NCBI GenBank assembly: GCA_956465555.1
Contig: OY101126.1
Coordinates: 42,501 to 106,500 of the forward strand
Direction: 5' to 3'
DNA from: Nitzschia sp. pyKryTriq1
Lineage: Eukaryota > Bacillariophyta > Bacillariophyceae > Bacillariales > Bacillariaceae
DNA length: 64,000 nt
Shown: one piece after another, positions 1 to 64,000 of the stretch
Layout: the number at the start of each line of letters is the position of its first letter
How positions within the stretch are numbered: the first letter of the stretch is position 1
The notes under the pieces: generated by a model
Seen by the model: only the letters and a program-made list of their open reading frames with translations
What the model was told of the DNA's origin: nothing
The model's database searches: none
Position numbers and translations under genes: made by a program

Positions 1-999
1 AACTGTTGCGGTAGAACAGGTCTGTATAAGAACTGGAAAACTGCTGGCAACTCATCCCAGCATGGCGGCCGCCGCCAGAAGCATCGATCCAAATCACGAC
101 CGACCAGGAGCAGGAATCCAATATGGTAAGTCGCTTGAATACTCTCAACACTCGTTGGAGACGACAAACTGTAGAACGTCACTCACATTCTTCATCGTCG
201 GATGCAACAAGTGCTGCTCGGGAAAACGCATACGTCTATGGGATTTTACTGGCGGCGACCTGGATCTACAAGTTTGCCGCATAACTTGAGGCATGGTTCC
301 TCGGGAGAGGTCCGGATGCGCATACCATTCCGCAAGAAGATATATCGACGTCGCAAATCATCGGAAGATGATGATGATGATGATGATGACGATGATGAAT
401 CATTGGACGACTATCCGTCCGACAGAGAAAATACGAGTAGTGCTGTGCCCATCAAAAATCGCATTCAGCCCAGCCGGGCATCTCGGCGCAATCACTTGAA
501 ACCACCCATGAAATACTTTCCATCCGACAGTGAGAGCGACTACGAACCAGAAGAAGAATATCATGAGGTGGTAGAAGCAGGCAATCATGATGAGGGTGAG
601 AAGGAAGCATCAACAGAACAAGATCATCATCCGGTGGGTCCGAAATCTTGCCGAAAAGTATCGAAGCGTCCCATCCACGACAGAGATCAGGATCAACCAG
701 TCGTCCGGGTGTCATCTTCTCATCCTTCCAAAACATCATCATTGGCATCATCTAATCGAGGAACTTTGTCGTCCGAAACCAGGAGGAGCAAGAAGAATAG
801 GTCTTCGGCATTGTCATTATCCCCAACAAGACGAGGACTACCACCCCCCACAAAGCGACCAAGAGTCAACAAGTACAACGCCGAAGTTTTGGCAATGCTA
901 GCCGAAGAGCAATGTCGAACAACATTTCGAACATTCAAGAAACTGAGACGCGCCTATCGAAAGAAATCGTCAATGATGATGATGATGAAGGAATGCTAA
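1..999 (+). CDS. Partial basic/acidic low-complexity protein, 3' part of gene
   Basis: The gene enters from the left edge. A frame open from base 1 reaches a GTAAGT donor at 126. An acceptor (..TACAAG) ending at 272 restores the frame with correct phase, giving exons 1-125 and 273-999. The protein has a basic stretch (IPFRKKIYRRRK), a run of ten Asp, phosphorylatable SDSESDYEPEEEYHE, several Ser/Arg/Lys patches and a basic C-terminus (FKKLRRAYRKKSS followed by five Met). This composition suggests a nuclear or nucleic-acid-associated protein, which is inference only. No domain is recognised. The exact intron is uncertain: the same bases also hold a short open frame (123-284) ending in a hydrophobic segment. 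Confidence 0.5.
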
Positions 1000-1853
1000 A
1001 AAACGACTCGAGTGGTGAGATCCGAGACTCTATGCTCTCTACTAGTAGAAGTAGTAGAGAGTAGTCAACTCTATAACTTAAATCCTCACACTACTCTAGA
1101 GTAGAGGAGCTACAGTAGCAGTAGTAGTAGTAGTAGTAGTAGAGAGCGGATGCCTTCTCTCTGCTAACAGTGGAAGTGGTAGCAGTAGTGCAATCGTAAA
1201 GCAGCAAAAAAGAGTGAGCTGTCTAATTTAGCTACTACCTTGACGGTCGAGAGCACAATGAATCAGTAGTAGTACTCTGCTACTCTACTACTAGTAGTAG
1301 AGAAGTAGTATACTACTAGTAGAGTAGAGTAGAGTAGAGTAGAGTAGAGTAGAGTAGAGTAGAGTAGAGTAGAGTAGAGTAGAGTAGAGTAGAGTAGAGT
1401 AGAGACGAGACGAGACGAGACGAGCAGAGAGCAGCGGTAGTAATCTGCTACTCTACTACTACTCTACTACTACTCTAGCTACTACTAGCTAGCTAGTAGA
1501 GAGTAGAAGTAGAGTAGTATATCGTAACGACGTAGAGCTACTACTACTACTACTCTACTATTATATCGTAAAGCAGCGAAAAAGTAGAGAGTAGTGGTAG
1601 TAGAGAGTAGAGAGCAATGATTCATTAAACATCTTCGTACAACAAAGCTAAACGTACAATACATTTACAAGGCTACTACTACCAGTAGTAGCTACTACTA
1701 GCTATTAGAAGTAGTAGTATAGTAAAAGTAGCAGTACTGTACCGTACTATCTCTCTGCACTACGAGCAACAAGACGTGTAGTACTTCGTAGTAGTAGAAG
1801 AAGTAGTAGTAGTAGCGACTACTACATGAAGTAGTACAGTAGTTGCTACTATT

Positions 1854-1885
<32 letters not shown>

Positions 1886-1886
1886 A
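1000..1886. repeat. TAG/CTA low-complexity spacer with (AGTAG)n array
   Basis: No gene is seen. The stretch is almost entirely TAG, GTA and CTA trinucleotide runs. A long pentanucleotide array of AGTAG type lies at about 1318-1402 and is followed by ACGAG repeats. Short CTAGTAG/CTACTAG palindromes are scattered through it. The same style of sequence fills most spacers of the window. Confidence 0.85.
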
Positions 1887-2779
1887 TTAGGCGGGCATGG
1901 CATCTCGAAGATAGCGTTCAAATGTGTCGCTGAACGCATGCCCATGACGACGTCTTCCACCATGGCGTTGTTTATCACGCTCTTCTTGTTCTGCTGCTGG
2001 TGCCGGTAGCAGTAGATCATCATCGTCGTTTTCATCGTCGCCAGCGCCATCACCACCATCATTGTTGTGGTTATTATTCTTTTTCTTGTTGTTGTTTGGT
2101 TTGTGAAATCGTCTATCTTCGGATCGAATCCAAGGCCACTATTCGTGGTAAAAGTAGTAGTATTTTGTTAGATTAGTAGTAGTAGCAGTAGTAGTGATAG
2201 GAACAAGGAAAATGGTAGAGTGAGAATGAATCATCATCTTTCGTATGTGGTGACTAGTAGTACTAGCAGTAGTAGTACCACTAGTATAGTATAGCAAAGA
2301 AGAACATACGACATAAGCAACATGAGCAACCACCAACTTACCGCCCGGTCATCTTTGGCACATTCCGACACAATATCCCAAGCGCTAATCAATCCAGCAA
2401 AATTGTTCGTATGAGAATCGAGTACAATCGCATGATGGTTGTGATTCTTCTCCAGAATCCTGGCTGCTTGATCTCGATGCATGGTATGTGTACAAGTAGT
2501 AGTCATAGAAGTGGTAGAAGCATCATAACAAGCAGAATCCGCCGGTCGTAGTATTTCTTGGAGAGGCCAATCGGAGGGAATTTCATTGCGATAGGCTTGA
2601 ATCAAATCCGTCTTGGTAATGATTCCAATCGGGAGCGATCGTGCCGAAGTATCCGTTGCCAAAATCACAATCGCTCCAATATGATGCTCGAGCATGAGGT
2701 CCATGGCTTGTTGAATGGAATCTTTTGCCGTCAACGTATGAACGTCGGTAGCTGGTGTCATAAAGGCTGCCACTCTCAT
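1887..2779 (-). CDS. Paired CBS-domain protein
   Basis: Two exons on the minus strand: 2779-2342 (146 codons) and 2138-1887 (83 codons plus TAA). They are joined across a 203-nt intron with GTAAG donor at 2341 and AG acceptor at 2139-2140, phase 0. Residues ~1-70 form a first CBS domain (VAAFMTPATDVHTLTAKDSI ... GAIVIL ... IGIITKTDLI). Residues ~72-146 form a second one with a low-complexity insert (LQEILRP ... AARILEKNHNHHAIVL ... FAGLISAWDIV). The exon junction reads CAKDDRA/WPWIRSEDRRF. An acidic/Asn-rich linker and the end FSDTFERYLRDAMPA follow. Paired CBS modules bind adenine nucleotides and usually act as energy or redox sensors; the ligand here is unknown. A short upstream exon cannot be excluded because the start Met lies right at the domain edge. 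Confidence 0.82.
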
Positions 2780-3848
2780 CTTATCGTAGTAGTAGTAGTA
2801 GGTCGGTAGTAGAAGTAATAGTTAGTTGGGTTTTTTATGTTCTTGTTATATGGCTGTATCGTATCTTACAGTATTCTCGCCCGCATAGAGGCGATGATTC
2901 TCGTAGTATGGTTAGATTATGCGATGAGATCCTGATGATGATGTTTGCGAGGATGATGATGATGATGATGATCGATGATGATCCTTATCAGCTAGTAGCG
3001 CAGAAGATGATGATACATGCATGCATGAACCTGGCATCAAAAACCGAACTCGGACCGCTCGGTCCTTCCTTCGAAGAGAAGAGAAGAAAGGTACAAGTGG
3101 ACTACATACCGTACAAGTACTGTACTGTAGTAGATACATCATGTTGTGAGATTCATGATGGATTCTTCTTCTCGTTTGGGGGAACGACCCATCATCAAAA
3201 GGAGAAAGAGGTCTTCTCATTTTTTCTGCGCGTATGACGCGCGAATTCGAACGAAAGTTTGAATCATCCGAACGACAAAGACAACAGCTAAAAGATCTGC
3301 TCCGAAAGCATCATCGGAGAAATAATGTTATAGTCTGTCCCCACCACCTATTTTTTTATATACTGTTACTGTACCGCTGTACCTACGTGTACGTTTCAAA
3401 ATTCTGTGGAACCACAGCAGCAGCCGATGATAATAATCATCGTACGTGTAAGGACAGACAGACGAAATAACGTAGTTTCCATACCGGAACGTATGTATGT
3501 GTATCGCACAGTACGTGTACTGAGTGGAACGAAGAATTCGGTTGTTCCCATCATCATCTTTTAGTGGTCCTGAAAAAATCGCAACAAAAACGGTGAACGG
3601 TGCGGTGGTCTTATTATGTATTGATGTGTCTTGTAAAGAGGATGTACTTTATTTCATTTCATTTCATTTGTCAGAACCTTCACAAAAACAACAACAACAA
3701 CAACAACAACATAATTTGAACGACAACTAACGGACTACCTAGGTAGCTAACTACACTACGAATACGTGTATAGTACCAGTACCAGTACCAGTACCAGTAC
3801 CATAGTACCAGTACTGTACCGCACTATAACTTCCTGTGGAACGATATT
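2780..3848. other. Intergenic spacer with (GTACCA)n
   Basis: No convincing gene. It contains GAT-trinucleotide runs (about 2935-2985), a TTTCATTTCA repeat near 3650 and a CAA run near 3690. A hexanucleotide array (CAGTAC)n lies at about 3773-3803, just upstream of the next start codon, and may sit in its promoter or 5' UTR. Confidence 0.6.
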
Positions 3849-6239
3849 ATGACAAATAATAATATAATGCTGATGGCGGCGGCAATGTCATTATCATCGG
3901 AGAGTAATGATATTATGATTATCCAAAAGAAGAATAACAGCAGCAGCAACAGTACCATCAGTAACACCAGTACCAGTAGGAGTGACAGTAATAACTCTTC
4001 CATCGATCTATCGTTCATCACAATGACCGGTGGTACTAATACACGTACGAACAAGGCAACAGAATGCAACATCAACCACTCGTCGAGCAGCAGCACTGAT
4101 GGCACTGATGGCACTGATAGCACCACCAACGTCACCACCACCACTACCGCCACCACCAGCAGCAGCAGCACGGATGAAACCTTTTTGGCTTGTTCGAGAA
4201 ACAACTCCTCCATAAACTCTTCACACGAAGAAGAAGAAGAAGAAAAAGCGCAATATTTACATGACGACGACGATGAAGAAGAAGAACAAAGCTATTATCG
4301 GTATGGTACTCGCAACGACTACTCTGCCGAGGAGGAGGAGGAGGAGGAGGGAGACGTTGTCATTGTGACGCCGCCCAACAACAGTGCTTGTAGTACGAGT
4401 ATCTGCAACAGAAGAAACAACGGCAACAACAATAACAACAGCAGAGATTATGCTGATGCTGAAAGTGTATCCGCCGCCACCACCACCACTACCACCACTG
4501 CGAATTCTACTCTTACTTCTACTTCTACAAGTAGTAGGGCACAACAAATACGGGAAAAGAGGCAGTCACTGGAAAATTGGCACACTCGGCAGAAACATAA
4601 ACAACAGCAACAACAACAACAACAACAACAGCCGCAACAGCAGCAGCAGCAGCAGCAGCAACAACAAGAGAAGATCCGCCGCAGCACGATGACGAATGAT
4701 ACAAGTATCGGGAAACGATCTCTGCTATCTCGAATGACTTACTATGGTAGTACAAGTACAACAGCAACTACTACTACTACTACTACTATTACTGGTATCG
4801 AAAACAACAAGGTCAACAACAACACCACCAAAGGCAAACGAGGAGGAGGAGGACGACGACGCATGAGAAATATCATGATGATGGGTCGTTCATCAGCATC
4901 ATCATCCGAACAACAACAACAACAACAACAACAACAGCGCTATCAACGTTTGATCGACCGACTGGAAACTACCCGACAACTGTTGCAGGTCCAACATTCC
5001 GAATGGGGTCTCCGGAGTGAACGATATCATCATCATGATCATCATCATCGTGATCATGATCAACAACAACAACAACAATCCCGCCGCCGAAGACTAAATG
5101 CTCTACAACAACGTGCCGCCATTCAATTACGAATCGCTCAAATCGACCATGCCATGAAATATTATCAAGGGCGTCTCCTGGAGTTGTCATTGTCGTCATC
5201 ATCATCATCGTCGTCGTTTTCTTCTTCTAAAAATGCTGCATCTACTACTGCATCTACTGCGGCCGCCACGGCTGTTCCCATGTCCGTCCTCAAGATTGTA
5301 TCTTCCTTGGCGGAACTTTCCAAACATACCCTACAAGATGACCTCGAACATGAATGGTCCTTATGGAGCGAAGAGTATCCCTACGAGTGTGGAAAAATCA
5401 TGGAAGAGATCCAACAGCGACAACAACAACAACATTATTTTTGTGGACCCAAGGTCGACCAATGGTTGCCACGATTTCGATTGCCAGACGCGCATGGAAT
5501 TCTCTTTGACTCGGAGGAGAATAATAATACTTGTTCAGATCAACCTCAAGGTCGAATGATTGTGGTGGTATATTTGGGACATTGGTCGACTCTTTGCATG
5601 GCCACACTGCGAGCATGGCAACATGTCTATGAAACAAGGACCTTGAAGCAGCAGCAGCAGCAACAGCAGCAGAAGGATAAAGATGGTGACGACCATGATG
5701 ATGATCATGATGATGATAGTTCTGCTTTCTCTCCTCAGCGTACGGTGGTGGTGGTTGCCATTGGAATGGAATCCGAAGAAGATTGCCGTTTGACTGCCGC
5801 CAAGAGTGGAGCCAAATTTCCAATCTTGAGTGATAATACTCGGGGTGAATCATCGATTCTTCGTCGACTCGGGCTGCTAGTTGTTGATGATAATGATTCT
5901 ACTACTACTGCAACATCCTTTTCTGCTTGTTTGAGCAGTGGACAAGACAACAACAACAACACCGATGCCGACAATAACAACAACAACAACCACATCCATT
6001 CGTACCCATATTATCATCCCATGGCTCGCTTGCGTCCGCGTGGGTCGTTGCTTCGCACCGCCACCACCAGCGAACAACCAATACCACCGCCACCGCCACT
6101 ACTGCCACCACTCCCCATGACGGCCACCTTGGTGATCGATCGAGCCAGTCGGACCATCCTTTACTCTCATGCATCACTGGATCCTACCAAACGAGGAGCC
6201 GAGCCAATGGATATCATTTCCGAATTCTGCTTGGCTTGA
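3849..6239 (+). CDS. Low-complexity protein with C-terminal degenerate peroxiredoxin-like domain
   Basis: One uninterrupted 796-residue frame from an ATG in the context GATATTATG. Residues 1-~520 are mostly low complexity: Ser/Asn/Thr, Glu and Asp runs and long poly-Gln tracts, with short structured helical patches such as RYQRLIDRLETTRQLLQ and AIQLRIAQIDHAMKYYQ. From ~530 a thioredoxin-fold segment of AhpC/TSA type is readable: VDQWLPRFRLPDAHG, then RMIVVVYLGHWSTLCMATLR, then TVVVVAIGMESEEDCR, GAKFPILSD and ATLVIDRASRTILYSHA. In the matching active site of peroxiredoxin-like proteins the pattern is usually W-C-x-x-C; here it is W-S-T-L-C. The first, normally catalytic, Cys is thus Ser and only the second Cys remains. 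Peroxidase activity is therefore doubtful. No signal peptide is seen. Confidence 0.75.
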   Translation: MTNNNIMLMAAAMSLSSESNDIMIIQKKNNSSSNSTISNTSTSRSDSNNSSIDLSFITMTGGTNTRTNKATECNINHSSSSSTDGTDGTDSTTNVTTTTTATTSSSSTDETFLACSRNNSSINSSHEEEEEEKAQYLHDDDDEEEEQSYYRYGTRNDYSAEEEEEEEGDVVIVTPPNNSACSTSICNRRNNGNNNNNSRDYADAESVSAATTTTTTTANSTLTSTSTSSRAQQIREKRQSLENWHTRQKHKQQQQQQQQQQPQQQQQQQQQQQEKIRRSTMTNDTSIGKRSLLSRMTYYGSTSTTATTTTTTTITGIENNKVNNNTTKGKRGGGGRRRMRNIMMMGRSSASSSEQQQQQQQQQRYQRLIDRLETTRQLLQVQHSEWGLRSERYHHHDHHHRDHDQQQQQQSRRRRLNALQQRAAIQLRIAQIDHAMKYYQGRLLELSLSSSSSSSSFSSSKNAASTTASTAAATAVPMSVLKIVSSLAELSKHTLQDDLEHEWSLWSEEYPYECGKIMEEIQQRQQQQHYFCGPKVDQWLPRFRLPDAHGILFDSEENNNTCSDQPQGRMIVVVYLGHWSTLCMATLRAWQHVYETRTLKQQQQQQQQKDKDGDDHDDDHDDDSSAFSPQRTVVVVAIGMESEEDCRLTAAKSGAKFPILSDNTRGESSILRRLGLLVVDDNDSTTTATSFSACLSSGQDNNNNTDADNNNNNNHIHSYPYYHPMARLRPRGSLLRTATTSEQPIPPPPPLLPPLPMTATLVIDRASRTILYSHASLDPTKRGAEPMDIISEFCLA

Positions 6240-8098
6240 GTACTACTCAAGCTAGTATTAGCAGCACCAGTAGCAGTAGCTACTCTAGTAGTAGTATATT
6301 CATCATAGACGATACTACTACTAGCGATTCTTTGCAGTCTTCTAGTAACTACTACTACTAGTAGTCTTGATCGTAAACAAGCATTATTCCTAATGCTAAC
6401 TACCGGTAGCTAGCTAGTAGAGAACAGATGATTCTTCCCATCACCGACCGCACTCAATCAATCATCGAGCGAGGAACGTACCGACGGACGGATGGATGGA
6501 CGGAATGACTGACTTACGACGACTTCTCGTTGATCTACATATGTACCAAAAAAGCGGAAACGCGTAGTAGCGTGTGTAGAACCTGGTAGGAGTCTGTCCT
6601 ACCACCGAAATTCTGCGCGCACCCGATACATATCCAATGGATAAAATAGGCAAATCCAATCCATTGCGATAAAATTACTTAACGATTCTATGTCCTATGC
6701 GACTCTGGCACGCCAGCAACAAAATAAAACGTGATTCACAGGTAGTAGTACAATTGATTTTTTGTTTCTGTCATCAAACGTAAACTGACACAACGCTAGG
6801 TTGTGAAAGATCACGGTCGGTTGCATCGGTTGTAATACGACTTGCCATCCGAATGAAATTCCTCGTGGCGGCATGAAAAATAATTCGGTCCCATCGATCA
6901 CGTTATCTTGGAGTTGAGACGAAGTGATCGGATCGGTCACATTTTACCGAGGAAAGGGATGACAGACGGAAAAAGGACGAAAAGGGAGGAGAAGAACAAA
7001 CAGACGCCGCAGACACGACAGACACTATCGATTGGATATATCATAAAAATTATTCGGATATGGAGAATTCTGAATGTTCGCTTATCCATTGGATATGCAA
7101 AAGACGCATTCTGCGCAAAGAAGGGCGTCAAAATCCCGTGTTAATTTGTTTTATTCGTTAACAAACAAATGAAGGCGAGACAGCCGTGGTAATTACTACA
7201 GCGTTGATCGGCGTATTTCGCGCTATCGCACTGCACAATTTACCACGGCTGGAACTCATTTTTTCAAAACTCGATTATCACGAAGAATTATTACGCGGTC
7301 TGGCCGCTGCTTCATTTTGTACCGAGTTCTGCGATGAGTTTTGTACCATAGGCCACGCGCGTCTACGCGAAGGATCCCACAATTTAAACACAGTATATAG
7401 AGTAGGGCAGTGATGAGGGACGGACGGTCGGGCTCCACCTCCAACTGTAAGTTGTATCGGTACTGTACGTTCGTACTCTGATGGTACATTACCGTACGTA
7501 CGTACGGCCTATTCGTGGAAATATGTGTAGAATAGACAGTCTGGTCATCCATGAAAAAGAATGACTGACGTATGTGAGCGTCGTCTTGTCTCGCGCAAAA
7601 ACAGCTACTGGACTGCGCTCTTTATTTGTACTACATAGCTAGCTGCGAAGAATAGATACTGTACATCACGTGCGTTGTTCGTACTCATACCATACCGCCG
7701 ATGCGACATCTTCGCGTCATTATCGGCGGAAGAAGAGCGAACGCGATGCGAGAGACAGCCATCGCTCTCACGCACATCACGCATCATGATGATGATTGAT
7801 GTGTGTCGTCCGATATTACCGTAGTCTACGTACCGGTACTGTATCATGATGTAGATCTGATGAGAGGTGATGGGCTGATTTGATGTCGTATCTTTTTCGC
7901 GTTGCGCGGTAATAATACGTACTGCGTACGACGCGTTTGGTTTGGCACCCATCATCCATCATCCATCGCACCCATCACCAACCACCACATGATGGGTTGT
8001 GCTGGTTGGACTGACTATTTTAATATTTCTACCGTAACATCCACAAGAACTATCCATCCATCAAAATCCATCCATCATAATCCATCATAATCATAATC
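6240..8098. other. Intergenic spacer, 1.9 kb
   Basis: TAG/CTA-rich up to about 6420, then ordinary composition. A 75-codon open frame at 7186-7413 (LIGVFRAIALHNLPRLELIF...) has a protein-like look but no recognisable family. An imperfect inverted repeat lies at 7177-7251 (arms AGCCGTGGTAA / TTACCACGGCT). ATGATG and CATCCATC repeats precede the next gene, with CATCCATCA-type runs at 7957-8098. No RNA gene was recognised. Confidence 0.5.
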
Positions 8099-8860
8099 AT
8101 GAAGATTAGTAGTGCTGCCTTGTGGGCAGTGATTGGAGCCTCCCTCGGCGGCGGCAGCGGCAGCGGCAGCGGCGGCGTCTTGGCCTTTTCGACGCCAACA
8201 ACATCCGCCAGCAGCAGCAGGCAAGCTCGAGTAGCAGGAGAAGGAGGAGTGGTCGTCCTTGGTCGAACGACTGGGACTACTACTACTACTTCTGCCTTTT
8301 CTCGAACCCACCACCATTACCACCAATACCATCACCACTCGTCCTCCTCGTCCTCCTCCTCCTTTCGTCTTTCCATGACGGCTCGTCCCCCAACGCCGCC
8401 ACCGTCCATTGATTTGGATACAGCCTCGGAAGAGCAACTGGACGCCTTGGCCCGTGCCGAGTACGAGGAGTGGTTGCAGTTGTATTCTTCCAACAACAAC
8501 AAGAAGCAATACGATGAAGGGAGATTTGCCATTTTCAAACGCAATTATTTGATGCAAGTGCGATACGATCAACAAACGGGCAGCGGTATCTACTATGGAT
8601 TGAATCAATACGGAGATTTGACACCCGAAGAGTACTCTACGATGATGGCGGACAAGGAAGTAGATGAAGACACTAAGGTCAGGGAGGAATATCGTGCGTG
8701 GGCTGCGGAAAATAACAAACAAGAGTATCAATTGTCGGAAGAACGGTATTCTATTTTCAAGGACAATTATTTGGCCAATAAAAGGTATTATGAACAAACT
8801 GGAAAGTATTACGTCTTGAATGAATATGCTGACATGACACCCGAAGAATTTCAAGCCATG

Positions 8861-8891
<31 letters not shown>

Positions 8892-11319
8892 TGAATATGG
8901 AGGAGGAAGAAGAAGACGACAACGACGTAAGTACTGATATACCCAAAATTTTCTTGGAATGGAACGTTATATTCTACAGTCTCCTAACCTGATTTGCTTT
9001 TCTTTCTTTCTTTCTTTTTTATTCTTTTTATTCTTTTGTTTATTTACGCAATGATGAAAAATACAGACCGGGACTGGATTGCCCAGTTACATGGAAGGCA
9101 TGACGACACCCGCTTCTTCGCCACCCTCGGGCGCTGGAATGCCGTCGTTTGCCGATTCTCTATCTGGAGGCGGCGGCGGCGGTGGTAGCCAAATGAAACA
9201 GTCTACCTACATGCCCAGCAAATCGTACAAGCAGTCGTCAGGATCCGGCATGCCATCCTATTTTGACAGCATGGGCGGGGCGGGGACGGGAGGTGCTTCC
9301 GGCTCTGCTGGCTCATCGGGCATGCCATCCTTTGCGGATTCCCTCTCGGGCGGAAGTGGCAGCGGCGGCGGCAATACGATGATGAAGCGATCGTCGTACA
9401 TGCCCAACAAATCGTACAAGCAGTCGTCAGGATCCGGCATGCCATCCTATTTTGACAATATGATGGGAAGTCCTTCTTCTTCGTCTTCTTCTTTTTCGTA
9501 TTCCGATGCCCCCGCTGCACCTGCAGCGGAAGCCCCCGCCTCTACCAGTGGTAGTGCCGGGGGGCCACCATCGGGAGCTGGACTACCATCCTTTGCGGAT
9601 TCCCTCTCGGGCGGTGGTGGTGGTGGTGGAACAAGCGGACCAAAAATGAAGCAGTCTTCCTACATGCCCAAGTCTTACAAAACAACGTCTGGATCTGGCA
9701 TGCCATCGTTTGCAGATTCACTGTCGGGAGGAGGAGGTGGAGGAGGCGGCGGCAGTAGCACTTACAAGGTGGCTAGTAGCGCCGGTATTCCCTCCTACTT
9801 GGATAATGTCAGTGGCAGCGGCAGCGGCGGCGGTGCTGCTGCTGGATCGGCGCCTACGGGAGCGGGTTTGCCCTCCTTTGCCGATTCGCTTTCGGGTGGA
9901 GGCGGGCGAATGAAACAGGCTTCGTACATGCCCCAAAAGTCCTACAAGCAATCCTCTGGATCCGGAATGCCATCCTACTTTGATAACATGGGCAGCGTCT
10001 CGGCGGCTTCGGAAACAAGCGTGCCCTCGTATTCGGCACCTGCTCCCGCACCCGAACCGCCAATGGCATCGTCATCTTTCTCAAGCAGCAGCAGCAGCAG
10101 CAGCAGTGCTGGTGGGCCTCCCTCGGGAGCCGGCTTGCCTTCTTTTGCCGATTCTCTATCCGGAGGCGGGGGTGGTGGCGGCCGAATGAAACAATCTTCC
10201 TTCATGCCCAAGTCTTACAAGAAACCATCTGGATCTGGCATGCCCTCCTTTGCAGATTCACTGTCGGGAGGAGGAGGTGGAGGCGGCAGTAGCCCTTACA
10301 AAGTGGCTAGCGCCGGTATTCCCTCCTACTTGGACAATGTCAGTGGCAGCGGCAGCGGCGGCGGTGCTGCTGGATCGGCGCCTACGGGAGCGGGTCTGCC
10401 CTCGTTCGCCGACTCTCTTTCGGGAGGTGGTGGACGTGGCATGAAACAATCGTCGTACATGCCCAAGAAGTCGTACAAGCAATCCTCCGGATCGGGATTG
10501 CCTTCCTACTTTGATACTATGGGACAAGCTCCTACTGCTCCTCCTGCGGGACTAGAGTACAAGGCCGAGCTACCACCCCCCGATATCCGACCCAACATTG
10601 CGGCTCCAGCTTCTGCTTCAGCTGCTGCCGCTGCTGCTGCTGCTGATGGCATGAAGGCCGATCAAGCCGCACAATTGGCTCGCATCCACAATCCTGCTCG
10701 TGGACCTCCGCCAGGTCATCCCTTGGCCCATCCAATGTCCAATCCTAAAGCCTTGAAGTGTGATCAAAGCTTGATTATGCAAGAGGGGGGCGCCTTTTTG
10801 CCCCACGCCATGGATCCTGTGATTAAACGTGGGAACTTGCTTCCCGATCAGTCGAATGAAATGCGATACTTCTTTACGGGACGCCTTTGCGCCACGGATT
10901 CCTTCAAGGACATTCCCATGGCCAATCGCTTCCCAAGTGATCAAGAACGGGTTGAAAACCAGACGCGACGTACGCTCATGTACTTTCAACGGCCCGGTCG
11001 ACAACCATCAATGACGGCGGCAGGAGGAGGTGGTGGTGGTGGTGGACGGCGGCAACAACCAGTAGCAGCCGCAGGTCGCAGCAGCAGCAAGAACAGTGGC
11101 CCGCCTACTGGTGCCGGTATGCCTTCTTTTGCCGATTCGTTGTCGCGTGGCAATGGCCGCCCCGTACCGAGAAAAGGCTTGAAGACGTCGTCCTACATGC
11201 CCAAATCTTACAAGAAGACCTCTGGCTCTGGCATGCCTTCTTACTCTGACAGTTTGGGTAATAAAAGTGGTGGTGGCGGTGGTGGACGCCCTGGTGGCGC
11301 CCCTCGAAGAAGGTTTTAA
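8099..11319 (+). CDS. Plastid-targeted protein with two I29 propeptide-like domains and GAGMPSFADSLSG repeats
   Basis: Exons 8099-8926 and 9067-11319 are joined over a 140-nt intron (GTAAGT..ACAG, phase 0) to give about 1,026 residues. The N-terminus MKISSAALWAVIGASLGGG..GGVLAFSTP is a signal peptide with Phe at the likely +1 site, the diatom plastid-import signature. Residues ~114-185 and ~194-258 are two copies of a cathepsin propeptide inhibitor (I29) fold (EYEEWLQLY..F.IFK.NY...NQYGDLTPEEY and EYRAWAAEN..YSIFKDNYL..NEYADMTPEEF). No peptidase domain follows. Exon 2 is built of alternating modules, PPSGAGxPSFADSLSGGGG (nine PSFADSL copies) and KQSSYMPKSYKxxSGSGMPSYFD (about seven). A unique block at ~809-920 (LARIHNPARGPPPGHPLAHP ... 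LCATDSFKDIPMANRFPSDQ) interrupts them. Its role is unknown; a multivalent scaffold or protease-binding protein in the plastid is inference. Confidence 0.82.
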
Positions 11320-11950
11320 AGAAATGATGATCACAGAGAGAAAGAAGATTGACTGACTGACTGACTGACTGAAGTAGTCTGCTACTACTATTGGTCAGTC
11401 TACTATTACTGGTATTGCGGAACGAAAGAAAGGAAAATATACAATCAAGTTCAACCAAGGAACAACAACAACGACGACCGCTGCCAAAACTACTACTACT
11501 ACTACTACTACTACTAAAAAAAGAAAGAAAGAAAGAGCTTTGCCTCCACTCTACTACCTTGCTAGTCTACCGGAGTACTATTTTATACCCCCTCTTCGTA
11601 GCTCGGTGCCAGAGGCGCTTCAACGTCGAGATGGAACGACCAAGCTGTATCCCTTTCAACAGGCAGCGGAAGGCTACGATGGTGACTTGGAACTGTCGTT
11701 CATGCTTCTCCGACGTGATCCCACGATGGTGACTTGGAAATGGCATTCATGCCTAGCCAGCAACGTTTATGCCGACTCTTGAGATGGCGTGCTGTAAAGG
11801 TACATTATCCTCTAGCTAGAGTAAGCAAATTACTAGTCTAGTTCCGTCGATTCCTCTACTTCATCTACTAACTAAGCTCTAGAGAACTCAGAGTAGAGTG
11901 GAGGATCATTCATCATCACAACAGCGCAGCAGTACGAATACTGTACTGTT
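11320..11950. other. Intergenic spacer
   Basis: No gene is seen. It holds an (ACTG)n run at 11349-11370, (CTA)n at 11488-11516, and a short direct repeat in which GATGGTGACTTGGAA recurs at about 11679 and 11725, each followed by TTCATGC. Confidence 0.6.
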
Positions 11951-13160
11951 AAGCGCGGCGCGAAAGTGGACCCAGGAGTGAGTGGACCAAAGGTATGTGT
12001 GTATGTAGTGTGTACCGAAAAGTTTTCCTTGTCGATTGTCTGTTGCATATCGGGTCCCTTAGTCCCTTACCCCCATAATCTGAAGGAAGTTCATCTACAT
12101 CTAGCAATAGCAATATGAATATCTATTTTACGTAGTCCTTTGGTAGCCATTCCCAGAGGAGTGGACAATCGCAGAGATCTACGGGGAGGCGTTAACAACC
12201 CGGGGGTGACAGGGACGTCACGGTTTCTGTTCGGGGAGAAGTGAGGTTAGGTGTGTGATGTTGTTTAGGTGGGTTTGAAGAAATTGCGGAATCGGTCCAC
12301 AAGATTTGGTGTTGGTCGCCATCGGGAATGTTTGGGGTGTATTGGAACGTCACTATTGGCCGTGGTGCGGGGTCTGTTGGTGCCGGACGGTGCTCTTCGC
12401 GTGAAGCCGGTGTGTGCTAGGATGCTAGTTAATGTGTCGTTGTTCTGGGATTGTTTTATGCTTGCGTATATTCGGGGTTCGTAATTGTTGATATAGGTTT
12501 CCATTTGAGAGTTGGTTGCTTGCGCTAGGTAATCGTCAAGATCGTCGTGGAAGTAACGTTCTCTGTGTGCTGCTAGGCAGGTTTGGCGGCGTTGATGTAG
12601 CATTCGTATCTTGGTCTGCAATTCGAAGTTCATCTACATCTACAAAATCCAATACTGTAGTTTCTTGGTCCAAGCCTTCTTGGCAGAGATGACTTCAATC
12701 TTTCCGGCTGTTCGTGGATCAAACCATCCCTTTATGAGCGACCAGGTGGCCCCGAAAAAGCGCTGTCCGTTGATAATGACCATTTTGTTCATGGTTTCTG
12801 GGGAGCAAAGCGAGTCAATGGCTGACTGCTCCTTGATAATCGCCAATGTCTTGGTGTTGAGTTGTCCCAGAGTCAAGTGTTCCAGATCGAGGACACAAAA
12901 ACACTCGAAATTGTTTGAAATGAGGATCTTTGGCCTTTTGCGCCCGAAGTCGACCTCCAAAGTCATGCATCATGATGTGCCAATGGAACTTGACAATACC
13001 AAGGAGAGTGGTAATACACTCAACAGCGTCCACATTCAAACTCCCGGCTTGGCAATGAAGAGTGGGCATCCGTTCTTGGCCCGACCCATCCCCCATTCCA
13101 CTGCCCTCCCAAAGAAGACGGAGGCTGCCATGATTGAGCTGGCAAGTTGGGATGGATAAT
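11951..13160 (-). pseudogene. CRAL-TRIO (Sec14-like) lipid-transfer pseudogene interrupted by a LINE
   Basis: Read on the minus strand, pieces of one CRAL-TRIO domain appear in order but in different frames: KNGCPLFIAKPG, then LNVDAVECITTLLGIVKFHW, then FCVLDLEHLTLGQL, MNKMVIINGQRFFGATW and LIKGWFDPRTAGKIEVIS. After a one-base shift comes VLDFVDVDE, and beyond a LINE insertion LPSDYGGKG up to a TAA at about 11951-11953. The family hallmark D-x-x-x-LP-x-x-YGG is split exactly by the insertion. At least three frame changes plus the insertion mark it as a dead copy. A functional Sec14 protein would bind or exchange phospholipid in a hydrophobic pocket. Confidence 0.8.
12104..12627 (-). mobile_element. 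5'-truncated non-LTR retrotransposon (LINE) fragment
   Basis: About 524 bp bounded by the direct repeat GTTCATCTACATCTA (12089-12103 and 12628-12642; 18 bp if GAA is included). This is a target-site duplication within the CRAL-TRIO pseudogene. On the minus strand, 12627-12265 encodes the tail of a protein (LQTKIRMLHQRRQTCLAAHR ... METYINNYEPRIYASIKQ ... VDRFRNFFKPT), which I take to be the C-terminus of a LINE reverse-transcriptase polyprotein. Some 160 bp of 3' UTR follow, ending in an (ATTGCT)n-like tail. A second, shorter copy with the same tail lies at 23288-23497. Assignment to a LINE rests on the truncation pattern, tail and TSD. Confidence 0.72.
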
Positions 13161-14918
13161 AAGAGGGAAGAGGAAGATAAAATTGTACTTCCGATATCCA
13201 AATCGGTATGCTACTGTACCTGGTACAGTACAGTCAGTATGTACTGACTCCACGAACTCTAGCTAGCGCTACCAGTCTACCGCAGCGGCAACGACAAGGG
13301 CTAGCCTGCGGCGCAAGGAAGGAGCCATGTGACATACGGTACAAGTACAGTACGACGACTCGACGACTCACTCGTCACTCAAACCATGCTCAAACTGACG
13401 ACTGTGCGAGATGATTGAGAACTATCGAATGGATGCGTTGCGCGCCAGCAGAGATTCGAGATTCAGTCGAGAGTTATTCGAGGTCCTTCGTAGCCTGTGG
13501 TAGGAATTCTACATAGTTTAAAAGTGAAAAAAAGTGGGAAAAAATGAAAACGCCCGCATCGCCTTTCTATCATATTGAATGTATTCAGTCACTTAGATGA
13601 ATATTCGCGCCTGCCCAGTTCTGAAATATCGTTCGACGCTCCCCCGCCCGTCGATACCGTATGTTCTCGAACACTCTGTCCCAGTTGCGAGCTTGAGGGG
13701 ACGGTCAGACGGAGATTGAATTGTCGCCCGGAGGATCGGACGCCAGCCAGTCATCGCAGATGGCTAACGGCCGATCCGCCTAGCAAGAAAGCAACAGACA
13801 GGAGAGTGACCATGACGATGGCACTTTCTTTGTTTCGTCCGGATCGATACGGAGAGCTAGTTCCAGGTACTACCGCTACTACTACTAGTAGCTACCGGTA
13901 GTAGTACTAGTAGTAGCAGAACTACCACCACCGAGGTACGCTACTGCAAACAATGCCGGAAGACAGCAAGACGTCAATTCATCATGTCGAACACATCTCA
14001 CAGTACTGCTCTGCAACTACCGTATGTTCTCGAACACTCTGCTCGTAAAGCCTGTTGAAGAACATAATTATAAATATCATAGATGACCGGTGCGATATGG
14101 AACTACGCAATATCATAAATTCATCTAAAATACAGTAGAGTAGGTATGCTACGTACGTACTCCGTAGACGGAGGAGAGAAGGGAGCAAATGACCCAAAAG
14201 GGGTCGGGGTTCGCGAATCATCATCATCCTTCACACGCCGCCCGCGAAGACAGGAGAGCGCGGAGAGGCGGTAAATAGCCTCAAGATCCAACGATACCAA
14301 CTACTGTACCTGGTACCAGTAGTACCGTTGATGTTTAGAGGGGAGGAAAAGGCGGGTAGATCAGTATCTGATCGATCCATCAGAATCATCATCAAGAGGA
14401 AGGAAGTGCCCCGTCGCCTATTAACCCACCCATCATCTACGAGTAGATATTATTCTCGGGATCATCATCATCATCATCATCATCATCACATATAGTACGG
14501 ACGGTAGCTTTGAAAGATTATAATAGTAGGCTCCAGAAAAGCTACAAGAGCATTTTTCCTCATCCTCCGAAGAAGAAGAAGAAGGCACCACAAACATATC
14601 ATCGGCTTCCCTTTCACGGAAGATACACGCATCTGCTGTCCTATTCGATTTGATCTGAGTTGATTCGATTCGGTTTGATTCTTCATTCTTTCTTCATTGG
14701 GCGTAGTACAAGAGCGTCATATACTAACAGCAGCACAAAGACGAAGAATCATCAACTCCTCACAGAAGCATATTATATCAGTATCCTTCACATCGGATAA
14801 CATTATTTCGCAGGGGTGATCAGATCGAATATATACTACGATACGACTCTGAACCTTCAAACAAGAAATTCACAACAGCATCAATTTCCGCATCAGCATC
14901 AGCAGAATCAGCATCATC
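13161..14918. other. Intergenic spacer, 1.76 kb
   Basis: No supported gene. A 24-bp direct repeat (core CCGTATGTTCTCGAACACTC) occurs at 13655-13678 and 14018-14041. (CAT)n occurs at 14462-14487 and TACCGGTA-type palindromes around 13880. A GCATCA/GCAGAATCA-rich leader precedes the next ATG and may be 5' UTR. Confidence 0.55.
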
Positions 14919-15806
14919 ATGGCAGACTATGGCTATGGAGATGCGGCCCCCGACTCGGACAAGTACGGCTACGGGGATGCCGCCCCAGATACCACAGATT
15001 ATGGATATGGCGATGCCGCTCCGGATAGTACTACCGACTATGGATATGGAGATGCCGCTCCGGATAGTACTACCGACTATGGATATGGAGATGCCGCTCC
15101 AGATTCTGGTGGTGGTGGTGGTGGTGGCGGTGGCGTCTATCACACTGGATACAACGATGATGATGATGATGATGATGATGACAAGAACGGCTACGGGAAC
15201 AACAACAACAACAACAACAGCATGCAGCCCGACATTGGAACCACCAGAAATAATAATGATGATAATCGAAGTCGATTCCGTCGCAATGCTCGATCCAGAT
15301 CGGATGATGCCTTGAGCGTCGCGACGGCCGAATCGTATGGCGATTATGGAAGTAGTTCCGAGCACAGTGGTGGTGGTGGTGGTGGTGGTACTTATGATAA
15401 TGGTGCTATCGATTTGAACAAACCACGAAGACAACGGTATCGTCGAAGAGGATCCGTGACGAAATATAGTTTGGATGCTGCTCAAGTCACGGTTCAAAGA
15501 GAATTTGATGCCCATTCTCAAATTCTTCAACAATATCGGACCCAAGCGATGGATCTTGTGCCAGCGGATATGACGAACTTAGTCATGATGACGACGACGA
15601 CGGCGCCTCTGGTGGTGGAGCGATCGAATAACAGTGACAGCAACAACAACAACATGGATATTTCTCCATTGGGTGAGGATCGACCGACACAACAAGTACC
15701 TGATAGTCATGAAGACTACTTGGCATCTCCATCAGTCGCAATGCGCGATAAAAAGGATAAAAAGAAGAAGAAGAATCGATTCCGACGGTTTACTATGGGA
15801 TTGTAA
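14919..15806 (+). CDS. YGYGDAAPD-repeat protein with basic C-terminal region
   Basis: Single exon, 295 residues, start in the context CATCATGGC. Residues 1-66 are five near-perfect copies of (D/K)YGYGDAAPDS(TT). A Gly run, an Asp run and an Asn run follow, then a basic region (SRFRRNARSRSDDALSVATA) and NKPRRQRYRRRGSVTKYSLD, which contains an RRGS site of the kind used by basophilic kinases such as PKA. The last ~20 residues are KDKKKKKNRFRRFTMGL-like, again with an RRFT site. No transmembrane segment or signal peptide. The function is not known to me. Repeats with regularly spaced Tyr suggest an intrinsically disordered protein. Confidence 0.8.
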   Translation: MADYGYGDAAPDSDKYGYGDAAPDTTDYGYGDAAPDSTTDYGYGDAAPDSTTDYGYGDAAPDSGGGGGGGGGVYHTGYNDDDDDDDDDKNGYGNNNNNNNSMQPDIGTTRNNNDDNRSRFRRNARSRSDDALSVATAESYGDYGSSSEHSGGGGGGGTYDNGAIDLNKPRRQRYRRRGSVTKYSLDAAQVTVQREFDAHSQILQQYRTQAMDLVPADMTNLVMMTTTTAPLVVERSNNSDSNNNNMDISPLGEDRPTQQVPDSHEDYLASPSVAMRDKKDKKKKKNRFRRFTMGL

Positions 15807-17390
15807 CAAACAAACAAACAAACAACAGCAACAACAAGGCAAGGCAAGGCAAGGCAAGGCAGGTACGAAGTAAGAGTACAAGTACACAAATACAAGTAGT
15901 GCAGCAGCAATGTTGAGAGGAGGCCGTGTGTGGACTACCACTTCTCGTACAGTACAGTACAGTACAGTGCAGCACAATGCACTACTCGTATGGTAGCAGC
16001 GTGCGTGAAGTAATACCGTATGAGTAGAAAGGGGGATATCATTATAATCATGTTCATGTAGTACCTACTACTACTACTCAGCTTTCAGCTTTCAGCTTTC
16101 AGCTTTCAGTACCGTAAAACCGGCACTGCAATACAACTATGATATGCATACCGGTACGCCCCTCCCCGCAAGCACAGCCCTCCTTCCTCCCTCCCCCACA
16201 AACCTCGTCCCCCTCAAGGCAGCGGGGCGAAGAGAAAATTGGACCCGAGAAGATATTATATCGGTATGGCTGGCAACATTCGCATCTCTTTTTTCGTAGA
16301 ATTGTACACAAATTTAATACTACACGTTGAAATCCTACCAAATTCCTACGTGTCCCCCGAAATATTCCTTCCACAAGCACCGAGAAAACCACGATCAAAA
16401 TCAAAGGCTGATCGATGAGTTTTGAACTCTTTCGTCAACCTTTCGATGTCGTCGAGCAACAATGGTCCCATGGCGACTGTATTGTCCCCCTCTCCCTGTT
16501 GACGGCCGAAAAAGTGGTAAGAGCACACGTAAGCCCTTGCTCCGGCAGAGAACCTGCGCACTCATCGCGTCGTCATTGTTGTTATCGAAGTCATGGTGGC
16601 AATACACTCGATAAAGGTCTGCCCGTCATCAGGGAACGATGAATCAAGGTGTGACCGGTGTGACGGGCAGCCAGACGGCTTGTACCAGCTCTACGCGTCC
16701 TACTACTCCGGGCTGGCGAAAGTCGCCAGCCATACTTGGTACGTACAGTACCAGTACCTGGTACCGTGGACAGTAGATTACTAAAACATACGCAACCACT
16801 CTGACGCCACCATGACCGCATCCTCTGCTTCAAGAAGTCAGGCAGCAAGATTACTACTCTGACGCCACCGCATCCGGCTTCTGTACACCCAAAGGTCCAA
16901 TCAAATTGCTCCACGCACATGGAGAAGATAGACGGGCGAAGGTCAAGCTGCCAGAAAAAGCACATGTGACGTAATCATTGGTTGCATTTTTATTCGAACT
17001 TTCCAAAACTCGGGTTGTCATGGGATATGCCCTTTCCAAAACTCGAGGGATAGTCGGATAAGCCCTTTCCAACCTTCTGTTTTCTTTCTATTTTCCATTA
17101 ACGAGTGCCTTCAATCTTTCCGACCCAATGAGGTGAGAAAGAACGAGTTACATATGGACCAATCATTCGGGTCAGCGTCAAAGAAGGTAAACCGGTACTC
17201 CAATTCCTATTCTGTCCGAGTCGACGTGGTGGTGGCTGAGTTTCCCACATACTGGTGTATCCCAAATCGGGACGTGGTGACGCCATTTTTTGTTGATTTC
17301 AACAAAACCTATCCCGACCAATTGTCACATAAATTTCCATTTCGACGCATCTACTTCTCGTTCGGAAACCAAAAAGAGAAAGAAAACAAC
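15807..17390. other. Intergenic spacer and 5' UTR of the SLC4 gene
   Basis: No gene supported. Tandem repeats include AAACAAACAAAC just after the previous stop, GCAAG x5 (15838-15860), ACAGT x4 (15950-15970) and AGCTTTC x4 (16080-16107). Around 16785-16875 the words CTCTGACGCCACC recur, and CCCTTTCCAAAACTCG recurs at about 16995-17065. The last ~200 bp before 17391 are purine-poor and probably transcribed leader. Confidence 0.55.
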
Positions 17391-19362
17391 ATGTCTCCCA
17401 AAGCTATTGATGACACCGTCCCTGAAGTCGAGACCAAGAGCTCGTCCACTAGGGCAGTTGATAACAATGATTTGATTCCGAACTGTGGTCGCGTCTTCAT
17501 CGAGGAAGGCAAGCCATGGGGCCGAGGATTGTGGTCCGACTTGACTACCACCATTGGAACTCACTGGAAGTCCGAGATGACGAATTTCAACCAGAAGACG
17601 GTGGCCGTCTCTGCCCTCATGTTCATCACCGTCATCGCCCCCACTCTCACCTTCGGAGCTGTTTACGGAAGAAACACGGAGAACCACATTGGTGCCGTCG
17701 AAACCATTTTGGCTACGGCATGGGTCGGAGTTTTCATGTCGATTTTCAGCGGTATGCCCACGGTAAGTTCGATCGTCGCGTCGTATTTGTATGGTCTTCA
17801 CACTCTTCCATCCCGCCCTCACGCCTCTTCTTCTTCTTTTATTTATCTCTTTTCACCAGGTTATTATTGGATCTACCGGTCCCGTGTTGATCATGTCGAC
17901 TGTTATCTACGAAATGAGTTTGAACCTGGATATCCCCTTCCTTCCGTTCTACGCCTATGTCAGTATCTGGACCTGCGCGTTCACTTCTATTACTGCCTTT
18001 TTTGACTTGACGCGATATGTCCGATACGCGACTCGATTCACCGATGACATCTTCGCCTTGTTGATTGTGTCCATTTTCATCCTCAATGCCATTGGAAGTC
18101 CCTTTGGCCCCGGTGGTCTTCTCCGATACTTGGACCCTGACAACACGTTCCACCAGGACAACGAAGAAACGCCCAACTACAGCGAACAAGAAACTGCCTT
18201 GTTGAGCATTATTCTTGGACTTGGAACTACTGCCACCATCTTCTTCCTGCGTGGATTCAAGACATCTGGTTTCTTCTGCAACCAAGACATCCGAAACTCC
18301 GTCCACGACTTTGCCGTCACTGTTTCTGTGATTGTGTGGGCCATCATCGGACGCCTTGGCTTTTCGGACATTGAAATCCCAGGACTAGCTGTGCCCAACA
18401 GCTTCGAACCCACCTATGCTTGCTGTACCTCGTCTTGCGATACCTTCTGGCCCGATCAGTGCGAAGATCAATCCGAGCCATGGGGAACCCGCCCTTGGTT
18501 TGCGAAAATGAGTGATTTGAACGGAAAGAGCTATGCTCCCTTCCTAGCCGCCGGCCCTGCTTGCCTTGCCTTCATCCTCTTTTACCTTGACAACGGCATC
18601 ACATGGCATTTGATCTACGATCCCGCCAACAAGTTGTCTCACGGCGAGTCCTACAACTGGGATCTTTTCATTAACGGTATCACCAACATGGTGAACGGCT
18701 TTTTGGGTCTTCCATGGCTCGTAGCCACCACCGTGCCTTGCATTGTTCACTTGAACAACTTGGCCGAGAAAGACAAGGACGGAAAGGTCATCCAAGTCCA
18801 AGAAACGCGATTGACCTACTTCTTCTCGCACTTGCTTCTCGGACTTTCCCTTTTGTTCCTCAGTGCCATCCAACAAATCCCTCTCGCCGTCTTGTTGGGA
18901 GTCTTTTTGTTCATGGGTCTCTCGTCCTTGCCCGGAATTGACTTTTGGAAGCGTGTCCTTCTCTTCTTCCAACAACCCAGCAAGTATCCCGAGACACCAT
19001 ACACCAAATACGTTTCGACCCGAAAAATTCATGGATACACTCTCTTCCAAATCGTCTTTTTCTGTGGAGTCTTTTTTGTTCAAAATACTCCCTCTGTCGC
19101 CATTGTCTTTCCCTTTATGACACTTCTATGTATCCCCGCCCGTCTTTTCTTGGCACCCAAATTCTTTGAACGATGGGAACTCTGCCTGTTGGATGGATAC
19201 GATGAAGAAATCCACGCTTGGATGACTGCCAAGGAAGCTTCCGAACGAGCTAGTGGCTTTGCCGATAGCGATGAATTGGAAGAGGACCTCAAGATTGAAG
19301 AGGGCGTAGTAGGAGTGCCGCCGTCCGCCACCGAAACTTTGCCATATGCTCAAGGATTGTAG
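17391..19362 (+). CDS. SLC4: SLC4-family bicarbonate transporter
   Basis: Exons 17391-17762 and 17860-19362 are joined over a 97-nt intron (GTAAGT..TTTTCACCAG, phase 0), giving 624 residues. An ATG at 17391 follows AAACAAC. After a ~55-residue cytosolic N-terminus the membrane domain of the anion-exchanger/HCO3-cotransporter family is readable. It includes ALMFITVIAPTLTFGAVYG, the IFSGMPT/VIIGSTGPVLIM segment (junction of the two exons, equivalent to the substrate-site TM3 region), FLPFYAYVSIWTCAFT, GFLGLPWLVATTVPCIVH, LLGLSLLFLSAIQQIPLAVL and the closing SVAIVFPFMTLLCIPARLF. The long N-terminal band-3 cytosolic domain of animal members is missing, as in other diatom SLC4 proteins. Those serve in bicarbonate uptake for the carbon-concentrating mechanism. 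Membrane of action (plasma membrane versus plastid envelope) is not shown; no plastid signal is seen. Confidence 0.93.
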
Positions 19363-20558
19363 TTGAGATCAACAACAATCGTGTCTACTACAAAAACACT
19401 TCACTCTTACACCACCCGCTATCACTGTTTTGAACAAAAAGATAAAACATGTTTTGCTTTTCACAACGACTTCTTCTGTTACTACTAGTAGTTACATACA
19501 ATAGAATACTCGCTCTACTACTAGTAGTACTAGAGTAGAGTACTCGTAGACTGGAACAAAATACTGTAAAATGGAGGAAGTAGAATGTAGAAGTAAGTGA
19601 AATGGTCGAGAGGAAACAAACGTTGAAGTATTCGTGTACTTCTTGCTTTTACTCTACCGGTGCGGTACTTGTCTCGGTGCGGTACTTGTCTTGTACCAAC
19701 GACGTCGCTCTCTTTCTCAGCGGTATCGCGGTCGTAATGCGGTACAATGCAGGAGTGGAGCCAGTGGAGCGTTCCGGTATATAATGTCCAATCAGTCGTC
19801 GTTGTCGGCCAAATCCTCTACTCGCTACTCGTACCAGTACTCTACTCTCTACATACCGGTAGAGCAGCCTCTACTACTACTCTACTAGCTACTTGTAGAG
19901 TAGATAGACGAGGCAGCGAGACCGACCCCTTGTTCACCCTCTAAGAACGATTGCTACTGCTACTGCTACTGCTACTGCTACTAGAGTAGAGTAGAGAAGG
20001 GAGAGCCCTCTAGTAAGAAAGTATGTACCGAATCTCTAGTAGCTAGCTCTCTAAAATATTAGTAGTAGAGTAGAGAGTGAAATGAAAGACCTCCATGTCC
20101 TTGTTTGTCCTTCTTGCAAGCTAGCTTCTATACTACTGCTATACTACTGCTAGTAGTAGAGTAGTAGAGGGAAAAGATTGTCGATATAGAGCTCTTCCTC
20201 CTCTCATGAAGAACCAGATTTACGTCACTGGGAAATCAAGCTACCACAACGATGGCTGTAGTAGTACAACAAGAAGAAGAAGGCCTGCTGGTGGTGGCTG
20301 ACTGCTTGTTGTTCTTGGGCCGACCTGGCCTTTGTCGCCAACAAGCAGTCATTTCACTGCTGGACCGTATGTTCTTGGATAGAACGATATTAGTCAAAAG
20401 TGCGAGTGCAACAAGAATAGAAGACAGCAGAGAAGTATTATGATACCAGCAGCTGGAATCACCACTAGCAGCAGCGACCACCACCACCACCACCATACTG
20501 ACTAATTTGTTGTTGTAGTCAATGTTGCTGTTGTTGTCACTGTTTTTGTTGCTGTTGT
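19363..20558. other. Intergenic spacer, TAG/CTA-rich
   Basis: Rich in CTACTAG, (CTACTG)n at 19950-19982 and short palindromes. An 86-codon minus-strand frame at 20236-20496 holds one hydrophobic stretch (LLSSILVALALLTNIVLS) and a Cys/Arg-rich tail. It could be a small secreted or membrane protein but has no recognisable relatives, so it is not called as a gene. Confidence 0.5.
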
Positions 20559-22838
20559 TTATTTCTTCTCCTTCATAGACGACGAGGAAGAGTCGACCTT
20601 GTTGTTGTCGTCGTCATTGTCGTCATCGTCACCGCCAAACTCTTTGGACGACACCAAATCGTCATCCAGCGGCAAAATAGCTCCAAAATTTCGCCGTGGC
20701 TCATCGACCTTGGAATGCATTGATGGAAACATACTTCGCCTTGACAAAGGTGAATTCATCATTGTGTCCAAAGAAATGATTCCACTCGCTCCCCCCGAGG
20801 AGGCAGTGGAAGCAATAGATGTTGTCGACCCCTTGTTGTTGTTGTTGTTGTTGTTGTTGGCATGCTTGTGACCATTATGATTGCTATCGTCGTGGGAACC
20901 TTCGGATGCTCCGGCCCATTGCATTCGAAACAAACTCCGTTTGGATATTTGTGGTTGTTGTTGTTGTTGTTGATTCGATGGTTGTTGTTGTTGTTGTTGT
21001 TGCTGTTGTCGGTCACTATGGTTCTTGTTGTTGTTGTTGTTGTCGTCCCCAATATCATTTGGATTAGAATAATAATAGTCACCGCCACCACCACCGCCAC
21101 CACCGTCATCGTCGGGCAGTTCTTCCATACTGGCGAGTTGAATTTGACGTGCCAATGCATTTTTTCGTCCTCCGACATAATTGTCCAATTCCAATTGGGC
21201 CAAATCAGAGGCGGCATTCCCAGACATGGTCACGCCCTTTTCCAAATTTTGTCGCAACGGTGAATAATATCCCTTTTGGTGCAAGCACGAGACCCGTCCC
21301 GTTCGTGGTTGAAAGCCATGGGGATGCCGTTTGTGTATTTCTTCAATTTTATCACGGACACCACAATGACGGGGAAACCAAACATCTTTGGAGAGATCGG
21401 AATACAGGGCATCACTTTCCATGAGTTCATCGTAGAGTTTCTTCCATCCCGGATCGCACAAGATCCATTTGGGATTCATCGGAAAGACGAAGCCTTCTGC
21501 GATACTTTGACTCAAAAAGGCTTGTAGTTCTTCGACATTGACATATTTCCATGGAACAGGCGCCAAGGTATCACTGATAATGAGAAACATGTCATCAATT
21601 TCTTGTGGAAAGTAGTAATTGAAACATTCACTTCCATGCCGTACAGCCCCCGTATCAATCAAACGATTCGCTGCTTCTTCCATGATACTGTACGATTTGG
21701 GATCACCAAATCCATATTCCGGAATTTCCGGAATGTATCCCTTGCTGGCTTCCTTTTTCAAAACCTCCAGCCATCGGACGGTCCACGTATCGGTGGTCGG
21801 TCTGGCATCCAATATATCTTCAATGTGTTGAATACACCACATCATTAAATCTTCCTGTTCCCGTGGCAAGTTACAACCAAACCATAAGGCTTCACGTCTC
21901 CAACCCAATAAAAATCCATCAAAGTCGGATACGACCGGGGTAATGGTTCCATTTTCTTCATAGGCCATGACCAAGGTCTGTGGTCGCATGGCGACTTGAT
22001 CATCGTACTGTACTACGACCGGCATCGGACTGGGTTCCGGTGTTTGTTTCAAGGCCATTTTCAAAGTCTTGTTGTTGGCATCTTGAAATCCCGGCGTCGA
22101 AGGTCGTCCGGTAGAATATTCCCCCGTACGGGAAATATCTTGTTCCAATACGTAGCCTTTCCAAAAGAGACGTTGCGACAATTCCAATCCAAACCATTGT
22201 CGTTTGGCATACTTGTCAATCACCTTGATTTTGGAAGGGATCAAATCGTCTTCGGGCACTCCTCCTCCATTATTGTTGTTAGTATTCTCTCTTGCCAAAG
22301 GTTGCAAGGTATCCATGACTGTCTGTCTGGCTTCCCGACTGGTATAGTAGACACGGAGTTTGGCATTGACGGCCAACGGTTGTATCAAATACTTGTCCAA
22401 TTCCTCGTGAATTTGCAAATACGGTACCAGCGCCGACAGTATCCCTCGTTGGGCCGATTTGCCCTTGATGTCCAATCCCTTCCCAACGCCGCTCCCTTCC
22501 ATCATTTTCCTCATGGCATCATTCGAACACGGTCTCCATACCGTCAGTATCGACGTGGCATTAAAGGCATCACTCAACAATTGTTGCGTCGCAGTCAGTG
22601 GTTCCCCATTCTTGTTAATATTTTTATGGCCCGACCTCCCGTCCAAACCACGATCGAGATCATAGTAGTCTACTTCTTCGCTCCCATCAATATCATTGAT
22701 CATGTTATCGGCGCCTTCGCTGGCGACCTGATTGAAAAAGGTCAAGATTTTATACCGCGGATCCAAACGATGAAAACTCACGAGCCAGGATTGAATCTTT
22801 TCCGCCAGTGCCGGTCGGAGCGAGTGATACGATTTCAT
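20559..22838 (-). CDS. Protein with putative class II (EF/CyaA/ExoY-type) adenylyl cyclase domain
   Basis: A single 759-residue frame without signal peptide. The order of short blocks matches the nucleotidyl-cyclase fold known from secreted bacterial cyclases. First, a VWRPC block is followed ~15 residues later by GVGKGLDIKGKSAQRG; the Lys residues here fit the ATP-phosphate-binding pair. The block YEENGTITPVVSDFDGFLLG (about residues 295-315) has an Asp-x-Asp pair where the metal-binding aspartates belong. RHGSECFNYYFPQEIDD has His and Asn positions like the catalytic loop. The last ~250 residues add GWKKLYDELMES, FQPRTGRVSCLHQKG and Gln/Asn/Ser-rich linkers. If active it would make cAMP or another cyclic nucleotide in the cytosol. 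In bacteria the domain needs a host activator; here regulation is unknown. The match was made by eye and needs a profile search. Confidence 0.62.
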   Translation of the reverse strand: MKSYHSLRPALAEKIQSWLVSFHRLDPRYKILTFFNQVASEGADNMINDIDGSEEVDYYDLDRGLDGRSGHKNINKNGEPLTATQQLLSDAFNATSILTVWRPCSNDAMRKMMEGSGVGKGLDIKGKSAQRGILSALVPYLQIHEELDKYLIQPLAVNAKLRVYYTSREARQTVMDTLQPLARENTNNNNGGGVPEDDLIPSKIKVIDKYAKRQWFGLELSQRLFWKGYVLEQDISRTGEYSTGRPSTPGFQDANNKTLKMALKQTPEPSPMPVVVQYDDQVAMRPQTLVMAYEENGTITPVVSDFDGFLLGWRREALWFGCNLPREQEDLMMWCIQHIEDILDARPTTDTWTVRWLEVLKKEASKGYIPEIPEYGFGDPKSYSIMEEAANRLIDTGAVRHGSECFNYYFPQEIDDMFLIISDTLAPVPWKYVNVEELQAFLSQSIAEGFVFPMNPKWILCDPGWKKLYDELMESDALYSDLSKDVWFPRHCGVRDKIEEIHKRHPHGFQPRTGRVSCLHQKGYYSPLRQNLEKGVTMSGNAASDLAQLELDNYVGGRKNALARQIQLASMEELPDDDGGGGGGGGDYYYSNPNDIGDDNNNNNKNHSDRQQQQQQQQQPSNQQQQQQPQISKRSLFRMQWAGASEGSHDDSNHNGHKHANNNNNNNNKGSTTSIASTASSGGASGIISLDTMMNSPLSRRSMFPSMHSKVDEPRRNFGAILPLDDDLVSSKEFGGDDDDNDDDNNKVDSSSSSMKEKK

Positions 22839-23287
22839 AGTAATAATAATAATAGTAATAGTAATAATAATAGTATTATTACTCGTTGTGGATGATAATG
22901 ATGATAATGATAATGATAATGGCGACCCGGAATAGTAAGCTATTAGCTTGCTTCCTTGTTCGTCGTTCGCTCAGAAAGAGAGACACACACACACACACAT
23001 CATCATGTACAAACAACATCTCTGCCTCACTTCACGCGAAAGCAACAAATAATGACTGTCCTTTCTACCGCCCCCGAGGAGTAAAGCCCACAAAGTATGA
23101 TTGCATGAAACGTTGAGGTTCTTAAGAACGCAAAAGGGGTCTTTTTCAAATAAAGTAGTGACTGTACCAGTACGTGTACCAGTACCAATACTGTACCGGT
23201 ACTCTGGGTACGAAGCAACCGAATGAAGTCTGTACGTACGTAGCGCGCAGCAGCCAAAGCTCGATACGGTCAATACATACATACTGT
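22839..23287. other. Spacer upstream of the cyclase-like gene
   Basis: Presumed promoter region of the minus-strand gene. It has ATAATAGTA repeats next to the start codon, (TGATAA)n at about 22890-22920 and (AC)n at 22981-22999. A GTACC/GGTAC-rich palindromic patch lies at 23165-23205. No gene is seen. Confidence 0.5.
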
Positions 23288-23497
23288 AGTAGCAATAGCA
23301 ATATGAATATCTATTTTACGTAGTCCTTTGGTAGCCATTCCCAGGGGAGTGGACATTCGCGGTGATCTACGGGGAGGCGTTAACAACCCGGGGGTGACAG
23401 GGACGTCACGATTTCTGTACTGGGAGAAGTGAGGTTAGGTGTGTGAAGTTGTTTAGGTGGGTGTGGCTGAAGAAATTGCGGAATCGGTCCACAACGG
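23288..23497 (-). mobile_element. Second short LINE 3'-end fragment
   Basis: About 210 bp nearly identical to 12104-12300, ending in the same ATTGCTATTGCT-like tail. Only the last codons of the ORF (VDRFRNFF) and the 3' UTR are present, so it is even more 5'-truncated than the first copy. Read on the minus strand, ACTACCGT precedes it and ACTACAGT follows it, which may be an eroded 8-bp target duplication. Confidence 0.68.
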
Positions 23498-24000
23498 TAG
23501 TCTCCACACAGAACGCTTCTTCGTACTGGGCGCTGGTGTAAACATCGGTCCTGTTGTAGGGATTTGCTTTGGTGTCAAGAATAACTAGCGGATGTCCATT
23601 GGATCTTTGCTCTCGCCGATCAGTCTTGGAACTGCTGGATCCAATTAATCATATCTTCCGCGATGACGATACTGATATTCGCTCCCAACTGTCTATATCT
23701 CTATCCCACATTCTTTCCTGTTATGGTAGCCTTTCGCTTCGTTTAGGGAATCACAATCGTTGGATTGTATTGTTCATTCTTCATGTATAGTAAACAATAG
23801 TTTCCGCTGGAACGTCGCTTCCAAGACTACCGTCCGATTGAACCGCAGACTCATCCGACTGGATCTCCATTTGGGACTGTTTCTGTACATCGCGAATCCA
23901 ATTCACGACAGGCGATCCAGCCATGCCGCAAGAAGCATCATGTTGTTGTTGGTGCGGACATAATTATTATGCACGGTCTCAGCCCGCACAATAATAATTC
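23498..24000 (-). pseudogene. Degenerate coding remnant upstream of the LINE fragment
   Basis: Two minus-strand stretches read like real protein in different frames. One (about 23600-23505) reads GHPLVILDTKANPYNRTDVY then SAQYEEAFCVETT and is cut by the LINE. The other (about 23945-23788) reads AGSPVVNWIRDVQKQSQMEI and ends ..ETIVYYT. NWIRDVQ and a nearby NWIQQFQ suggest a repeated unit. No family recognised; stops and frame changes suggest a dead gene. Confidence 0.35.
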
Positions 24001-24171
24001 TTGTCTTTTTGGCTAGATAAACTAATACCGATATCTACTTTTACACTACTTTACGATTTCAGTTACAGTACTCGTACGGGCATAATATTACGACATACTC
24101 CTCCTTCTTCTTCCTTCACAAAGGAGACGTCTCCAGCAGTTGTTTACAATAGTGATAGTGCATTAGTCGAA

Positions 24172-25050
24172 ATGGTGATGGATTTCGACTACACGCTTCT
24201 CAAAGAAGAACAAGGAGGAGGAGGAGGGATGATGATTGAAAACAGCAACAGCAACAGCAACCGCAGCAGCAGCAGCAGCAGCCACGCGGAAGGCGCAGAA
24301 GAAAAAGAAGGCGCAGCAGAAGAACCTTCCTTTTCCGAATGGCGGATTCAAGTAGGATTAACTGTCTCTCCTTCGAAATACTACTACCCGGGAAGTGACT
24401 TTCGAAACCATGATTCAACAGGAGAAGAATCATCATCGTCATCATCATCGCCATCGAAATCCAGTCTTATTATCCTCTACATGGAATTGTTCCGACAAGT
24501 CTCTTCCTTTCGAAAGAGGGCGCAACTGAAAATCATTCCCATGATTATCGTCCGATACGTGGGTACGTTTGTCATGATAAAGATCATGGGCTTCTGCCTG
24601 GGAGTAGCAGTTGGGGTGCTGGCGCGGGCGATTGGAGACTTCTTCCTGGAGCGAATCTGCAAGACGCTCGACTCTCAAGTTCAAGCATTGGTAGATGAAC
24701 GACGCGATGAGTTTCTAGAGGCGTATGGCATCGAGTTGGGATACCACCACCAAAGCAGAGCTTATACTTGGCGCAAGCAGCAGAAGCCTTTCGCAGATGA
24801 TGATTCTCATGTGTGGCTCCGCCCAGCAGCTCGTCGTGGAGCTGCCTCGTCATCGCGTAGGCAGAAGAAGGATCAGGATCATTCTCATGTGCGGCTCTGC
24901 CGCCCTGGTCAAGCTGCAGCGACACCCTCATCATCGCGTTGGCAGAAGCGTTTCCGAAAGGATCATTCGTATGTGTGGATCCGCCTCCCTCGTCAAGCTA
25001 CAGTAGAGCCTCCTAGTACCATCTACGATTGTATTTGTTCTTTGTGGTGA
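24172..25050 (+). CDS. Divergent, shortened member of the four-TM family (copy F1)
   Basis: A 292-residue frame starting MVMDFDYTLL, comparable to MVDPDKAESSLL of other copies. The shared N-terminal block PSFSEWRIQVG and SDFRNHDSTGE are present, followed by one or two hydrophobic segments (IIVRYVGTFVMIKIMGFCLGVAVGVL). Then come the diagnostic ICKTLDSQVQALVDERRDEF and LEAYGIELGY. After DDSHVWLRP the copy departs from its relatives. The H-V-W-L-R motif is repeated three times (24806, 24884 and 24966 region) with intervening Ser/Arg-rich linkers, and the second half with TM3-TM4 is absent. It lies 16 kb from the main array. It could be a functional truncated product or a decaying copy. Confidence 0.6.
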   Translation: MVMDFDYTLLKEEQGGGGGMMIENSNSNSNRSSSSSSHAEGAEEKEGAAEEPSFSEWRIQVGLTVSPSKYYYPGSDFRNHDSTGEESSSSSSSPSKSSLIILYMELFRQVSSFRKRAQLKIIPMIIVRYVGTFVMIKIMGFCLGVAVGVLARAIGDFFLERICKTLDSQVQALVDERRDEFLEAYGIELGYHHQSRAYTWRKQQKPFADDDSHVWLRPAARRGAASSSRRQKKDQDHSHVRLCRPGQAAATPSSSRWQKRFRKDHSYVWIRLPRQATVEPPSTIYDCICSLW

Positions 25051-26097
25051 TGAAGGACGTGGACGACCCGAAGCTCGAGGAGTTCTCCAACATGACGAAC
25101 GGGCGTAGACGATCGTAGACTTCCGACTTTGTACCCGAGGCTACACGCAGTACTGTAGAGAGGTCGTATTGCATTATTTTTGGACTTGCTCGGCCCATTC
25201 ATTCGATACTCAGCTCATTCGAGTAATACTATAATATAGTGGTACGTATTACCAGGTAGTACCCATGAATAACAAAGCGAGCCTCGGAACACGACAAGAA
25301 TGGCGATTGCTGGTACTACATTACTATGACGTAGTAGGAAGGGACGTCCGGCGATGATGATGGGCCCAAGTAGTAGTTATACTCTTTTTATAAGATGACA
25401 ACAAACTGTTGTAAAACTACTAGCAGATTATATTGATAGTAGATTACTTTTAAAGTACTACTAGTAGCAAGCTTATATAGTACTACTAGTACTACTACTT
25501 CTATCGTCCTCCTCGGTCGGTTGCTGGTGGTGCTGGGCATTTTGGATCCTCCTGTTGGATCCTCCTGTTCTTGGATCCTCCTGTTGTTGGATCCGCCTCC
25601 TGTTGTTGGATCCTCCTGCTGGTGCTACCTCTTATTGCTACTAGTACATAGCTGCTAGAGTACTAGCTAGGAGTAATGCTTGATGCTGGTGCTACTAGTT
25701 TCGATAGTAGTAGTAGTATTAATAGTAGAATAGTACCTGTACCTGTACCTGTACTTTTTGTATTGTCTTGTCTTGTCTTGTCTTGTCTTGTGTTCTGTTC
25801 TGTTGTGCTGTAGTCTAGCAATACTACTAGTAGCTACTAGTAGTAGCTAGAAGTAGAGATTACTACTACCGTACTTCGAGTACGCAGCAGCTCTACCAGT
25901 AGTAGACGTCGAAGAATGCTGATCTACTTCTTCCTCTACTACTACTACTACTACTACTACTATATAACAACAACAACTAGTACTAGAGTAGTAGAGTAGT
26001 AGTCGATGATGGTGGTACTCGTATGCATGCTATTATTATAAAAATAATGGATTCTTGCTTCGACTGTGCCGGCCGCATATAGGAAAAGGCAGTCAGT
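25051..26097. other. Spacer with remnant of family upstream module and minisatellites
   Basis: 25096-25165 (CGTAGAC..CGAGGCTACA..GAGAGGTCGTATT) resembles the module found upstream of the 4-TM family copies. A minisatellite of about five TTGGATCCTCCTG units lies at 25544-25620. ACCTGT x3 and TCTTG x5 lie at 25736-25792. The rest is TAG/CTA low complexity. No gene seen. Confidence 0.6.
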
Positions 26098-26581
26098 CTA
26101 ATAATGTTCTTTCTCTTTCTCTTCGTCGTCGTCGTCGTCTTCTTCTTCATCATCATCGCGATGGAGTCCGCCGCCGCCGCTGCTGCTGTGCTGGTCGTCG
26201 TCCTCATCGACATCCTCATCCTCATGATCATCCTCATCCTCATCCTCATGATCATCGTCGGATGGCACCAGCAGCGTTATGGCGGAGATGGGATGGGGCG
26301 TGGTGGAGGAGGATGCGGATGAGTCTTCGTCACCTTTTGTGGCAGCAGAAGCAGCAGCAGCAGCAGCATCGTCGTCGTCCAACAGTAATCTTCGTGCTGT
26401 CGATCGTGGCGTAGCAGTCGTAGATAAGGATGTTGTTGTTGTTGTTGGTCGAGGCATACTCGATCGATACGTGGCCCACTGTAAGAGTTTCTCGGCCGAT
26501 TGCCGAATATCTTTGGCCGAGTCCGCGTCATCATCGTTATCATCGTCATCATCATTTTCATCATCGTTATCAGCAGTTTCA

Positions 26582-26612
<31 letters not shown>

Positions 26613-27072
26613 TTTCTTCGTCATCGGCGGGTCGTCTTTGCTGATGCATATTACCGGCTTCCGCCCCCGTTTCGATCACGTCTCCTTCTCCCTCTTCTTG
26701 TTCCTTTTTCTCTTCTTCATGAGGATATCGCTGTTTTCGTTCCTTGTTCTTGTTTCTTCGTGTAGTACTACTACTTCTACTCGTAGGAGTCGCCACACTG
26801 CTCAGAGCCACGCTACCTCCTCCTCCATCTTCACCTCCGCCTCCTCCTCCTCCTCCTCCTCCTCCATCAACACAACGACCGTGGTTCATCATCATTAATT
26901 CTCTTCGCAATCGATCCATTTCCTTTTTGGTTTTTTGTAATTCTTCCTTCAATTGATGAATTTCCGATACTTGTTCGAGGAATTTCGCTTGAAAGTAGTC
27001 GCGTTCTTCCGTCAAGCAAAAGACATCATTCTGCAACTTGGTAGTAGTTTGATTCAACAACCCGAATACCAT
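26098..27072 (-). CDS. N-terminal coiled-coil, acidic low-complexity protein
   Basis: A 324-residue single frame. Residues 1-~62 form a long amphipathic helix with heptad spacing (LLNQTTTKLQNDVFCLTEER, then FLEQVSEIHQLKEELQKTKK and MDRLRREL). The rest is low complexity: Gly run, Ser/Thr, Lys/Glu, and a long Asp/Glu block before SAKDIRQSAEKLLQWATYRS, the only other helical patch. It ends in an acidic tail. Dimerisation through the coiled coil is likely; no DNA-binding basic region precedes it, so it is not a bZIP. Function unknown. Confidence 0.65.
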
Positions 27073-28293
27073 GATGATAAATGATAAATTATAGGATGAA
27101 TGATATGAAGAATGATATGATGAATGATGATCTTCTTCTTTGGTTCTCTGTTTTGTTGAAGCGTGACAGACACCACTACTACTGCGCTGCTGCTGCCTCC
27201 AACAGAATGAATGTTACTACCGGTACATTCTGCTTCTTCTTCTTCTTCTTCTTCTTCTTTCTCACCACCATCACACCGCATCATCACGTACGAGTATATT
27301 ATTATTGTTGTTATCGCCAAGAATTGCCTCTTCCCGCCAAAGTTGCGAGTGCACACGCAAGCCGGCCATTTAGTCTTATGTACATTTATTCGTGTAGAGA
27401 TGCACGTAGGAATTGGGCGATCAATCCGATATATACAGGTATGGATGTCGTTTATAGGAGTAGATCGGTCCGTTGAGTCGGTCTACACACATGTGGATTC
27501 CGATATTATTATAATTTTCCACGCCCCTACCGGTAGGATGCGAGCATGCCGAGCCGCACATCCCGAAAAAGAGAATACTACTTTTTTCACCCAACACCAC
27601 CACCACGAACAACAACAACAACAACAACAACACACATCCATCATCATCATCATCATCATCATGATGCACCATCATCACCATGATGCATCATCATCATCAT
27701 GATGAAGTACGAAGAAACCGACGACGACGACTAGTTTGTTGACATCATGAAAAGGAGTATACTAGTACTGCCGCATCATATCTACTACATACTACTACTA
27801 CAACTACAACATACTACATACTACATAGTTGTTGGGGTCGGCACGCACTAGCTCAAACAGTGAAGACGTGAAGAACGCAAGAAGAAGAACGCTTTACTTC
27901 TTTGTTGTTGCTGTTGTTCTTTTGGAAATCAGAAGCAGACGGGCGGGACGAACGTGGTGGCTCTACGTATTTCTCTTGAAAAGTTGAAAAGAGGTAGTGC
28001 TGGTGGAGAAGATCCAAGATGGTAATTCTCCTCTGTTCATGTGTCGTAGTAGTAGAACACAACAACTACTACTACTACTACTACTAATTAGTAGTTCTAG
28101 CTACTAGTGTACTAGTATCAACAGAGTCGTGCAATCGTTCTTGTACAGAGTAGTAGTGGTAGTAGTAGCAGTATATCAGAGCTTAGTATAAACTAGATAT
28201 TTATTCGATTCGATATGTACTTCTTGTACTAGTAAATCAAGATGACAACAAGATCGCGCCATCAGCATCATCCACCACCACATTCTCTCGTCA
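27073..28293. other. Intergenic spacer
   Basis: It contains (TTC)n at 27232-27258 and (CAA)n with (ATC)n at 27600-27700, plus (CTA)n at 28062-28085. The segment about 28236-28320 (TCAAGATGACAACAAGATCG..AAGGATATCAAAC) resembles the 3' flank of the gene at 29629, showing that the two genes of the IIDIID family were duplicated with flanks. No gene seen. Confidence 0.55.
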
Positions 28294-28671
28294 TCAAGCA
28301 AGGATATCAAACAACACCTCATCAATAATGTCAATGATTTCTTGTTTGGCTACACCACTGCTGCTGGAGCAGGAGGTTGACCTCCTTTTTCCCAACAACC
28401 AGGATGAAGAATACGAGGAACAATAAAATCCCCCCCCCGGCGGGGGAAAGCAGGATGCTGTTAACAATGTCATCCCACTACTACTATTGCAGGATCGAGG
28501 TGCGGTTAGTAGTACTCGTTGTTCGTTGCTGATGTTCAGCAATGGCTGATGTTGTTGTTGTTGTTGTTGTTGGTCCTCTGTCTCGACTGGACGAGGAGTG
28601 CCGTGGTCCTCCTCCTCGTCGCCGTTTGACTTGCTTGTGTCGGTATGATGATGATGATGATGATGAAGCAT
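28294..28671 (-). CDS. IIDIID-family small protein, copy G1
   Basis: A 125-residue frame starting MLHHHHHHHTDTSKSNGDEE EDHG-like and ending with KQEIIDIIDEVLFDILA. Between them are poly-Gln, Ser-rich and Gly/Pro stretches. The N-terminal acidic SNGxEEEDHG block and the C-terminal helix are shared with copies at 29629-30018, 36723-37343 and 39007-39675. No signal peptide or known domain. The conserved last ~15 residues would form an amphipathic helix, perhaps a short binding motif. Confidence 0.55.
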   Translation of the reverse strand: MLHHHHHHHTDTSKSNGDEEEDHGTPRPVETEDQQQQQQQHQPLLNISNEQRVLLTAPRSCNSSSGMTLLTASCFPPPGGGFYCSSYSSSWLLGKRRSTSCSSSSGVAKQEIIDIIDEVLFDILA

Positions 28672-28972
28672 TCTTGATGATGATGATGATGCCCTGCTGC
28701 TGCCGCTGTTAGATTGAATAATACTAATATTTTCGTTAGCAAAGGCTTAGAAATCGAAAGCTCTCGCTTTTATGATTGCTGGATATTACTATTAGACTTG
28801 AGGATTGGTGCAATACAAATAAATGTGAGCGTGTGGAGGCAGTAATAGCATTCGACAGAACTGCACTCTCTATCGCTAATACTGACTTGACAAAGTCCGC
28901 CGGCGGGGATCGCATTCGTCTAAGAGTACTGTTGTGTTACATACATACTACCGCCGGTAGTCTAGTTCGTTC

Positions 28973-29660
28973 TCAATGAAGGACAATTTAGTAGTTTTAT
29001 TATATTATTATTGTTTGAAATCCGTTCATCATCCCACGGACTGAAAGTGTTTCAGGGTTCTCCGTGAGAACTTAATGTTTGCGAAGGCGATGAAAGAAAC
29101 CTAATTATGGCCGGCAAAGAGAACTGCTCCGTCCATTAAAAGCAGTCTCTAGTGAGAACAAAACGTATCCTGCCATACTGATATATAGGATTCTTCTCTT
29201 GATTCTCCCCAGCAGCTAGCCGTTAGATTGTGATGTCCCACGAAAAGCAAGGATGCCAGCTTCACTGTTGCCAGTACGTAGCTACTACTGGTAGTAGTAG
29301 AGGAGTAGTACTGTAGGAGCTTGGGCACGTTAGTACGTCTTTCCAAATACGAAGACCAGATCTTTGTTTATGTGTATACTAGTACTAGTGTTGTTGGCGC
29401 TCTTGGCGGTACTACAAGGACAACAGATCTCATACTAGTGCATCAACGTCGTTCTCCTACTAGAAAATAGTGCTGCTGGTAATCTGGTAGTAGTAATAGA
29501 GTAGTAGTAGTAGTAGTAGGCACTGTGTTGGTCTGCATGAAAAAGTTTTCGCCTCCTGGTCGTGGTTATAGTAGTACTTTCAAGATGACAGCCAAGATTG
29601 TTGCGCCATGATCATCCTCCACATTGTCCTAATCGAGGATCGAGAAAGACTGATCATCAA
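28973..29660. repeat. Segmental duplication, copy A
   Basis: This block recurs at 30594-30965 and 31305-31620 (copy B) with high identity, as judged by eye. Landmarks are CCACGGACTGAAAGTGTTTC, CCCCAGCAGCTAGCCGTTAG and GGACAACAGATCTCATACTA. The copies contain no convincing gene apart from the 3' end of an IIDIID-family gene. Confidence 0.8.
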
Positions 29661-30018
29661 GGATATCAAACACCCCATCAATAATGTCAATGATTTGTTG
29701 GGCGCCGGAGCAAGTGGTCCTCATTCCCGGGGAAACCAACAATGATGAAGAATACGGGCGGGAAGATGATCCCGGGCGAAAGGAGCAGGATGCTGTCAGT
29801 TCACCCAAGAGAACAAAGATGGGTGGTGGTGGTGGAAGCGGTTCACCAGGAGAAGATCTACTCGAGTCTTCTTCTTCGTGCATGATGGTATACTCGTCGT
29901 CTTCATTTCGGTCATCGTCGACCTCCACAGAAGTCGGGCGCGAGCGCGATCGTGCTGTGTCGTGATGTTCCTCGCTGCTGTCGGTCGAGTAATTGGCGTC
30001 GTTCTTCTGATGAATCAT
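29629..30018 (-). CDS. IIDIID-family small protein, copy G2
   Basis: 129 residues from the ATG at 30018 (MIHQKNDANYSTDSSEEHHD). A longer in-frame extension to 30186 exists, but the relatives start at MIHH/MIHQ. Middle part: Arg/Ser-rich, acidic (VDDDRNEDDEYTIMHEEED), Pro-rich. C-terminal end: AQQIIDIIDGVFDILDDQSF, the best copy of the family helix. The 3' flank is part of a segmental duplication. Confidence 0.58.
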   Translation of the reverse strand: MIHQKNDANYSTDSSEEHHDTARSRSRPTSVEVDDDRNEDDEYTIMHEEEDSSRSSPGEPLPPPPPIFVLLGELTASCSFRPGSSSRPYSSSLLVSPGMRTTCSGAQQIIDIIDGVFDILDDQSFSILD

Positions 30019-30226
30019 TATGCGTGCTTGCTTTGAAAGTTGCGTTTTTGTTGTTGTTGTTGTTGTTGCTGATAGTCCCTTGACACTTTCCCAATTTATG
30101 TGAAGAAATTGAACGATACACCGCATGACGATACCAGAAGTTGAACGATACCAGGTCGGTACACCAGATGAAAATAGTAGCACCACGCAGTTTTACTATT
30201 TTTTTATCACCAGGTTCGCATGTTGA

Positions 30227-30510
30227 CAATATTATTTCTCCGTGAGAACCTTATGTTTACGAAGGCCATGACAGAGCCCTAATTAGGGACGGCAAGGGGA
30301 ACTACTCCGTCCATTATCTGATGAGAACAGAACGGATCCTGCCGTACTGGCATGTTGACAATAATATTGTTTACGATCGATAATTAATAAACATTCGCGT
30401 GTTCGCATGTTGACATTGAAGATGATTAAACACTTACGGTTGTTGGTGGATGGATTGGTTTTCTCCCTTCTATCAGTTCCTGACAGACACAAATAACGTT
30501 AAATGATAGA
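30227..30510. repeat. Further partial repeats of the 29-32 kb duplication
   Basis: 30227-30345 is a diverged third copy of the block around 29037-29160 (CTCCGTGAGAAC..AACTACTCCGTCCATTA). 30350-30510 is repeated at about 31725-31882 (GCATGTTGACA..AATTAATAAACAT..GACATTGAAGATGATTAAA..AACGTTAAATGATAG). Non-coding as far as visible. Confidence 0.7.
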
Positions 30511-30593
30511 TTTGGAGAAGCATTATCTAGACGTTCGCAAGCAAACAAAACTTCAACTTCTTCGACAAAGAAAACGAAGTATCCAAAATCAAT

Positions 30594-31620
30594 GAAGGAG
30601 AATTTAGTAGTTTGAAATCCGTTCATCATCCCACGGACTGAAAGTGTTTCAGGGTTCTCCGTGAGAACATAATGTTTGCGAAGGCGATGCAAGAACCCTA
30701 ATTACAGCCGGCAAAGAGAACTACTCCGTCCATTAAAAGCAGTCTCTAGTGAGAACAAAACGTATCCTGTCATACTAATATACAGGATTCTTCTCTTGAT
30801 TCTCCCCAGCAGCTAGCCGTTAGACAGTGATGACCCACGAAAAGCAAGGATGCCAGCTTCACTGTTGCCAGGACGTAGCTACTACTGGTAGTAGTAGAGG
30901 AGTAGTACTGTAGGAGCTTGTGCACGTTAGTACGTCTTTCCAAAATACGAAGACCAGATCGCCCGTCTTTGGGCTTGAACAAGAAGAACAACTCATTAAT
31001 ACGAGAGAACTATGAGATGGGGATGATGATGAGTCTCAACAATCGTCGCTGGTTTCTCCTTTCTCCTTGGGGGATGGCGACAGTCCACCGCCATCAGTTT
31101 CTTGCGACGATGACGACGACGACGACGAGACGACTTCGAGATGAGGAGTAGAAGTACCGCAATACAACTAAATGCTAGTACTAGTACTCCATACTACTGC
31201 CACTGCCACTGCCACTGCCACTGCTACTATAGCAGTGTCGCGAACGCACTAAGAAGAAGACGCCACTATCTGGATCGTCGATAGAACTAGTGCTGGCGAT
31301 GATACTTCTTTGTTTATGTGTATACTAGTAGTAGTGTTGTTGGCGCTCTTGGCGGTACTACAAGGACAACAGATCTCATACTAGTGCATCAACGTCGTTC
31401 TCCTACTAGAAATTAGTGCTGCTGGTAATCTGGTAGTAGTAATAGAGTAGTAGTAGGCACTGTGTTGGTCTGCATGAAAAAGTTTTCGCCTCCTGGTCGT
31501 GGTTGTAGTAGTCCCTTCAAGATGACAGCCAAGATTGTTGCGCCATGATCATCCACATTGTCCTAATCGAGGATCGAGAAAGACTGATCATCAAGGATAT
31601 CAAACATCCCAATTTATGTG
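30594..31620. repeat. Segmental duplication, copy B (interrupted)
   Basis: 30594-30965 and 31305-31620 repeat 28973-29365 and 29366-29660. The 340 bp between them (30966-31304) hold a short open frame, (GACGAC)n and (CACTGC)n and are unique to this copy. Differences are small indels and loss of a TTATTATTATTG stretch. Confidence 0.78.
31563..31607 (-). pseudogene. IIDIID-family remnant G3 with CDS deleted
   Basis: The last codons of copy G2 (FDILDDQSFSILD and TAG) are preserved. The sequence then jumps directly to TCCCAATTTATGTGAAGAA, which in G2 lies upstream of the start codon (about 30085). Almost the whole coding region is thus precisely missing while both flanks remain. Confidence 0.7.
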
Positions 31621-33126
31621 AAGAAATTGAACGATGCACCAGCAGATGACGATACCGGGTAGTACCGGTACACTAGATATTGTGACGATACCAGCAGGCA
31701 GCTATTATTGACACCAGTTTCGCATGTTGACATTCTCTTTGACGATGAATTAATAAACATGCGCGTGTTCTTATGTTGGCATTGAAGATGATTAAAAACA
31801 CTTACAGTTGCTCGATAAGATTGACATCCTCCCTTCTATCAATTCCTGCACAGACACGAACAACGTTAAATGATAGATGTAGAGAAGCATGATCAAGAAG
31901 TGAAGCTAAACTAAGGGCTTTACCACATCATTTCTGTTCGGTAATTTCGTTGCTGCAGGAAGGAGAACGAAAAGTCTTAACAAGACTTCTACGAAATCGG
32001 AACCTTTCCGCTGTTCCGCCTGGATGTTTTCCATTATGTCGTTCGATGGCGGGTCCTCCCTGCGCGAGCTGCCCTGAATGTCAAAATGACGCACGAATCA
32101 TCATCAAATTCGCATGCACATGAATATACGTGCTAGTAGTACTTCAATACAATACTGTTGCACCAGTAGCAGGCATCAGTCCGTCACTCTTGGCCACGTC
32201 GGACACTACAGTACTTTTTGTGGCGCAAAACGAAACTCTTGCTCTTCGCCTCCAAGATGATTTCAGGACGACTCATTGTAGTAGCGCTTTTCGTTTCTCT
32301 CAACTACTAATACTCTACTAGCTAGTAGAGTAGTAGAGCTACTAGAGAGTACTACTACTAGCTAGTACTAGCGCTAAGTAGTAGTAGCTAAAAAGAGTAC
32401 CTGCGGAAGCAAGCAGGGCACGAAATCCACAAATCCATGGTCGTCGTGGTCATTCGAACAAGGACGTTTTGTCGATCGACCTTGTGCCGTGTTACGCGGC
32501 GGGGAATCGTGATCTGCTGAGATAACTACTAGTACTAGTAACCCTCGTCCATTTTTGACCGCGAGCGGTTGTAGTGAATTTTACTCAGCACTCCTACCAC
32601 TAATAGTACTAGCACTACTACTTAATACTAGTAGTAGCTAGTAGTCTTCTTTCTCTCTCTCTAGGAGTACTAGTACTAGAAGAACAAGATTGTTCCTAGA
32701 GGACATTTCGAGTAAATTTCTAATCGAAGACGATGATGATAGTACTAGTACCGTAGTACTGCTAGTAGAATGGTAGTACTGGAGGAGGAGGACACCGGTT
32801 GTTCCGATGTACTACTAGCTAGTAGTAACGCTGGTGTCGTCAACCATCATCATCACTATCGAGGAGGATGCATCACCATCAGCAGCCACTCATGTATTGG
32901 TGGTAGTAGTAGTAGTAGTAGTAGTAGAAGTAGAAGAAAAAAAACAAGGTTGTTGTTGCCACCAAGAAAGAGGAGGAGAATGCCAGCACAACAATCGAGC
33001 AAGACGACGATGATGGAGGACGTTCTGCCCGACTCCTGCTGCTACTACTACTATCGTCGTTCTTGTTCCTGCTGGCAGACGAGAAAGATGATTGTTCTCC
33101 TGCTCCTCGTCGTACTTGCACCATCA
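31621..33126. other. Spacer, TAG/CTA-rich in its second half
   Basis: 31725-31882 repeats 30350-30510. A 62-codon minus frame at 31906-32094 (DIMENIQAEQRKGSDFVEVL..) has a protein-like look but no family. From 32280 on the sequence is CTAGTAG/AGTACTAG low complexity with (TAG)n at 32899-32930. No supported gene. Confidence 0.5.
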
Positions 33127-34215
33127 TTAGTAGTAGTAGTATTGATTCTTCGTCATAGCAGTCGATGCTGCCGCTGCTGCCGACGTGGCTGGAGGTACTA
33201 CTACTAGTACTTTCGCCGCCGCCAAAGCTTCTTGTTCGTCGTCTTGAAGAATAAATTCTTCTTCTTGTCGATTGGGGGCAGCAGGCGGAGGGGGTTGAGC
33301 GGCTGAGGACCACGAGGACGGCGGTTCTTGCAGAGAAGTAGTAGTAGTAGTTGTTGTTGTTGTGACGTAATCTCGCAAGCGAGTCCTCGGTGGTAGTACG
33401 GCTGCCGTTTGATAGTACCTCATGGAGATCCTCGTACTATTTTTTGGATAATATTGATGACACGAATCCGACAAGAAGTTTTTTGGTGGTTGCTTCCCTT
33501 CTTGTTGTTGATGTTGACGAAAAGTCTTCTTCTTTTTAGAGGTAAAAGAAGTGCTAGAAGCATCATCCTTTGTCGTAGTAGTAGCAGCAGAAGATAAGAG
33601 GCTCCGGACTGCAGCAGGTGATACAACGGATAATGGTGGTGTTGGGACGAGGACAACTGGATAATCCTCCTCTGTTTCTTCCGACATTACGTCCATAAAA
33701 GTGTCCTCATCTGGAGCGGTATCCATCATGATCATGTGTTCAGCCGTCGTCGTTGAAGAACCCAAACGACGACCAGCAGCAGTACTACCTGCTGCCGTCG
33801 ATGATGAAGATGATGCTACTGATGATGATACTGATGATTCCATCACTTGTTGTCTTGTGATGGAATGCCAGGGGCTGTTGGGCGTGGGTTCAAAACGGAT
33901 CATGGAAAGTTCGGTCCAAGGGGTATCTTCTGATGCGGGCGCAAAATCTACCACTCGAAGTAATACTCGAGAAGGATGATGATGATGATGATGATGATTC
34001 ATATATTGCTTCTTCTTCTTCTTTTTCTTGCTGTTGTTGTTCTGCTTCCGCCAGTAATAGTAAGAATGAGGAGGAAGATGTTTCTTCTGTGATTGTTTTG
34101 CCTTGATGGGAGGACCGAATCCTTTGTGTGGCCTAGTAGTAGTCGTTGGCGCTTGTCGTTCGCATCCATCCCCCAACAATAATTTCTTATTGTGAAAGAA
34201 GGAAAAAAGTCCCAT
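33127..34215 (-). CDS. Low-complexity protein of unknown function
   Basis: A 362-residue frame beginning MGLFSFFHNKKLLLGDG. The N-terminal third is basic (poly-Lys, poly-His). The middle part holds the most protein-like segment, VLLRVVDFAPASEDTPWTEL followed by SMIRFEPTPNSPWHSITRQQ. Then come Ser/Ala runs, an acidic patch (DTAPDEDTFMDVMSEETEED), a basic patch and a QEEEFILQDDEQEALAAAKV helix near the end. The sequence Trp-Thr-Glu-Leu..Phe-Glu-Pro-Thr-Pro may be a conserved core. No known domain. Confidence 0.55.
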   Translation of the reverse strand: MGLFSFFHNKKLLLGDGCERQAPTTTTRPHKGFGPPIKAKQSQKKHLPPHSYYYWRKQNNNSKKKKKKKQYMNHHHHHHHPSRVLLRVVDFAPASEDTPWTELSMIRFEPTPNSPWHSITRQQVMESSVSSSVASSSSSTAAGSTAAGRRLGSSTTTAEHMIMMDTAPDEDTFMDVMSEETEEDYPVVLVPTPPLSVVSPAAVRSLLSSAATTTTKDDASSTSFTSKKKKTFRQHQQQEGKQPPKNFLSDSCHQYYPKNSTRISMRYYQTAAVLPPRTRLRDYVTTTTTTTTTSLQEPPSSWSSAAQPPPPAAPNRQEEEFILQDDEQEALAAAKVLVVVPPATSAAAAASTAMTKNQYYYY

Positions 34216-34631
34216 GATGACTGCTGCCTGCGATGAATGACTCTTGCTTGCTTCTTCTTTCGGCGCCTGTTGTTGTTATGAATTATGAATTATGAGTTGG
34301 ATACATCGTCTATACCACAATCATATCCGCTGTTGCATTTATTTTATTTTCGTTTCTTTTCTTGTATTCATCCATGCGGTCGATGTATGAATAAATATCA
34401 GGAAAGTCAGGATAGTGCGAGGCGAGGATATGCATAAATAATGCGAGAAGCGACAAAAGAATACAGTAGCAGGAGATGCTGCTCTTTTGCCGAACATTTG
34501 AAATTTTGGGTCTCGCTCGCTCGCTCGTTTCGACGTGCATACCGGTAGTCAGATAGAATGACTGCGATAATGATTGAAGTGACGGAGAGGGAAGGAAGGT
34601 CAGACGTCCGCGACGAACGGAGAACAGACAA

Positions 34632-34783
34632 AGCTTCCGGAGCCTCTCATCGGAGAAGCTCCAAGCAGCAGCAAGGAAGTCGATTCTGTTGTTCTTGTGT
34701 TTACTCTTTTGTATTGCTTGTAACCATCCTGTCGAGGATAGTCACAAGCAATACTATAGTTCGTTCTAGGCTATCGAGCCTAG
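34632..34783 (+). other. Three consecutive stem-loops with (A/G)TCG loops
   Basis: Hairpin 1 (34632-34666): GCTT-cc-GGAGC-c-TCTC / ATCG / GAGA-a-GCTCC-AAGC. Hairpin 2 (34711-34754): 11-bp perfect stem GTATTGCTTGT / ACAAGCAATAC, a 4x4 internal loop, then ATCCT / GTCG / AGGAT. Hairpin 3 (34766-34783): CTAGGCT / ATCG / AGCCTAG, extendable by a TTCG/CGAA pair. All three recur unchanged in unit 2 at about 35483-35634. They suggest a structured RNA or DNA signal of the element. Confidence 0.7.
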
Positions 34784-34791
34784 CGTTTCGA

Positions 34792-35379
34792 ATGTTAAAT
34801 CAACCCGCGGCCGCAGTCGCCAGACCTGCTGGCGTCGGAGCCACAGGCGCACCCAACAACTATCAGCAGCTGTATGCTAGCCTCCCGGACACCACCTCGC
34901 TGTCACCGGAAGGCATCTTCAGCCGTTTCGCAGATGACAAACTACCAATCGACATCCTTAGCTTCATCTCCACCGCAGGAACTGGGCGCGTGCCCTTAGT
35001 ACTCCTTGGATTAGCTGATAAGGGAGACAACAGCGTCGTAGTGGTCCTACATCGAAGCGGCTACTTCGGGAGCGGAATCGTGGCGTCCGAGTTCGATGGA
35101 AAGACCTACGCTTTCCTGGGCGACGTGGAAGCAAATCGCCACATCGCAATGGTGGAGGTTTCTGCGGATATGCTACTAGAAACGGACCTAGCAACGGTTC
35201 GCACTGTAGCCGCTACCGGAGCAGCCATTGCCGAGGCTCAGGGCACGGGAGCCCAACTCCTAGAGCCTCCAGTTACCGCCTGCTCCCACCCTTGGCTGGC
35301 CAAATTGGGCAATCACGGAGGTGTGCGACAGGTGGGACTCCTACTAGTCCCGAATTATGCCACACACCACCTGTTCTAG
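34792..35379 (+). CDS. ORF of the tandem element, possibly Gag-like
   Basis: 195 residues from an ATG right after the hairpin block (MLNQPAAAVARPAGVGATGA). The frame extends upstream to 34558 through the repeat, but that part reads through hairpins and is less likely coding. The central part looks like a folded protein (IPLVLLGLAD-like, VVVVLHRSGYFGSGIVASEF, then TYAFLGDVEANRHIAMVEVS). The end is PWLAKLGNHGGVRQVGLLLV. Unit 2 keeps only its last ~30 codons. I do not recognise the family. Gag of a diatom Copia-type element is a guess from the context. Confidence 0.4.
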   Translation: MLNQPAAAVARPAGVGATGAPNNYQQLYASLPDTTSLSPEGIFSRFADDKLPIDILSFISTAGTGRVPLVLLGLADKGDNSVVVVLHRSGYFGSGIVASEFDGKTYAFLGDVEANRHIAMVEVSADMLLETDLATVRTVAATGAAIAEAQGTGAQLLEPPVTACSHPWLAKLGNHGGVRQVGLLLVPNYATHHLF

Positions 35380-35788
35380 TCTAGACATGACGCACCAGCG
35401 ATGCCACGCAGGTGGCGGTAGCCATTGAAGTGACGGAGAGGGAAGGAAGGTCAGACGTCCGCGACGAACGGAGAACAGACAAAGCTTCCGGAGCCTCTCA
35501 TCGGAGAAGCTCCAAGCAGCAGCAAGGAAGTCGATTCTGTTGTTCTTGTGTTTACTCTTTTGTATTGCTTGTAACCATCCTGTCGAGGATAGTCACAAGC
35601 AATACTATAGTTCGTTCTAGGCTATCGAGCCTAGCGTTTCGAATGTTAAACCACCACCGCCCCAGCCACCTTCGCAATCACGGAGGTGTGCGACAGGCGG
35701 GACTCCTACTAGTCCCGAATTATGCCACACACCACCTGTTCTAGTCTAGACATGACGCACCAGCGATGCCACGCAGGTGGCGGTAGCC

Positions 35789-36722
35789 ACTGACCGATGA
35801 CGCACCAAAGTAGAATTTGGAGGGACGAGGTCACGTGCGAACCCGGAGGTGGTAAGTGAAAAAAAGGGGGCTTGGTATGGGCAAGGGAAAAGGGGGACGG
35901 GGTCCTACCGGTACTAGAGTAGTAGGGTTGAACAGACGAGAGCAGAAGGCAGTGGTGGGTATTCATAGTTGCTACCAGGTACCGGTATAAAAGAACGACG
36001 CTGGTTTTGGGGCATGACGCCTCTCGTCAATACACGTACCAAGTTACAAGTATAGTACCAGCCTTCCCTTGCTGCTCTGACTCCCGCTGAAGTCTAAACG
36101 ATGAGCAACAAGAACCTACTTGTTGTTCTTGTTCCGAGTGAAAAGAAGTCTTTGCTTTTGATAGACGAAATATCGGTACTTTTTCGGGGGTATGGCCGTC
36201 CATCCTCGTCTAGTAGTACCGGTACTACTAGTAATAGCAGTGCAGCTGGTGGTGGTGGTGTACTATCTGCGGACAACCGTGGCACTAGCAGTAGGTCTAT
36301 TGTTCTTGCTACTACAGTCTAGTACTACGAGGAGTAGAGAAGAAATACTTCTTGTTGTGTCGTGGCTGGTTTAAACAAAATGTATGATGAAGCTCCTATA
36401 AGAAATTAGTGCTACCGGTACCGGTATTGTGAGATGATAGTAGTACTAGTACTAGGGGAGGCCAAAAGAGGATGTACGTTGCTGTGTAGTTGTGAAGTTG
36501 TGGTGTGGCGGTTGCTTGCTTGCTGTTATGGTGCTGGTGCTGGAGAGCAAGCGGTCGTGGTGGTCGTGGTGGTTCCAAAATTTCAGTTTTGACGGGGCGG
36601 AAGGAGGAGAGGACAACATACAGCCTCCTCGATCAGATCTAGTAGTACTTGGAGTAATACTACATCATCCTCCACCTCGCTTCTTCTTCCTGATAATGGT
36701 GATGGCACGACTAGTACTACTA
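35789..36722. other. Spacer
   Basis: No supported gene. A 73-codon plus frame at 36101-36322 (MSNKNLLVVLVPSEKKSLLL) is Ser/Gly-rich and unsupported. Palindromes TACCGGTACCGGTA (36414-36427) and CTAGTACTAG are typical of this genome's spacers. Confidence 0.5.
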
Positions 36723-37058
36723 CTAGTAGTACATCGACGAGGAGGACCACATTCCGTCCTGCTCATCGATCGATTCAAGAATGTCAAACACATCATCAAT
36801 AACGTTGATGATTGTTTGTTGGCTGCTCATGCTGGTCCTTGGCAACAAGGAGGAGGAGGAATGCGGGGAAGAAGAAGAACCTACTACCGGAGCAGGAGGA
36901 AAAGAGAGGAAAGTTCTCGTCCCGCTTCTAGTGAACGGCCTCTTGTTGGTGGGATCAAAGGTAAAAGTCGGAACAGGAACAACTCGATGCTCGCATCGTC
37001 GTCCTAGAAGTAGAGGAGCCACTTCTACTACCAGTTGGTCGTCTGGCTCGCAATTGCT

Positions 37059-37091
<33 letters not shown>

Positions 37092-37343
37092 GCTGTTGTT
37101 GTTGTTGCTGCTGCTGCTGTTGTTGTTGTTGTTGATTACTAGTAGGCGTCGTGCTGCTGGTGTAGTAGGCGTTGTTGCCTGTAAGAACATCGCTCCTCGT
37201 TGGTCGTCCTCTCCTGGTTCGTGGGCTTCCAGCACAGTCGTACTAGTAGACGAGCGTTCGCGAGGACGACTACCGTGCTGGTGGTCCTCCTCCTCGCCAT
37301 TTGACCTGTTGGTGTCGACGTTACGCCGGTCATGGTGAATCAT
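36723..37343 (-). CDS. IIDIID-family protein, copy G4
   Basis: 206 residues. N-terminus MIHHDRRNVDTNRSNGEEED and SRPRERSS match G1 (..DTSKSNGDEEEDHG). A long Asn/Ser run occupies residues ~80-100. Then VEVAPLLLGRRCEHRVVPVP and TFTFDPTNKRPFTRSGTRTF form the only non-repetitive middle part. The C-terminal signature is SSQQTIINVIDDVFDILESI, followed by a short Ser/Tyr tail. Confidence 0.6.
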
Positions 37344-39006
37344 TCTTCTTCTTGTTGACGATGCCCTGTTACAATATTTGTGGGAGTCTTGGATTTCAAA
37401 CTCTCTCTCTGTCTCTTCCTCTTCTTCTTGTGCGTGATGGTTAGATCCCGTCGCGTTCGAATATTCTCTACTAGTAGACCACCGGTAGATATTGGTATAG
37501 AGAGAGATTGAAGAAAGGAAAACAGAAAGGTGCGTGGTGGTCCTCGTTGATAATGGAAGAGAATTCAGCGCTCGTTCCGAATGCGATTCGAATGCTACAG
37601 TTCTCCTTTAGAACCTTATTTAAAGTACTTCAAGGATACTCGCAGCGAATTGAAGAACGGCACGAATGAATTGTATGTGAAGGGAATTGTGTTGTCGTTC
37701 GGGAAGTAGAATTCAAGCGAGAGGCAATAATGTAAACACAACCTATTGTGCCTTATTTCTCGTATTCGCATCGGCAACTTACATGAAATGTCCACGCTCC
37801 ATGCACGCGACGAATTCGTTTGCAGTCGTCATGCATGGTGATGAATGGTCATGCATGCATGCATGCATGCATGATGGGGACATTCTTCGGACTACGTGTA
37901 CTACGCGAACTGAAAAGGAAATAATAAGCGCTGCTTGAAGTAAAATCGCTATGCGTATTAGACTCGGAAACGGAAGAATAAAAAGCAAGGCATGAGCCAA
38001 CACCACTTTTATGAGTAGTCGTACGTTAGTCTTGGAAACTACGAATGTACTCGTAAATGGAAACAATAAACAATGAGAATTGTTTCCATGGAATAGTAGA
38101 TGATCATCCTACACAATGCATGCATGCATCTACGAGGGGCCTTCAGAATGTCCGAGTGTGGTTTGGCGCTGGCAGCGCGAGATTGCGTAAGTCATGCATG
38201 GGAGTGCAGCACGGTGCACGCGATAATACCGAATCAAGAATATGATATTAATTTAACGTACAAAGCAAAAGTTCGCCTACAATTAAAATGTACCGAATTG
38301 AAAAAATGAGACTGTATGAGATACCATTGAGATTTCATTAAAGATAAGTTCTCTTATAGATTAAATGATGTATACATATCGTATGTTCGATCATGGCTCC
38401 AGAGTCATTTGTAAAGTGTGGAATCTTATCACACCCAAGGTTGTCAGTGATCGCAATAGACATTACAAGATCCAAGATCGATGTCACTCATCCATGTTCG
38501 TCCATGAGCGAATCGTCCTTGATCGAATCATTAGTGTCTGTCCTTCGCTCGGTGTTGGACTCTTCCGATCGAAGTCCCTCTTCAACAGGTTTTGGTGGTT
38601 GGTATTTCTTTCTTCTACGACAATTCTACGTAGAATAAGTACTAATGCTTTTAGCACAGGCGCCTATTCTAAATTACCGTTGAGTTTATCTCTACGGAGA
38701 ATTGTGGGGACCCTGATACTACTACTAATACTACCTCCGGGCTGGTGGTTGTGATGAAAACTGAATGACTATGTATTTATTAGTAGTACCAACAATCGTG
38801 ATGAGTGCTAAAGAGCCTAGTAGTACTGGTATAGTGGTATAGTAGTGTCGTACTGCTGGGGGTGATGTAGACGAGGAGGGCTGCGATGATTGTATGCTCA
38901 AGAAGAATAAAATAATGATGAGGGGGGTCGAGGAGGAGGCAGGCAGCGCCGCAAAGAAAGTAAAATACAACAATATCGACGACGAGGACGACGACGACGA
39001 CCGTGA
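37344..39006. other. Spacer, 1.66 kb
   Basis: Contains (GCAT)n at 37852-37871. Two overlapping plus frames at 38365-38754 and 38393-38638 (MAPESFVKCGILSHPRLSVI..) have some protein-like look but no family and are not called. A CTA/TAG-rich end precedes the stop of the next gene. Confidence 0.45.
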
Positions 39007-39675
39007 CTAGTAGTAGTGGTGGTGCAACCATGCTGGCATGATATCCTCGTCTTCTTCATCATCATGATCATTCTTGGTGGTGTCGCCGCCCCCCGTGCTG
39101 GTGGTGGAAGCATAATCTAGGACATCAAAGACAGCATCGATAATGTTGATGATTTGCTGATTGGAAGATGGGATTCTTCCTGTGCTTGAAGGGCGAGGAG
39201 GAGCAGTCGTGAAGAACAACGGCGGCATTCGGGCTTCGTGGTGTTGGCTGTGCTGAGAGGACCACGGTGCGTCGTGCTGTCTTCTTCTTAGATCATCGCC
39301 AAACAAGTAGAGGGGCGGTAGCAGTTCCCTCCCGCAAGAAGGAAGGGTGGCGGTGCTGGTAGTGGTATACTGGTGGTGCTTGTGCTGGCCGATCATGTTC
39401 ATTTCTGTTCGTTGTTCTTCTTCTTCTTCTTCCTCTTCGATCATGATGTGATGAAGAGAGGATGTGCAGTAGGTCGTGGCGGACTCCTCCTCGGCTTCTT
39501 CTCCTTCTTCATTGTGGTGGGTCATCATGACCTCGTCGAAAGTCGTTTCTCTGCGTCGCGATGCCGACGGTCGTGAGAGAGGTGGTTCTTGGTCTTCTTC
39601 TTCTTCGTCTCGAGGACTGCTGCTGATGTTGGCAGAGGAAGAATTGCTTATGTCGTTCTTTTGATGATGAATCAT
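39007..39675 (-). CDS. IIDIID-family protein, copy G5
   Basis: 222 residues from the ATG at 39675 (MIHHQKNDISNSSSANISSS). It shares MIHxQKND with G2 and the acidic DEEEEDQEPP stretch with G1 and G4. The middle is Glu-rich and His-rich. The family helix SNQQIINIIDAVFDVLDYAS lies at about residues 178-197, here followed by a 25-residue tail (Thr/Gly, then acidic DDEEDEDIMPAWLHHHYY). Confidence 0.58.
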   Translation of the reverse strand: MIHHQKNDISNSSSANISSSPRDEEEEDQEPPLSRPSASRRRETTFDEVMMTHHNEEGEEAEEESATTYCTSSLHHIMIEEEEEEEEQRTEMNMIGQHKHHQYTTTSTATLPSCGRELLPPLYLFGDDLRRRQHDAPWSSQHSQHHEARMPPLFFTTAPPRPSSTGRIPSSNQQIINIIDAVFDVLDYASTTSTGGGDTTKNDHDDEEDEDIMPAWLHHHYY

Positions 39676-39696
39676 TATTATTGTTCTGCTTGGCAA

Positions 39697-40324
39697 AGTT
39701 ATGACCGAAGCGTGTTTTGTGGTGAAAAGTCTTGAACGAGCCGTCAGTATCGGTAGAGTTGTTAGTATTCTGAAGGCGTTTGTGCACTATTCTGAACTTC
39801 GTGCAAACGAAGCGATAATAGACGGGTGATGTGGGATGGAGGACGACGCGACTTCTCTTCCGTGCGTACCGGTACGTATGATACGAACTTTGGAACAACA
39901 ATGAAGATTCATCATGATGGTTGATGGACGATGGGTGATGGGTTCTCTTCTTTCATTCATGCACAGGCATAATAATACATTAACTTTGTTAAATAAGATA
40001 GGGATATAATATGAAACTAAAAGTGGGTAAGACTTGCGAATAATCGCACCACCCATATGTTCAAAATAGCCATCGTTGGAAGACTGCATAGTAGACAGGT
40101 ACAATATTTATAAATGTAAGATTTGGCGATATAACATCTAAAAGTGGGCTGCGCCTTTCAGCTGTTCTTGGATGCTCCTTTTGTCCGTCATGGAGGAATT
40201 TATTATTGTTGGTGGCAAGAATAGGAACTCTACAAGGAGGCGCTACAGAATTATGAACCTTGGGGCGCATTGATTCCGTATTATGCCGCCTTGGGTGGGT
40301 TCATTATTTCTTTTCGATGTCGTC
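39697..40324. other. Spacer between G5 and the left inverted-repeat arm
   Basis: No supported gene; AT-richer than the neighbours, with an ACCGGTACGTA palindromic patch near 39868. Confidence 0.45.
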
Positions 40325-41160
40325 GTCGTCGTCGCGTCGTCGCTTCTTCGCGTCGTCGTCTCTCGCGTCAAGCGGAACGTGAAAACCGGAAAAAAAACCA
40401 ATTCATTTCATTCATGTCATGCTGGGTGTCGAGACTATTGTCTTGCATTGTCTAGCAGTTTGTCCTGTAGATCGTCCGTAGAAACTGTACTAGTTCCGGT
40501 GCGTCCAGTTGGACATCTCGAAATGCGGCAACCCGACGTCGGCGGGCGAGGCATAGATTGATTCCGACCGTCTTTGATCATACTGTATTTGCAATCTCAA
40601 GCATTGGATACACTATACGAATTGTCATCCGCCTCAGCCTCAGCCTCATCATCATCAGCCTGATCATCATCATCATCATCATCATCATCATTTTCTGCCA
40701 ACAACAAAAACAACACTACCAGTACCTCTACTTCTACGACGTCAACATTATGGCATAGGGAATGTCCCGATCGGACCTTTCATGCCAAGGGATTGTGGAT
40801 CACTGCGAAAAGCATTACTACGAAAGAAGAAGGAGGAGGAGAAGAAGAAGCATCATCATCATCGCCATCACCACCCGCTTCTTCTTTCCTCACCAGACTT
40901 ATTGGCTGCCATGGTCGGTTCGAGTAATTTTGGAAGACGCACTGTAGTTGGGAACGGGACATGGAAAGCAATCTGATTTTGATATTTCCACCGAGGACCA
41001 CCACCGATTCTTCTACTTCATCTACTTCATATGATGATTCTACTTCATTGGTCATCGTCATCGTCGTCGTCATCGTCGCTTGCCACACAATTTTAAGACG
41101 AATGGAAGCTCTTGTTGAGTCATTCTTCCGAACAAACAACAACAACAACAACAACAACAA
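40325..41160 (+). repeat. Left arm of long inverted repeat
   Basis: The segment is the reverse complement of about 54490-55450, easily aligned from the GTCGTCGCGTCGTCG-rich outer end through CAGTTGGACATCTCGAAATG, CCGACGTCGGCGGGCGAGGC and TTTGATCATACTGTATTTGC to the inner end ACTCAACAAGAGCTTCCATT (seen on the other strand). It holds open frames on both strands that are partly conserved between arms. On the minus strand these are VVLGGNIKIRLLSMSRSQLQ, CVFQNYSNRPWQPISLVRK and a shared stop after AVIHNPLA. This may be a captured gene fragment. Confidence 0.85.
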
Positions 41161-41219
41161 CATGGGCGGCCGCAGCGGGCGCACCATTCGTAGCCGTAGT
41201 TCCTGCCATCTGTGGAAGC

Positions 41220-41642
41220 TTGTTCTTTTAGTGTGTCTTGCACTTCATGTTCCAGTGGGTGGAGCGACGAGGATGATGCAGGCAAGCCAAACAAGGACAA
41301 GTGGTGGCCGAAACTGTCACTCGCCTCTTGAACAGCAATAACGAACAGGACTTCGACGAGGACGAGGACACACAGAGCAGGACGATGTTGAAAGACCAGA
41401 CGAGGAATCATCTTTGTGAATACACTTTTAATTCCAATCTCGTTGGGTATACTTTGCTTTGGCATGACTCTCCTCCTCGGGAAGGTCGCTTGAGCACGTC
41501 GTCCACTCGATATCAACTTGTTCGAACGAGAACAGTGGCAGTCGGAACAGCATCATTAGAGGAAAAGAAGACGGGAACAAATGAGGAGGATGAGGATACC
41601 AGCACTACGAGGAACACTCTCCGCTTGAGACTACGTATATAG
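41220..41642 (+). pseudogene. 4-TM family 3' fragment (copy F2)
   Basis: Starts abruptly just inside the left inverted-repeat arm, at the position corresponding to TM4 of the family (FQWVERR-like). It continues with VVAETVTRLLNSNNEQ (frame shifted in part), then LVGYTLLWHDSPPREGRLST and RYQLVRTRTVAVG. It ends in TLRLRLRI, closest to copy F4 (..ALRLRL). The whole first half of the gene is missing. Confidence 0.75.
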
Positions 41643-41740
41643 CAGCCAGTCATCTACTGTACTGTATTAGACTATGTACTTATTCGCCCTGCTACCAGTG
41701 CAGAGAATCGTGATTGTTGTTGCTGGTGTTGTTATTATTA

Positions 41741-43198
41741 TTATACAATCTCAAGGCTGCTCCTGCTACTAGCGTCGTCGTCGTCCTCATCCGTATTAAT
41801 TGTGGCCGCATGTTCATCTGACGTTGGTCTTGGTGGTCGAACGACGAGTTGATACCTTGTGCTTGTCAAGCGGCGGCCTTCTACTGGAGAGTCAAGGAAT
41901 AGTAATGAATAACACCCCGCGAGATTTGTTGGACTGAAAGCACATCCATCAGCAGTCGTAGCATGATCCATTACATCATCTTTGATATCGTCCTGCTGCT
42001 CTTCCTCGTTATCGTTGTTCAACAACAAGATACGGGTGACAGTTTCGGCCACTCGTTGTTGTGCTTGTAGGTGCTGTCTCTTCACAATCCGAGACAAGAC
42101 ATACAAGACACCAAAGAACAAGAACAAACCACACCAATATCCTCCCACTCCAATGTACGAAGCAATGATTGGAGCAAAGATCGCGTAGGGAATCATGAGG
42201 CAAAAGACTAGCAGCGCCAAACGGCTCATATTTGGATTGACTTTACTCATCGTCTCCTTGTGAGTGTTTTGAATCAACGTCCAAGTCTCCTTGTCGAGTC
42301 CCACACTCGAATGATATTCTTCTTCGTGAAGGTGAATGTCTCCGGGGACTAAAGGACTTAGATAGATGGGAGGGAAATCTTCGTGGCGAGTATTGGGAGA
42401 GACCGATGACCTTGCTCTCACAACTGCTCCGCCAGGTGTTTCTTCGACTAGTATTTCTTCTTCTTGTTGACGAGGCCGACGGAGCCACACATGAGAGTTA
42501 TCATTGAAGAGACGATACTTCTCGGAATCATTATGGCATTGGTATCCTAGGTCGATGCCATACGTCTCTAGAAACTCATCGCGTCACTCGTCTACCAATG
42601 CTTGAGCTTGAGAGTCGAGTGTCTTGTAGATTCTGTTCAAACACAGTATTCCAATCGTGAACGCCACCGCCATGATTGCTAGGACTAGTATTGCCACCGC
42701 AATTCCCACGAGAGCAGGGGTCGCGGCGCCAGCAGCAGACGCACCACCAGTCTTATATTTGGCGCTTTGTTTCATTATTGCATTGATAATGAAAAGCGGA
42801 CCGATAATCACAGCAAGGTAGAGGACCAAAAGCAAGCAATGTATTTTGACTTGTGCCCCTGTTTTGCCTTTTGCCCCACTTTTAAGCGCACAAACTTGCA
42901 GCAACAAGTTCATGTAGACTTTAGCGGGTAGAATGGATTCTCCCGTATCATGGGTTCGAAAGTGCCATCCCTTACAGTGTTGAGAATGAAAGGCGGCGTT
43001 ACCTCCTAATCGAATCTGCCACTCGGAAAAGGAAGGTTCGTTTTTTTCTTCTGCGCCTTCCGTGTTGTTGCTGTTTTCAATCATCCCTCCTTCTTCTTTG
43101 AGGAGAGGCGATTCCACCTTTTCGGCGGGGTCCGTTTCTTGGACTTTACTACGATTTCCAGACCATGATTCTTCTTTTGTGAATGAAGAAGCGGGCAT
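41741..43198 (-). pseudogene. 4-TM family member with a single in-frame TGA (copy F3)
   Basis: The two open parts 43198-42584 and 42490-41741 lie in the same frame. The only interruption is a TGA at 42581-42583 where the intact copies have CGA (..ALVDE-R-RDEFLE..). From the ATG at 43198 (MPASSFTKEESWSGNRSKVQ; frame open up to 43234) the copy keeps FSEWQIRLGGNAAF, KTLDSQAQALVDE, WLRRPRQ, FPPIYLSPLVPGDIHLHEEE, four hydrophobic segments, RVAETVTRILLLNN and the C-terminal SSLEIV. It is transcribed away from F4 from a shared 460-bp upstream region. Read-through or a recent null allele are the alternatives. Confidence 0.78.
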
Positions 43199-43354
43199 TA
43201 CGATGGTCAGCAACCACCGAAACAGATCACACACCAGCAGAAAAGAAAAAGATTATGTACCGGTACTCAATCGTATTGTTCTTTGCCCGCTTTAAGCCTG
43301 GGCGGCGGCGTTCGGCGTTTGTGATGCATCGCGGGGTTTCGTATAAAATCCAAG

Positions 43355-43495
43355 CATGCGGGAAATATCGCATCGGCCGGCCGGCGCGGACATGCGACTA
43401 ATACCACCGTAGAATTCTCTACTGAGGCTACAGAACCGCGAGGTCGTATTTTGGACAAGGCGATCCAAGATAGAAAAGCATCACACATTTTCTAT
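43355..43495. promoter_or_regulatory. Shared upstream module between divergent F3 and F4
   Basis: It contains CGGACATGCGACTAATACC, a TCTACTGAGGCTACA stretch, CGCGAGGTCGTATTTTGGA and AGAAAAGCATCACACATTTT. All recur upstream of other family copies. Here the module lies between two divergent genes and could serve both. Confidence 0.55.
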
Positions 43496-43694
43496 CACCA
43501 AGCGCATAAACATACCGGTAATATCGAAGCGCATCACAGAACACGTTCTTGTGTGACCTTGTTTGCTATGTTGTCTACCGGTAATAAAAGTAGAGAGTAC
43601 GTACCATACATAGAGTAGGCTACTCTTCCTTTCCTGCAGACATGCATTAATAGTGCTCGTCCTTTCAACTTGTTCCATTCCGCTCGCCTCGAAT

Positions 43695-45075
43695 ATGTCT
43701 CCTAATGAGCCAATCCCAACATCTACTACAAGTAGAGATGATTACAGCATAGTCGAAATGGTGGATCCCGACAAGGCAGAATCGTCGCTGCTCAACAATA
43801 CAGAAGCAGGGAAGATTGAAAACAGCAACAGCAACAGCGAACTACTACTACAAGGGAAGTGACTTTCGAAACCATGCCACAGGAGAATCCATTCTCCCCG
43901 CTGAAGTATACATGAACTTGTTCCGACAAGTCACGGCCTTTCGAAACAGGGCGCACCAGAAAGTGAGTTTCTGGCACGCGTTGATCACTGCCGTTCCCGC
44001 ATCTATATTGAACGTGAGCGTATTCAGTTCACTGAATGGCGATAATAAGTCTATTGGTACATATGTGGCCAGTATTGTTGGAATCATGGTTGGAGTGGCA
44101 CTGATTGCTCCTGCTGTGGCGATAGGAAGCATTTTCCTCAATCGAATCTACAAGACACTCGACTCTCAAATTCAAGCCTTGGTAGACGAGAGTCACGATG
44201 AGTTTCTCGAGTCGTTTGGAGTCGAGTTGGGATATCAATGCCCCAGTACTACTACTACTACTACTACCACTGATATGTCGATCATGAATCGTTTCGCGAA
44301 TGATGACTCGCATGTGTGGCTCCGCCGGCCTCGTCAAGAAGAAGAACAAGCCGAAGCACTTGAAAAGGTAGCGACAGTACCCTCGTCGGTCGCTACTCCG
44401 GAAGAGTTCCCTCCCATCTATCTACGTCCCTTGGTCCCCGGAGATATTCATCTTAACGAAGAAGAGTATCATTCCAGTATGGGAATCGATGAACAGACTT
44501 GGAGGTTGATTCAAAACACTCACAAGGAGACGCTACAGATCATCCGGCATTTTATGTACGATGTGGCGTTGGTGCTTGTTTTACTCTTGGTTCCGTATGT
44601 GTTGGGTATTGGATGGCCCGTCTACTGGTACGTTTTGGCGATGTGTTGCGCTTTTCTGAAGGTGCATGAACGATACCAGCAAGCGCCACAACAAGTGGCA
44701 GAAACTGTCACTCGCATCTTGAACAGCAATGACGAACAGGACGAGGATGAGGATGAGGAGACCAACGCCAGCAGGACGATGCTGAAAGACGATGCGACGA
44801 ATCATCCCAACCTCGTTGGGTATTCTTTGCTTTGGCACAACTCTCCTCTGGAAGGTCGCTCGAGGACGTCCGCTCGATATCAACTCGTTCGAACGAGAAC
44901 AGTCGGACCAACCCCATTTGATGAAAAGAATAAGACGGGAACGAATGAGGATGAGGAGGATACCAGCACTATGGGAACGAATGAGGATGAGGAGGATAGC
45001 AACACTACGGGGACGAATGAGGACGAGGATACCAGCACTAATATGAGGAGGAGCGCTCTCCGCTTGAGACTATAA
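43695..45075 (+). pseudogene. 4-TM family member with N-terminal deletion/frameshift (copy F4)
   Basis: The N-terminal frame (MSPNEPIPTSTTSRDDYSIV then EMVDPDKAESSLL..IENSNSNS) ends at a stop near 43860. The rest of the family frame (YYYKGSDFRNHATGE to the end ALRLRL) is open from 43816 on but lacks an upstream ATG. Compared with F7, about 100 bp encoding the PSFSEF..GGN block are missing between AACAGCAACAGC and GAACTACTACTACAAGGG. The deletion put the two parts out of frame. TM1-TM4, IYKTLDSQIQALVDE, WLRRPRQEEEQ, GDIHLNEEEYHSSMG and QVAETVTRILNSN are kept. The C-terminus has three copies of TGTNEDEED-like repeats. Confidence 0.7.
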
Positions 45076-46135
45076 TATAATATCCAGTCATGATGTAAGT
45101 CGTGGTCTAACCTTACTTTCAGACTATCTTAGTATCATCTGTCTCAGTCAAAAGCAAGCCATTACTAGTAGAAAAAGTAGTAGTAGCTATCCCTCTTGAG
45201 GAGAGGAGTACTAGTTCGTTGGTACTCGTAGGCTCGTAGCTAGGACGCCTATGAGTACTACGAGTAATAATAACTGCACTCGGCTCCGCTCTCCGCTAAG
45301 ACTATCAATAGTAGAGTTCCGATTATCATTTCGCGTGGTTATTGGCTTATTGCTTGACCGTAGTACTGGTGGTGGTACGCTATTCAGAAAGATACACCAA
45401 AAAATACTGCATGGAAGCAATCATCGCGTAAGTAAAAGTAGTAGTTGTCGAAGAAAACCCAATATCTCATCACCAATTCACACCAGCAGACAGCAGAATA
45501 AGGCTCAAGTGAACGTCGGAAGAACGTCCCTCATCTTGATTCTTTGATACGACCGATAATACAAAAACAGCCTCGCTTATTGTTCTTGCCTGAAAGAGTT
45601 TCTCATTTCATGGTGCATGATCATGCTCCTCAATATTATAACAATCGTGGTCCTACTACTAGTAGTAGTAGTCCTTGCGAGAAGTGATATTAAATTGCAA
45701 TGCTGTGTGGATACATAGTACAGCCCGATGTATTCGTTACGTACGTGACGCACGAGACCTGAAGAATCGAATAATCGTTTGTTGTTTGTTGGGCTGTTGT
45801 TTGTTCTTGTTCTTGTTTTGCTTTTGTTCCTCCATGTTCGTTGTACGCTCAGTAGTCTATACTGTATTCATCCGACGACGTGAAGTGATACTAATGAAGA
45901 TATAACGAATGTGAACACAACAACGAAGGAATGAGCCACCATCCATCATCCATCATTCATGCGCACGGGTCTGCTTTGGCTTTTTCGCATTAATACGAAC
46001 AAGATTGAGATTGTGAGATCTTCGTGGGGCGCCGGGCGGCTGTGAGGAATGACGCACTTCGATCCAATAAGGAATCATCAGCATCATCATCATCATCAAG
46101 TCAAGTAGTCTATGTACAGTAGTGTCATCATCATC
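45076..46135. other. Spacer between F4 and F5
   Basis: Near 45275-45310 a short stretch (CTCCGCTCTCCGCTAAGACTAT) resembles the extreme 3' end of family genes, suggesting another lost copy. The remainder shows no gene. Confidence 0.5.
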
Positions 46136-46137
46136 AT

Positions 46138-46255
46138 CTGCGCGGTCCTGACGCTGCGCGGGCATGCGACTAAGACCGTCGTAGTATTTACACTGCGGCT
46201 ACGCAATACCGAGAAAAGCAGCGTCACCGCTAACATTATATTTTCAGTCATGCTG
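46138..46255 (+). promoter_or_regulatory. Upstream module of F5
   Basis: GCGCGGGCATGCGACTAAGA is followed by CCGTCGTAG, a CTGCGGCTACGCAATACCG stretch and AAAAGCAGCGTCAC, about 200-300 bp before the F5 start. The same string lies upstream of F6. Confidence 0.55.
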
Positions 46256-46447
46256 GATTTTCTACTGCTGCGTATCCCCGCGCACCATACAGTACCAACC
46301 ACCATACCATCATCATAACACAGAGCGTTGCACACGCATCAAACAATAACATACCGGTACCCTATCTTTCTTCTTGTGTGATCTGTTTCGTTCATTCACA
46401 AACGAATCAACTTCCTCGTCTGGAAATTGTAACATTGTCCAAGAAAT

Positions 46448-47803
46448 ATGGATACCGAAAAGGCGGAATCGCTGCTCAAAGAAGGAGGGCGGACGGTGAT
46501 TGAGTACAACAACAACAACAACAGCAGCAGCAACACGGAAGGCGCAGAAGATGCAGCAGAAGAAAAAGAAGAACCTTCCTTTTCCGAGTGGCAGATTCGA
46601 TTAGGAGGAAACGCCGCCTTTGATTCTAGACACTACCGGGGATGTGACTTTCGAAACCATGATACAGGAGAATCGATTCTACCCGCTGAGGTATACATGA
46701 ACTTGTTCCAACAAGTTGGTGCCCTCAAAAGTAGGGTAAAAGTCAAAATGAGTTGCTTGTTTCTGGTCCTATACCTTGCTGTGATTATCAGTCCGCTTGT
46801 CATTCTCAATGCAATAATCGATGATGATAGCGCCAACGACAATGCTCTCACGGGAATTGCGGTGGCAATAGCAGTCATGGCGGTCGCGTTTGCGATTGGA
46901 AAACCATTTACGAATAGAATCTACAAGACACTCGACTCTCAAGCTCAAGCATTGGTAGACGAGCGACGCGATGAGTTTCTAGAGACGTATGGCATCGACC
47001 TAGGATATCAATGCCATAATTTGGAGAAGAATCGTCTCTTCAATGATAACTCTCGTGTGTGGCTCCGCCGGCCTCGTCAAGAAGAAGAAGAAGAAGAAGC
47101 ACCTGCTGAAGGAGCAGCGACAGCACTCTCATCTTCGGTCGCTCCTCCGGAAGCGTTCCCTCCCATCTATCTCACTCCTTTAGTCCCTGGAGAAATTCAC
47201 ATTCTCGAAGCACGCTACCATTCGAGTATCGGACTGGACAAGGAGACTTGGACGTTGATCCAAAACACTCACAAGGAGACAATGCAAAAAGTCAACCCAA
47301 CTATGAGACGGGTGGCGTTACTATTCTCATTACTCATGATTCCCTACGCGGTCCTTGCTCCAGTCATTGCTTCGTATATTGGAGTGGGAGGATATTGGTG
47401 TGGTTTGTTCTTGTACTTTGGTGTCATGTATGTCTTGTGTTGGATTGTGAAGAGACAGTACCTACAAGCACAAAAACAAGTGGCCGAAACTGTCACCCGT
47501 ATCTTGTTGTTGAACAACAATGACGAAGAGCAGCAGGACGATATCAAAGATGCAGTAGTGGCTCATGTTGCTGCTCCTGCTGCTCCTGCTGATGGATATG
47601 CTTTCAGTCCAACCAACAATCTCGCGGGGTGTTATTCATTACTATTCCTTGAATCTCCTTTGGAAGGGCGCTTGACGAGCACAAGGTATCAACTTGTTCG
47701 AACACGAACAAGACCAACATCAGATGATGATGAAAAGACAGTTGTTACAAGCACCACTATGGATGAAGAGGACCAGGCAACTAGCAGCCTTGAGATTGTA
47801 TAA
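46448..47803 (+). CDS. Intact four-TM membrane protein of unknown family (copy F5)
   Basis: 451 residues starting MDTEKAESLLKEGGRTVIEY. Order: Asn/Ser linker; conserved block EPSFSEWQIRLGGNAAF..CDFRNHDTGESILPAEVYMN (residues ~40-82); TM1 ~100-122 (SCLFLVLYLAVIISPLVIL); TM2 ~137-158 (GIAVAIAVMAVAFAIG); cytosolic-type helix NRIYKTLDSQAQALVDERRD; DNSRVWLRRPRQ and an acidic Ala/Glu linker; FPPIYLTPLVPGEIHILEAR; HSSIGLDKETWTLIQNTHKE; TM3 ~287-309; TM4 ~313-334; helix QAQKQVAETVTRILLLNN; and NLAGCYSLLFLESPLEGR..STRYQLVRTRTR before an acidic end SSLEIV. No signal peptide. The two halves (two TMs, a Gln/Leu helix, a strand-rich end with R-rich motif) look like an internal repeat. Function unknown. 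Confidence 0.8.
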   Translation: MDTEKAESLLKEGGRTVIEYNNNNNSSSNTEGAEDAAEEKEEPSFSEWQIRLGGNAAFDSRHYRGCDFRNHDTGESILPAEVYMNLFQQVGALKSRVKVKMSCLFLVLYLAVIISPLVILNAIIDDDSANDNALTGIAVAIAVMAVAFAIGKPFTNRIYKTLDSQAQALVDERRDEFLETYGIDLGYQCHNLEKNRLFNDNSRVWLRRPRQEEEEEEAPAEGAATALSSSVAPPEAFPPIYLTPLVPGEIHILEARYHSSIGLDKETWTLIQNTHKETMQKVNPTMRRVALLFSLLMIPYAVLAPVIASYIGVGGYWCGLFLYFGVMYVLCWIVKRQYLQAQKQVAETVTRILLLNNNDEEQQDDIKDAVVAHVAAPAAPADGYAFSPTNNLAGCYSLLFLESPLEGRLTSTRYQLVRTRTRPTSDDDEKTVVTSTTMDEEDQATSSLEIV

Positions 47804-48208
47804 CCATAACAACAACAACAGCAACAACAGCAGCAACGATTCTCAAAGCGGCTGCTACTGGTAGTAAGAAGAATTAGTACATACATGTCAAGTTCCAGTA
47901 CTGCTACTAGCTAGAGTACCCACTACTAGCTAGTAGTAGTATCACCCACAGAGGGCAAAGAAGAAGATGCTGCTCCTTCTTACCAACGTAGACGAGTAGT
48001 AGTAGCTACTAGTAGTCTGTCCTCTAGCACTGCCGCTACTACTAGCCGTAGTGGTTGCAGCACTGCCCAAAGACGAGGCCAACGACCGCAGCAACTCACG
48101 AAACATATCACACTCCACCAGAAGAAGATTGTATGATATTGTTATTAGCCCGCTTGCTCCTGATACAGTAGCTTGTCTATGTGATGCATCCAACGACGAA
48201 CAAAAGAA

Positions 48209-48362
48209 GAAGCTTGCGGGAAACTTAGCATCGGCCGGCGCGCGGGCATGCGACTAAGACCCTCGTAGAAAAGTCTACCCAGGCTACACAACGGAGAGGT
48301 CGTATTTTGGAAAAACCAATCCAAGAGAGAAAAGCATCACATTTTCTACGTACCGCTCACAT
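48209..48362 (+). promoter_or_regulatory. Orphan upstream module after F5
   Basis: GCGGGCATGCGACTAAGACC..GAGAGGTCGTATTTTGGAAA..AAAAGCATCACATTTT closely matches 52434-52588, which leads into F7. Here homology stops at about 48362 and unrelated sequence follows, so the gene that this module should drive is missing. Confidence 0.6.
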
Positions 48363-48764
48363 TAAGGTGGCGTACTAAAAAATATGGGCAGAAAAGGACT
48401 GAATTAGTGTTTCCTGTAGAATCCGGTACTCAAACGTACACGACTGGATCGCAATCTCGCCGAACTAGATAGCCAATTTCGGCGAGCTACTTGGATGCAT
48501 TATATGTGTCAGACGTTAATGTTGCGCATGCAATACTTTTTACTTAGACTGTGTAGATGGTAACTTTTGACTGTTTGGAGAGTTTCCGCACCTTCAACGG
48601 AAACCTAGTGCCTAGGTAGTCATTTTGTCCTAAATAGCCGGTTTCTAGCCTTCCTAACTTTATACAGACATGAGGAAGTGCGGAACTTTCGGAAACTAGG
48701 CGAAGTTAACGTCCCTGGCATATATAGAGTAGACTAGTAATGAACTTCTTTCATGTGGGATACT

Positions 48765-49365
48765 TTATTCATCGTCTTCCAGCTGCATTCCATCGAACAT
48801 TGCTATCTCGTCATTTTCACTGTAACATGGAATCTCTTTTGAGTCGTCTGAGTCGCACTCTTCATCCTCGTCTGCAAAGTCGTCCATGGCTGAATTCCAT
48901 TCGCGTACCGGTCCACGCAGGGATAAGTACCGTGAGAAAATGTCGCAGCGACATACCAATGCACTGAATATGCGCAATAATACGGATACTCGTAAACGAA
49001 CTGCTGCCAAGGCGCCATAAAGCAATGAGAAAGCACTCACCATAATATACTTCTGCATCCTCGTCCCAGGAAAACATTGCATCATGCCATCGGGCGATGT
49101 CAAAGTCAAAAGCAGGATGACCAATGCATCGGAAGGATCCAGGAAGATGACCCACACGGTCACATGTCTGGCAGGTAAGTGTTGCATCAAAGGGAGGAAT
49201 GGTTACTTGACTTCGTACAAGCTGACACCATGTTTCCATATTATCTTCTTGATATTGAAGATTTATGGGCGTCGCCTCTGATGTAGTCGTATTTTCTTCG
49301 TCGTCGTTTTCCGAATCCTTCCCTTTGCGCCGTCGCCCTTTGTATTCCGCCGCCGCTGCCGCCGC
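48765..49365 (-). CDS. Two-exon coding remnant with Cys pairs, unknown
   Basis: Minus strand; proposed exons about 49365-49041 and 48988-48765 with GTGAGT donor and TTTACGAG acceptor. Exon 1 reads RRRKGKDSENDDEENTTTSE, NLQYQEDNMETWCQLVRSQV and ATLTCQTCDRVGHLPGSFRC, then DIARWHDAMFSWDEDAEVYY. Exon 2 reads IFSALVCRCDIFSRYLSLRG and an acidic end MQLEDDE. The Cys/His spacing hints at a small zinc-binding module. There is no start codon before the junction with the Copia fragment, so it is probably a fragment of a larger gene or of a transposon. Confidence 0.4.
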
Positions 49366-49370
49366 TGCCA

Positions 49371-49891
49371 AGAACCCAAAGCACATCAACTCGTTGAGGA
49401 CATTCGGAGAAATGGCAGTAGTTACGGACATGGGCGATCGAACTATTCGCTCGAAGCTCAAATTACGAGGTAAAACTTGTATACTCGTAGGGTATCCGGA
49501 AGACACAACAGGCGACTGCTATCGATTGTGGAATTTGGAGACCGGTAAAATCATAAAAACACGCAACATCTTGTGGCTCAACAAATTGTACGGCGAATAC
49601 ATGGGCGACCGAGCCCGCGATTCGCTCGCATCGAACTATGTCATCAATGTGCTGGACTCTGGTACAGACGGTGACGTGGAATTGCTAAGCCCTCCACACA
49701 TGCCAGAAAGAGAAGCAGACGAAGAACAGGCGTTAGAAAACCCGACGGGCGCCACTCACACACCGCCAGGCGCAATAGATACACTAAATGATAGACCCGG
49801 CGAATCAAACGATCCGACAGAGAGGGGGAGCACCACAGCCCCCGAAATAAACCTTGTTGGTCGAAAATTCGTCGGTCTCGGCGTCGAATAG
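49371..49891 (+). pseudogene. Ty1/Copia polyprotein fragment (post-integrase linker)
   Basis: LRTFGEMAVVTDMGDRTIRS, KLKLRGKTCILVGYPEDTTG and CYRLWNLETGKIIKTRNILW match the familiar stretch after the Copia integrase core (x-R-x-F-G ... R-S-K-L ... K-x-x-F-L-G-Y ... Y-R-L-x-N ... R-D-V). It is followed by an acidic linker and stops before any reverse transcriptase. Both ends are truncated. Diatom genomes are rich in Copia elements. Confidence 0.75.
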
Positions 49892-50351
49892 CGCCGTGTT
49901 CGTCATTTTCCTTTCGTGTTCGTTTACGTTTGTTCCAGCTAGACTTACGGTAAGTGATCGATAATTTGGGCTAGCAGAAAGTAGCGATTCGGTGTACTAG
50001 TAAGCTTCAGGCTTTAGTACTGTACAGTATGTTGCGAAGTCTCTAGTCTAATGAGTCGTACGATATGTCCTACGAATCTCTCGTTTTCCAAATTATGACT
50101 ATTTTAGATGTCTACTTTCTGCTGCTTCTTTTACTTTCCAGACCCGCACTTTAGGTCGTGTTTCGGAGTATAAATCGTGTTTAGATCGGAGTGTAGTTCG
50201 TGTTTAGGTCGGAGTATAATTCGTGCTTCTTGGTCTGTCTAGTTCATCGATATAGTCTAGTAGATGTCGATCTCGTATTGTTTGAGTAACGAGTCGAGTC
50301 ACGACGTCTGTACGTCGTTCGATGTACGTCACAATCAATGATTCTCAACAG

Positions 50352-50470
50352 GCGCGTTCCTGACGCGCTGCGCGGGCATGCGACTAAGACCGTCGTAGTA
50401 TTTGTACTGCGGCTACGCAATACCGAGAAAAGCAGCGTCACATAACATTATATTTTCAGTCATGCTGGAT
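50352..50470 (+). promoter_or_regulatory. Upstream module of F6
   Basis: It carries GCGCGGGCATGCGACTAAGA and the same following words as 46138-46255. Spacing to the F6 start is like that in F5. Confidence 0.55.
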
Positions 50471-50665
50471 TTTCTACTGCGTGTCCCCGCGCACGATACA
50501 GTACCACCCACCATACCATCATAACACAGATGAGCGCATCGCACAAGCATCAAACAATAACATACCGGTACCTTATCTTTCTTCTTGTGTGATCTGTTTC
50601 GTTCATCGTTCATTCACAAACGTATCATCATCCTCGTCTGGAAATTGTAACATTGTCCAAGAAAT

Positions 50666-52021
50666 ATGGATACCGAAAAGGCGGAATCGCTGCTCAAAGA
50701 AGGAGGGCGGACGATGACTGAGTACAACAACAACAACAACAACAACAGCAGCAGCAACACGGAAGGCGCAGAAGATGCAGCAGAAGAAAAAAAAGAACCT
50801 TCCTTTTCCGAGTGGCAGATTCGATTAGGAGGAAACGCCGCCTTTGATTCTAGACACTACCGGGGATGTGACTTTCGAAACCATGATACAGGAGAATCTA
50901 TTCTACCCGCTGAGGTATACATGAACTTGTTCCAACAAGTTGGTGCCCTCAAAAGTAGGGTAAAAGTCAAAATGAGTTGCTTGTTTCTGGTCCTCTACCT
51001 TGCTGTGATTATCAGTCCGCTTGTCATTCTCAATGCAATAATCGATGATGATAGCGCCAACGACAATGCTCTCACGGGAATTGCGGTGGCAATAGCAGTC
51101 ATGGCGGTCGCGTTTGCGATTGGAAAACCATGTACGAATAGAATCTACAAGACACTCGACTCTCAAGCTCAAGCATTGGTAGACGAGCGACGCGATGAGT
51201 TTCTAGAGTCGTATGGCATCGACCTAGGATATCAATGCCATAATTTGGAGAAGAATCGTCTCTTCAATGATAACTCTTGCGTGTGGCTCCGCCGGCCTCA
51301 TCAAGAAGAAGAAGAAGAAGCACCTGCTGAAGGAGCAGCGACAGCACTCTCATCTTCGGTCGCTCCTCCGGAAGAGTTTCCTCCCATCTATCTCACTCCT
51401 TTAGTCCCCGGAGACATTCACATTCTCGAAGCACGCTACCATTCGAGTATCGGACTGGACAAGAAAACTTGGACGTTGATCCAAAACACCCACAAGGAGA
51501 CAATGCAAAAAGTCAACCCAACTATGATACGTGTGGCGTTACTATTCTCATTCCTCATGATTCCCTACGCGGTCCTTGCTCCAGTCATTGGCTCGTACAT
51601 TGGAGTGGGAGGATATTGGTGTGGTTTGTTCTTGTACTTTGGTGTCATGTATGTCTTGTCTCGGATTGTGACGCGACAGTACCTACAAGCACAAAAACAA
51701 GTGGCCGAAACTGTCACCCGTATCTTGTTGTTGAACAACGATAACGAGGAAGAGCAGCAGGACGATATCAAAGGTGAAGTAGTGGCTCATGTTGCTACTG
51801 CTCCTGCTGATGGATATGCTTTCAGTCCAACAAACAATCTCGCGGGGTGTTATTCATTACTATTCCTTGAATCTCCTGTGGAAGGGCGCTTGACGAGCAC
51901 AAGGTATCAACTTGTTCGAACACGAACAAGACCAACATCAGAGGATGATGAAAAGACGGTTGTTACAAGCACCACTATGGATGAAGAGGACCAGGCAACT
52001 AGCAGCCTTGAGATTGTATAA
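50666..52021 (+). CDS. Intact four-TM membrane protein (copy F6), near-identical to F5
   Basis: 451 residues, same architecture as F5. Scattered replacements are visible (for example RDEFLESYGI for RDEFLETYGI, IVTRQ for IVKRQ, one Gly for Ala in TM3, shorter Glu run). Flanks on both sides are also nearly identical to those of F5, so a segment of about 2.2 kb was duplicated. Intact reading frame despite duplication suggests both are or were recently functional. Confidence 0.8.
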   Translation: MDTEKAESLLKEGGRTMTEYNNNNNNNSSSNTEGAEDAAEEKKEPSFSEWQIRLGGNAAFDSRHYRGCDFRNHDTGESILPAEVYMNLFQQVGALKSRVKVKMSCLFLVLYLAVIISPLVILNAIIDDDSANDNALTGIAVAIAVMAVAFAIGKPCTNRIYKTLDSQAQALVDERRDEFLESYGIDLGYQCHNLEKNRLFNDNSCVWLRRPHQEEEEEAPAEGAATALSSSVAPPEEFPPIYLTPLVPGDIHILEARYHSSIGLDKKTWTLIQNTHKETMQKVNPTMIRVALLFSFLMIPYAVLAPVIGSYIGVGGYWCGLFLYFGVMYVLSRIVTRQYLQAQKQVAETVTRILLLNNDNEEEQQDDIKGEVVAHVATAPADGYAFSPTNNLAGCYSLLFLESPVEGRLTSTRYQLVRTRTRPTSEDDEKTVVTSTTMDEEDQATSSLEIV

Positions 52022-52433
52022 CTAGAACAACAACAGCAGCAACAACAGCAGCAGCAACGATTCTCAAAGCGGCTGCTACTGGTAGTAAGAAGAATTAGTA
52101 AATACATGTCAAGATCCAGTGCTGCTACTAGCTAGAGTACCCACTACTAGCTAGTAGTAGTATCACCCACAGAGGGCAAAGAAGAAGATGCTGCTCCTTC
52201 TTAGTACAAACGTAGACGAGTAGTAGTACTAGTCTGTCCTAGCACTGCCGCTACTACTAGCCGTAGTGGTTGCAGCACTGCCCAAAGACGAGGCCAACGA
52301 CCGCAGCTACTCACGAAATAGATCACACTACCACCAGAAGAAGATTGTATGATATTGTTAATAGCCCGCTTGCTCCTGATACAGTAGCTTGTCTATGTGA
52401 TGCATCCAACAACGAACAAAAGAAGAAGCTGGC

Positions 52434-52588
52434 GGGAAACTTCGCATCGGCCGGCGCGCGGGCATGCGACTAAGACCCACGTGGAAAAGTCTACCCAGGC
52501 TACACAACGGAGAGGTCGTATTTTGGAAAAACCAATCCAAGAGAGAAAAGCATCCCATTTTCTACGTACCAGTACGTGTACCGCTCAC
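52434..52588 (+). promoter_or_regulatory. Upstream module of F7
   Basis: GGCGGGAAACTTCGCATCGG, GCGGGCATGCGACTAAGACC, GGCTACACAACGGAGAGGTC and AAAAGCATCCCATTTTCTAC lie about 270-400 bp before the F7 start. The module overlaps the downstream flank shared by F5 and F6. Confidence 0.55.
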
Positions 52589-52838
52589 ATAAAAACATCA
52601 GAACAATAAACACTCGCGTTGATCTCGCACTCGCACGATCTTTCATCTTTCATTATTTTGTTGGTATACTGTACGAGTACTTCATACTTCCTTCTTATAC
52701 TGTACATTCAACGAGGAAACCAGCAGTGCTCGTATGTACTTATTTCAGCTTGTTCCATTCCTCTCGATTACGGTCTCCTAATAAAAATAATCAGCCAACG
52801 TCTGAAGATCATCATTATTACAGCAGCATAGTCGAAAT

Positions 52839-52891
52839 ATGGTGGATGATGATGATTCCTTAAAGGCAGAATCGCTGCTCAGGATTGAGAG

Positions 52892-52923
<32 letters not shown>

Positions 52924-54278
52924 ACAACACGGAAGGCGCAGAAGATGAAAACGAAGAAGAACCTTCCTTTTCCGAATTTCGGATTCAAGTAGGTGGAAAC
53001 ACTGTCTTTCCTTCGAACTACTACAAGGGAAGTGACTTTCGAAACCATGACACGGGAGAATCCATTCTGCCCACTGAAGTATACATGAACTTGTTCCGAC
53101 AAGTCTTTGGCGTTCGCAATGGGGCGCAACAGAAAACGTTTCTCTTGTTCATTGTCCTCTACATGTTTGTCATGACCGGTCCCATTTCCGATTTGAATAC
53201 GACCCTATTCATTGCCCTGAACGATGACGACAAGTCTACTGGTAGCTACATGGCCATTGTTGTTGGAGTCTTGGTTTCAGCAACCATGATGGCTCTGGCG
53301 TGGAAGATTGGAAACTTTTTCCTGGAGCGAATCTACAAGACACTCGACTCTCAAGCTCAGCAATTGGTGAATGAGAAGCACGACGAGCTTCTAGAGTCAT
53401 ATGGCATCGAGATTGGATACCAGAAATGCAAATCTTTTTTTACTTCTTCGAGCATGATGAAGCGTTACGTCAATGATGACTCTTATGTGTGGCTCCGCCG
53501 ACCTCGTCAAGCTGTTGCTGTTGCTGCAGCAACAGCAGCAGCAGCGACATCCTCCTCATCGCTCTCTCCTCCACCGCCCAAAGAGTTTCCTCTCATTTAT
53601 ATTTGTGCTTTGGTCCCCGGTGATATTCACATCAACGAAGAAGACTATCATTCCAGCATGGGATTCGATGAACAGACGTGGAAGTTGATTCAAAAGACTC
53701 ACAAGGAGATGCTGCAAAAGCACAATCCCTTTATGAACCGTTTGGCGATCGTCCTGTTTTTAATCTTGATTCCGTATGCATTCGGTGGTGCCTTTATTGC
53801 CTATCACATTGGATTTGCCGCCTACTGGACTGGCTTCCTCCTATACTTTTGTGTCTTGTATCACTTTTTCCAGTGGGTGGAGCGACGACACAAGCAAGTG
53901 CAACAACTGGTGGCCGAAACTGTCACTGGTATCTTGAACAACAACAACAACAACAACAAAACCACCGGTTACAGCAAATATAAAGACGATGAAGACAGGA
54001 TGATGCTGAAAGACGATCCGGATCTTGTTTCTGAAGAAGAATATACTTTCAATCCCAACCTTGTTGGGTACTCTTTGATTTGGCAGGACTCTCCACCTCT
54101 GGAGGGCCGCCGGACTTCCACTCGCTATCAACTCGTTCGAACGACTAATACATCCGATTGTCAAAAGAGGGCGGATGATGAGGATGATAATGATACTACT
54201 ACTACCCGTAGCAGCCAAGAAGAAGAAGAACAAGAAGAAATAAGACTCGAGCACTCCTCTCCGCTTGAGATTCTATAG
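52839..54278 (+). CDS. Intact four-TM membrane protein (copy F7), diverged paralogue
   Basis: 479 residues, start MVDDDDSLKAESLLRI. Same order of blocks as F5/F6 but clearly older divergence: EPSFSEFRIQVGGNTVF, SDFRNHDTGESILPTEVYMN, two N-terminal TMs (LLFIVLYMFVMTGPISDL; MAIVVGVLVSATMMALAWKI), RIYKTLDSQAQQLVNEKHDE, WLRRPRQAVAVAAATAAAA, LVPGDIHINEEDYHSSMGFD, TM3/TM4 (LAIVLFLILIPYAFGGAFIA; AAYWTGFLLYFCVLYHFF), QQLVAETVTGILNNNN and GYSLIWQDSPPLEGRRTSTR. The closing SSPLEIL matches SSLEIV. The conserved blocks define the family. Confidence 0.8.
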
Positions 54279-54489
54279 CGATCGACTGCATCCTGCTATC
54301 AGCGAAAGCAAGGCCCAAACTCTTACAAAGTAGTACCAGTACTAGCTAGTAGTATCCCCCCTCTTCCTCTACTCCCTACTCAACTACTACTACTAGTAGT
54401 AGTACCTTGGAGGTGTATGGTACCTGGTAGTTTGATGGGAGGACGCCTCCGTTACGAGTTATACTACTGTGGTATAGTGTATACTGCAT

Positions 54490-55450
54490 GTTGTTGTTGT
54501 TCTTGTTGTTGTTTGTTCGGAAGAATGACTCAACAAGAGCTTCCATTCGTCTTGAAATTGTGTGGCAAGCGACGACGACGACGACGACGACGACGACAAT
54601 GACAATGACAATGACGATGACAATGAAGTAGAATCATCACATGAAGTAGAAGAATCGGTGGTGGTCCTCGGTGGAAATATCAAAATCAGATTGCTTTCCA
54701 TGTCCCGTTCCCGCCAACTACAGTGCGTCTTCCAAAATTACTCGAACCGACCATGGCAGCCAATAAGTTTGGTGAAGAAGAGAAGAAGAAGAAGAAGAAG
54801 CGGGTGGGGATGGCGATGATGATGATGCTTCTTCTTCTTCTCCTCCTCCTTCTTTCGTAGTAATGCTTTTCGCAGTGATCCACAATCCCTTGGCATGAAA
54901 GGTCCAATCGGGACGTTCCCTATGCCATAATGTTGACGTCGTAGAAGTAGAGGTACTGGTAGTGTTGTTTTTGTTGTTTTTGTTGTTGGCAGACAATGAT
55001 GATGATGATGATGATCAGGCTGATGATGATGAGGCTGAGGCGGATGATAATTCGTATAGTGTATCCAATGCTTGAGATTGCAAATACAGTATGATCAAAG
55101 ACGGTCGGAATCAATCTATGCCTCGCCCGCCGACGTCGGGTTGCCGCATTTCGAGATGTCCAACTGGACGCACCGGAACTAGTACAGTGTCTACGGACGA
55201 TCTACAGGACAAGCATGCTAGACAATGCAAGACACTAGTCGGCGAGATGTCCAACTGGACGCACCGGAACTAGTACAGTTTCTACGGACGATCTACAGGA
55301 CAAGCATGCTAGCTAGACAATGCAAGACAATAGTCTCGACACCCAGCATGACATGAATGAAATAATACTGTAATGAATTGGTTTCTTTCCCGGTTTTCAC
55401 GTTCAGCTTGACGCGAGAGACGACGACGCGACGACGCGACGACGACGACT
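54490..55450 (-). repeat. Right arm of long inverted repeat
   Basis: Inverted copy of 40325-41160, about 215 bp after F7. It carries an extra internal tandem duplication (about 55152-55345). The unit contains GATGTCCAACTGGACGCACC, GAACTAGTACAGT and CTACGGACGATCTACAGGAC, and occurs twice here but once in the left arm. The plus frame at 54562-54819 (VVLGGNIKIRLLSMSRSRQL) corresponds to the minus frame of the left arm. CAA/GAC microsatellites differ in length between arms. Confidence 0.85.
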
Positions 55451-55668
55451 CCTCCCCTCACTACTGTATACCGGTACATACCAGACTATTATACGTACCG
55501 GTACTGTACGAGTACCGTAGAATACAGTACGAGTACCGGTAATGGGGACCCTGCTGTGTTTGAAGCTGCGCGATACGTGTACCGTACCGTCGTGGAGACC
55601 GTCCCAAAGCACCTACAGTAAAAAATAATATTCAAATAATATCGCGTTGTTGAGGATGCGATATTATC

Positions 55669-56571
55669 ATGCTGAAGTGTGTGTTTTTCATTATAATATT
55701 ATTATTTATCAGAATGAATAATAGTAATAATAGAATGAAGCGCTTATTGCCGTCGTCGATTTCATCTTCCTCATCCTCATCCTCATCAGCGCTGATGGTG
55801 GCGCTGCTGCTGTGGATGTTGCTACTGTCATTGTCGTGGTCGCTGACCATGGCGTTTCCAGTGGTTGGTGCTGCTGCTGCTGCTCGTGATGGTGGTCATG
55901 GTACTGGTCATGGTTGTGCTGGTCATGGCGGTGTTCCTCATCGAGGATGGTCATCTTCTTCTTCACAACAACAACAACAACAACAACCACCACCACCACG
56001 ACGTCAAAATGTTGGAATGATGATGGTGGAAGAGCAACACATCATTGATACTGCTGATGCTGATGCTGATGCTGGACCTCAAAGTAGCGGCAGGAGAGCA
56101 GTACGTCAGATTCTGGGTGCCGACCGACAAGGACGACGAGGAGGAGGAGAAGGAGCAATGATGGATCGAGCAGCATTTGTCGGACGCACTATTACTGCTA
56201 CGACGACATTACTAGTATTAGTAGGAGGTGGTGGAGGAGGAGGAGCCGCCCATGCCGCCGCCGCCGCCGCCAGCAATGATGATCTCAACAAGATGAAGAA
56301 GAATCTTCCAACAAAGAAACTATTAGCCTCGAAAGAATTGAAAATGTTGGAAAAGGAAACAAAAAAGTTGGAGAAACAGGCTACGAAAGCAACCAAGAGG
56401 TTATCATCATCATCATCATTGCTGCTGCAAAATACGAATCTCGTCAAGAAGGAAGCGAAAAAGGCAGAACGGCAAGTTCAAAAAGTATCCAAAGAAGTTG
56501 GCAAGCGCGTTCAGAAACTGGAAAAGCAAGTCACGAAAGAAGCCAACAACAAGAAGAAGAAGCTGTTTTGA
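55669..56571 (+). CDS. Plastid-targeted Lys-rich helical protein
   Basis: 300 residues if started at MLKCVFF; ATGs at 55714 or 55735 are equally possible. A hydrophobic signal (ALMVALLLWMLLLSLSWSLT) ends in MAFPVVGAA with Phe after Ala, typical of diatom plastid preproteins. A second hydrophobic stretch with Gly/Ala run (residues ~178-205: RAAFVGRTITATTTLLVLVG..AAHAAAAAA) could be a thylakoid signal or a membrane anchor. The C-terminal ~90 residues are a highly charged helix (KELKMLEKETKKLEKQATKA; VKKEAKKAERQVQKVSKEVG). Function unknown. Confidence 0.65.
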   Translation: MLKCVFFIIILLFIRMNNSNNRMKRLLPSSISSSSSSSSSALMVALLLWMLLLSLSWSLTMAFPVVGAAAAARDGGHGTGHGCAGHGGVPHRGWSSSSSQQQQQQQPPPPRRQNVGMMMVEEQHIIDTADADADAGPQSSGRRAVRQILGADRQGRRGGGEGAMMDRAAFVGRTITATTTLLVLVGGGGGGGAAHAAAAAASNDDLNKMKKNLPTKKLLASKELKMLEKETKKLEKQATKATKRLSSSSSLLLQNTNLVKKEAKKAERQVQKVSKEVGKRVQKLEKQVTKEANNKKKKLF

Positions 56572-56984
56572 TTGATTTATCACCCAATCTACTACTAATA
56601 CGGCTAATTCTACTATTAGTTATCTCTAAATCGTACGACTAGTAGTAGTAGAGTAGACACCTCCAACGTGTCTACTACTAGCTAGTAGTAGCAGTAGTAG
56701 TATGATAACAGCGGATAGCAAAGCATGTAAAGGTAGATTATAGTAATAGATAATAAAAAAGTCATGGTCATCAATCTTGGAGGATTGGTGAATGGTGTGA
56801 GTGGAAATCTATGATGATATGGAGATCTTGTGCTAGCGCCATGCGTGGAATGCTGGAATTCCCGATTCCAGATTCCTTCGTATCATTGCGCTGTTGTCAC
56901 TCCCCTCATTTCGTCAGGCCGCTCCTGGATCTGAGTTCAAAAGGAAGTTTCCTTTCGAAGTATGTGTTGTTGCATCGTTGGTGG

Positions 56985-57613
56985 ATCGGATATTCCGTGT
57001 GGTTAACGGCCGATGGCTTGTTGTTGATCGTTGGTTGATCGGATGTTCCGTGTGGTTAACGGTCGATGGCTTGTTGTTGATCGTTGGTTGATCGGATGTT
57101 CCGTGTGGTTAACGGGCTGATGCCTTTCGTTAGATCATGGTGCGATCGGATGTTCCGTGTGGTTAACGGCCGATGGCTTTAGTCAGATCATGGTGCGATC
57201 GGATGTTCCGTGTGGTTAACAAGCCGATGGCTTGTTGTTGATCGTTGGTTGATCGGATGTTCCGTGTGGTTAACGGGCCGATGGCTTTCGTTAGATCATG
57301 GTGCGATCGGATGTTCCGTGTGGTTAACAAGCCGATGGCTTTAGTCAGATCATGGTGCGATATTATCGGATGTTCCGTGTGGTTAACGGGCCGATGGCTT
57401 GTTGTTGATCGTTGGTTGATCGGATGTTCCGTGTGGTTAACGGGCCGATGGCTTTCGTTAGATCATGGTGCGATCGGATGTTCCGTGTGGTTAACGGCCG
57501 ATGGCTTTAGTCAGATCATGGTGCGATCGGATGTTCCGTGTGGTTAACGGGCCGATGGCTTTCGTTAGATCATGGTGCGATCGGATGTTCCGTGTGGTTA
57601 ACGGGCCGATGGC
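56985..57613 (+). repeat. 12-copy ~54-bp minisatellite
   Basis: Each unit starts ATCGGATGTTCCGTGTGGTT and continues AACGGGCCGATGGCTT. A variable 20-bp end of three kinds follows: TGTTGTTGATCGTTGGTTG, TCGTTAGATCATGGTGCG or TAGTCAGATCATGGTGCG. Order of the variant ends is approximately a,a,b,c,a,b,c,a,b,c,b, suggesting duplication of an a-b-c triplet. Units of 53 and 54 bp break any long reading frame. Confidence 0.9.
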
Positions 57614-57728
57614 GTATGCTTGATAGTGGTGTGCTATTCGACTGTCGGATATGCCATGTAGAGCGATGGGCCTACAGACGCGTTGCGATGGTTTCAACAC
57701 TTTCGAATGTTCCATTTATTACAGTTCG

Positions 57729-57872
57729 ATGACGATCGAGCAGGTGTTGGAGCGTCGTGGATTTGCATGCTTTCATGATGATGTTTACATTACAATGCAT
57801 GGTGGTGATGATAATGGGATGGTATTATATGCGCTTTCGAAATCACATAAACGAATTCCACTTGTTTTATGA
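57729..57872 (+). CDS. Small ORF inside the LTR element
   Basis: 47 residues, MTIEQVLERRGFACFHDDVY and GMVLYALSKSHKRIPLVL. Protein-like composition without low complexity; open upstream to about 57651. No family recognised. It may be a relic of the element's original protein. Confidence 0.3.
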   Translation: MTIEQVLERRGFACFHDDVYITMHGGDDNGMVLYALSKSHKRIPLVL

Positions 57873-58299
57873 TTGCGCGGAAACGGGTGTCGACACCTTC
57901 CGACGTGACAATAATGATACTTAGCTGTGTATTTTCATGGCAAAGTGCAATTGGTAGCAAGACTGTTAATCTGATAACAGCGGATAGCAAAGCATGTAAA
58001 GGTAGATTATAGTAATAGATAATAAAAAAGTCATGGTCATCAATCTTGGAGGATTGGTGAATGGTGTGAGTGGAAATCTATGATGATATGGAGATCTTGT
58101 GCTAGCGCCATGCGTGGAATGCTGGAATTCCCGATTCCAGATTCCTTCGTATCATTGCGCTGTTGTCATAGTAGCTAAAAATAACACGGAAGGAGCCTAT
58201 AGTGTTGAGAGTGTTGCGTTATTGCATTGTACATCACGACAGCAGCAGCTATAGCTATAGCTAGTATAGCTATAGCCAGCTCTCTCTCTCTGTCTACTA

Positions 58300-60685
58300 C
58301 TAGACAATACTTTCCTCCGGATCGGCTTCCTCGGTATTAACCGTAGAAGTTGCAGTTGTCGATGCCACAACTCGTTCTTCCTTCTCGGATACGGGTAATA
58401 GTATGGAGGATGACGACGACGACGACGACGACGACGAGCCGCTTTCATCGACATCGACATCGACATCGACATCGTCATTGTCCGTGCAACTCATAGTCAA
58501 TCTGCCCATTCTCATTCTCAGTCTTGGACTGGAAGGAGGGTCGTTGGGAACGAGCCACTCCAGATCGTCTTCTTCGTCCTCGTCGTAGTCGTCATGACCA
58601 GCAGCATCAGCATCAGCAGCAGCATCCTCGTGCTCATTCTTGGCCAAGGGATGGTGGAGGTGGTGCGGGTGCGGGTGGTGCGATGGCAACAATGTCGAAG
58701 AGTTGTTATCATCCTCCTCGGTACTCGAGCAAGGCGAGATGGATGCCAGTAGAAGCATTTTATTATGATGTTGACCACCACTGGCATCTTGTTCTTCTTC
58801 TTCTTCTTGGTCACGCCGACCACCCAAAAGTCCACGACGATCCGAAGATGATGGTCTCATCCTGGGATAGTTGATCGGAAAGGATATTCTCTGGTGGCGA
58901 GATGATGGTGATGGCGACGATGATGATGATGTCGGTGATCCACCTCCAGCACTTGCAACAATATCCGATTGGACCCGTCGAAAGGGAAGGGATAATAGGC
59001 TGCCAGTACCAGTAGTAGCAGCGGCAGCGGCAGCAGCAGCGGTGGCAGCCTGAAATCCGCCAATCACATCCTCTTCGTCCTCTTCACTTTCATAGCTTCG
59101 AGTCCGTAAGATCATGTGTGGGTGATGGGATGAATGATCTGCAGAGTTGTTGTTGTTGTTGCTGCCAAACAAGCCATGAAGAGACAAGCTTGCCGGCAAG
59201 ACGGAGGATCGTTGCTGTTGATGTTGATGATGTGGCATCCTCATCATTCCACCGACAATCAAAGAAGGTGGAGAAGGCGTTGGTTCGTGACTGACCACTC
59301 TTCGAAAGGGCGAGGCCGGTGGTAGTTGTTCCTTGTGCTGGTTGGACGACGACGACGACGACGACTTGGTGGAACCCTTGTTGTTGTTGTTGTTGTTGTT
59401 TCCAATCAGTGTATACGTCGCTCGTTTGGCGGCACGTGAAATGAGTCCATGGACAATCATAAAGAAGGAATCTTCTTCTCGATCTTCCCCTTCTTCTTCT
59501 TCATCCGCACTGCCTCCTCTTCCCTTTTCCAAATCCATCTCCTCATCCTCCAAATTATGATCTTCTTCTTGGCCTTGTTGAAAGGTGATGGGTAATGGCG
59601 GCAATTCTCGAATAATGATTTTATTCCGACACGAAGGACATTCTTCTTGTCGTTTGCCTTCGAGCCATGGTTCAATGCATTCGGCATGAAAGACATGATA
59701 ACAGTGGCAGGTATCGGAAAAGCGAGACCAGGATACAATATCTCCGACTCGGAACGAGTCCAAACATATCACACAGGCATGCTCTTCTTCATTATCAACA
59801 TCAATATCCATATCAACATCAACAACATCATCCAACGATTGTGCTTGTTCTTGTTGTTGCTCTTGTTGCTCTTTTGTTACCGCAGGAATACTACTAGTAG
59901 CAGGACAAGAAGAAGAAGAAGAAGAAGAAGAAGTAGTATCATCATCGACCGGTCCCAACGTCCAATTTCCATCGGCATCTTGGGCGACCACTCGCTGTAG
60001 TAGAAAGAACGAACGAAAAGAAAAGAAAAGAAAAGAAAAGAAAGGAAACGAGAAATGAAAAGGTGTGAGAAAGATAGGTGCGTTGTGATTGGAAGCAGAG
60101 TAGTAGTAGTAGTACCATCACGGCGATCCGACGGAAGGAAGGAAGGAAGGAATCACATCATTATCATCATCATCATCATCATCATCACAATGATAATGAT
60201 AATGATAATAGTAATAGTAATAGTATATTACGTACTTTGGTTCTCATGTTGTATTGGACCAGTTTGTGTCGATATTCTGGCGTTTGTTGTTCTCGTTCTT
60301 CCTTTTGTCGTTCTCGTGCCATCATTTCTTGATACCGGCGTCGAATTTCGGCTCCTCTCCAATGTTCCGGACCCGGCGCTTGTCGTTTCTTACAACAAAA
60401 ACACCACATAAACACAAAGACCCAACCAATGGCCAAGACATTGGTCAAGGCATTACTGTTGTTGTTGCTGTTGTTGTTGCTGTTGCTGTTGGTGTTGCTG
60501 TTGTTGCCTGGGGATGATGATACTGATGATACTGATGTGGTGCTGGTGGTGGTGGGCGAAAGGGTCATCGTCCAGTCATAATTATAAGGATGACTCGATG
60601 CTGATGCTGATGATGAGGAGGCATTCACATTACTACCACTGCTGCCGGAAAGAAGATCGACATTATTGTCCAGTGTTTCTTCCAT
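58300..60685 (-). CDS. Membrane-anchored RING-H2 E3 ubiquitin ligase-like protein
   Basis: Exons 60685-60236 (150 codons) and 59994-58300 are joined over a 241-nt intron (GTACGT..CTACAG, phase 0), giving about 714 residues. Residues ~1-80 are Ser/Asn-rich. One transmembrane segment ~80-97 (LTNVLAIGWVFVFMWCFCC) is followed by basic KKRQ. A helical region (HWRGAEIRRRYQEMMARERQ) reaches the exon junction, which reads NMRTK/RVVAQDADGNW. The RING-H2 in exon 2 (about residues 222-272) reads CVICLDSFRVGD..CHCYHVFHAECIEPWL..CPSCRNKII with the Cys/His ligands in place. The rest is low complexity. It probably ubiquitinates membrane-associated substrates. Confidence 0.85.
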
Positions 60686-61804
60686 TGTCCTTGTTCTTTG
60701 TTTTATTCTTGGTCTTCCTACTTTCGAAGAAGAAGAAGGATCGAAGGGTACAACTCACGAGTAGTGGTAGCAGTGAAATGAAGGAATGGCGAAGGATGAA
60801 ATAAAAAGAAAGAAAAAAAGGAAGGAAGGAAAGCAAAAAAAGTAACCACACAAGGAAGAAATTCGCCCCCAACCAGAATTCTCGCTTGGAACACTCCTCA
60901 AGAATCAGCAGCAAGTGCGTTAGTACAGTAGACGATTCAACCTTCGCCTCGCTTCGAGTGTGTGTGTGTGTGTATGTGTTGAGCTCGAGCACCTTGCTTG
61001 CTGATCGTTGAAACACTGATAAATAATGATAATGCTGTAGAGGAGTCTACTAGTCCGTTTGGTGCTCGTATTTCTCTTTCTCTCGATGATGATGATGATG
61101 ATTGAATCATTCTTCCCACCACTCAGTCTTCGCACAACGCACGCGCACTTCTCACTTCTTATTCCTTTTTTGGATACGAACACTTCAGTCCGCTATGCAA
61201 GACCTGCGCGATGATTTTCATTGATGATGTCATGGTCCTCTTTTTAGTGCCCGAAGTTTGTTAGTTTGGGCTTGTGGTCCGGTCCGGGACTTCCTAGTGC
61301 CTCCTCGGAGGTGTGACACAATGTTATATTCAGTGCTGTAGGTACACATTCGAGATAAACATTCTTCAGACCGTAAGATCCCGTGTCTTGTAGACAGCAG
61401 AGGCACACGTCAGTTCATCGATTTGATTGGTGGAAGGAAACGAAAGACTTCCAATAATAATTCGGAGTATGATAACGAACGCACGTCGTCATCGAGACGT
61501 TCCGATCCGATCCGATGAGGAGGCGCGCCAAAAGAACAACATGTGTGTGAGTAGAGATTGCTTGATGGTCGGTCTTGCTGCCATCCGTCCGTGTGTCCGA
61601 AAGTCGGATGGATGGATACCATATTATTCTCATCGTCGTTCGAGTAAAATCGGGCATGAGGAGGATGGTATGGTGGATATGTATGTATGTGGTATGAGTT
61701 ACTTCTTCTTTCTCAAAAAACAAGTTGACGACTGCCACGCACTGATCTAGTTACTACAAACAAGTAGAACATCGTAGTAAACAACAACATCACACTTGCG
61801 CAAG
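60686..61804. other. Spacer between divergent RING and methyltransferase genes
   Basis: Likely contains both promoters. Purine-rich AAGAAAGAAAAAAAGG at about 60806-60830, (GT)n at 60958-60975 and (GATGAT)n at 61085-61100. No supported gene; frames at 61415-61750 overlap on both strands and look random. Confidence 0.5.
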
Positions 61805-63031
61805 ATGTCGTCTACTCCGACCTACGATCTTCTCGTCGGCTCCGAGCAACAAGGCAAGAACAAAGGTGACGACGGCGGCTGCGATGCTTCGTCTGGTTCG
61901 TCGGAATCCACAGAGGAGGAATTTGATTTTATTCAAAGCACTTGGGAAAATGGTGTCGAGACGGGGTTGATTATTCAATGGCCATCACCAGCACCAGCAC
62001 CAGCACCAGCAGCAGCACCAGCACCAGCAGCAGTACCACCGGTAGTAGTAACCGTATCATCCTCTTCTGCGGATCCGGAAACTCCTCCTCCATACTATTA
62101 TTATCGCCCACTCCATTTGTCTACCAAATTGACGGAAGATCGCATTGCTCCCTTGTTTGATGGCACGCAATGGGCCGGAACGCGAGTGTGGAAGGCGGCC
62201 ATTGTAGCATTGGAATATTTACTTGAACAAGAACAAGAAGAAGAACAACAAGAACAACAACAACAAGAACAACATGCAGATCATTTTAGTGGTTCGAGTT
62301 TGTTGGAACTGGGATGTGGATTGGGCGTTCCGGCCATGTTGTGGCATTTAATACAGGAAAAGAAACAACAACAACAACAACAACAACACCAGCAAAAGCC
62401 GAACATGATCTCGTCGTTACGACCTACACCTTCTACTACTACTACTGCTGCTGCTTCTGCTTCTTTTCCGCCACCACCACCACCACCACCACCACCACCA
62501 CGAGTCGTCTTGACCGACATGCCGGATCTACTACCCCAATTAGAAGACAATGTGCGACGGAATTTTCCAGAATATTATGGACAATCGATTCAAGCCAAGG
62601 CATTCGACTGGTCGGCCGAAGGATTGAGAGAATTATGGAAACAAGAACAAGAAGAACAACAAGAACAACAAGCAAAAGACGAAAGGAGGAACAACCACGA
62701 CCACAATCATCCCAACGATAACGACGACGACAACGACAAGAAGAAGAATACAGTATTATTTGATATTTGTTTGAATTGCGATTGTATTTACGAACAGTTG
62801 TATGGACGAGAGTCTTGGGAAGCCTTGGCCGATGTCTTGACCGAAGTGGCACGGGTATCGCCACGGACTCGGATTGTGACGAGCGTCGAACGTCGCAGTG
62901 GAGACGGTTTGGAAGACTTTTTGGAACGACTGGAACGTACCGGGACGGTCCAACGACCCATCCAACGAGTATTACGGAATGATGATGATCCCCATCATGT
63001 GATTGAAATCTATGTGACACGAGGCATATAA
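61805..63031 (+). CDS. METTL21-type (Methyltransf_16) protein methyltransferase
   Basis: 408 residues from the ATG at 61805 (MSSTPTYDLLVGSEQQ). After a Pro/Ala linker come LTEDRIAPLFDGTQWAGTRV and the SAM-binding motif I SLLELGCGLGVPAMLW (about residues 164-180). Motif II is VVLTDMPDLLPQLEDNVRRN with the acidic residue for SAM ribose. A block follows with DICLNCDCIYEQLYG in place of the family's D-x-x-Y motif. C-terminal strands RTRIVTSVERR and HHVIEIYVT complete the fold. Poly-Gln and Pro inserts interrupt loops. Family members trimethylate lysines on chaperones, eEF1A or related proteins; the target here is unknown. Confidence 0.85.
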   Translation: MSSTPTYDLLVGSEQQGKNKGDDGGCDASSGSSESTEEEFDFIQSTWENGVETGLIIQWPSPAPAPAPAAAPAPAAVPPVVVTVSSSSADPETPPPYYYYRPLHLSTKLTEDRIAPLFDGTQWAGTRVWKAAIVALEYLLEQEQEEEQQEQQQQEQHADHFSGSSLLELGCGLGVPAMLWHLIQEKKQQQQQQQHQQKPNMISSLRPTPSTTTTAAASASFPPPPPPPPPPPRVVLTDMPDLLPQLEDNVRRNFPEYYGQSIQAKAFDWSAEGLRELWKQEQEEQQEQQAKDERRNNHDHNHPNDNDDDNDKKKNTVLFDICLNCDCIYEQLYGRESWEALADVLTEVARVSPRTRIVTSVERRSGDGLEDFLERLERTGTVQRPIQRVLRNDDDPHHVIEIYVTRGI

Positions 63032-63608
63032 TTATAGTCGTAGTAGTAGTAGTATGACGATCCTATCCTCTTTTGTCTTTTGGGTATAGCAAGAGAATAT
63101 TAAATGATGGATTCATTTATTCACTGCTCCTCAGCCTGATGTCAGCATAATGAGCACTCTGAGAGTCTCTGTAAAGAGTTGCGCTCCCTTGTTTTGCGGA
63201 AGACTTTCAAGTCTAAAGAGTTGCGTGGCGCTTGTCTGACTGCACAAAGAGGAGAAGCATCTACTACCCTGCAGGAATGAATACTTCTCTACTGCATCTA
63301 CTGCAGGAGTAGATTCTTTGCTCACAGTCTGAGAAGCATTATTCATCCCGAGGACCTCGGCCTTCAGTGGCAGTTTTCCCAATTGGTGTACTACGTACTG
63401 TACTTTGATTGGCATAGTTTTTAAAAGAGGTCTGTTTTCATCTACTGTACTTCTTTCAGCGACATGATCATCATGATGTCCAGATGTCTATACTTTTTCA
63501 GGACTATGTAGTAGATGGCTAGCTAACAGTACAATCACCAGCGAAGAGGACGACGACTCATCATGGTTCCACCAACAACCAACAAGGATCTCATTATCAT
63601 TATTGTTA
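63032..63608. other. Spacer between convergent methyltransferase and FBPase genes
   Basis: A 94-codon minus frame at 63131-63415 (MPIKVQYVVHQLGKLPLKAE..) looks partly protein-like but contains an internal direct repeat (GTAGATGCAGTAGAGAAGTA-like) and no family. 3' UTRs of both neighbours are expected here. Confidence 0.45.
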
Positions 63609-64000
63609 TCATCCTTCATGTACTGTGTTCTTGAGATATCCTTCGAGTTCTTCCATATCTTGTGGACTTCCCATGAAACAAGGAGACTTTTGATGGATTC
63701 GTTTTGGCTTTTTATCCAACAAATTCTGTCCTTCTTCGTCCATGGCCTTGCCACCCGCATGATGTACGACAAAGGCCATGGGGGCAGACTTGTACAAGAG
63801 TTGCAAATTCCCCTTTGGTTTTTCCATCGAGTCGGAAGGATAGGCAAAGATGCCTCCGTACAAGAGCGTTCGATGAATATCGCCGACCATACTTCCCACA
63901 TATCGATGGGCATAACGAGTTTTGGTTTCCCCTTGACCCAATTTGAGATTGCGCAAGTATCGTCTCCATGGAGCATTCCAACCTTCGCTATTGGCCTCAT
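63609..64000 (-). CDS. FBP: Fructose-1,6-bisphosphatase, C-terminal part
   Basis: 130 codons run in from the right edge to a stop at 63609; the N-terminal part lies outside. Visible family blocks: RYVGSMVGDIHRTLLYGGIF, then YPSDSMEKPKGNLQLLYKSA, PMAFVVHHAGGKAMDEEGQN and KRIHQKSPCFMGSPQDMEEL. These include the substrate-binding Arg/Tyr of R-Y-V-G-S-M and the late Lys/Arg loop. The enzyme hydrolyses fructose-1,6-bisphosphate in gluconeogenesis or the Calvin cycle. Diatoms have several isoforms; compartment cannot be told without the N-terminus. Confidence 0.93.
   Translation of the reverse strand, partial: EANSEGWNAPWRRYLRNLKLGQGETKTRYAHRYVGSMVGDIHRTLLYGGIFAYPSDSMEKPKGNLQLLYKSAPMAFVVHHAGGKAMDEEGQNLLDKKPKRIHQKSPCFMGSPQDMEELEGYLKNTVHEG

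What the first reader, a model, noticed from the sequence alone, without database searches (positions are those of the whole stretch)
41220..54278. Tandem array of an apparently undescribed four-transmembrane protein family
Seven copies (F1 at 24172-25050; F2-F7 at 41.2-54.3 kb) share a block order I do not know from any named family: SFSEWQIRLGG, FRNHDTGESILPAEVYMN, TM-TM, IYKTLDSQAQALVDE, HVWLRRPRQ, LVPGDIHxxEExYHSSMG, ETWxLIQxTHKE, TM-TM, QVAETVTRIL, GYSLLWxxSPLEGRxSTRYQ. Three copies are intact and four are damaged in different ways. This is the birth-and-death pattern of a rapidly evolving family, perhaps in sensing, recognition or defence.
Basis: partly seen in the sequence, partly recalled or inferred. 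Interest (0 to 1): 0.78.

Follow-up and report, generated by a model that had tools for sequence, protein, structure and literature searches.

The report
Diatom tandem four-transmembrane protein family
A diatom chromosome carries seven copies, three of them intact, of a membrane-protein family that matches no catalogued family searched; distant relatives turn up elsewhere, and selection preserves the parts predicted to lie inside the cell rather than anything exposed outside, so it looks like a real but functionally unexplained family rather than a demonstrated sensor or defence gene.

Summary
Seven related copies lie at 24.2-25.1 and 41.2-54.3 kb: F5, F6, F7 intact; F1-F4 damaged in four different ways. 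Searches of the 40.65 Mb diatom genome found no further convincing copy. No Pfam or NCBIfam cut-off is reached and PADLOC gives no hit. With low-complexity stretches removed, a protein search found seven relatives outside the window (E 3e-80 to 3e-25, 27-40% identical), so the family is not unique to this genome. The window's copies form one clade (100/99): a local expansion. A model of a relative (pLDDT 74) shows two helical hairpins plus small beta strands. dN/dS is below 1 in 10 of 10 pairs; constraint sits in non-membrane blocks (omega 0.33-0.46), while the first hairpin gives 0.58-2.2, all seven intervals including 1. Predicted far-side loops are short, so outside recognition has little support. 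Best reading, unproven: an endomembrane scaffold or adaptor with a conserved cytosolic face, evolving by birth and death.

The parts
24172..25050 (+). F1: N-terminal half only (SFSEW, DFRNH, TM-TM, KTLDSQ blocks, then a degenerate repeated SHVWLR stretch); pseudogene or half-gene
   Evidence: tblastn matches 24325-24936 only; no second half found in 23.4-26.4 kb
41205..41642 (+). F2: C-terminal relic from the fourth TM onward, with two stops; abuts an inverted duplication ending at 41159
   Evidence: tblastn 41211-41621, genome search, three-frame reading
41741..43198 (-). F3: full-length gene with one premature TGA near 42584
43758..45075 (+). F4: N-terminal deletion with frame change near 43838; remainder open
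46448..47803 (+). F5: intact, 451 aa
50666..52021 (+). F6: intact, 451 aa, 93% identical to F5
52839..54278 (+). F7: intact, 479 aa
46140..48354 (+). Segmental duplication unit A (F5 plus flanks, including a copy of the element that lies upstream of F7)
   Evidence: blastn 94.5% to 50352-52570
50352..52570 (+). Segmental duplication unit B (F6 plus flanks)
   Evidence: blastn
43358..43494 (+). Conserved upstream element of F4 (core CATGCGACTAATACC at 43391), in the interval between divergent F3 and F4
46163..46177 (+). Core motif CATGCGACTAAGACC upstream of F5
48216..48354 (+). Second copy of the F7-type upstream element, downstream of F5
50377..50391 (+). Core motif upstream of F6
52430..52570 (+). 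Upstream element of F7 (core at 52463)

Best explanation
A family of four-TM endomembrane proteins known so far only from this diatom and a few unnamed relatives. Each protein has two transmembrane hairpins; both termini and the long middle segment lie on one side, most likely the cytosol. Long helices run out of the membrane and short beta strands flank them, together forming a conserved cytosolic face; I infer that this face binds other proteins or itself, so that the protein acts as a membrane scaffold or adaptor, with the hairpins mainly as anchors. A hydrophobic C-terminal tail ending in Val or Leu may serve ER export or PDZ/GRASP-type binding. The copies here arose by local duplication and are being lost by deletion, nonsense and truncation. 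Shown: copies, damage, duplication, one clade, relatives elsewhere, constraint on the non-membrane blocks. Predicted: four TMs, hairpin topology. Inferred: cytosolic side, scaffold role, sorting signals.
For: Two hydrophobic pairs and two long helical hairpins in the model of relative P0003, pLDDT 74, pTM 0.65. In F5 and F7, the two proteins examined with hand-set TM bounds, basic residues outnumber acidic ones in 7 of 8 terminus-side flanks (one is even) and the TM1-TM2 loop is net acidic. Omega in pooled non-membrane blocks 0.33-0.46 with upper bounds at most 0.68 in 8 of 8 pairs; TM1-TM2 0.58-2.21 in the 7 pairs where it could be computed (8 of the 10 pairs were run). The DFRNxxTGE, PPIYLxxLVPGDI..E..YHPSM, TWxLI..TH and SxRYQLVR blocks persist, with substitutions, in relatives. 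9 of 12 readable C-termini end in two hydrophobic residues with final Val or Leu (F3, F5, F6, F7, P0001, P0002, P0003, P0005, P0007; F1 and F2 left out; F3, F5 and F6 are close kin). A C-terminal valine acts as ER export signal in connexin 36 and others (PMC11470877, passages).
Against: No expression, localisation or interaction data. The model is of a relative, from 13 rows; the window protein's own model was poor (pLDDT 44). TM3-TM4 shows some constraint (omega 0.38-1.03; one interval lies wholly below 1), so a membrane-borne function is not excluded. In the recent pair F5/F6 the first hairpin has no replacement in 52 codons, and for F5/F4 the point value was saturated while the unsaturated resamples gave 0.21-0.85: both run against free drift of that hairpin. 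The longer TM1-TM2 loop of F3 carries three lysines and no acid, against the positive-inside argument. Three C-termini (F4, P0006, P0008) lack the tail.
Confidence: 0.4

Rival explanations
1. A diversifying sensing, recognition or defence family: tandem copies vary to track changing partners.
For: Tandem birth and death; TM1-TM2 omega point estimates of 1.78 (F3/F5) and 2.21 (F3/F6).
Against: Both those intervals include 1 (0.80-7.06, 0.89-8.89); F3 carries a stop, so relaxation would raise omega too; short predicted far-side turns; whole-gene omega 0.41-0.63.
Confidence: 0.15
2. A channel, pore or transporter built from two hairpins that oligomerises.
Against: TM1-TM2 is only 28-36% identical between F7 and each of F3, F4 and F5 and its omega is near 1; no Pfam transporter or channel family over cut-off; the multidrug-transporter row EbrA for P0006 (E 3e-4) has 21 bits against a cut-off of 160; no Foldseek match with E <= 0.001.
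Confidence: 0.2
3. A membrane enzyme such as isoprenylcysteine methyltransferase, as a source names relative P0002.
For: A source calls P0002 'protein-S-isoprenylcysteine O-methyltransferase Ste14'. One histidine, in the TH of the TWxLI..TH block, is nearly invariant.
Against: P0002 has no ICMT hit at E <= 1; the genome has two separate PF04140 matches on other contigs and none in this array; the histidines of the GDIHxxExxYH block vary among relatives.
Confidence: 0.03
4. A decaying family without present function: all copies are on the way out.
For: Four of seven copies damaged; weak constraint in the first hairpin and tails.
Against: Three intact frames; omega with upper bounds below 1 for whole genes in 10 of 10 pairs and for pooled non-membrane blocks in 8 of 8 pairs, including the recent F5/F6 pair (0.45, 0.27-0.88); conservation to distant relatives.
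Confidence: 0.15

Closest known systems
Unnamed relatives P0001 and P0002 (431 and 469 aa; source jgi)
   Same: Same block order over the full core, 39-40% identity, E 3e-80 and 5e-75; N-terminal AESLL/AELL peptide and hydrophobic C-terminus
   Different: Single proteins on contigs of 3.1-3.3 kb, organism unknown; they branch outside the window's clade
More distant relatives P0003, P0005, P0006, P0007, P0008
   Same: Core blocks and TM pairs where covered; E 1e-39 to 3e-25
   Different: 27-35% identical; P0005 and P0007 lack the N-terminal part; the AESLL peptide is absent in P0003, P0006 and P0008
Connexins and pannexins (four-TM, termini inside; structural analogy only)
   Same: Four TMs with cytosolic termini (recalled); a C-terminal valine in connexin 36 (PMC11470877, passages); weak structural rows
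   Different: No such family among the profile hits or the PDB sequence hits; predicted far-side turns are short, whereas connexins have structured extracellular loops (recalled)
ICMT / Ste14 (PF04140)
   Same: Name given by a source to P0002; both are multi-TM
   Different: No profile match; the genome's ICMT matches lie elsewhere

Membership tests
Family defined here (window copies plus P0001-P0003, P0005-P0008) | Shared core: DFRNxxTGE, PPIYLxxLVPGDI, TWxLI..TH, SxRYQLVR around two TM pairs | tested here: met
   truncated rows (F1, F2, P0005, P0007) cover only part
ICMT (PF04140) | Profile match over the curated cut-off | tested here: not met
   No hit in 7 window frames at E <= 10 or 8 relatives at E <= 1; none in this array in the whole-genome scan, 4 candidates scored
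Tetraspanin | Profile match | tested here: not met
   Not among the hits for the 7 window frames at E <= 10 or the 8 relatives at E <= 1
Tetraspanin | Large second extracellular loop with CCG (recalled) | tested here: not met
   The turn between the last two helices of the P0003 model is 3 residues; no CCG stands between TM3 and TM4 in the alignment
Connexin / pannexin | Profile match | tested here: not met
   Searches list no such family
Connexin / pannexin | Fold | tested here: inconclusive
SLATT / prokaryotic-type defence effectors | Profile match | tested here: not met
   0 of 13 members hit PADLOC at E <= 1; no SLATT family. PADLOC is a prokaryotic defence library
Diversifying recognition family | dN/dS significantly above 1 in an exposed region | tested here: not met
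   No interval lies wholly above 1 in the 8 pairs and 3 regions run; low-complexity stretches and the tail were not tested for significance
Diversifying recognition family | Polymorphism between strains | not testable with these tools
   One genome only
Internally duplicated (two-fold) membrane protein | Sequence similarity between halves above control | tested here: not met
   hhalign score 29.3 against 29.6 for the reversed control, though 0 of 100 column shuffles reached it

The most novel reading that the evidence does not exclude
The family founds a new membrane-protein superfamily: two TM hairpins whose stalks jointly carry a composite beta head, arranged as two similar halves, with the head fixed by selection while the first hairpin varies between tandem paralogues, letting one cytosolic machine be placed in different membranes or lipid settings.
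Probability: 0.15. Interest if true: 0.6.

Novelty: new member of a known kind. Interest (0 to 1): 0.35.

Why it matters
It adds a real membrane-protein family that the libraries searched do not hold, with relatives outside this genome, and gives alignments (A2; A4) by which others could find it. The split between constrained non-membrane blocks and a fast first hairpin is a testable hint on how it works. The kind of thing, a tandem family of restricted distribution under birth and death, is common in eukaryote genomes (established knowledge), so the interest is moderate. A practical lesson: searches with the full protein gave nothing, while the core without low-complexity stretches gave seven relatives, so 'orphan' status in such repeat-rich genomes can be an artefact of search filters.

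Tried and rejected
Orphan status: rejected. Full-length searches found nothing at E <= 1 (F5 alone) or E <= 10 (alignment A1), probably because candidates sharing low-complexity words filled the limit (inference); the trimmed core found 8 proteins, one of them (P0004) the window's own F1. The word filter means that more relatives may exist.

Other family members in the genome: four weak rows on C9, C6, C2 and C5 (E 0.08 to 4.3) were dropped. Two (L021, L022) fall in unrelated frames rich in acidic and low-complexity residues; two (L019, L020) cross stop codons. The tool scores only its best candidates, so the absence of more copies is not absolute.

Sub-threshold family rows: Pam17 in 4 of 13 members (best E 0.025), DUF485 and MFS_1 in 2 each (best 0.0036 and 0.0079), CobD_Cbib in 1 (0.0033), all under their cut-offs and scattered over the TM pairs (one search shows 25 of its 34 families); EbrA for P0006 (3e-4, 21 bits against 160). 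The profile against the PDB gave 10 rows, nine or ten of them receptors of the GPCR type, best E 0.11. Read as chance matches of hydrophobic helices.

Internal two-fold repeat: secondary structure suggests it, and an early comparison of halves gave P 0.008 over one helix, but the halves align no better than a reversed control. Not claimed as shown.

Rfam on 40-56 kb: four miRNA-family rows, all below their gathering scores and over one simple repeat, dismissed.

Relatives in viral contigs (34 pattern matches, none confirmed) and in bacterial and archaeal genomes (31 pattern matches, none confirmed): none.

N-terminal AESLL-like peptide as vacuolar di-leucine signal: in 7 of 11 readable N-termini (F3, F4, F5, F6, F7, P0001, P0002; not F1, P0003, P0006, P0008; F2, P0005 and P0007 left out as truncated). 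It resembles only loosely the diatom motifs EGTPLL and EASPLL quoted in PMC11085791 (passages), so it is kept as a lead only.

Organism: a diatom, from 8 silicon-transporter matches and 72 matching stretches of chlorophyll-binding proteins. The nearest solved antenna chain is 6ly5_A, 303 bits over 168 residues, which I recall as Chaetoceros gracilis; the species is not identified. The small-subunit rRNA search did not complete.

Literature: searches on diatom orphan or lineage-specific tandem families and on diatom assemblies and Chaetoceros genomes (in one search, 12 of 17 papers listed) showed no title or abstract start that describes this family; no paper was read for that purpose. This does not show that it is not in print. 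Passages only were read of two papers on sorting signals.
Full report
What is there. The window is C12:42501-106500 of a 40.65 Mb, 20-contig genome. Eight silicon-transporter (PF03842) matches over cut-off and 72 matching stretches of chlorophyll-binding proteins mark it as a photosynthetic diatom. Seven related copies are present. F5 (46448-47803), F6 (50666-52021) and F7 (52839-54278) are intact. F3 (minus strand, 43198-41741) has one in-frame TGA. F4 starts at 43758, loses the SFSEW region and changes frame, its first frame stopping after 34 codons; the remainder is open. F2 is a C-terminal relic next to an inverted duplication (40433-41159 against 54489-55240, 89.6%). F1 is an N-terminal half. 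Single-protein searches of the genome with F7, F4 and relative P0003 found no further convincing copy; the tool scores only its best candidates.

How the array grew. F5 and F6 sit in a 2.2 kb segmental duplication, 94.5% identical (46140-48354 and 50352-52570); dS between them is 0.047. A Copia-like fragment (SH3_retrovirus domain, E 3.9e-12, 49265-49891) lies between the two units. F3 and F4 are divergent, with 559 bases between their first ATGs. An upstream block with the core CATGCGACTAANACC occurs five times exactly: upstream of F4, F5, F6 and F7 and once downstream of F5. These five are the only exact matches found in the genome, against 0 for the pattern read backwards. With three mismatches allowed the window holds 7 matches against 5.1 expected, so only the exact form is distinctive. 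The pattern was chosen from these very copies. It may be a shared promoter element or only duplicated flank: neither is shown.

Relatives. Pfam and NCBIfam give nothing over a cut-off and PADLOC nothing at E <= 1. The PDB gives no significant sequence match, best E 0.11 for the profile. Searches of 5.8 billion proteins with F5 and with the full-length alignment found nothing. After leaving out the low-complexity stretches, the same database gave 8 proteins at E <= 10, all at E 2.5e-25 or better; one is F1 itself, seven are from elsewhere. They share the core blocks. A tree of 12 rows (F3 by its C-terminal part; F1 and F2 left out) puts the window copies in one clade (100/99), sister to P0001 and P0002 (100/99 for that larger group), with F4-F7 and F3-F5-F6 as two groups inside. 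So the expansion is local while the family is older. The source organisms of the relatives are not known. A scan of bacterial and archaeal genomes and one of viral contigs confirmed none.

Architecture. Hydropathy gives two hydrophobic pairs. The model of F7 from six rows is poor (pLDDT 44); that of P0003 from 13 rows is fair (pLDDT 74, pTM 0.65): strand 39-42, helices 71-110 and 121-168, strands 171-176 and 188-193, then helices 250-296 and 300-340, strands 349-357 and 365-373. The helices are 40-48 residues long, so they should run well beyond the membrane (inference). In F5 and F7 basic residues prevail in 7 of 8 terminus-side flanks and the TM1-TM2 loop is net acidic, with TM bounds set by hand; the longer F3 loop is instead basic. 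Both termini and the middle segment are therefore probably, not certainly, cytosolic. Fold searches gave no significant match. The apparent two-fold plan is not supported by sequence, since a reversed control scores as well.

Selection. Whole-gene dN/dS is below 1 in 10 of 10 pairs, with bootstrap upper bounds of 0.56 to 0.88. By region (8 of the 10 pairs), pooled non-membrane blocks give 0.33-0.46. TM3-TM4 gives 0.38-1.03. TM1-TM2 gives 0.58-2.21 in 7 pairs, all 7 intervals including 1; the pair F5/F4 was saturated, its unsaturated resamples giving 0.21-0.85. In the recent pair F5/F6 the first hairpin has no replacement in 52 codons, too few changes to judge. The last beta hairpin (SxRYQLVR) is among the most conserved segments (0.11-0.32 in the six pairs). 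These regional values rest on few codons, and pairs are not independent. F3 and F4 are broken, which may raise omega on their branches.

Reading. The conserved part lies outside the hairpins, on the side of the termini, and the predicted far side offers little surface. This argues for a membrane-anchored scaffold or adaptor rather than an outside receptor. The tail of hydrophobic residues ending in Val or Leu (9 of 12 readable C-termini) resembles the C-terminal valine signals used for ER export, as in connexin 36 (PMC11470877, passages); this is a lead. The name Ste14 given to P0002 by a source is unsupported.

Verdict. The proposed sensing or defence role lacks support. It is a new family of an ordinary kind, with an uneven spread of constraint that deserves a localisation experiment.

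Noticed in passing
28294-39696, minus strand (ORFs 28294-28671, 29629-30186, 36723-37343, 39007-39696): A second set of four small low-complexity ORFs sharing a QxIIxxIDxVFDIL-like motif near the C-terminus, lying between F1 and F2; a genome search with one of them listed only itself and one weak hit on C14. Three of them have no Pfam match.
   Followed up: partly
34558-35379 and 35412-35744: Two adjacent ORFs share a near-identical N-terminal stretch (TDKASGASHRRSSKQQQGSRF...) and C-terminal end; the longer one has no Pfam match at E <= 0.01.
   Followed up: partly
40331-41159 and 54489-55449: Inverted duplication, 88-90% identical, bracketing the main array; its inner edge abuts the truncated F2.
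   Followed up: partly
49265-49891: Copia-like retroelement fragment (SH3_retrovirus domain, E 3.9e-12) between the two duplicated units; 'Copia-like' is my reading of the translation.
   Followed up: partly
17791-19362: Bicarbonate transporter (PF00955, E 3e-99), an SLC4-type gene.
   Followed up: no
about 24790-25010: F1 contains an apparent three-fold repeat of the SHVWLR segment before its stop (by eye).
   Followed up: no
G000 contig C1, 79892-317295: Five of the eight silicon-transporter matches lie within about 240 kb of one contig.
   Followed up: no
61796-63031: Methyltransf_16 (lysine methyltransferase) domain ORF with long low-complexity inserts.
   Followed up: no
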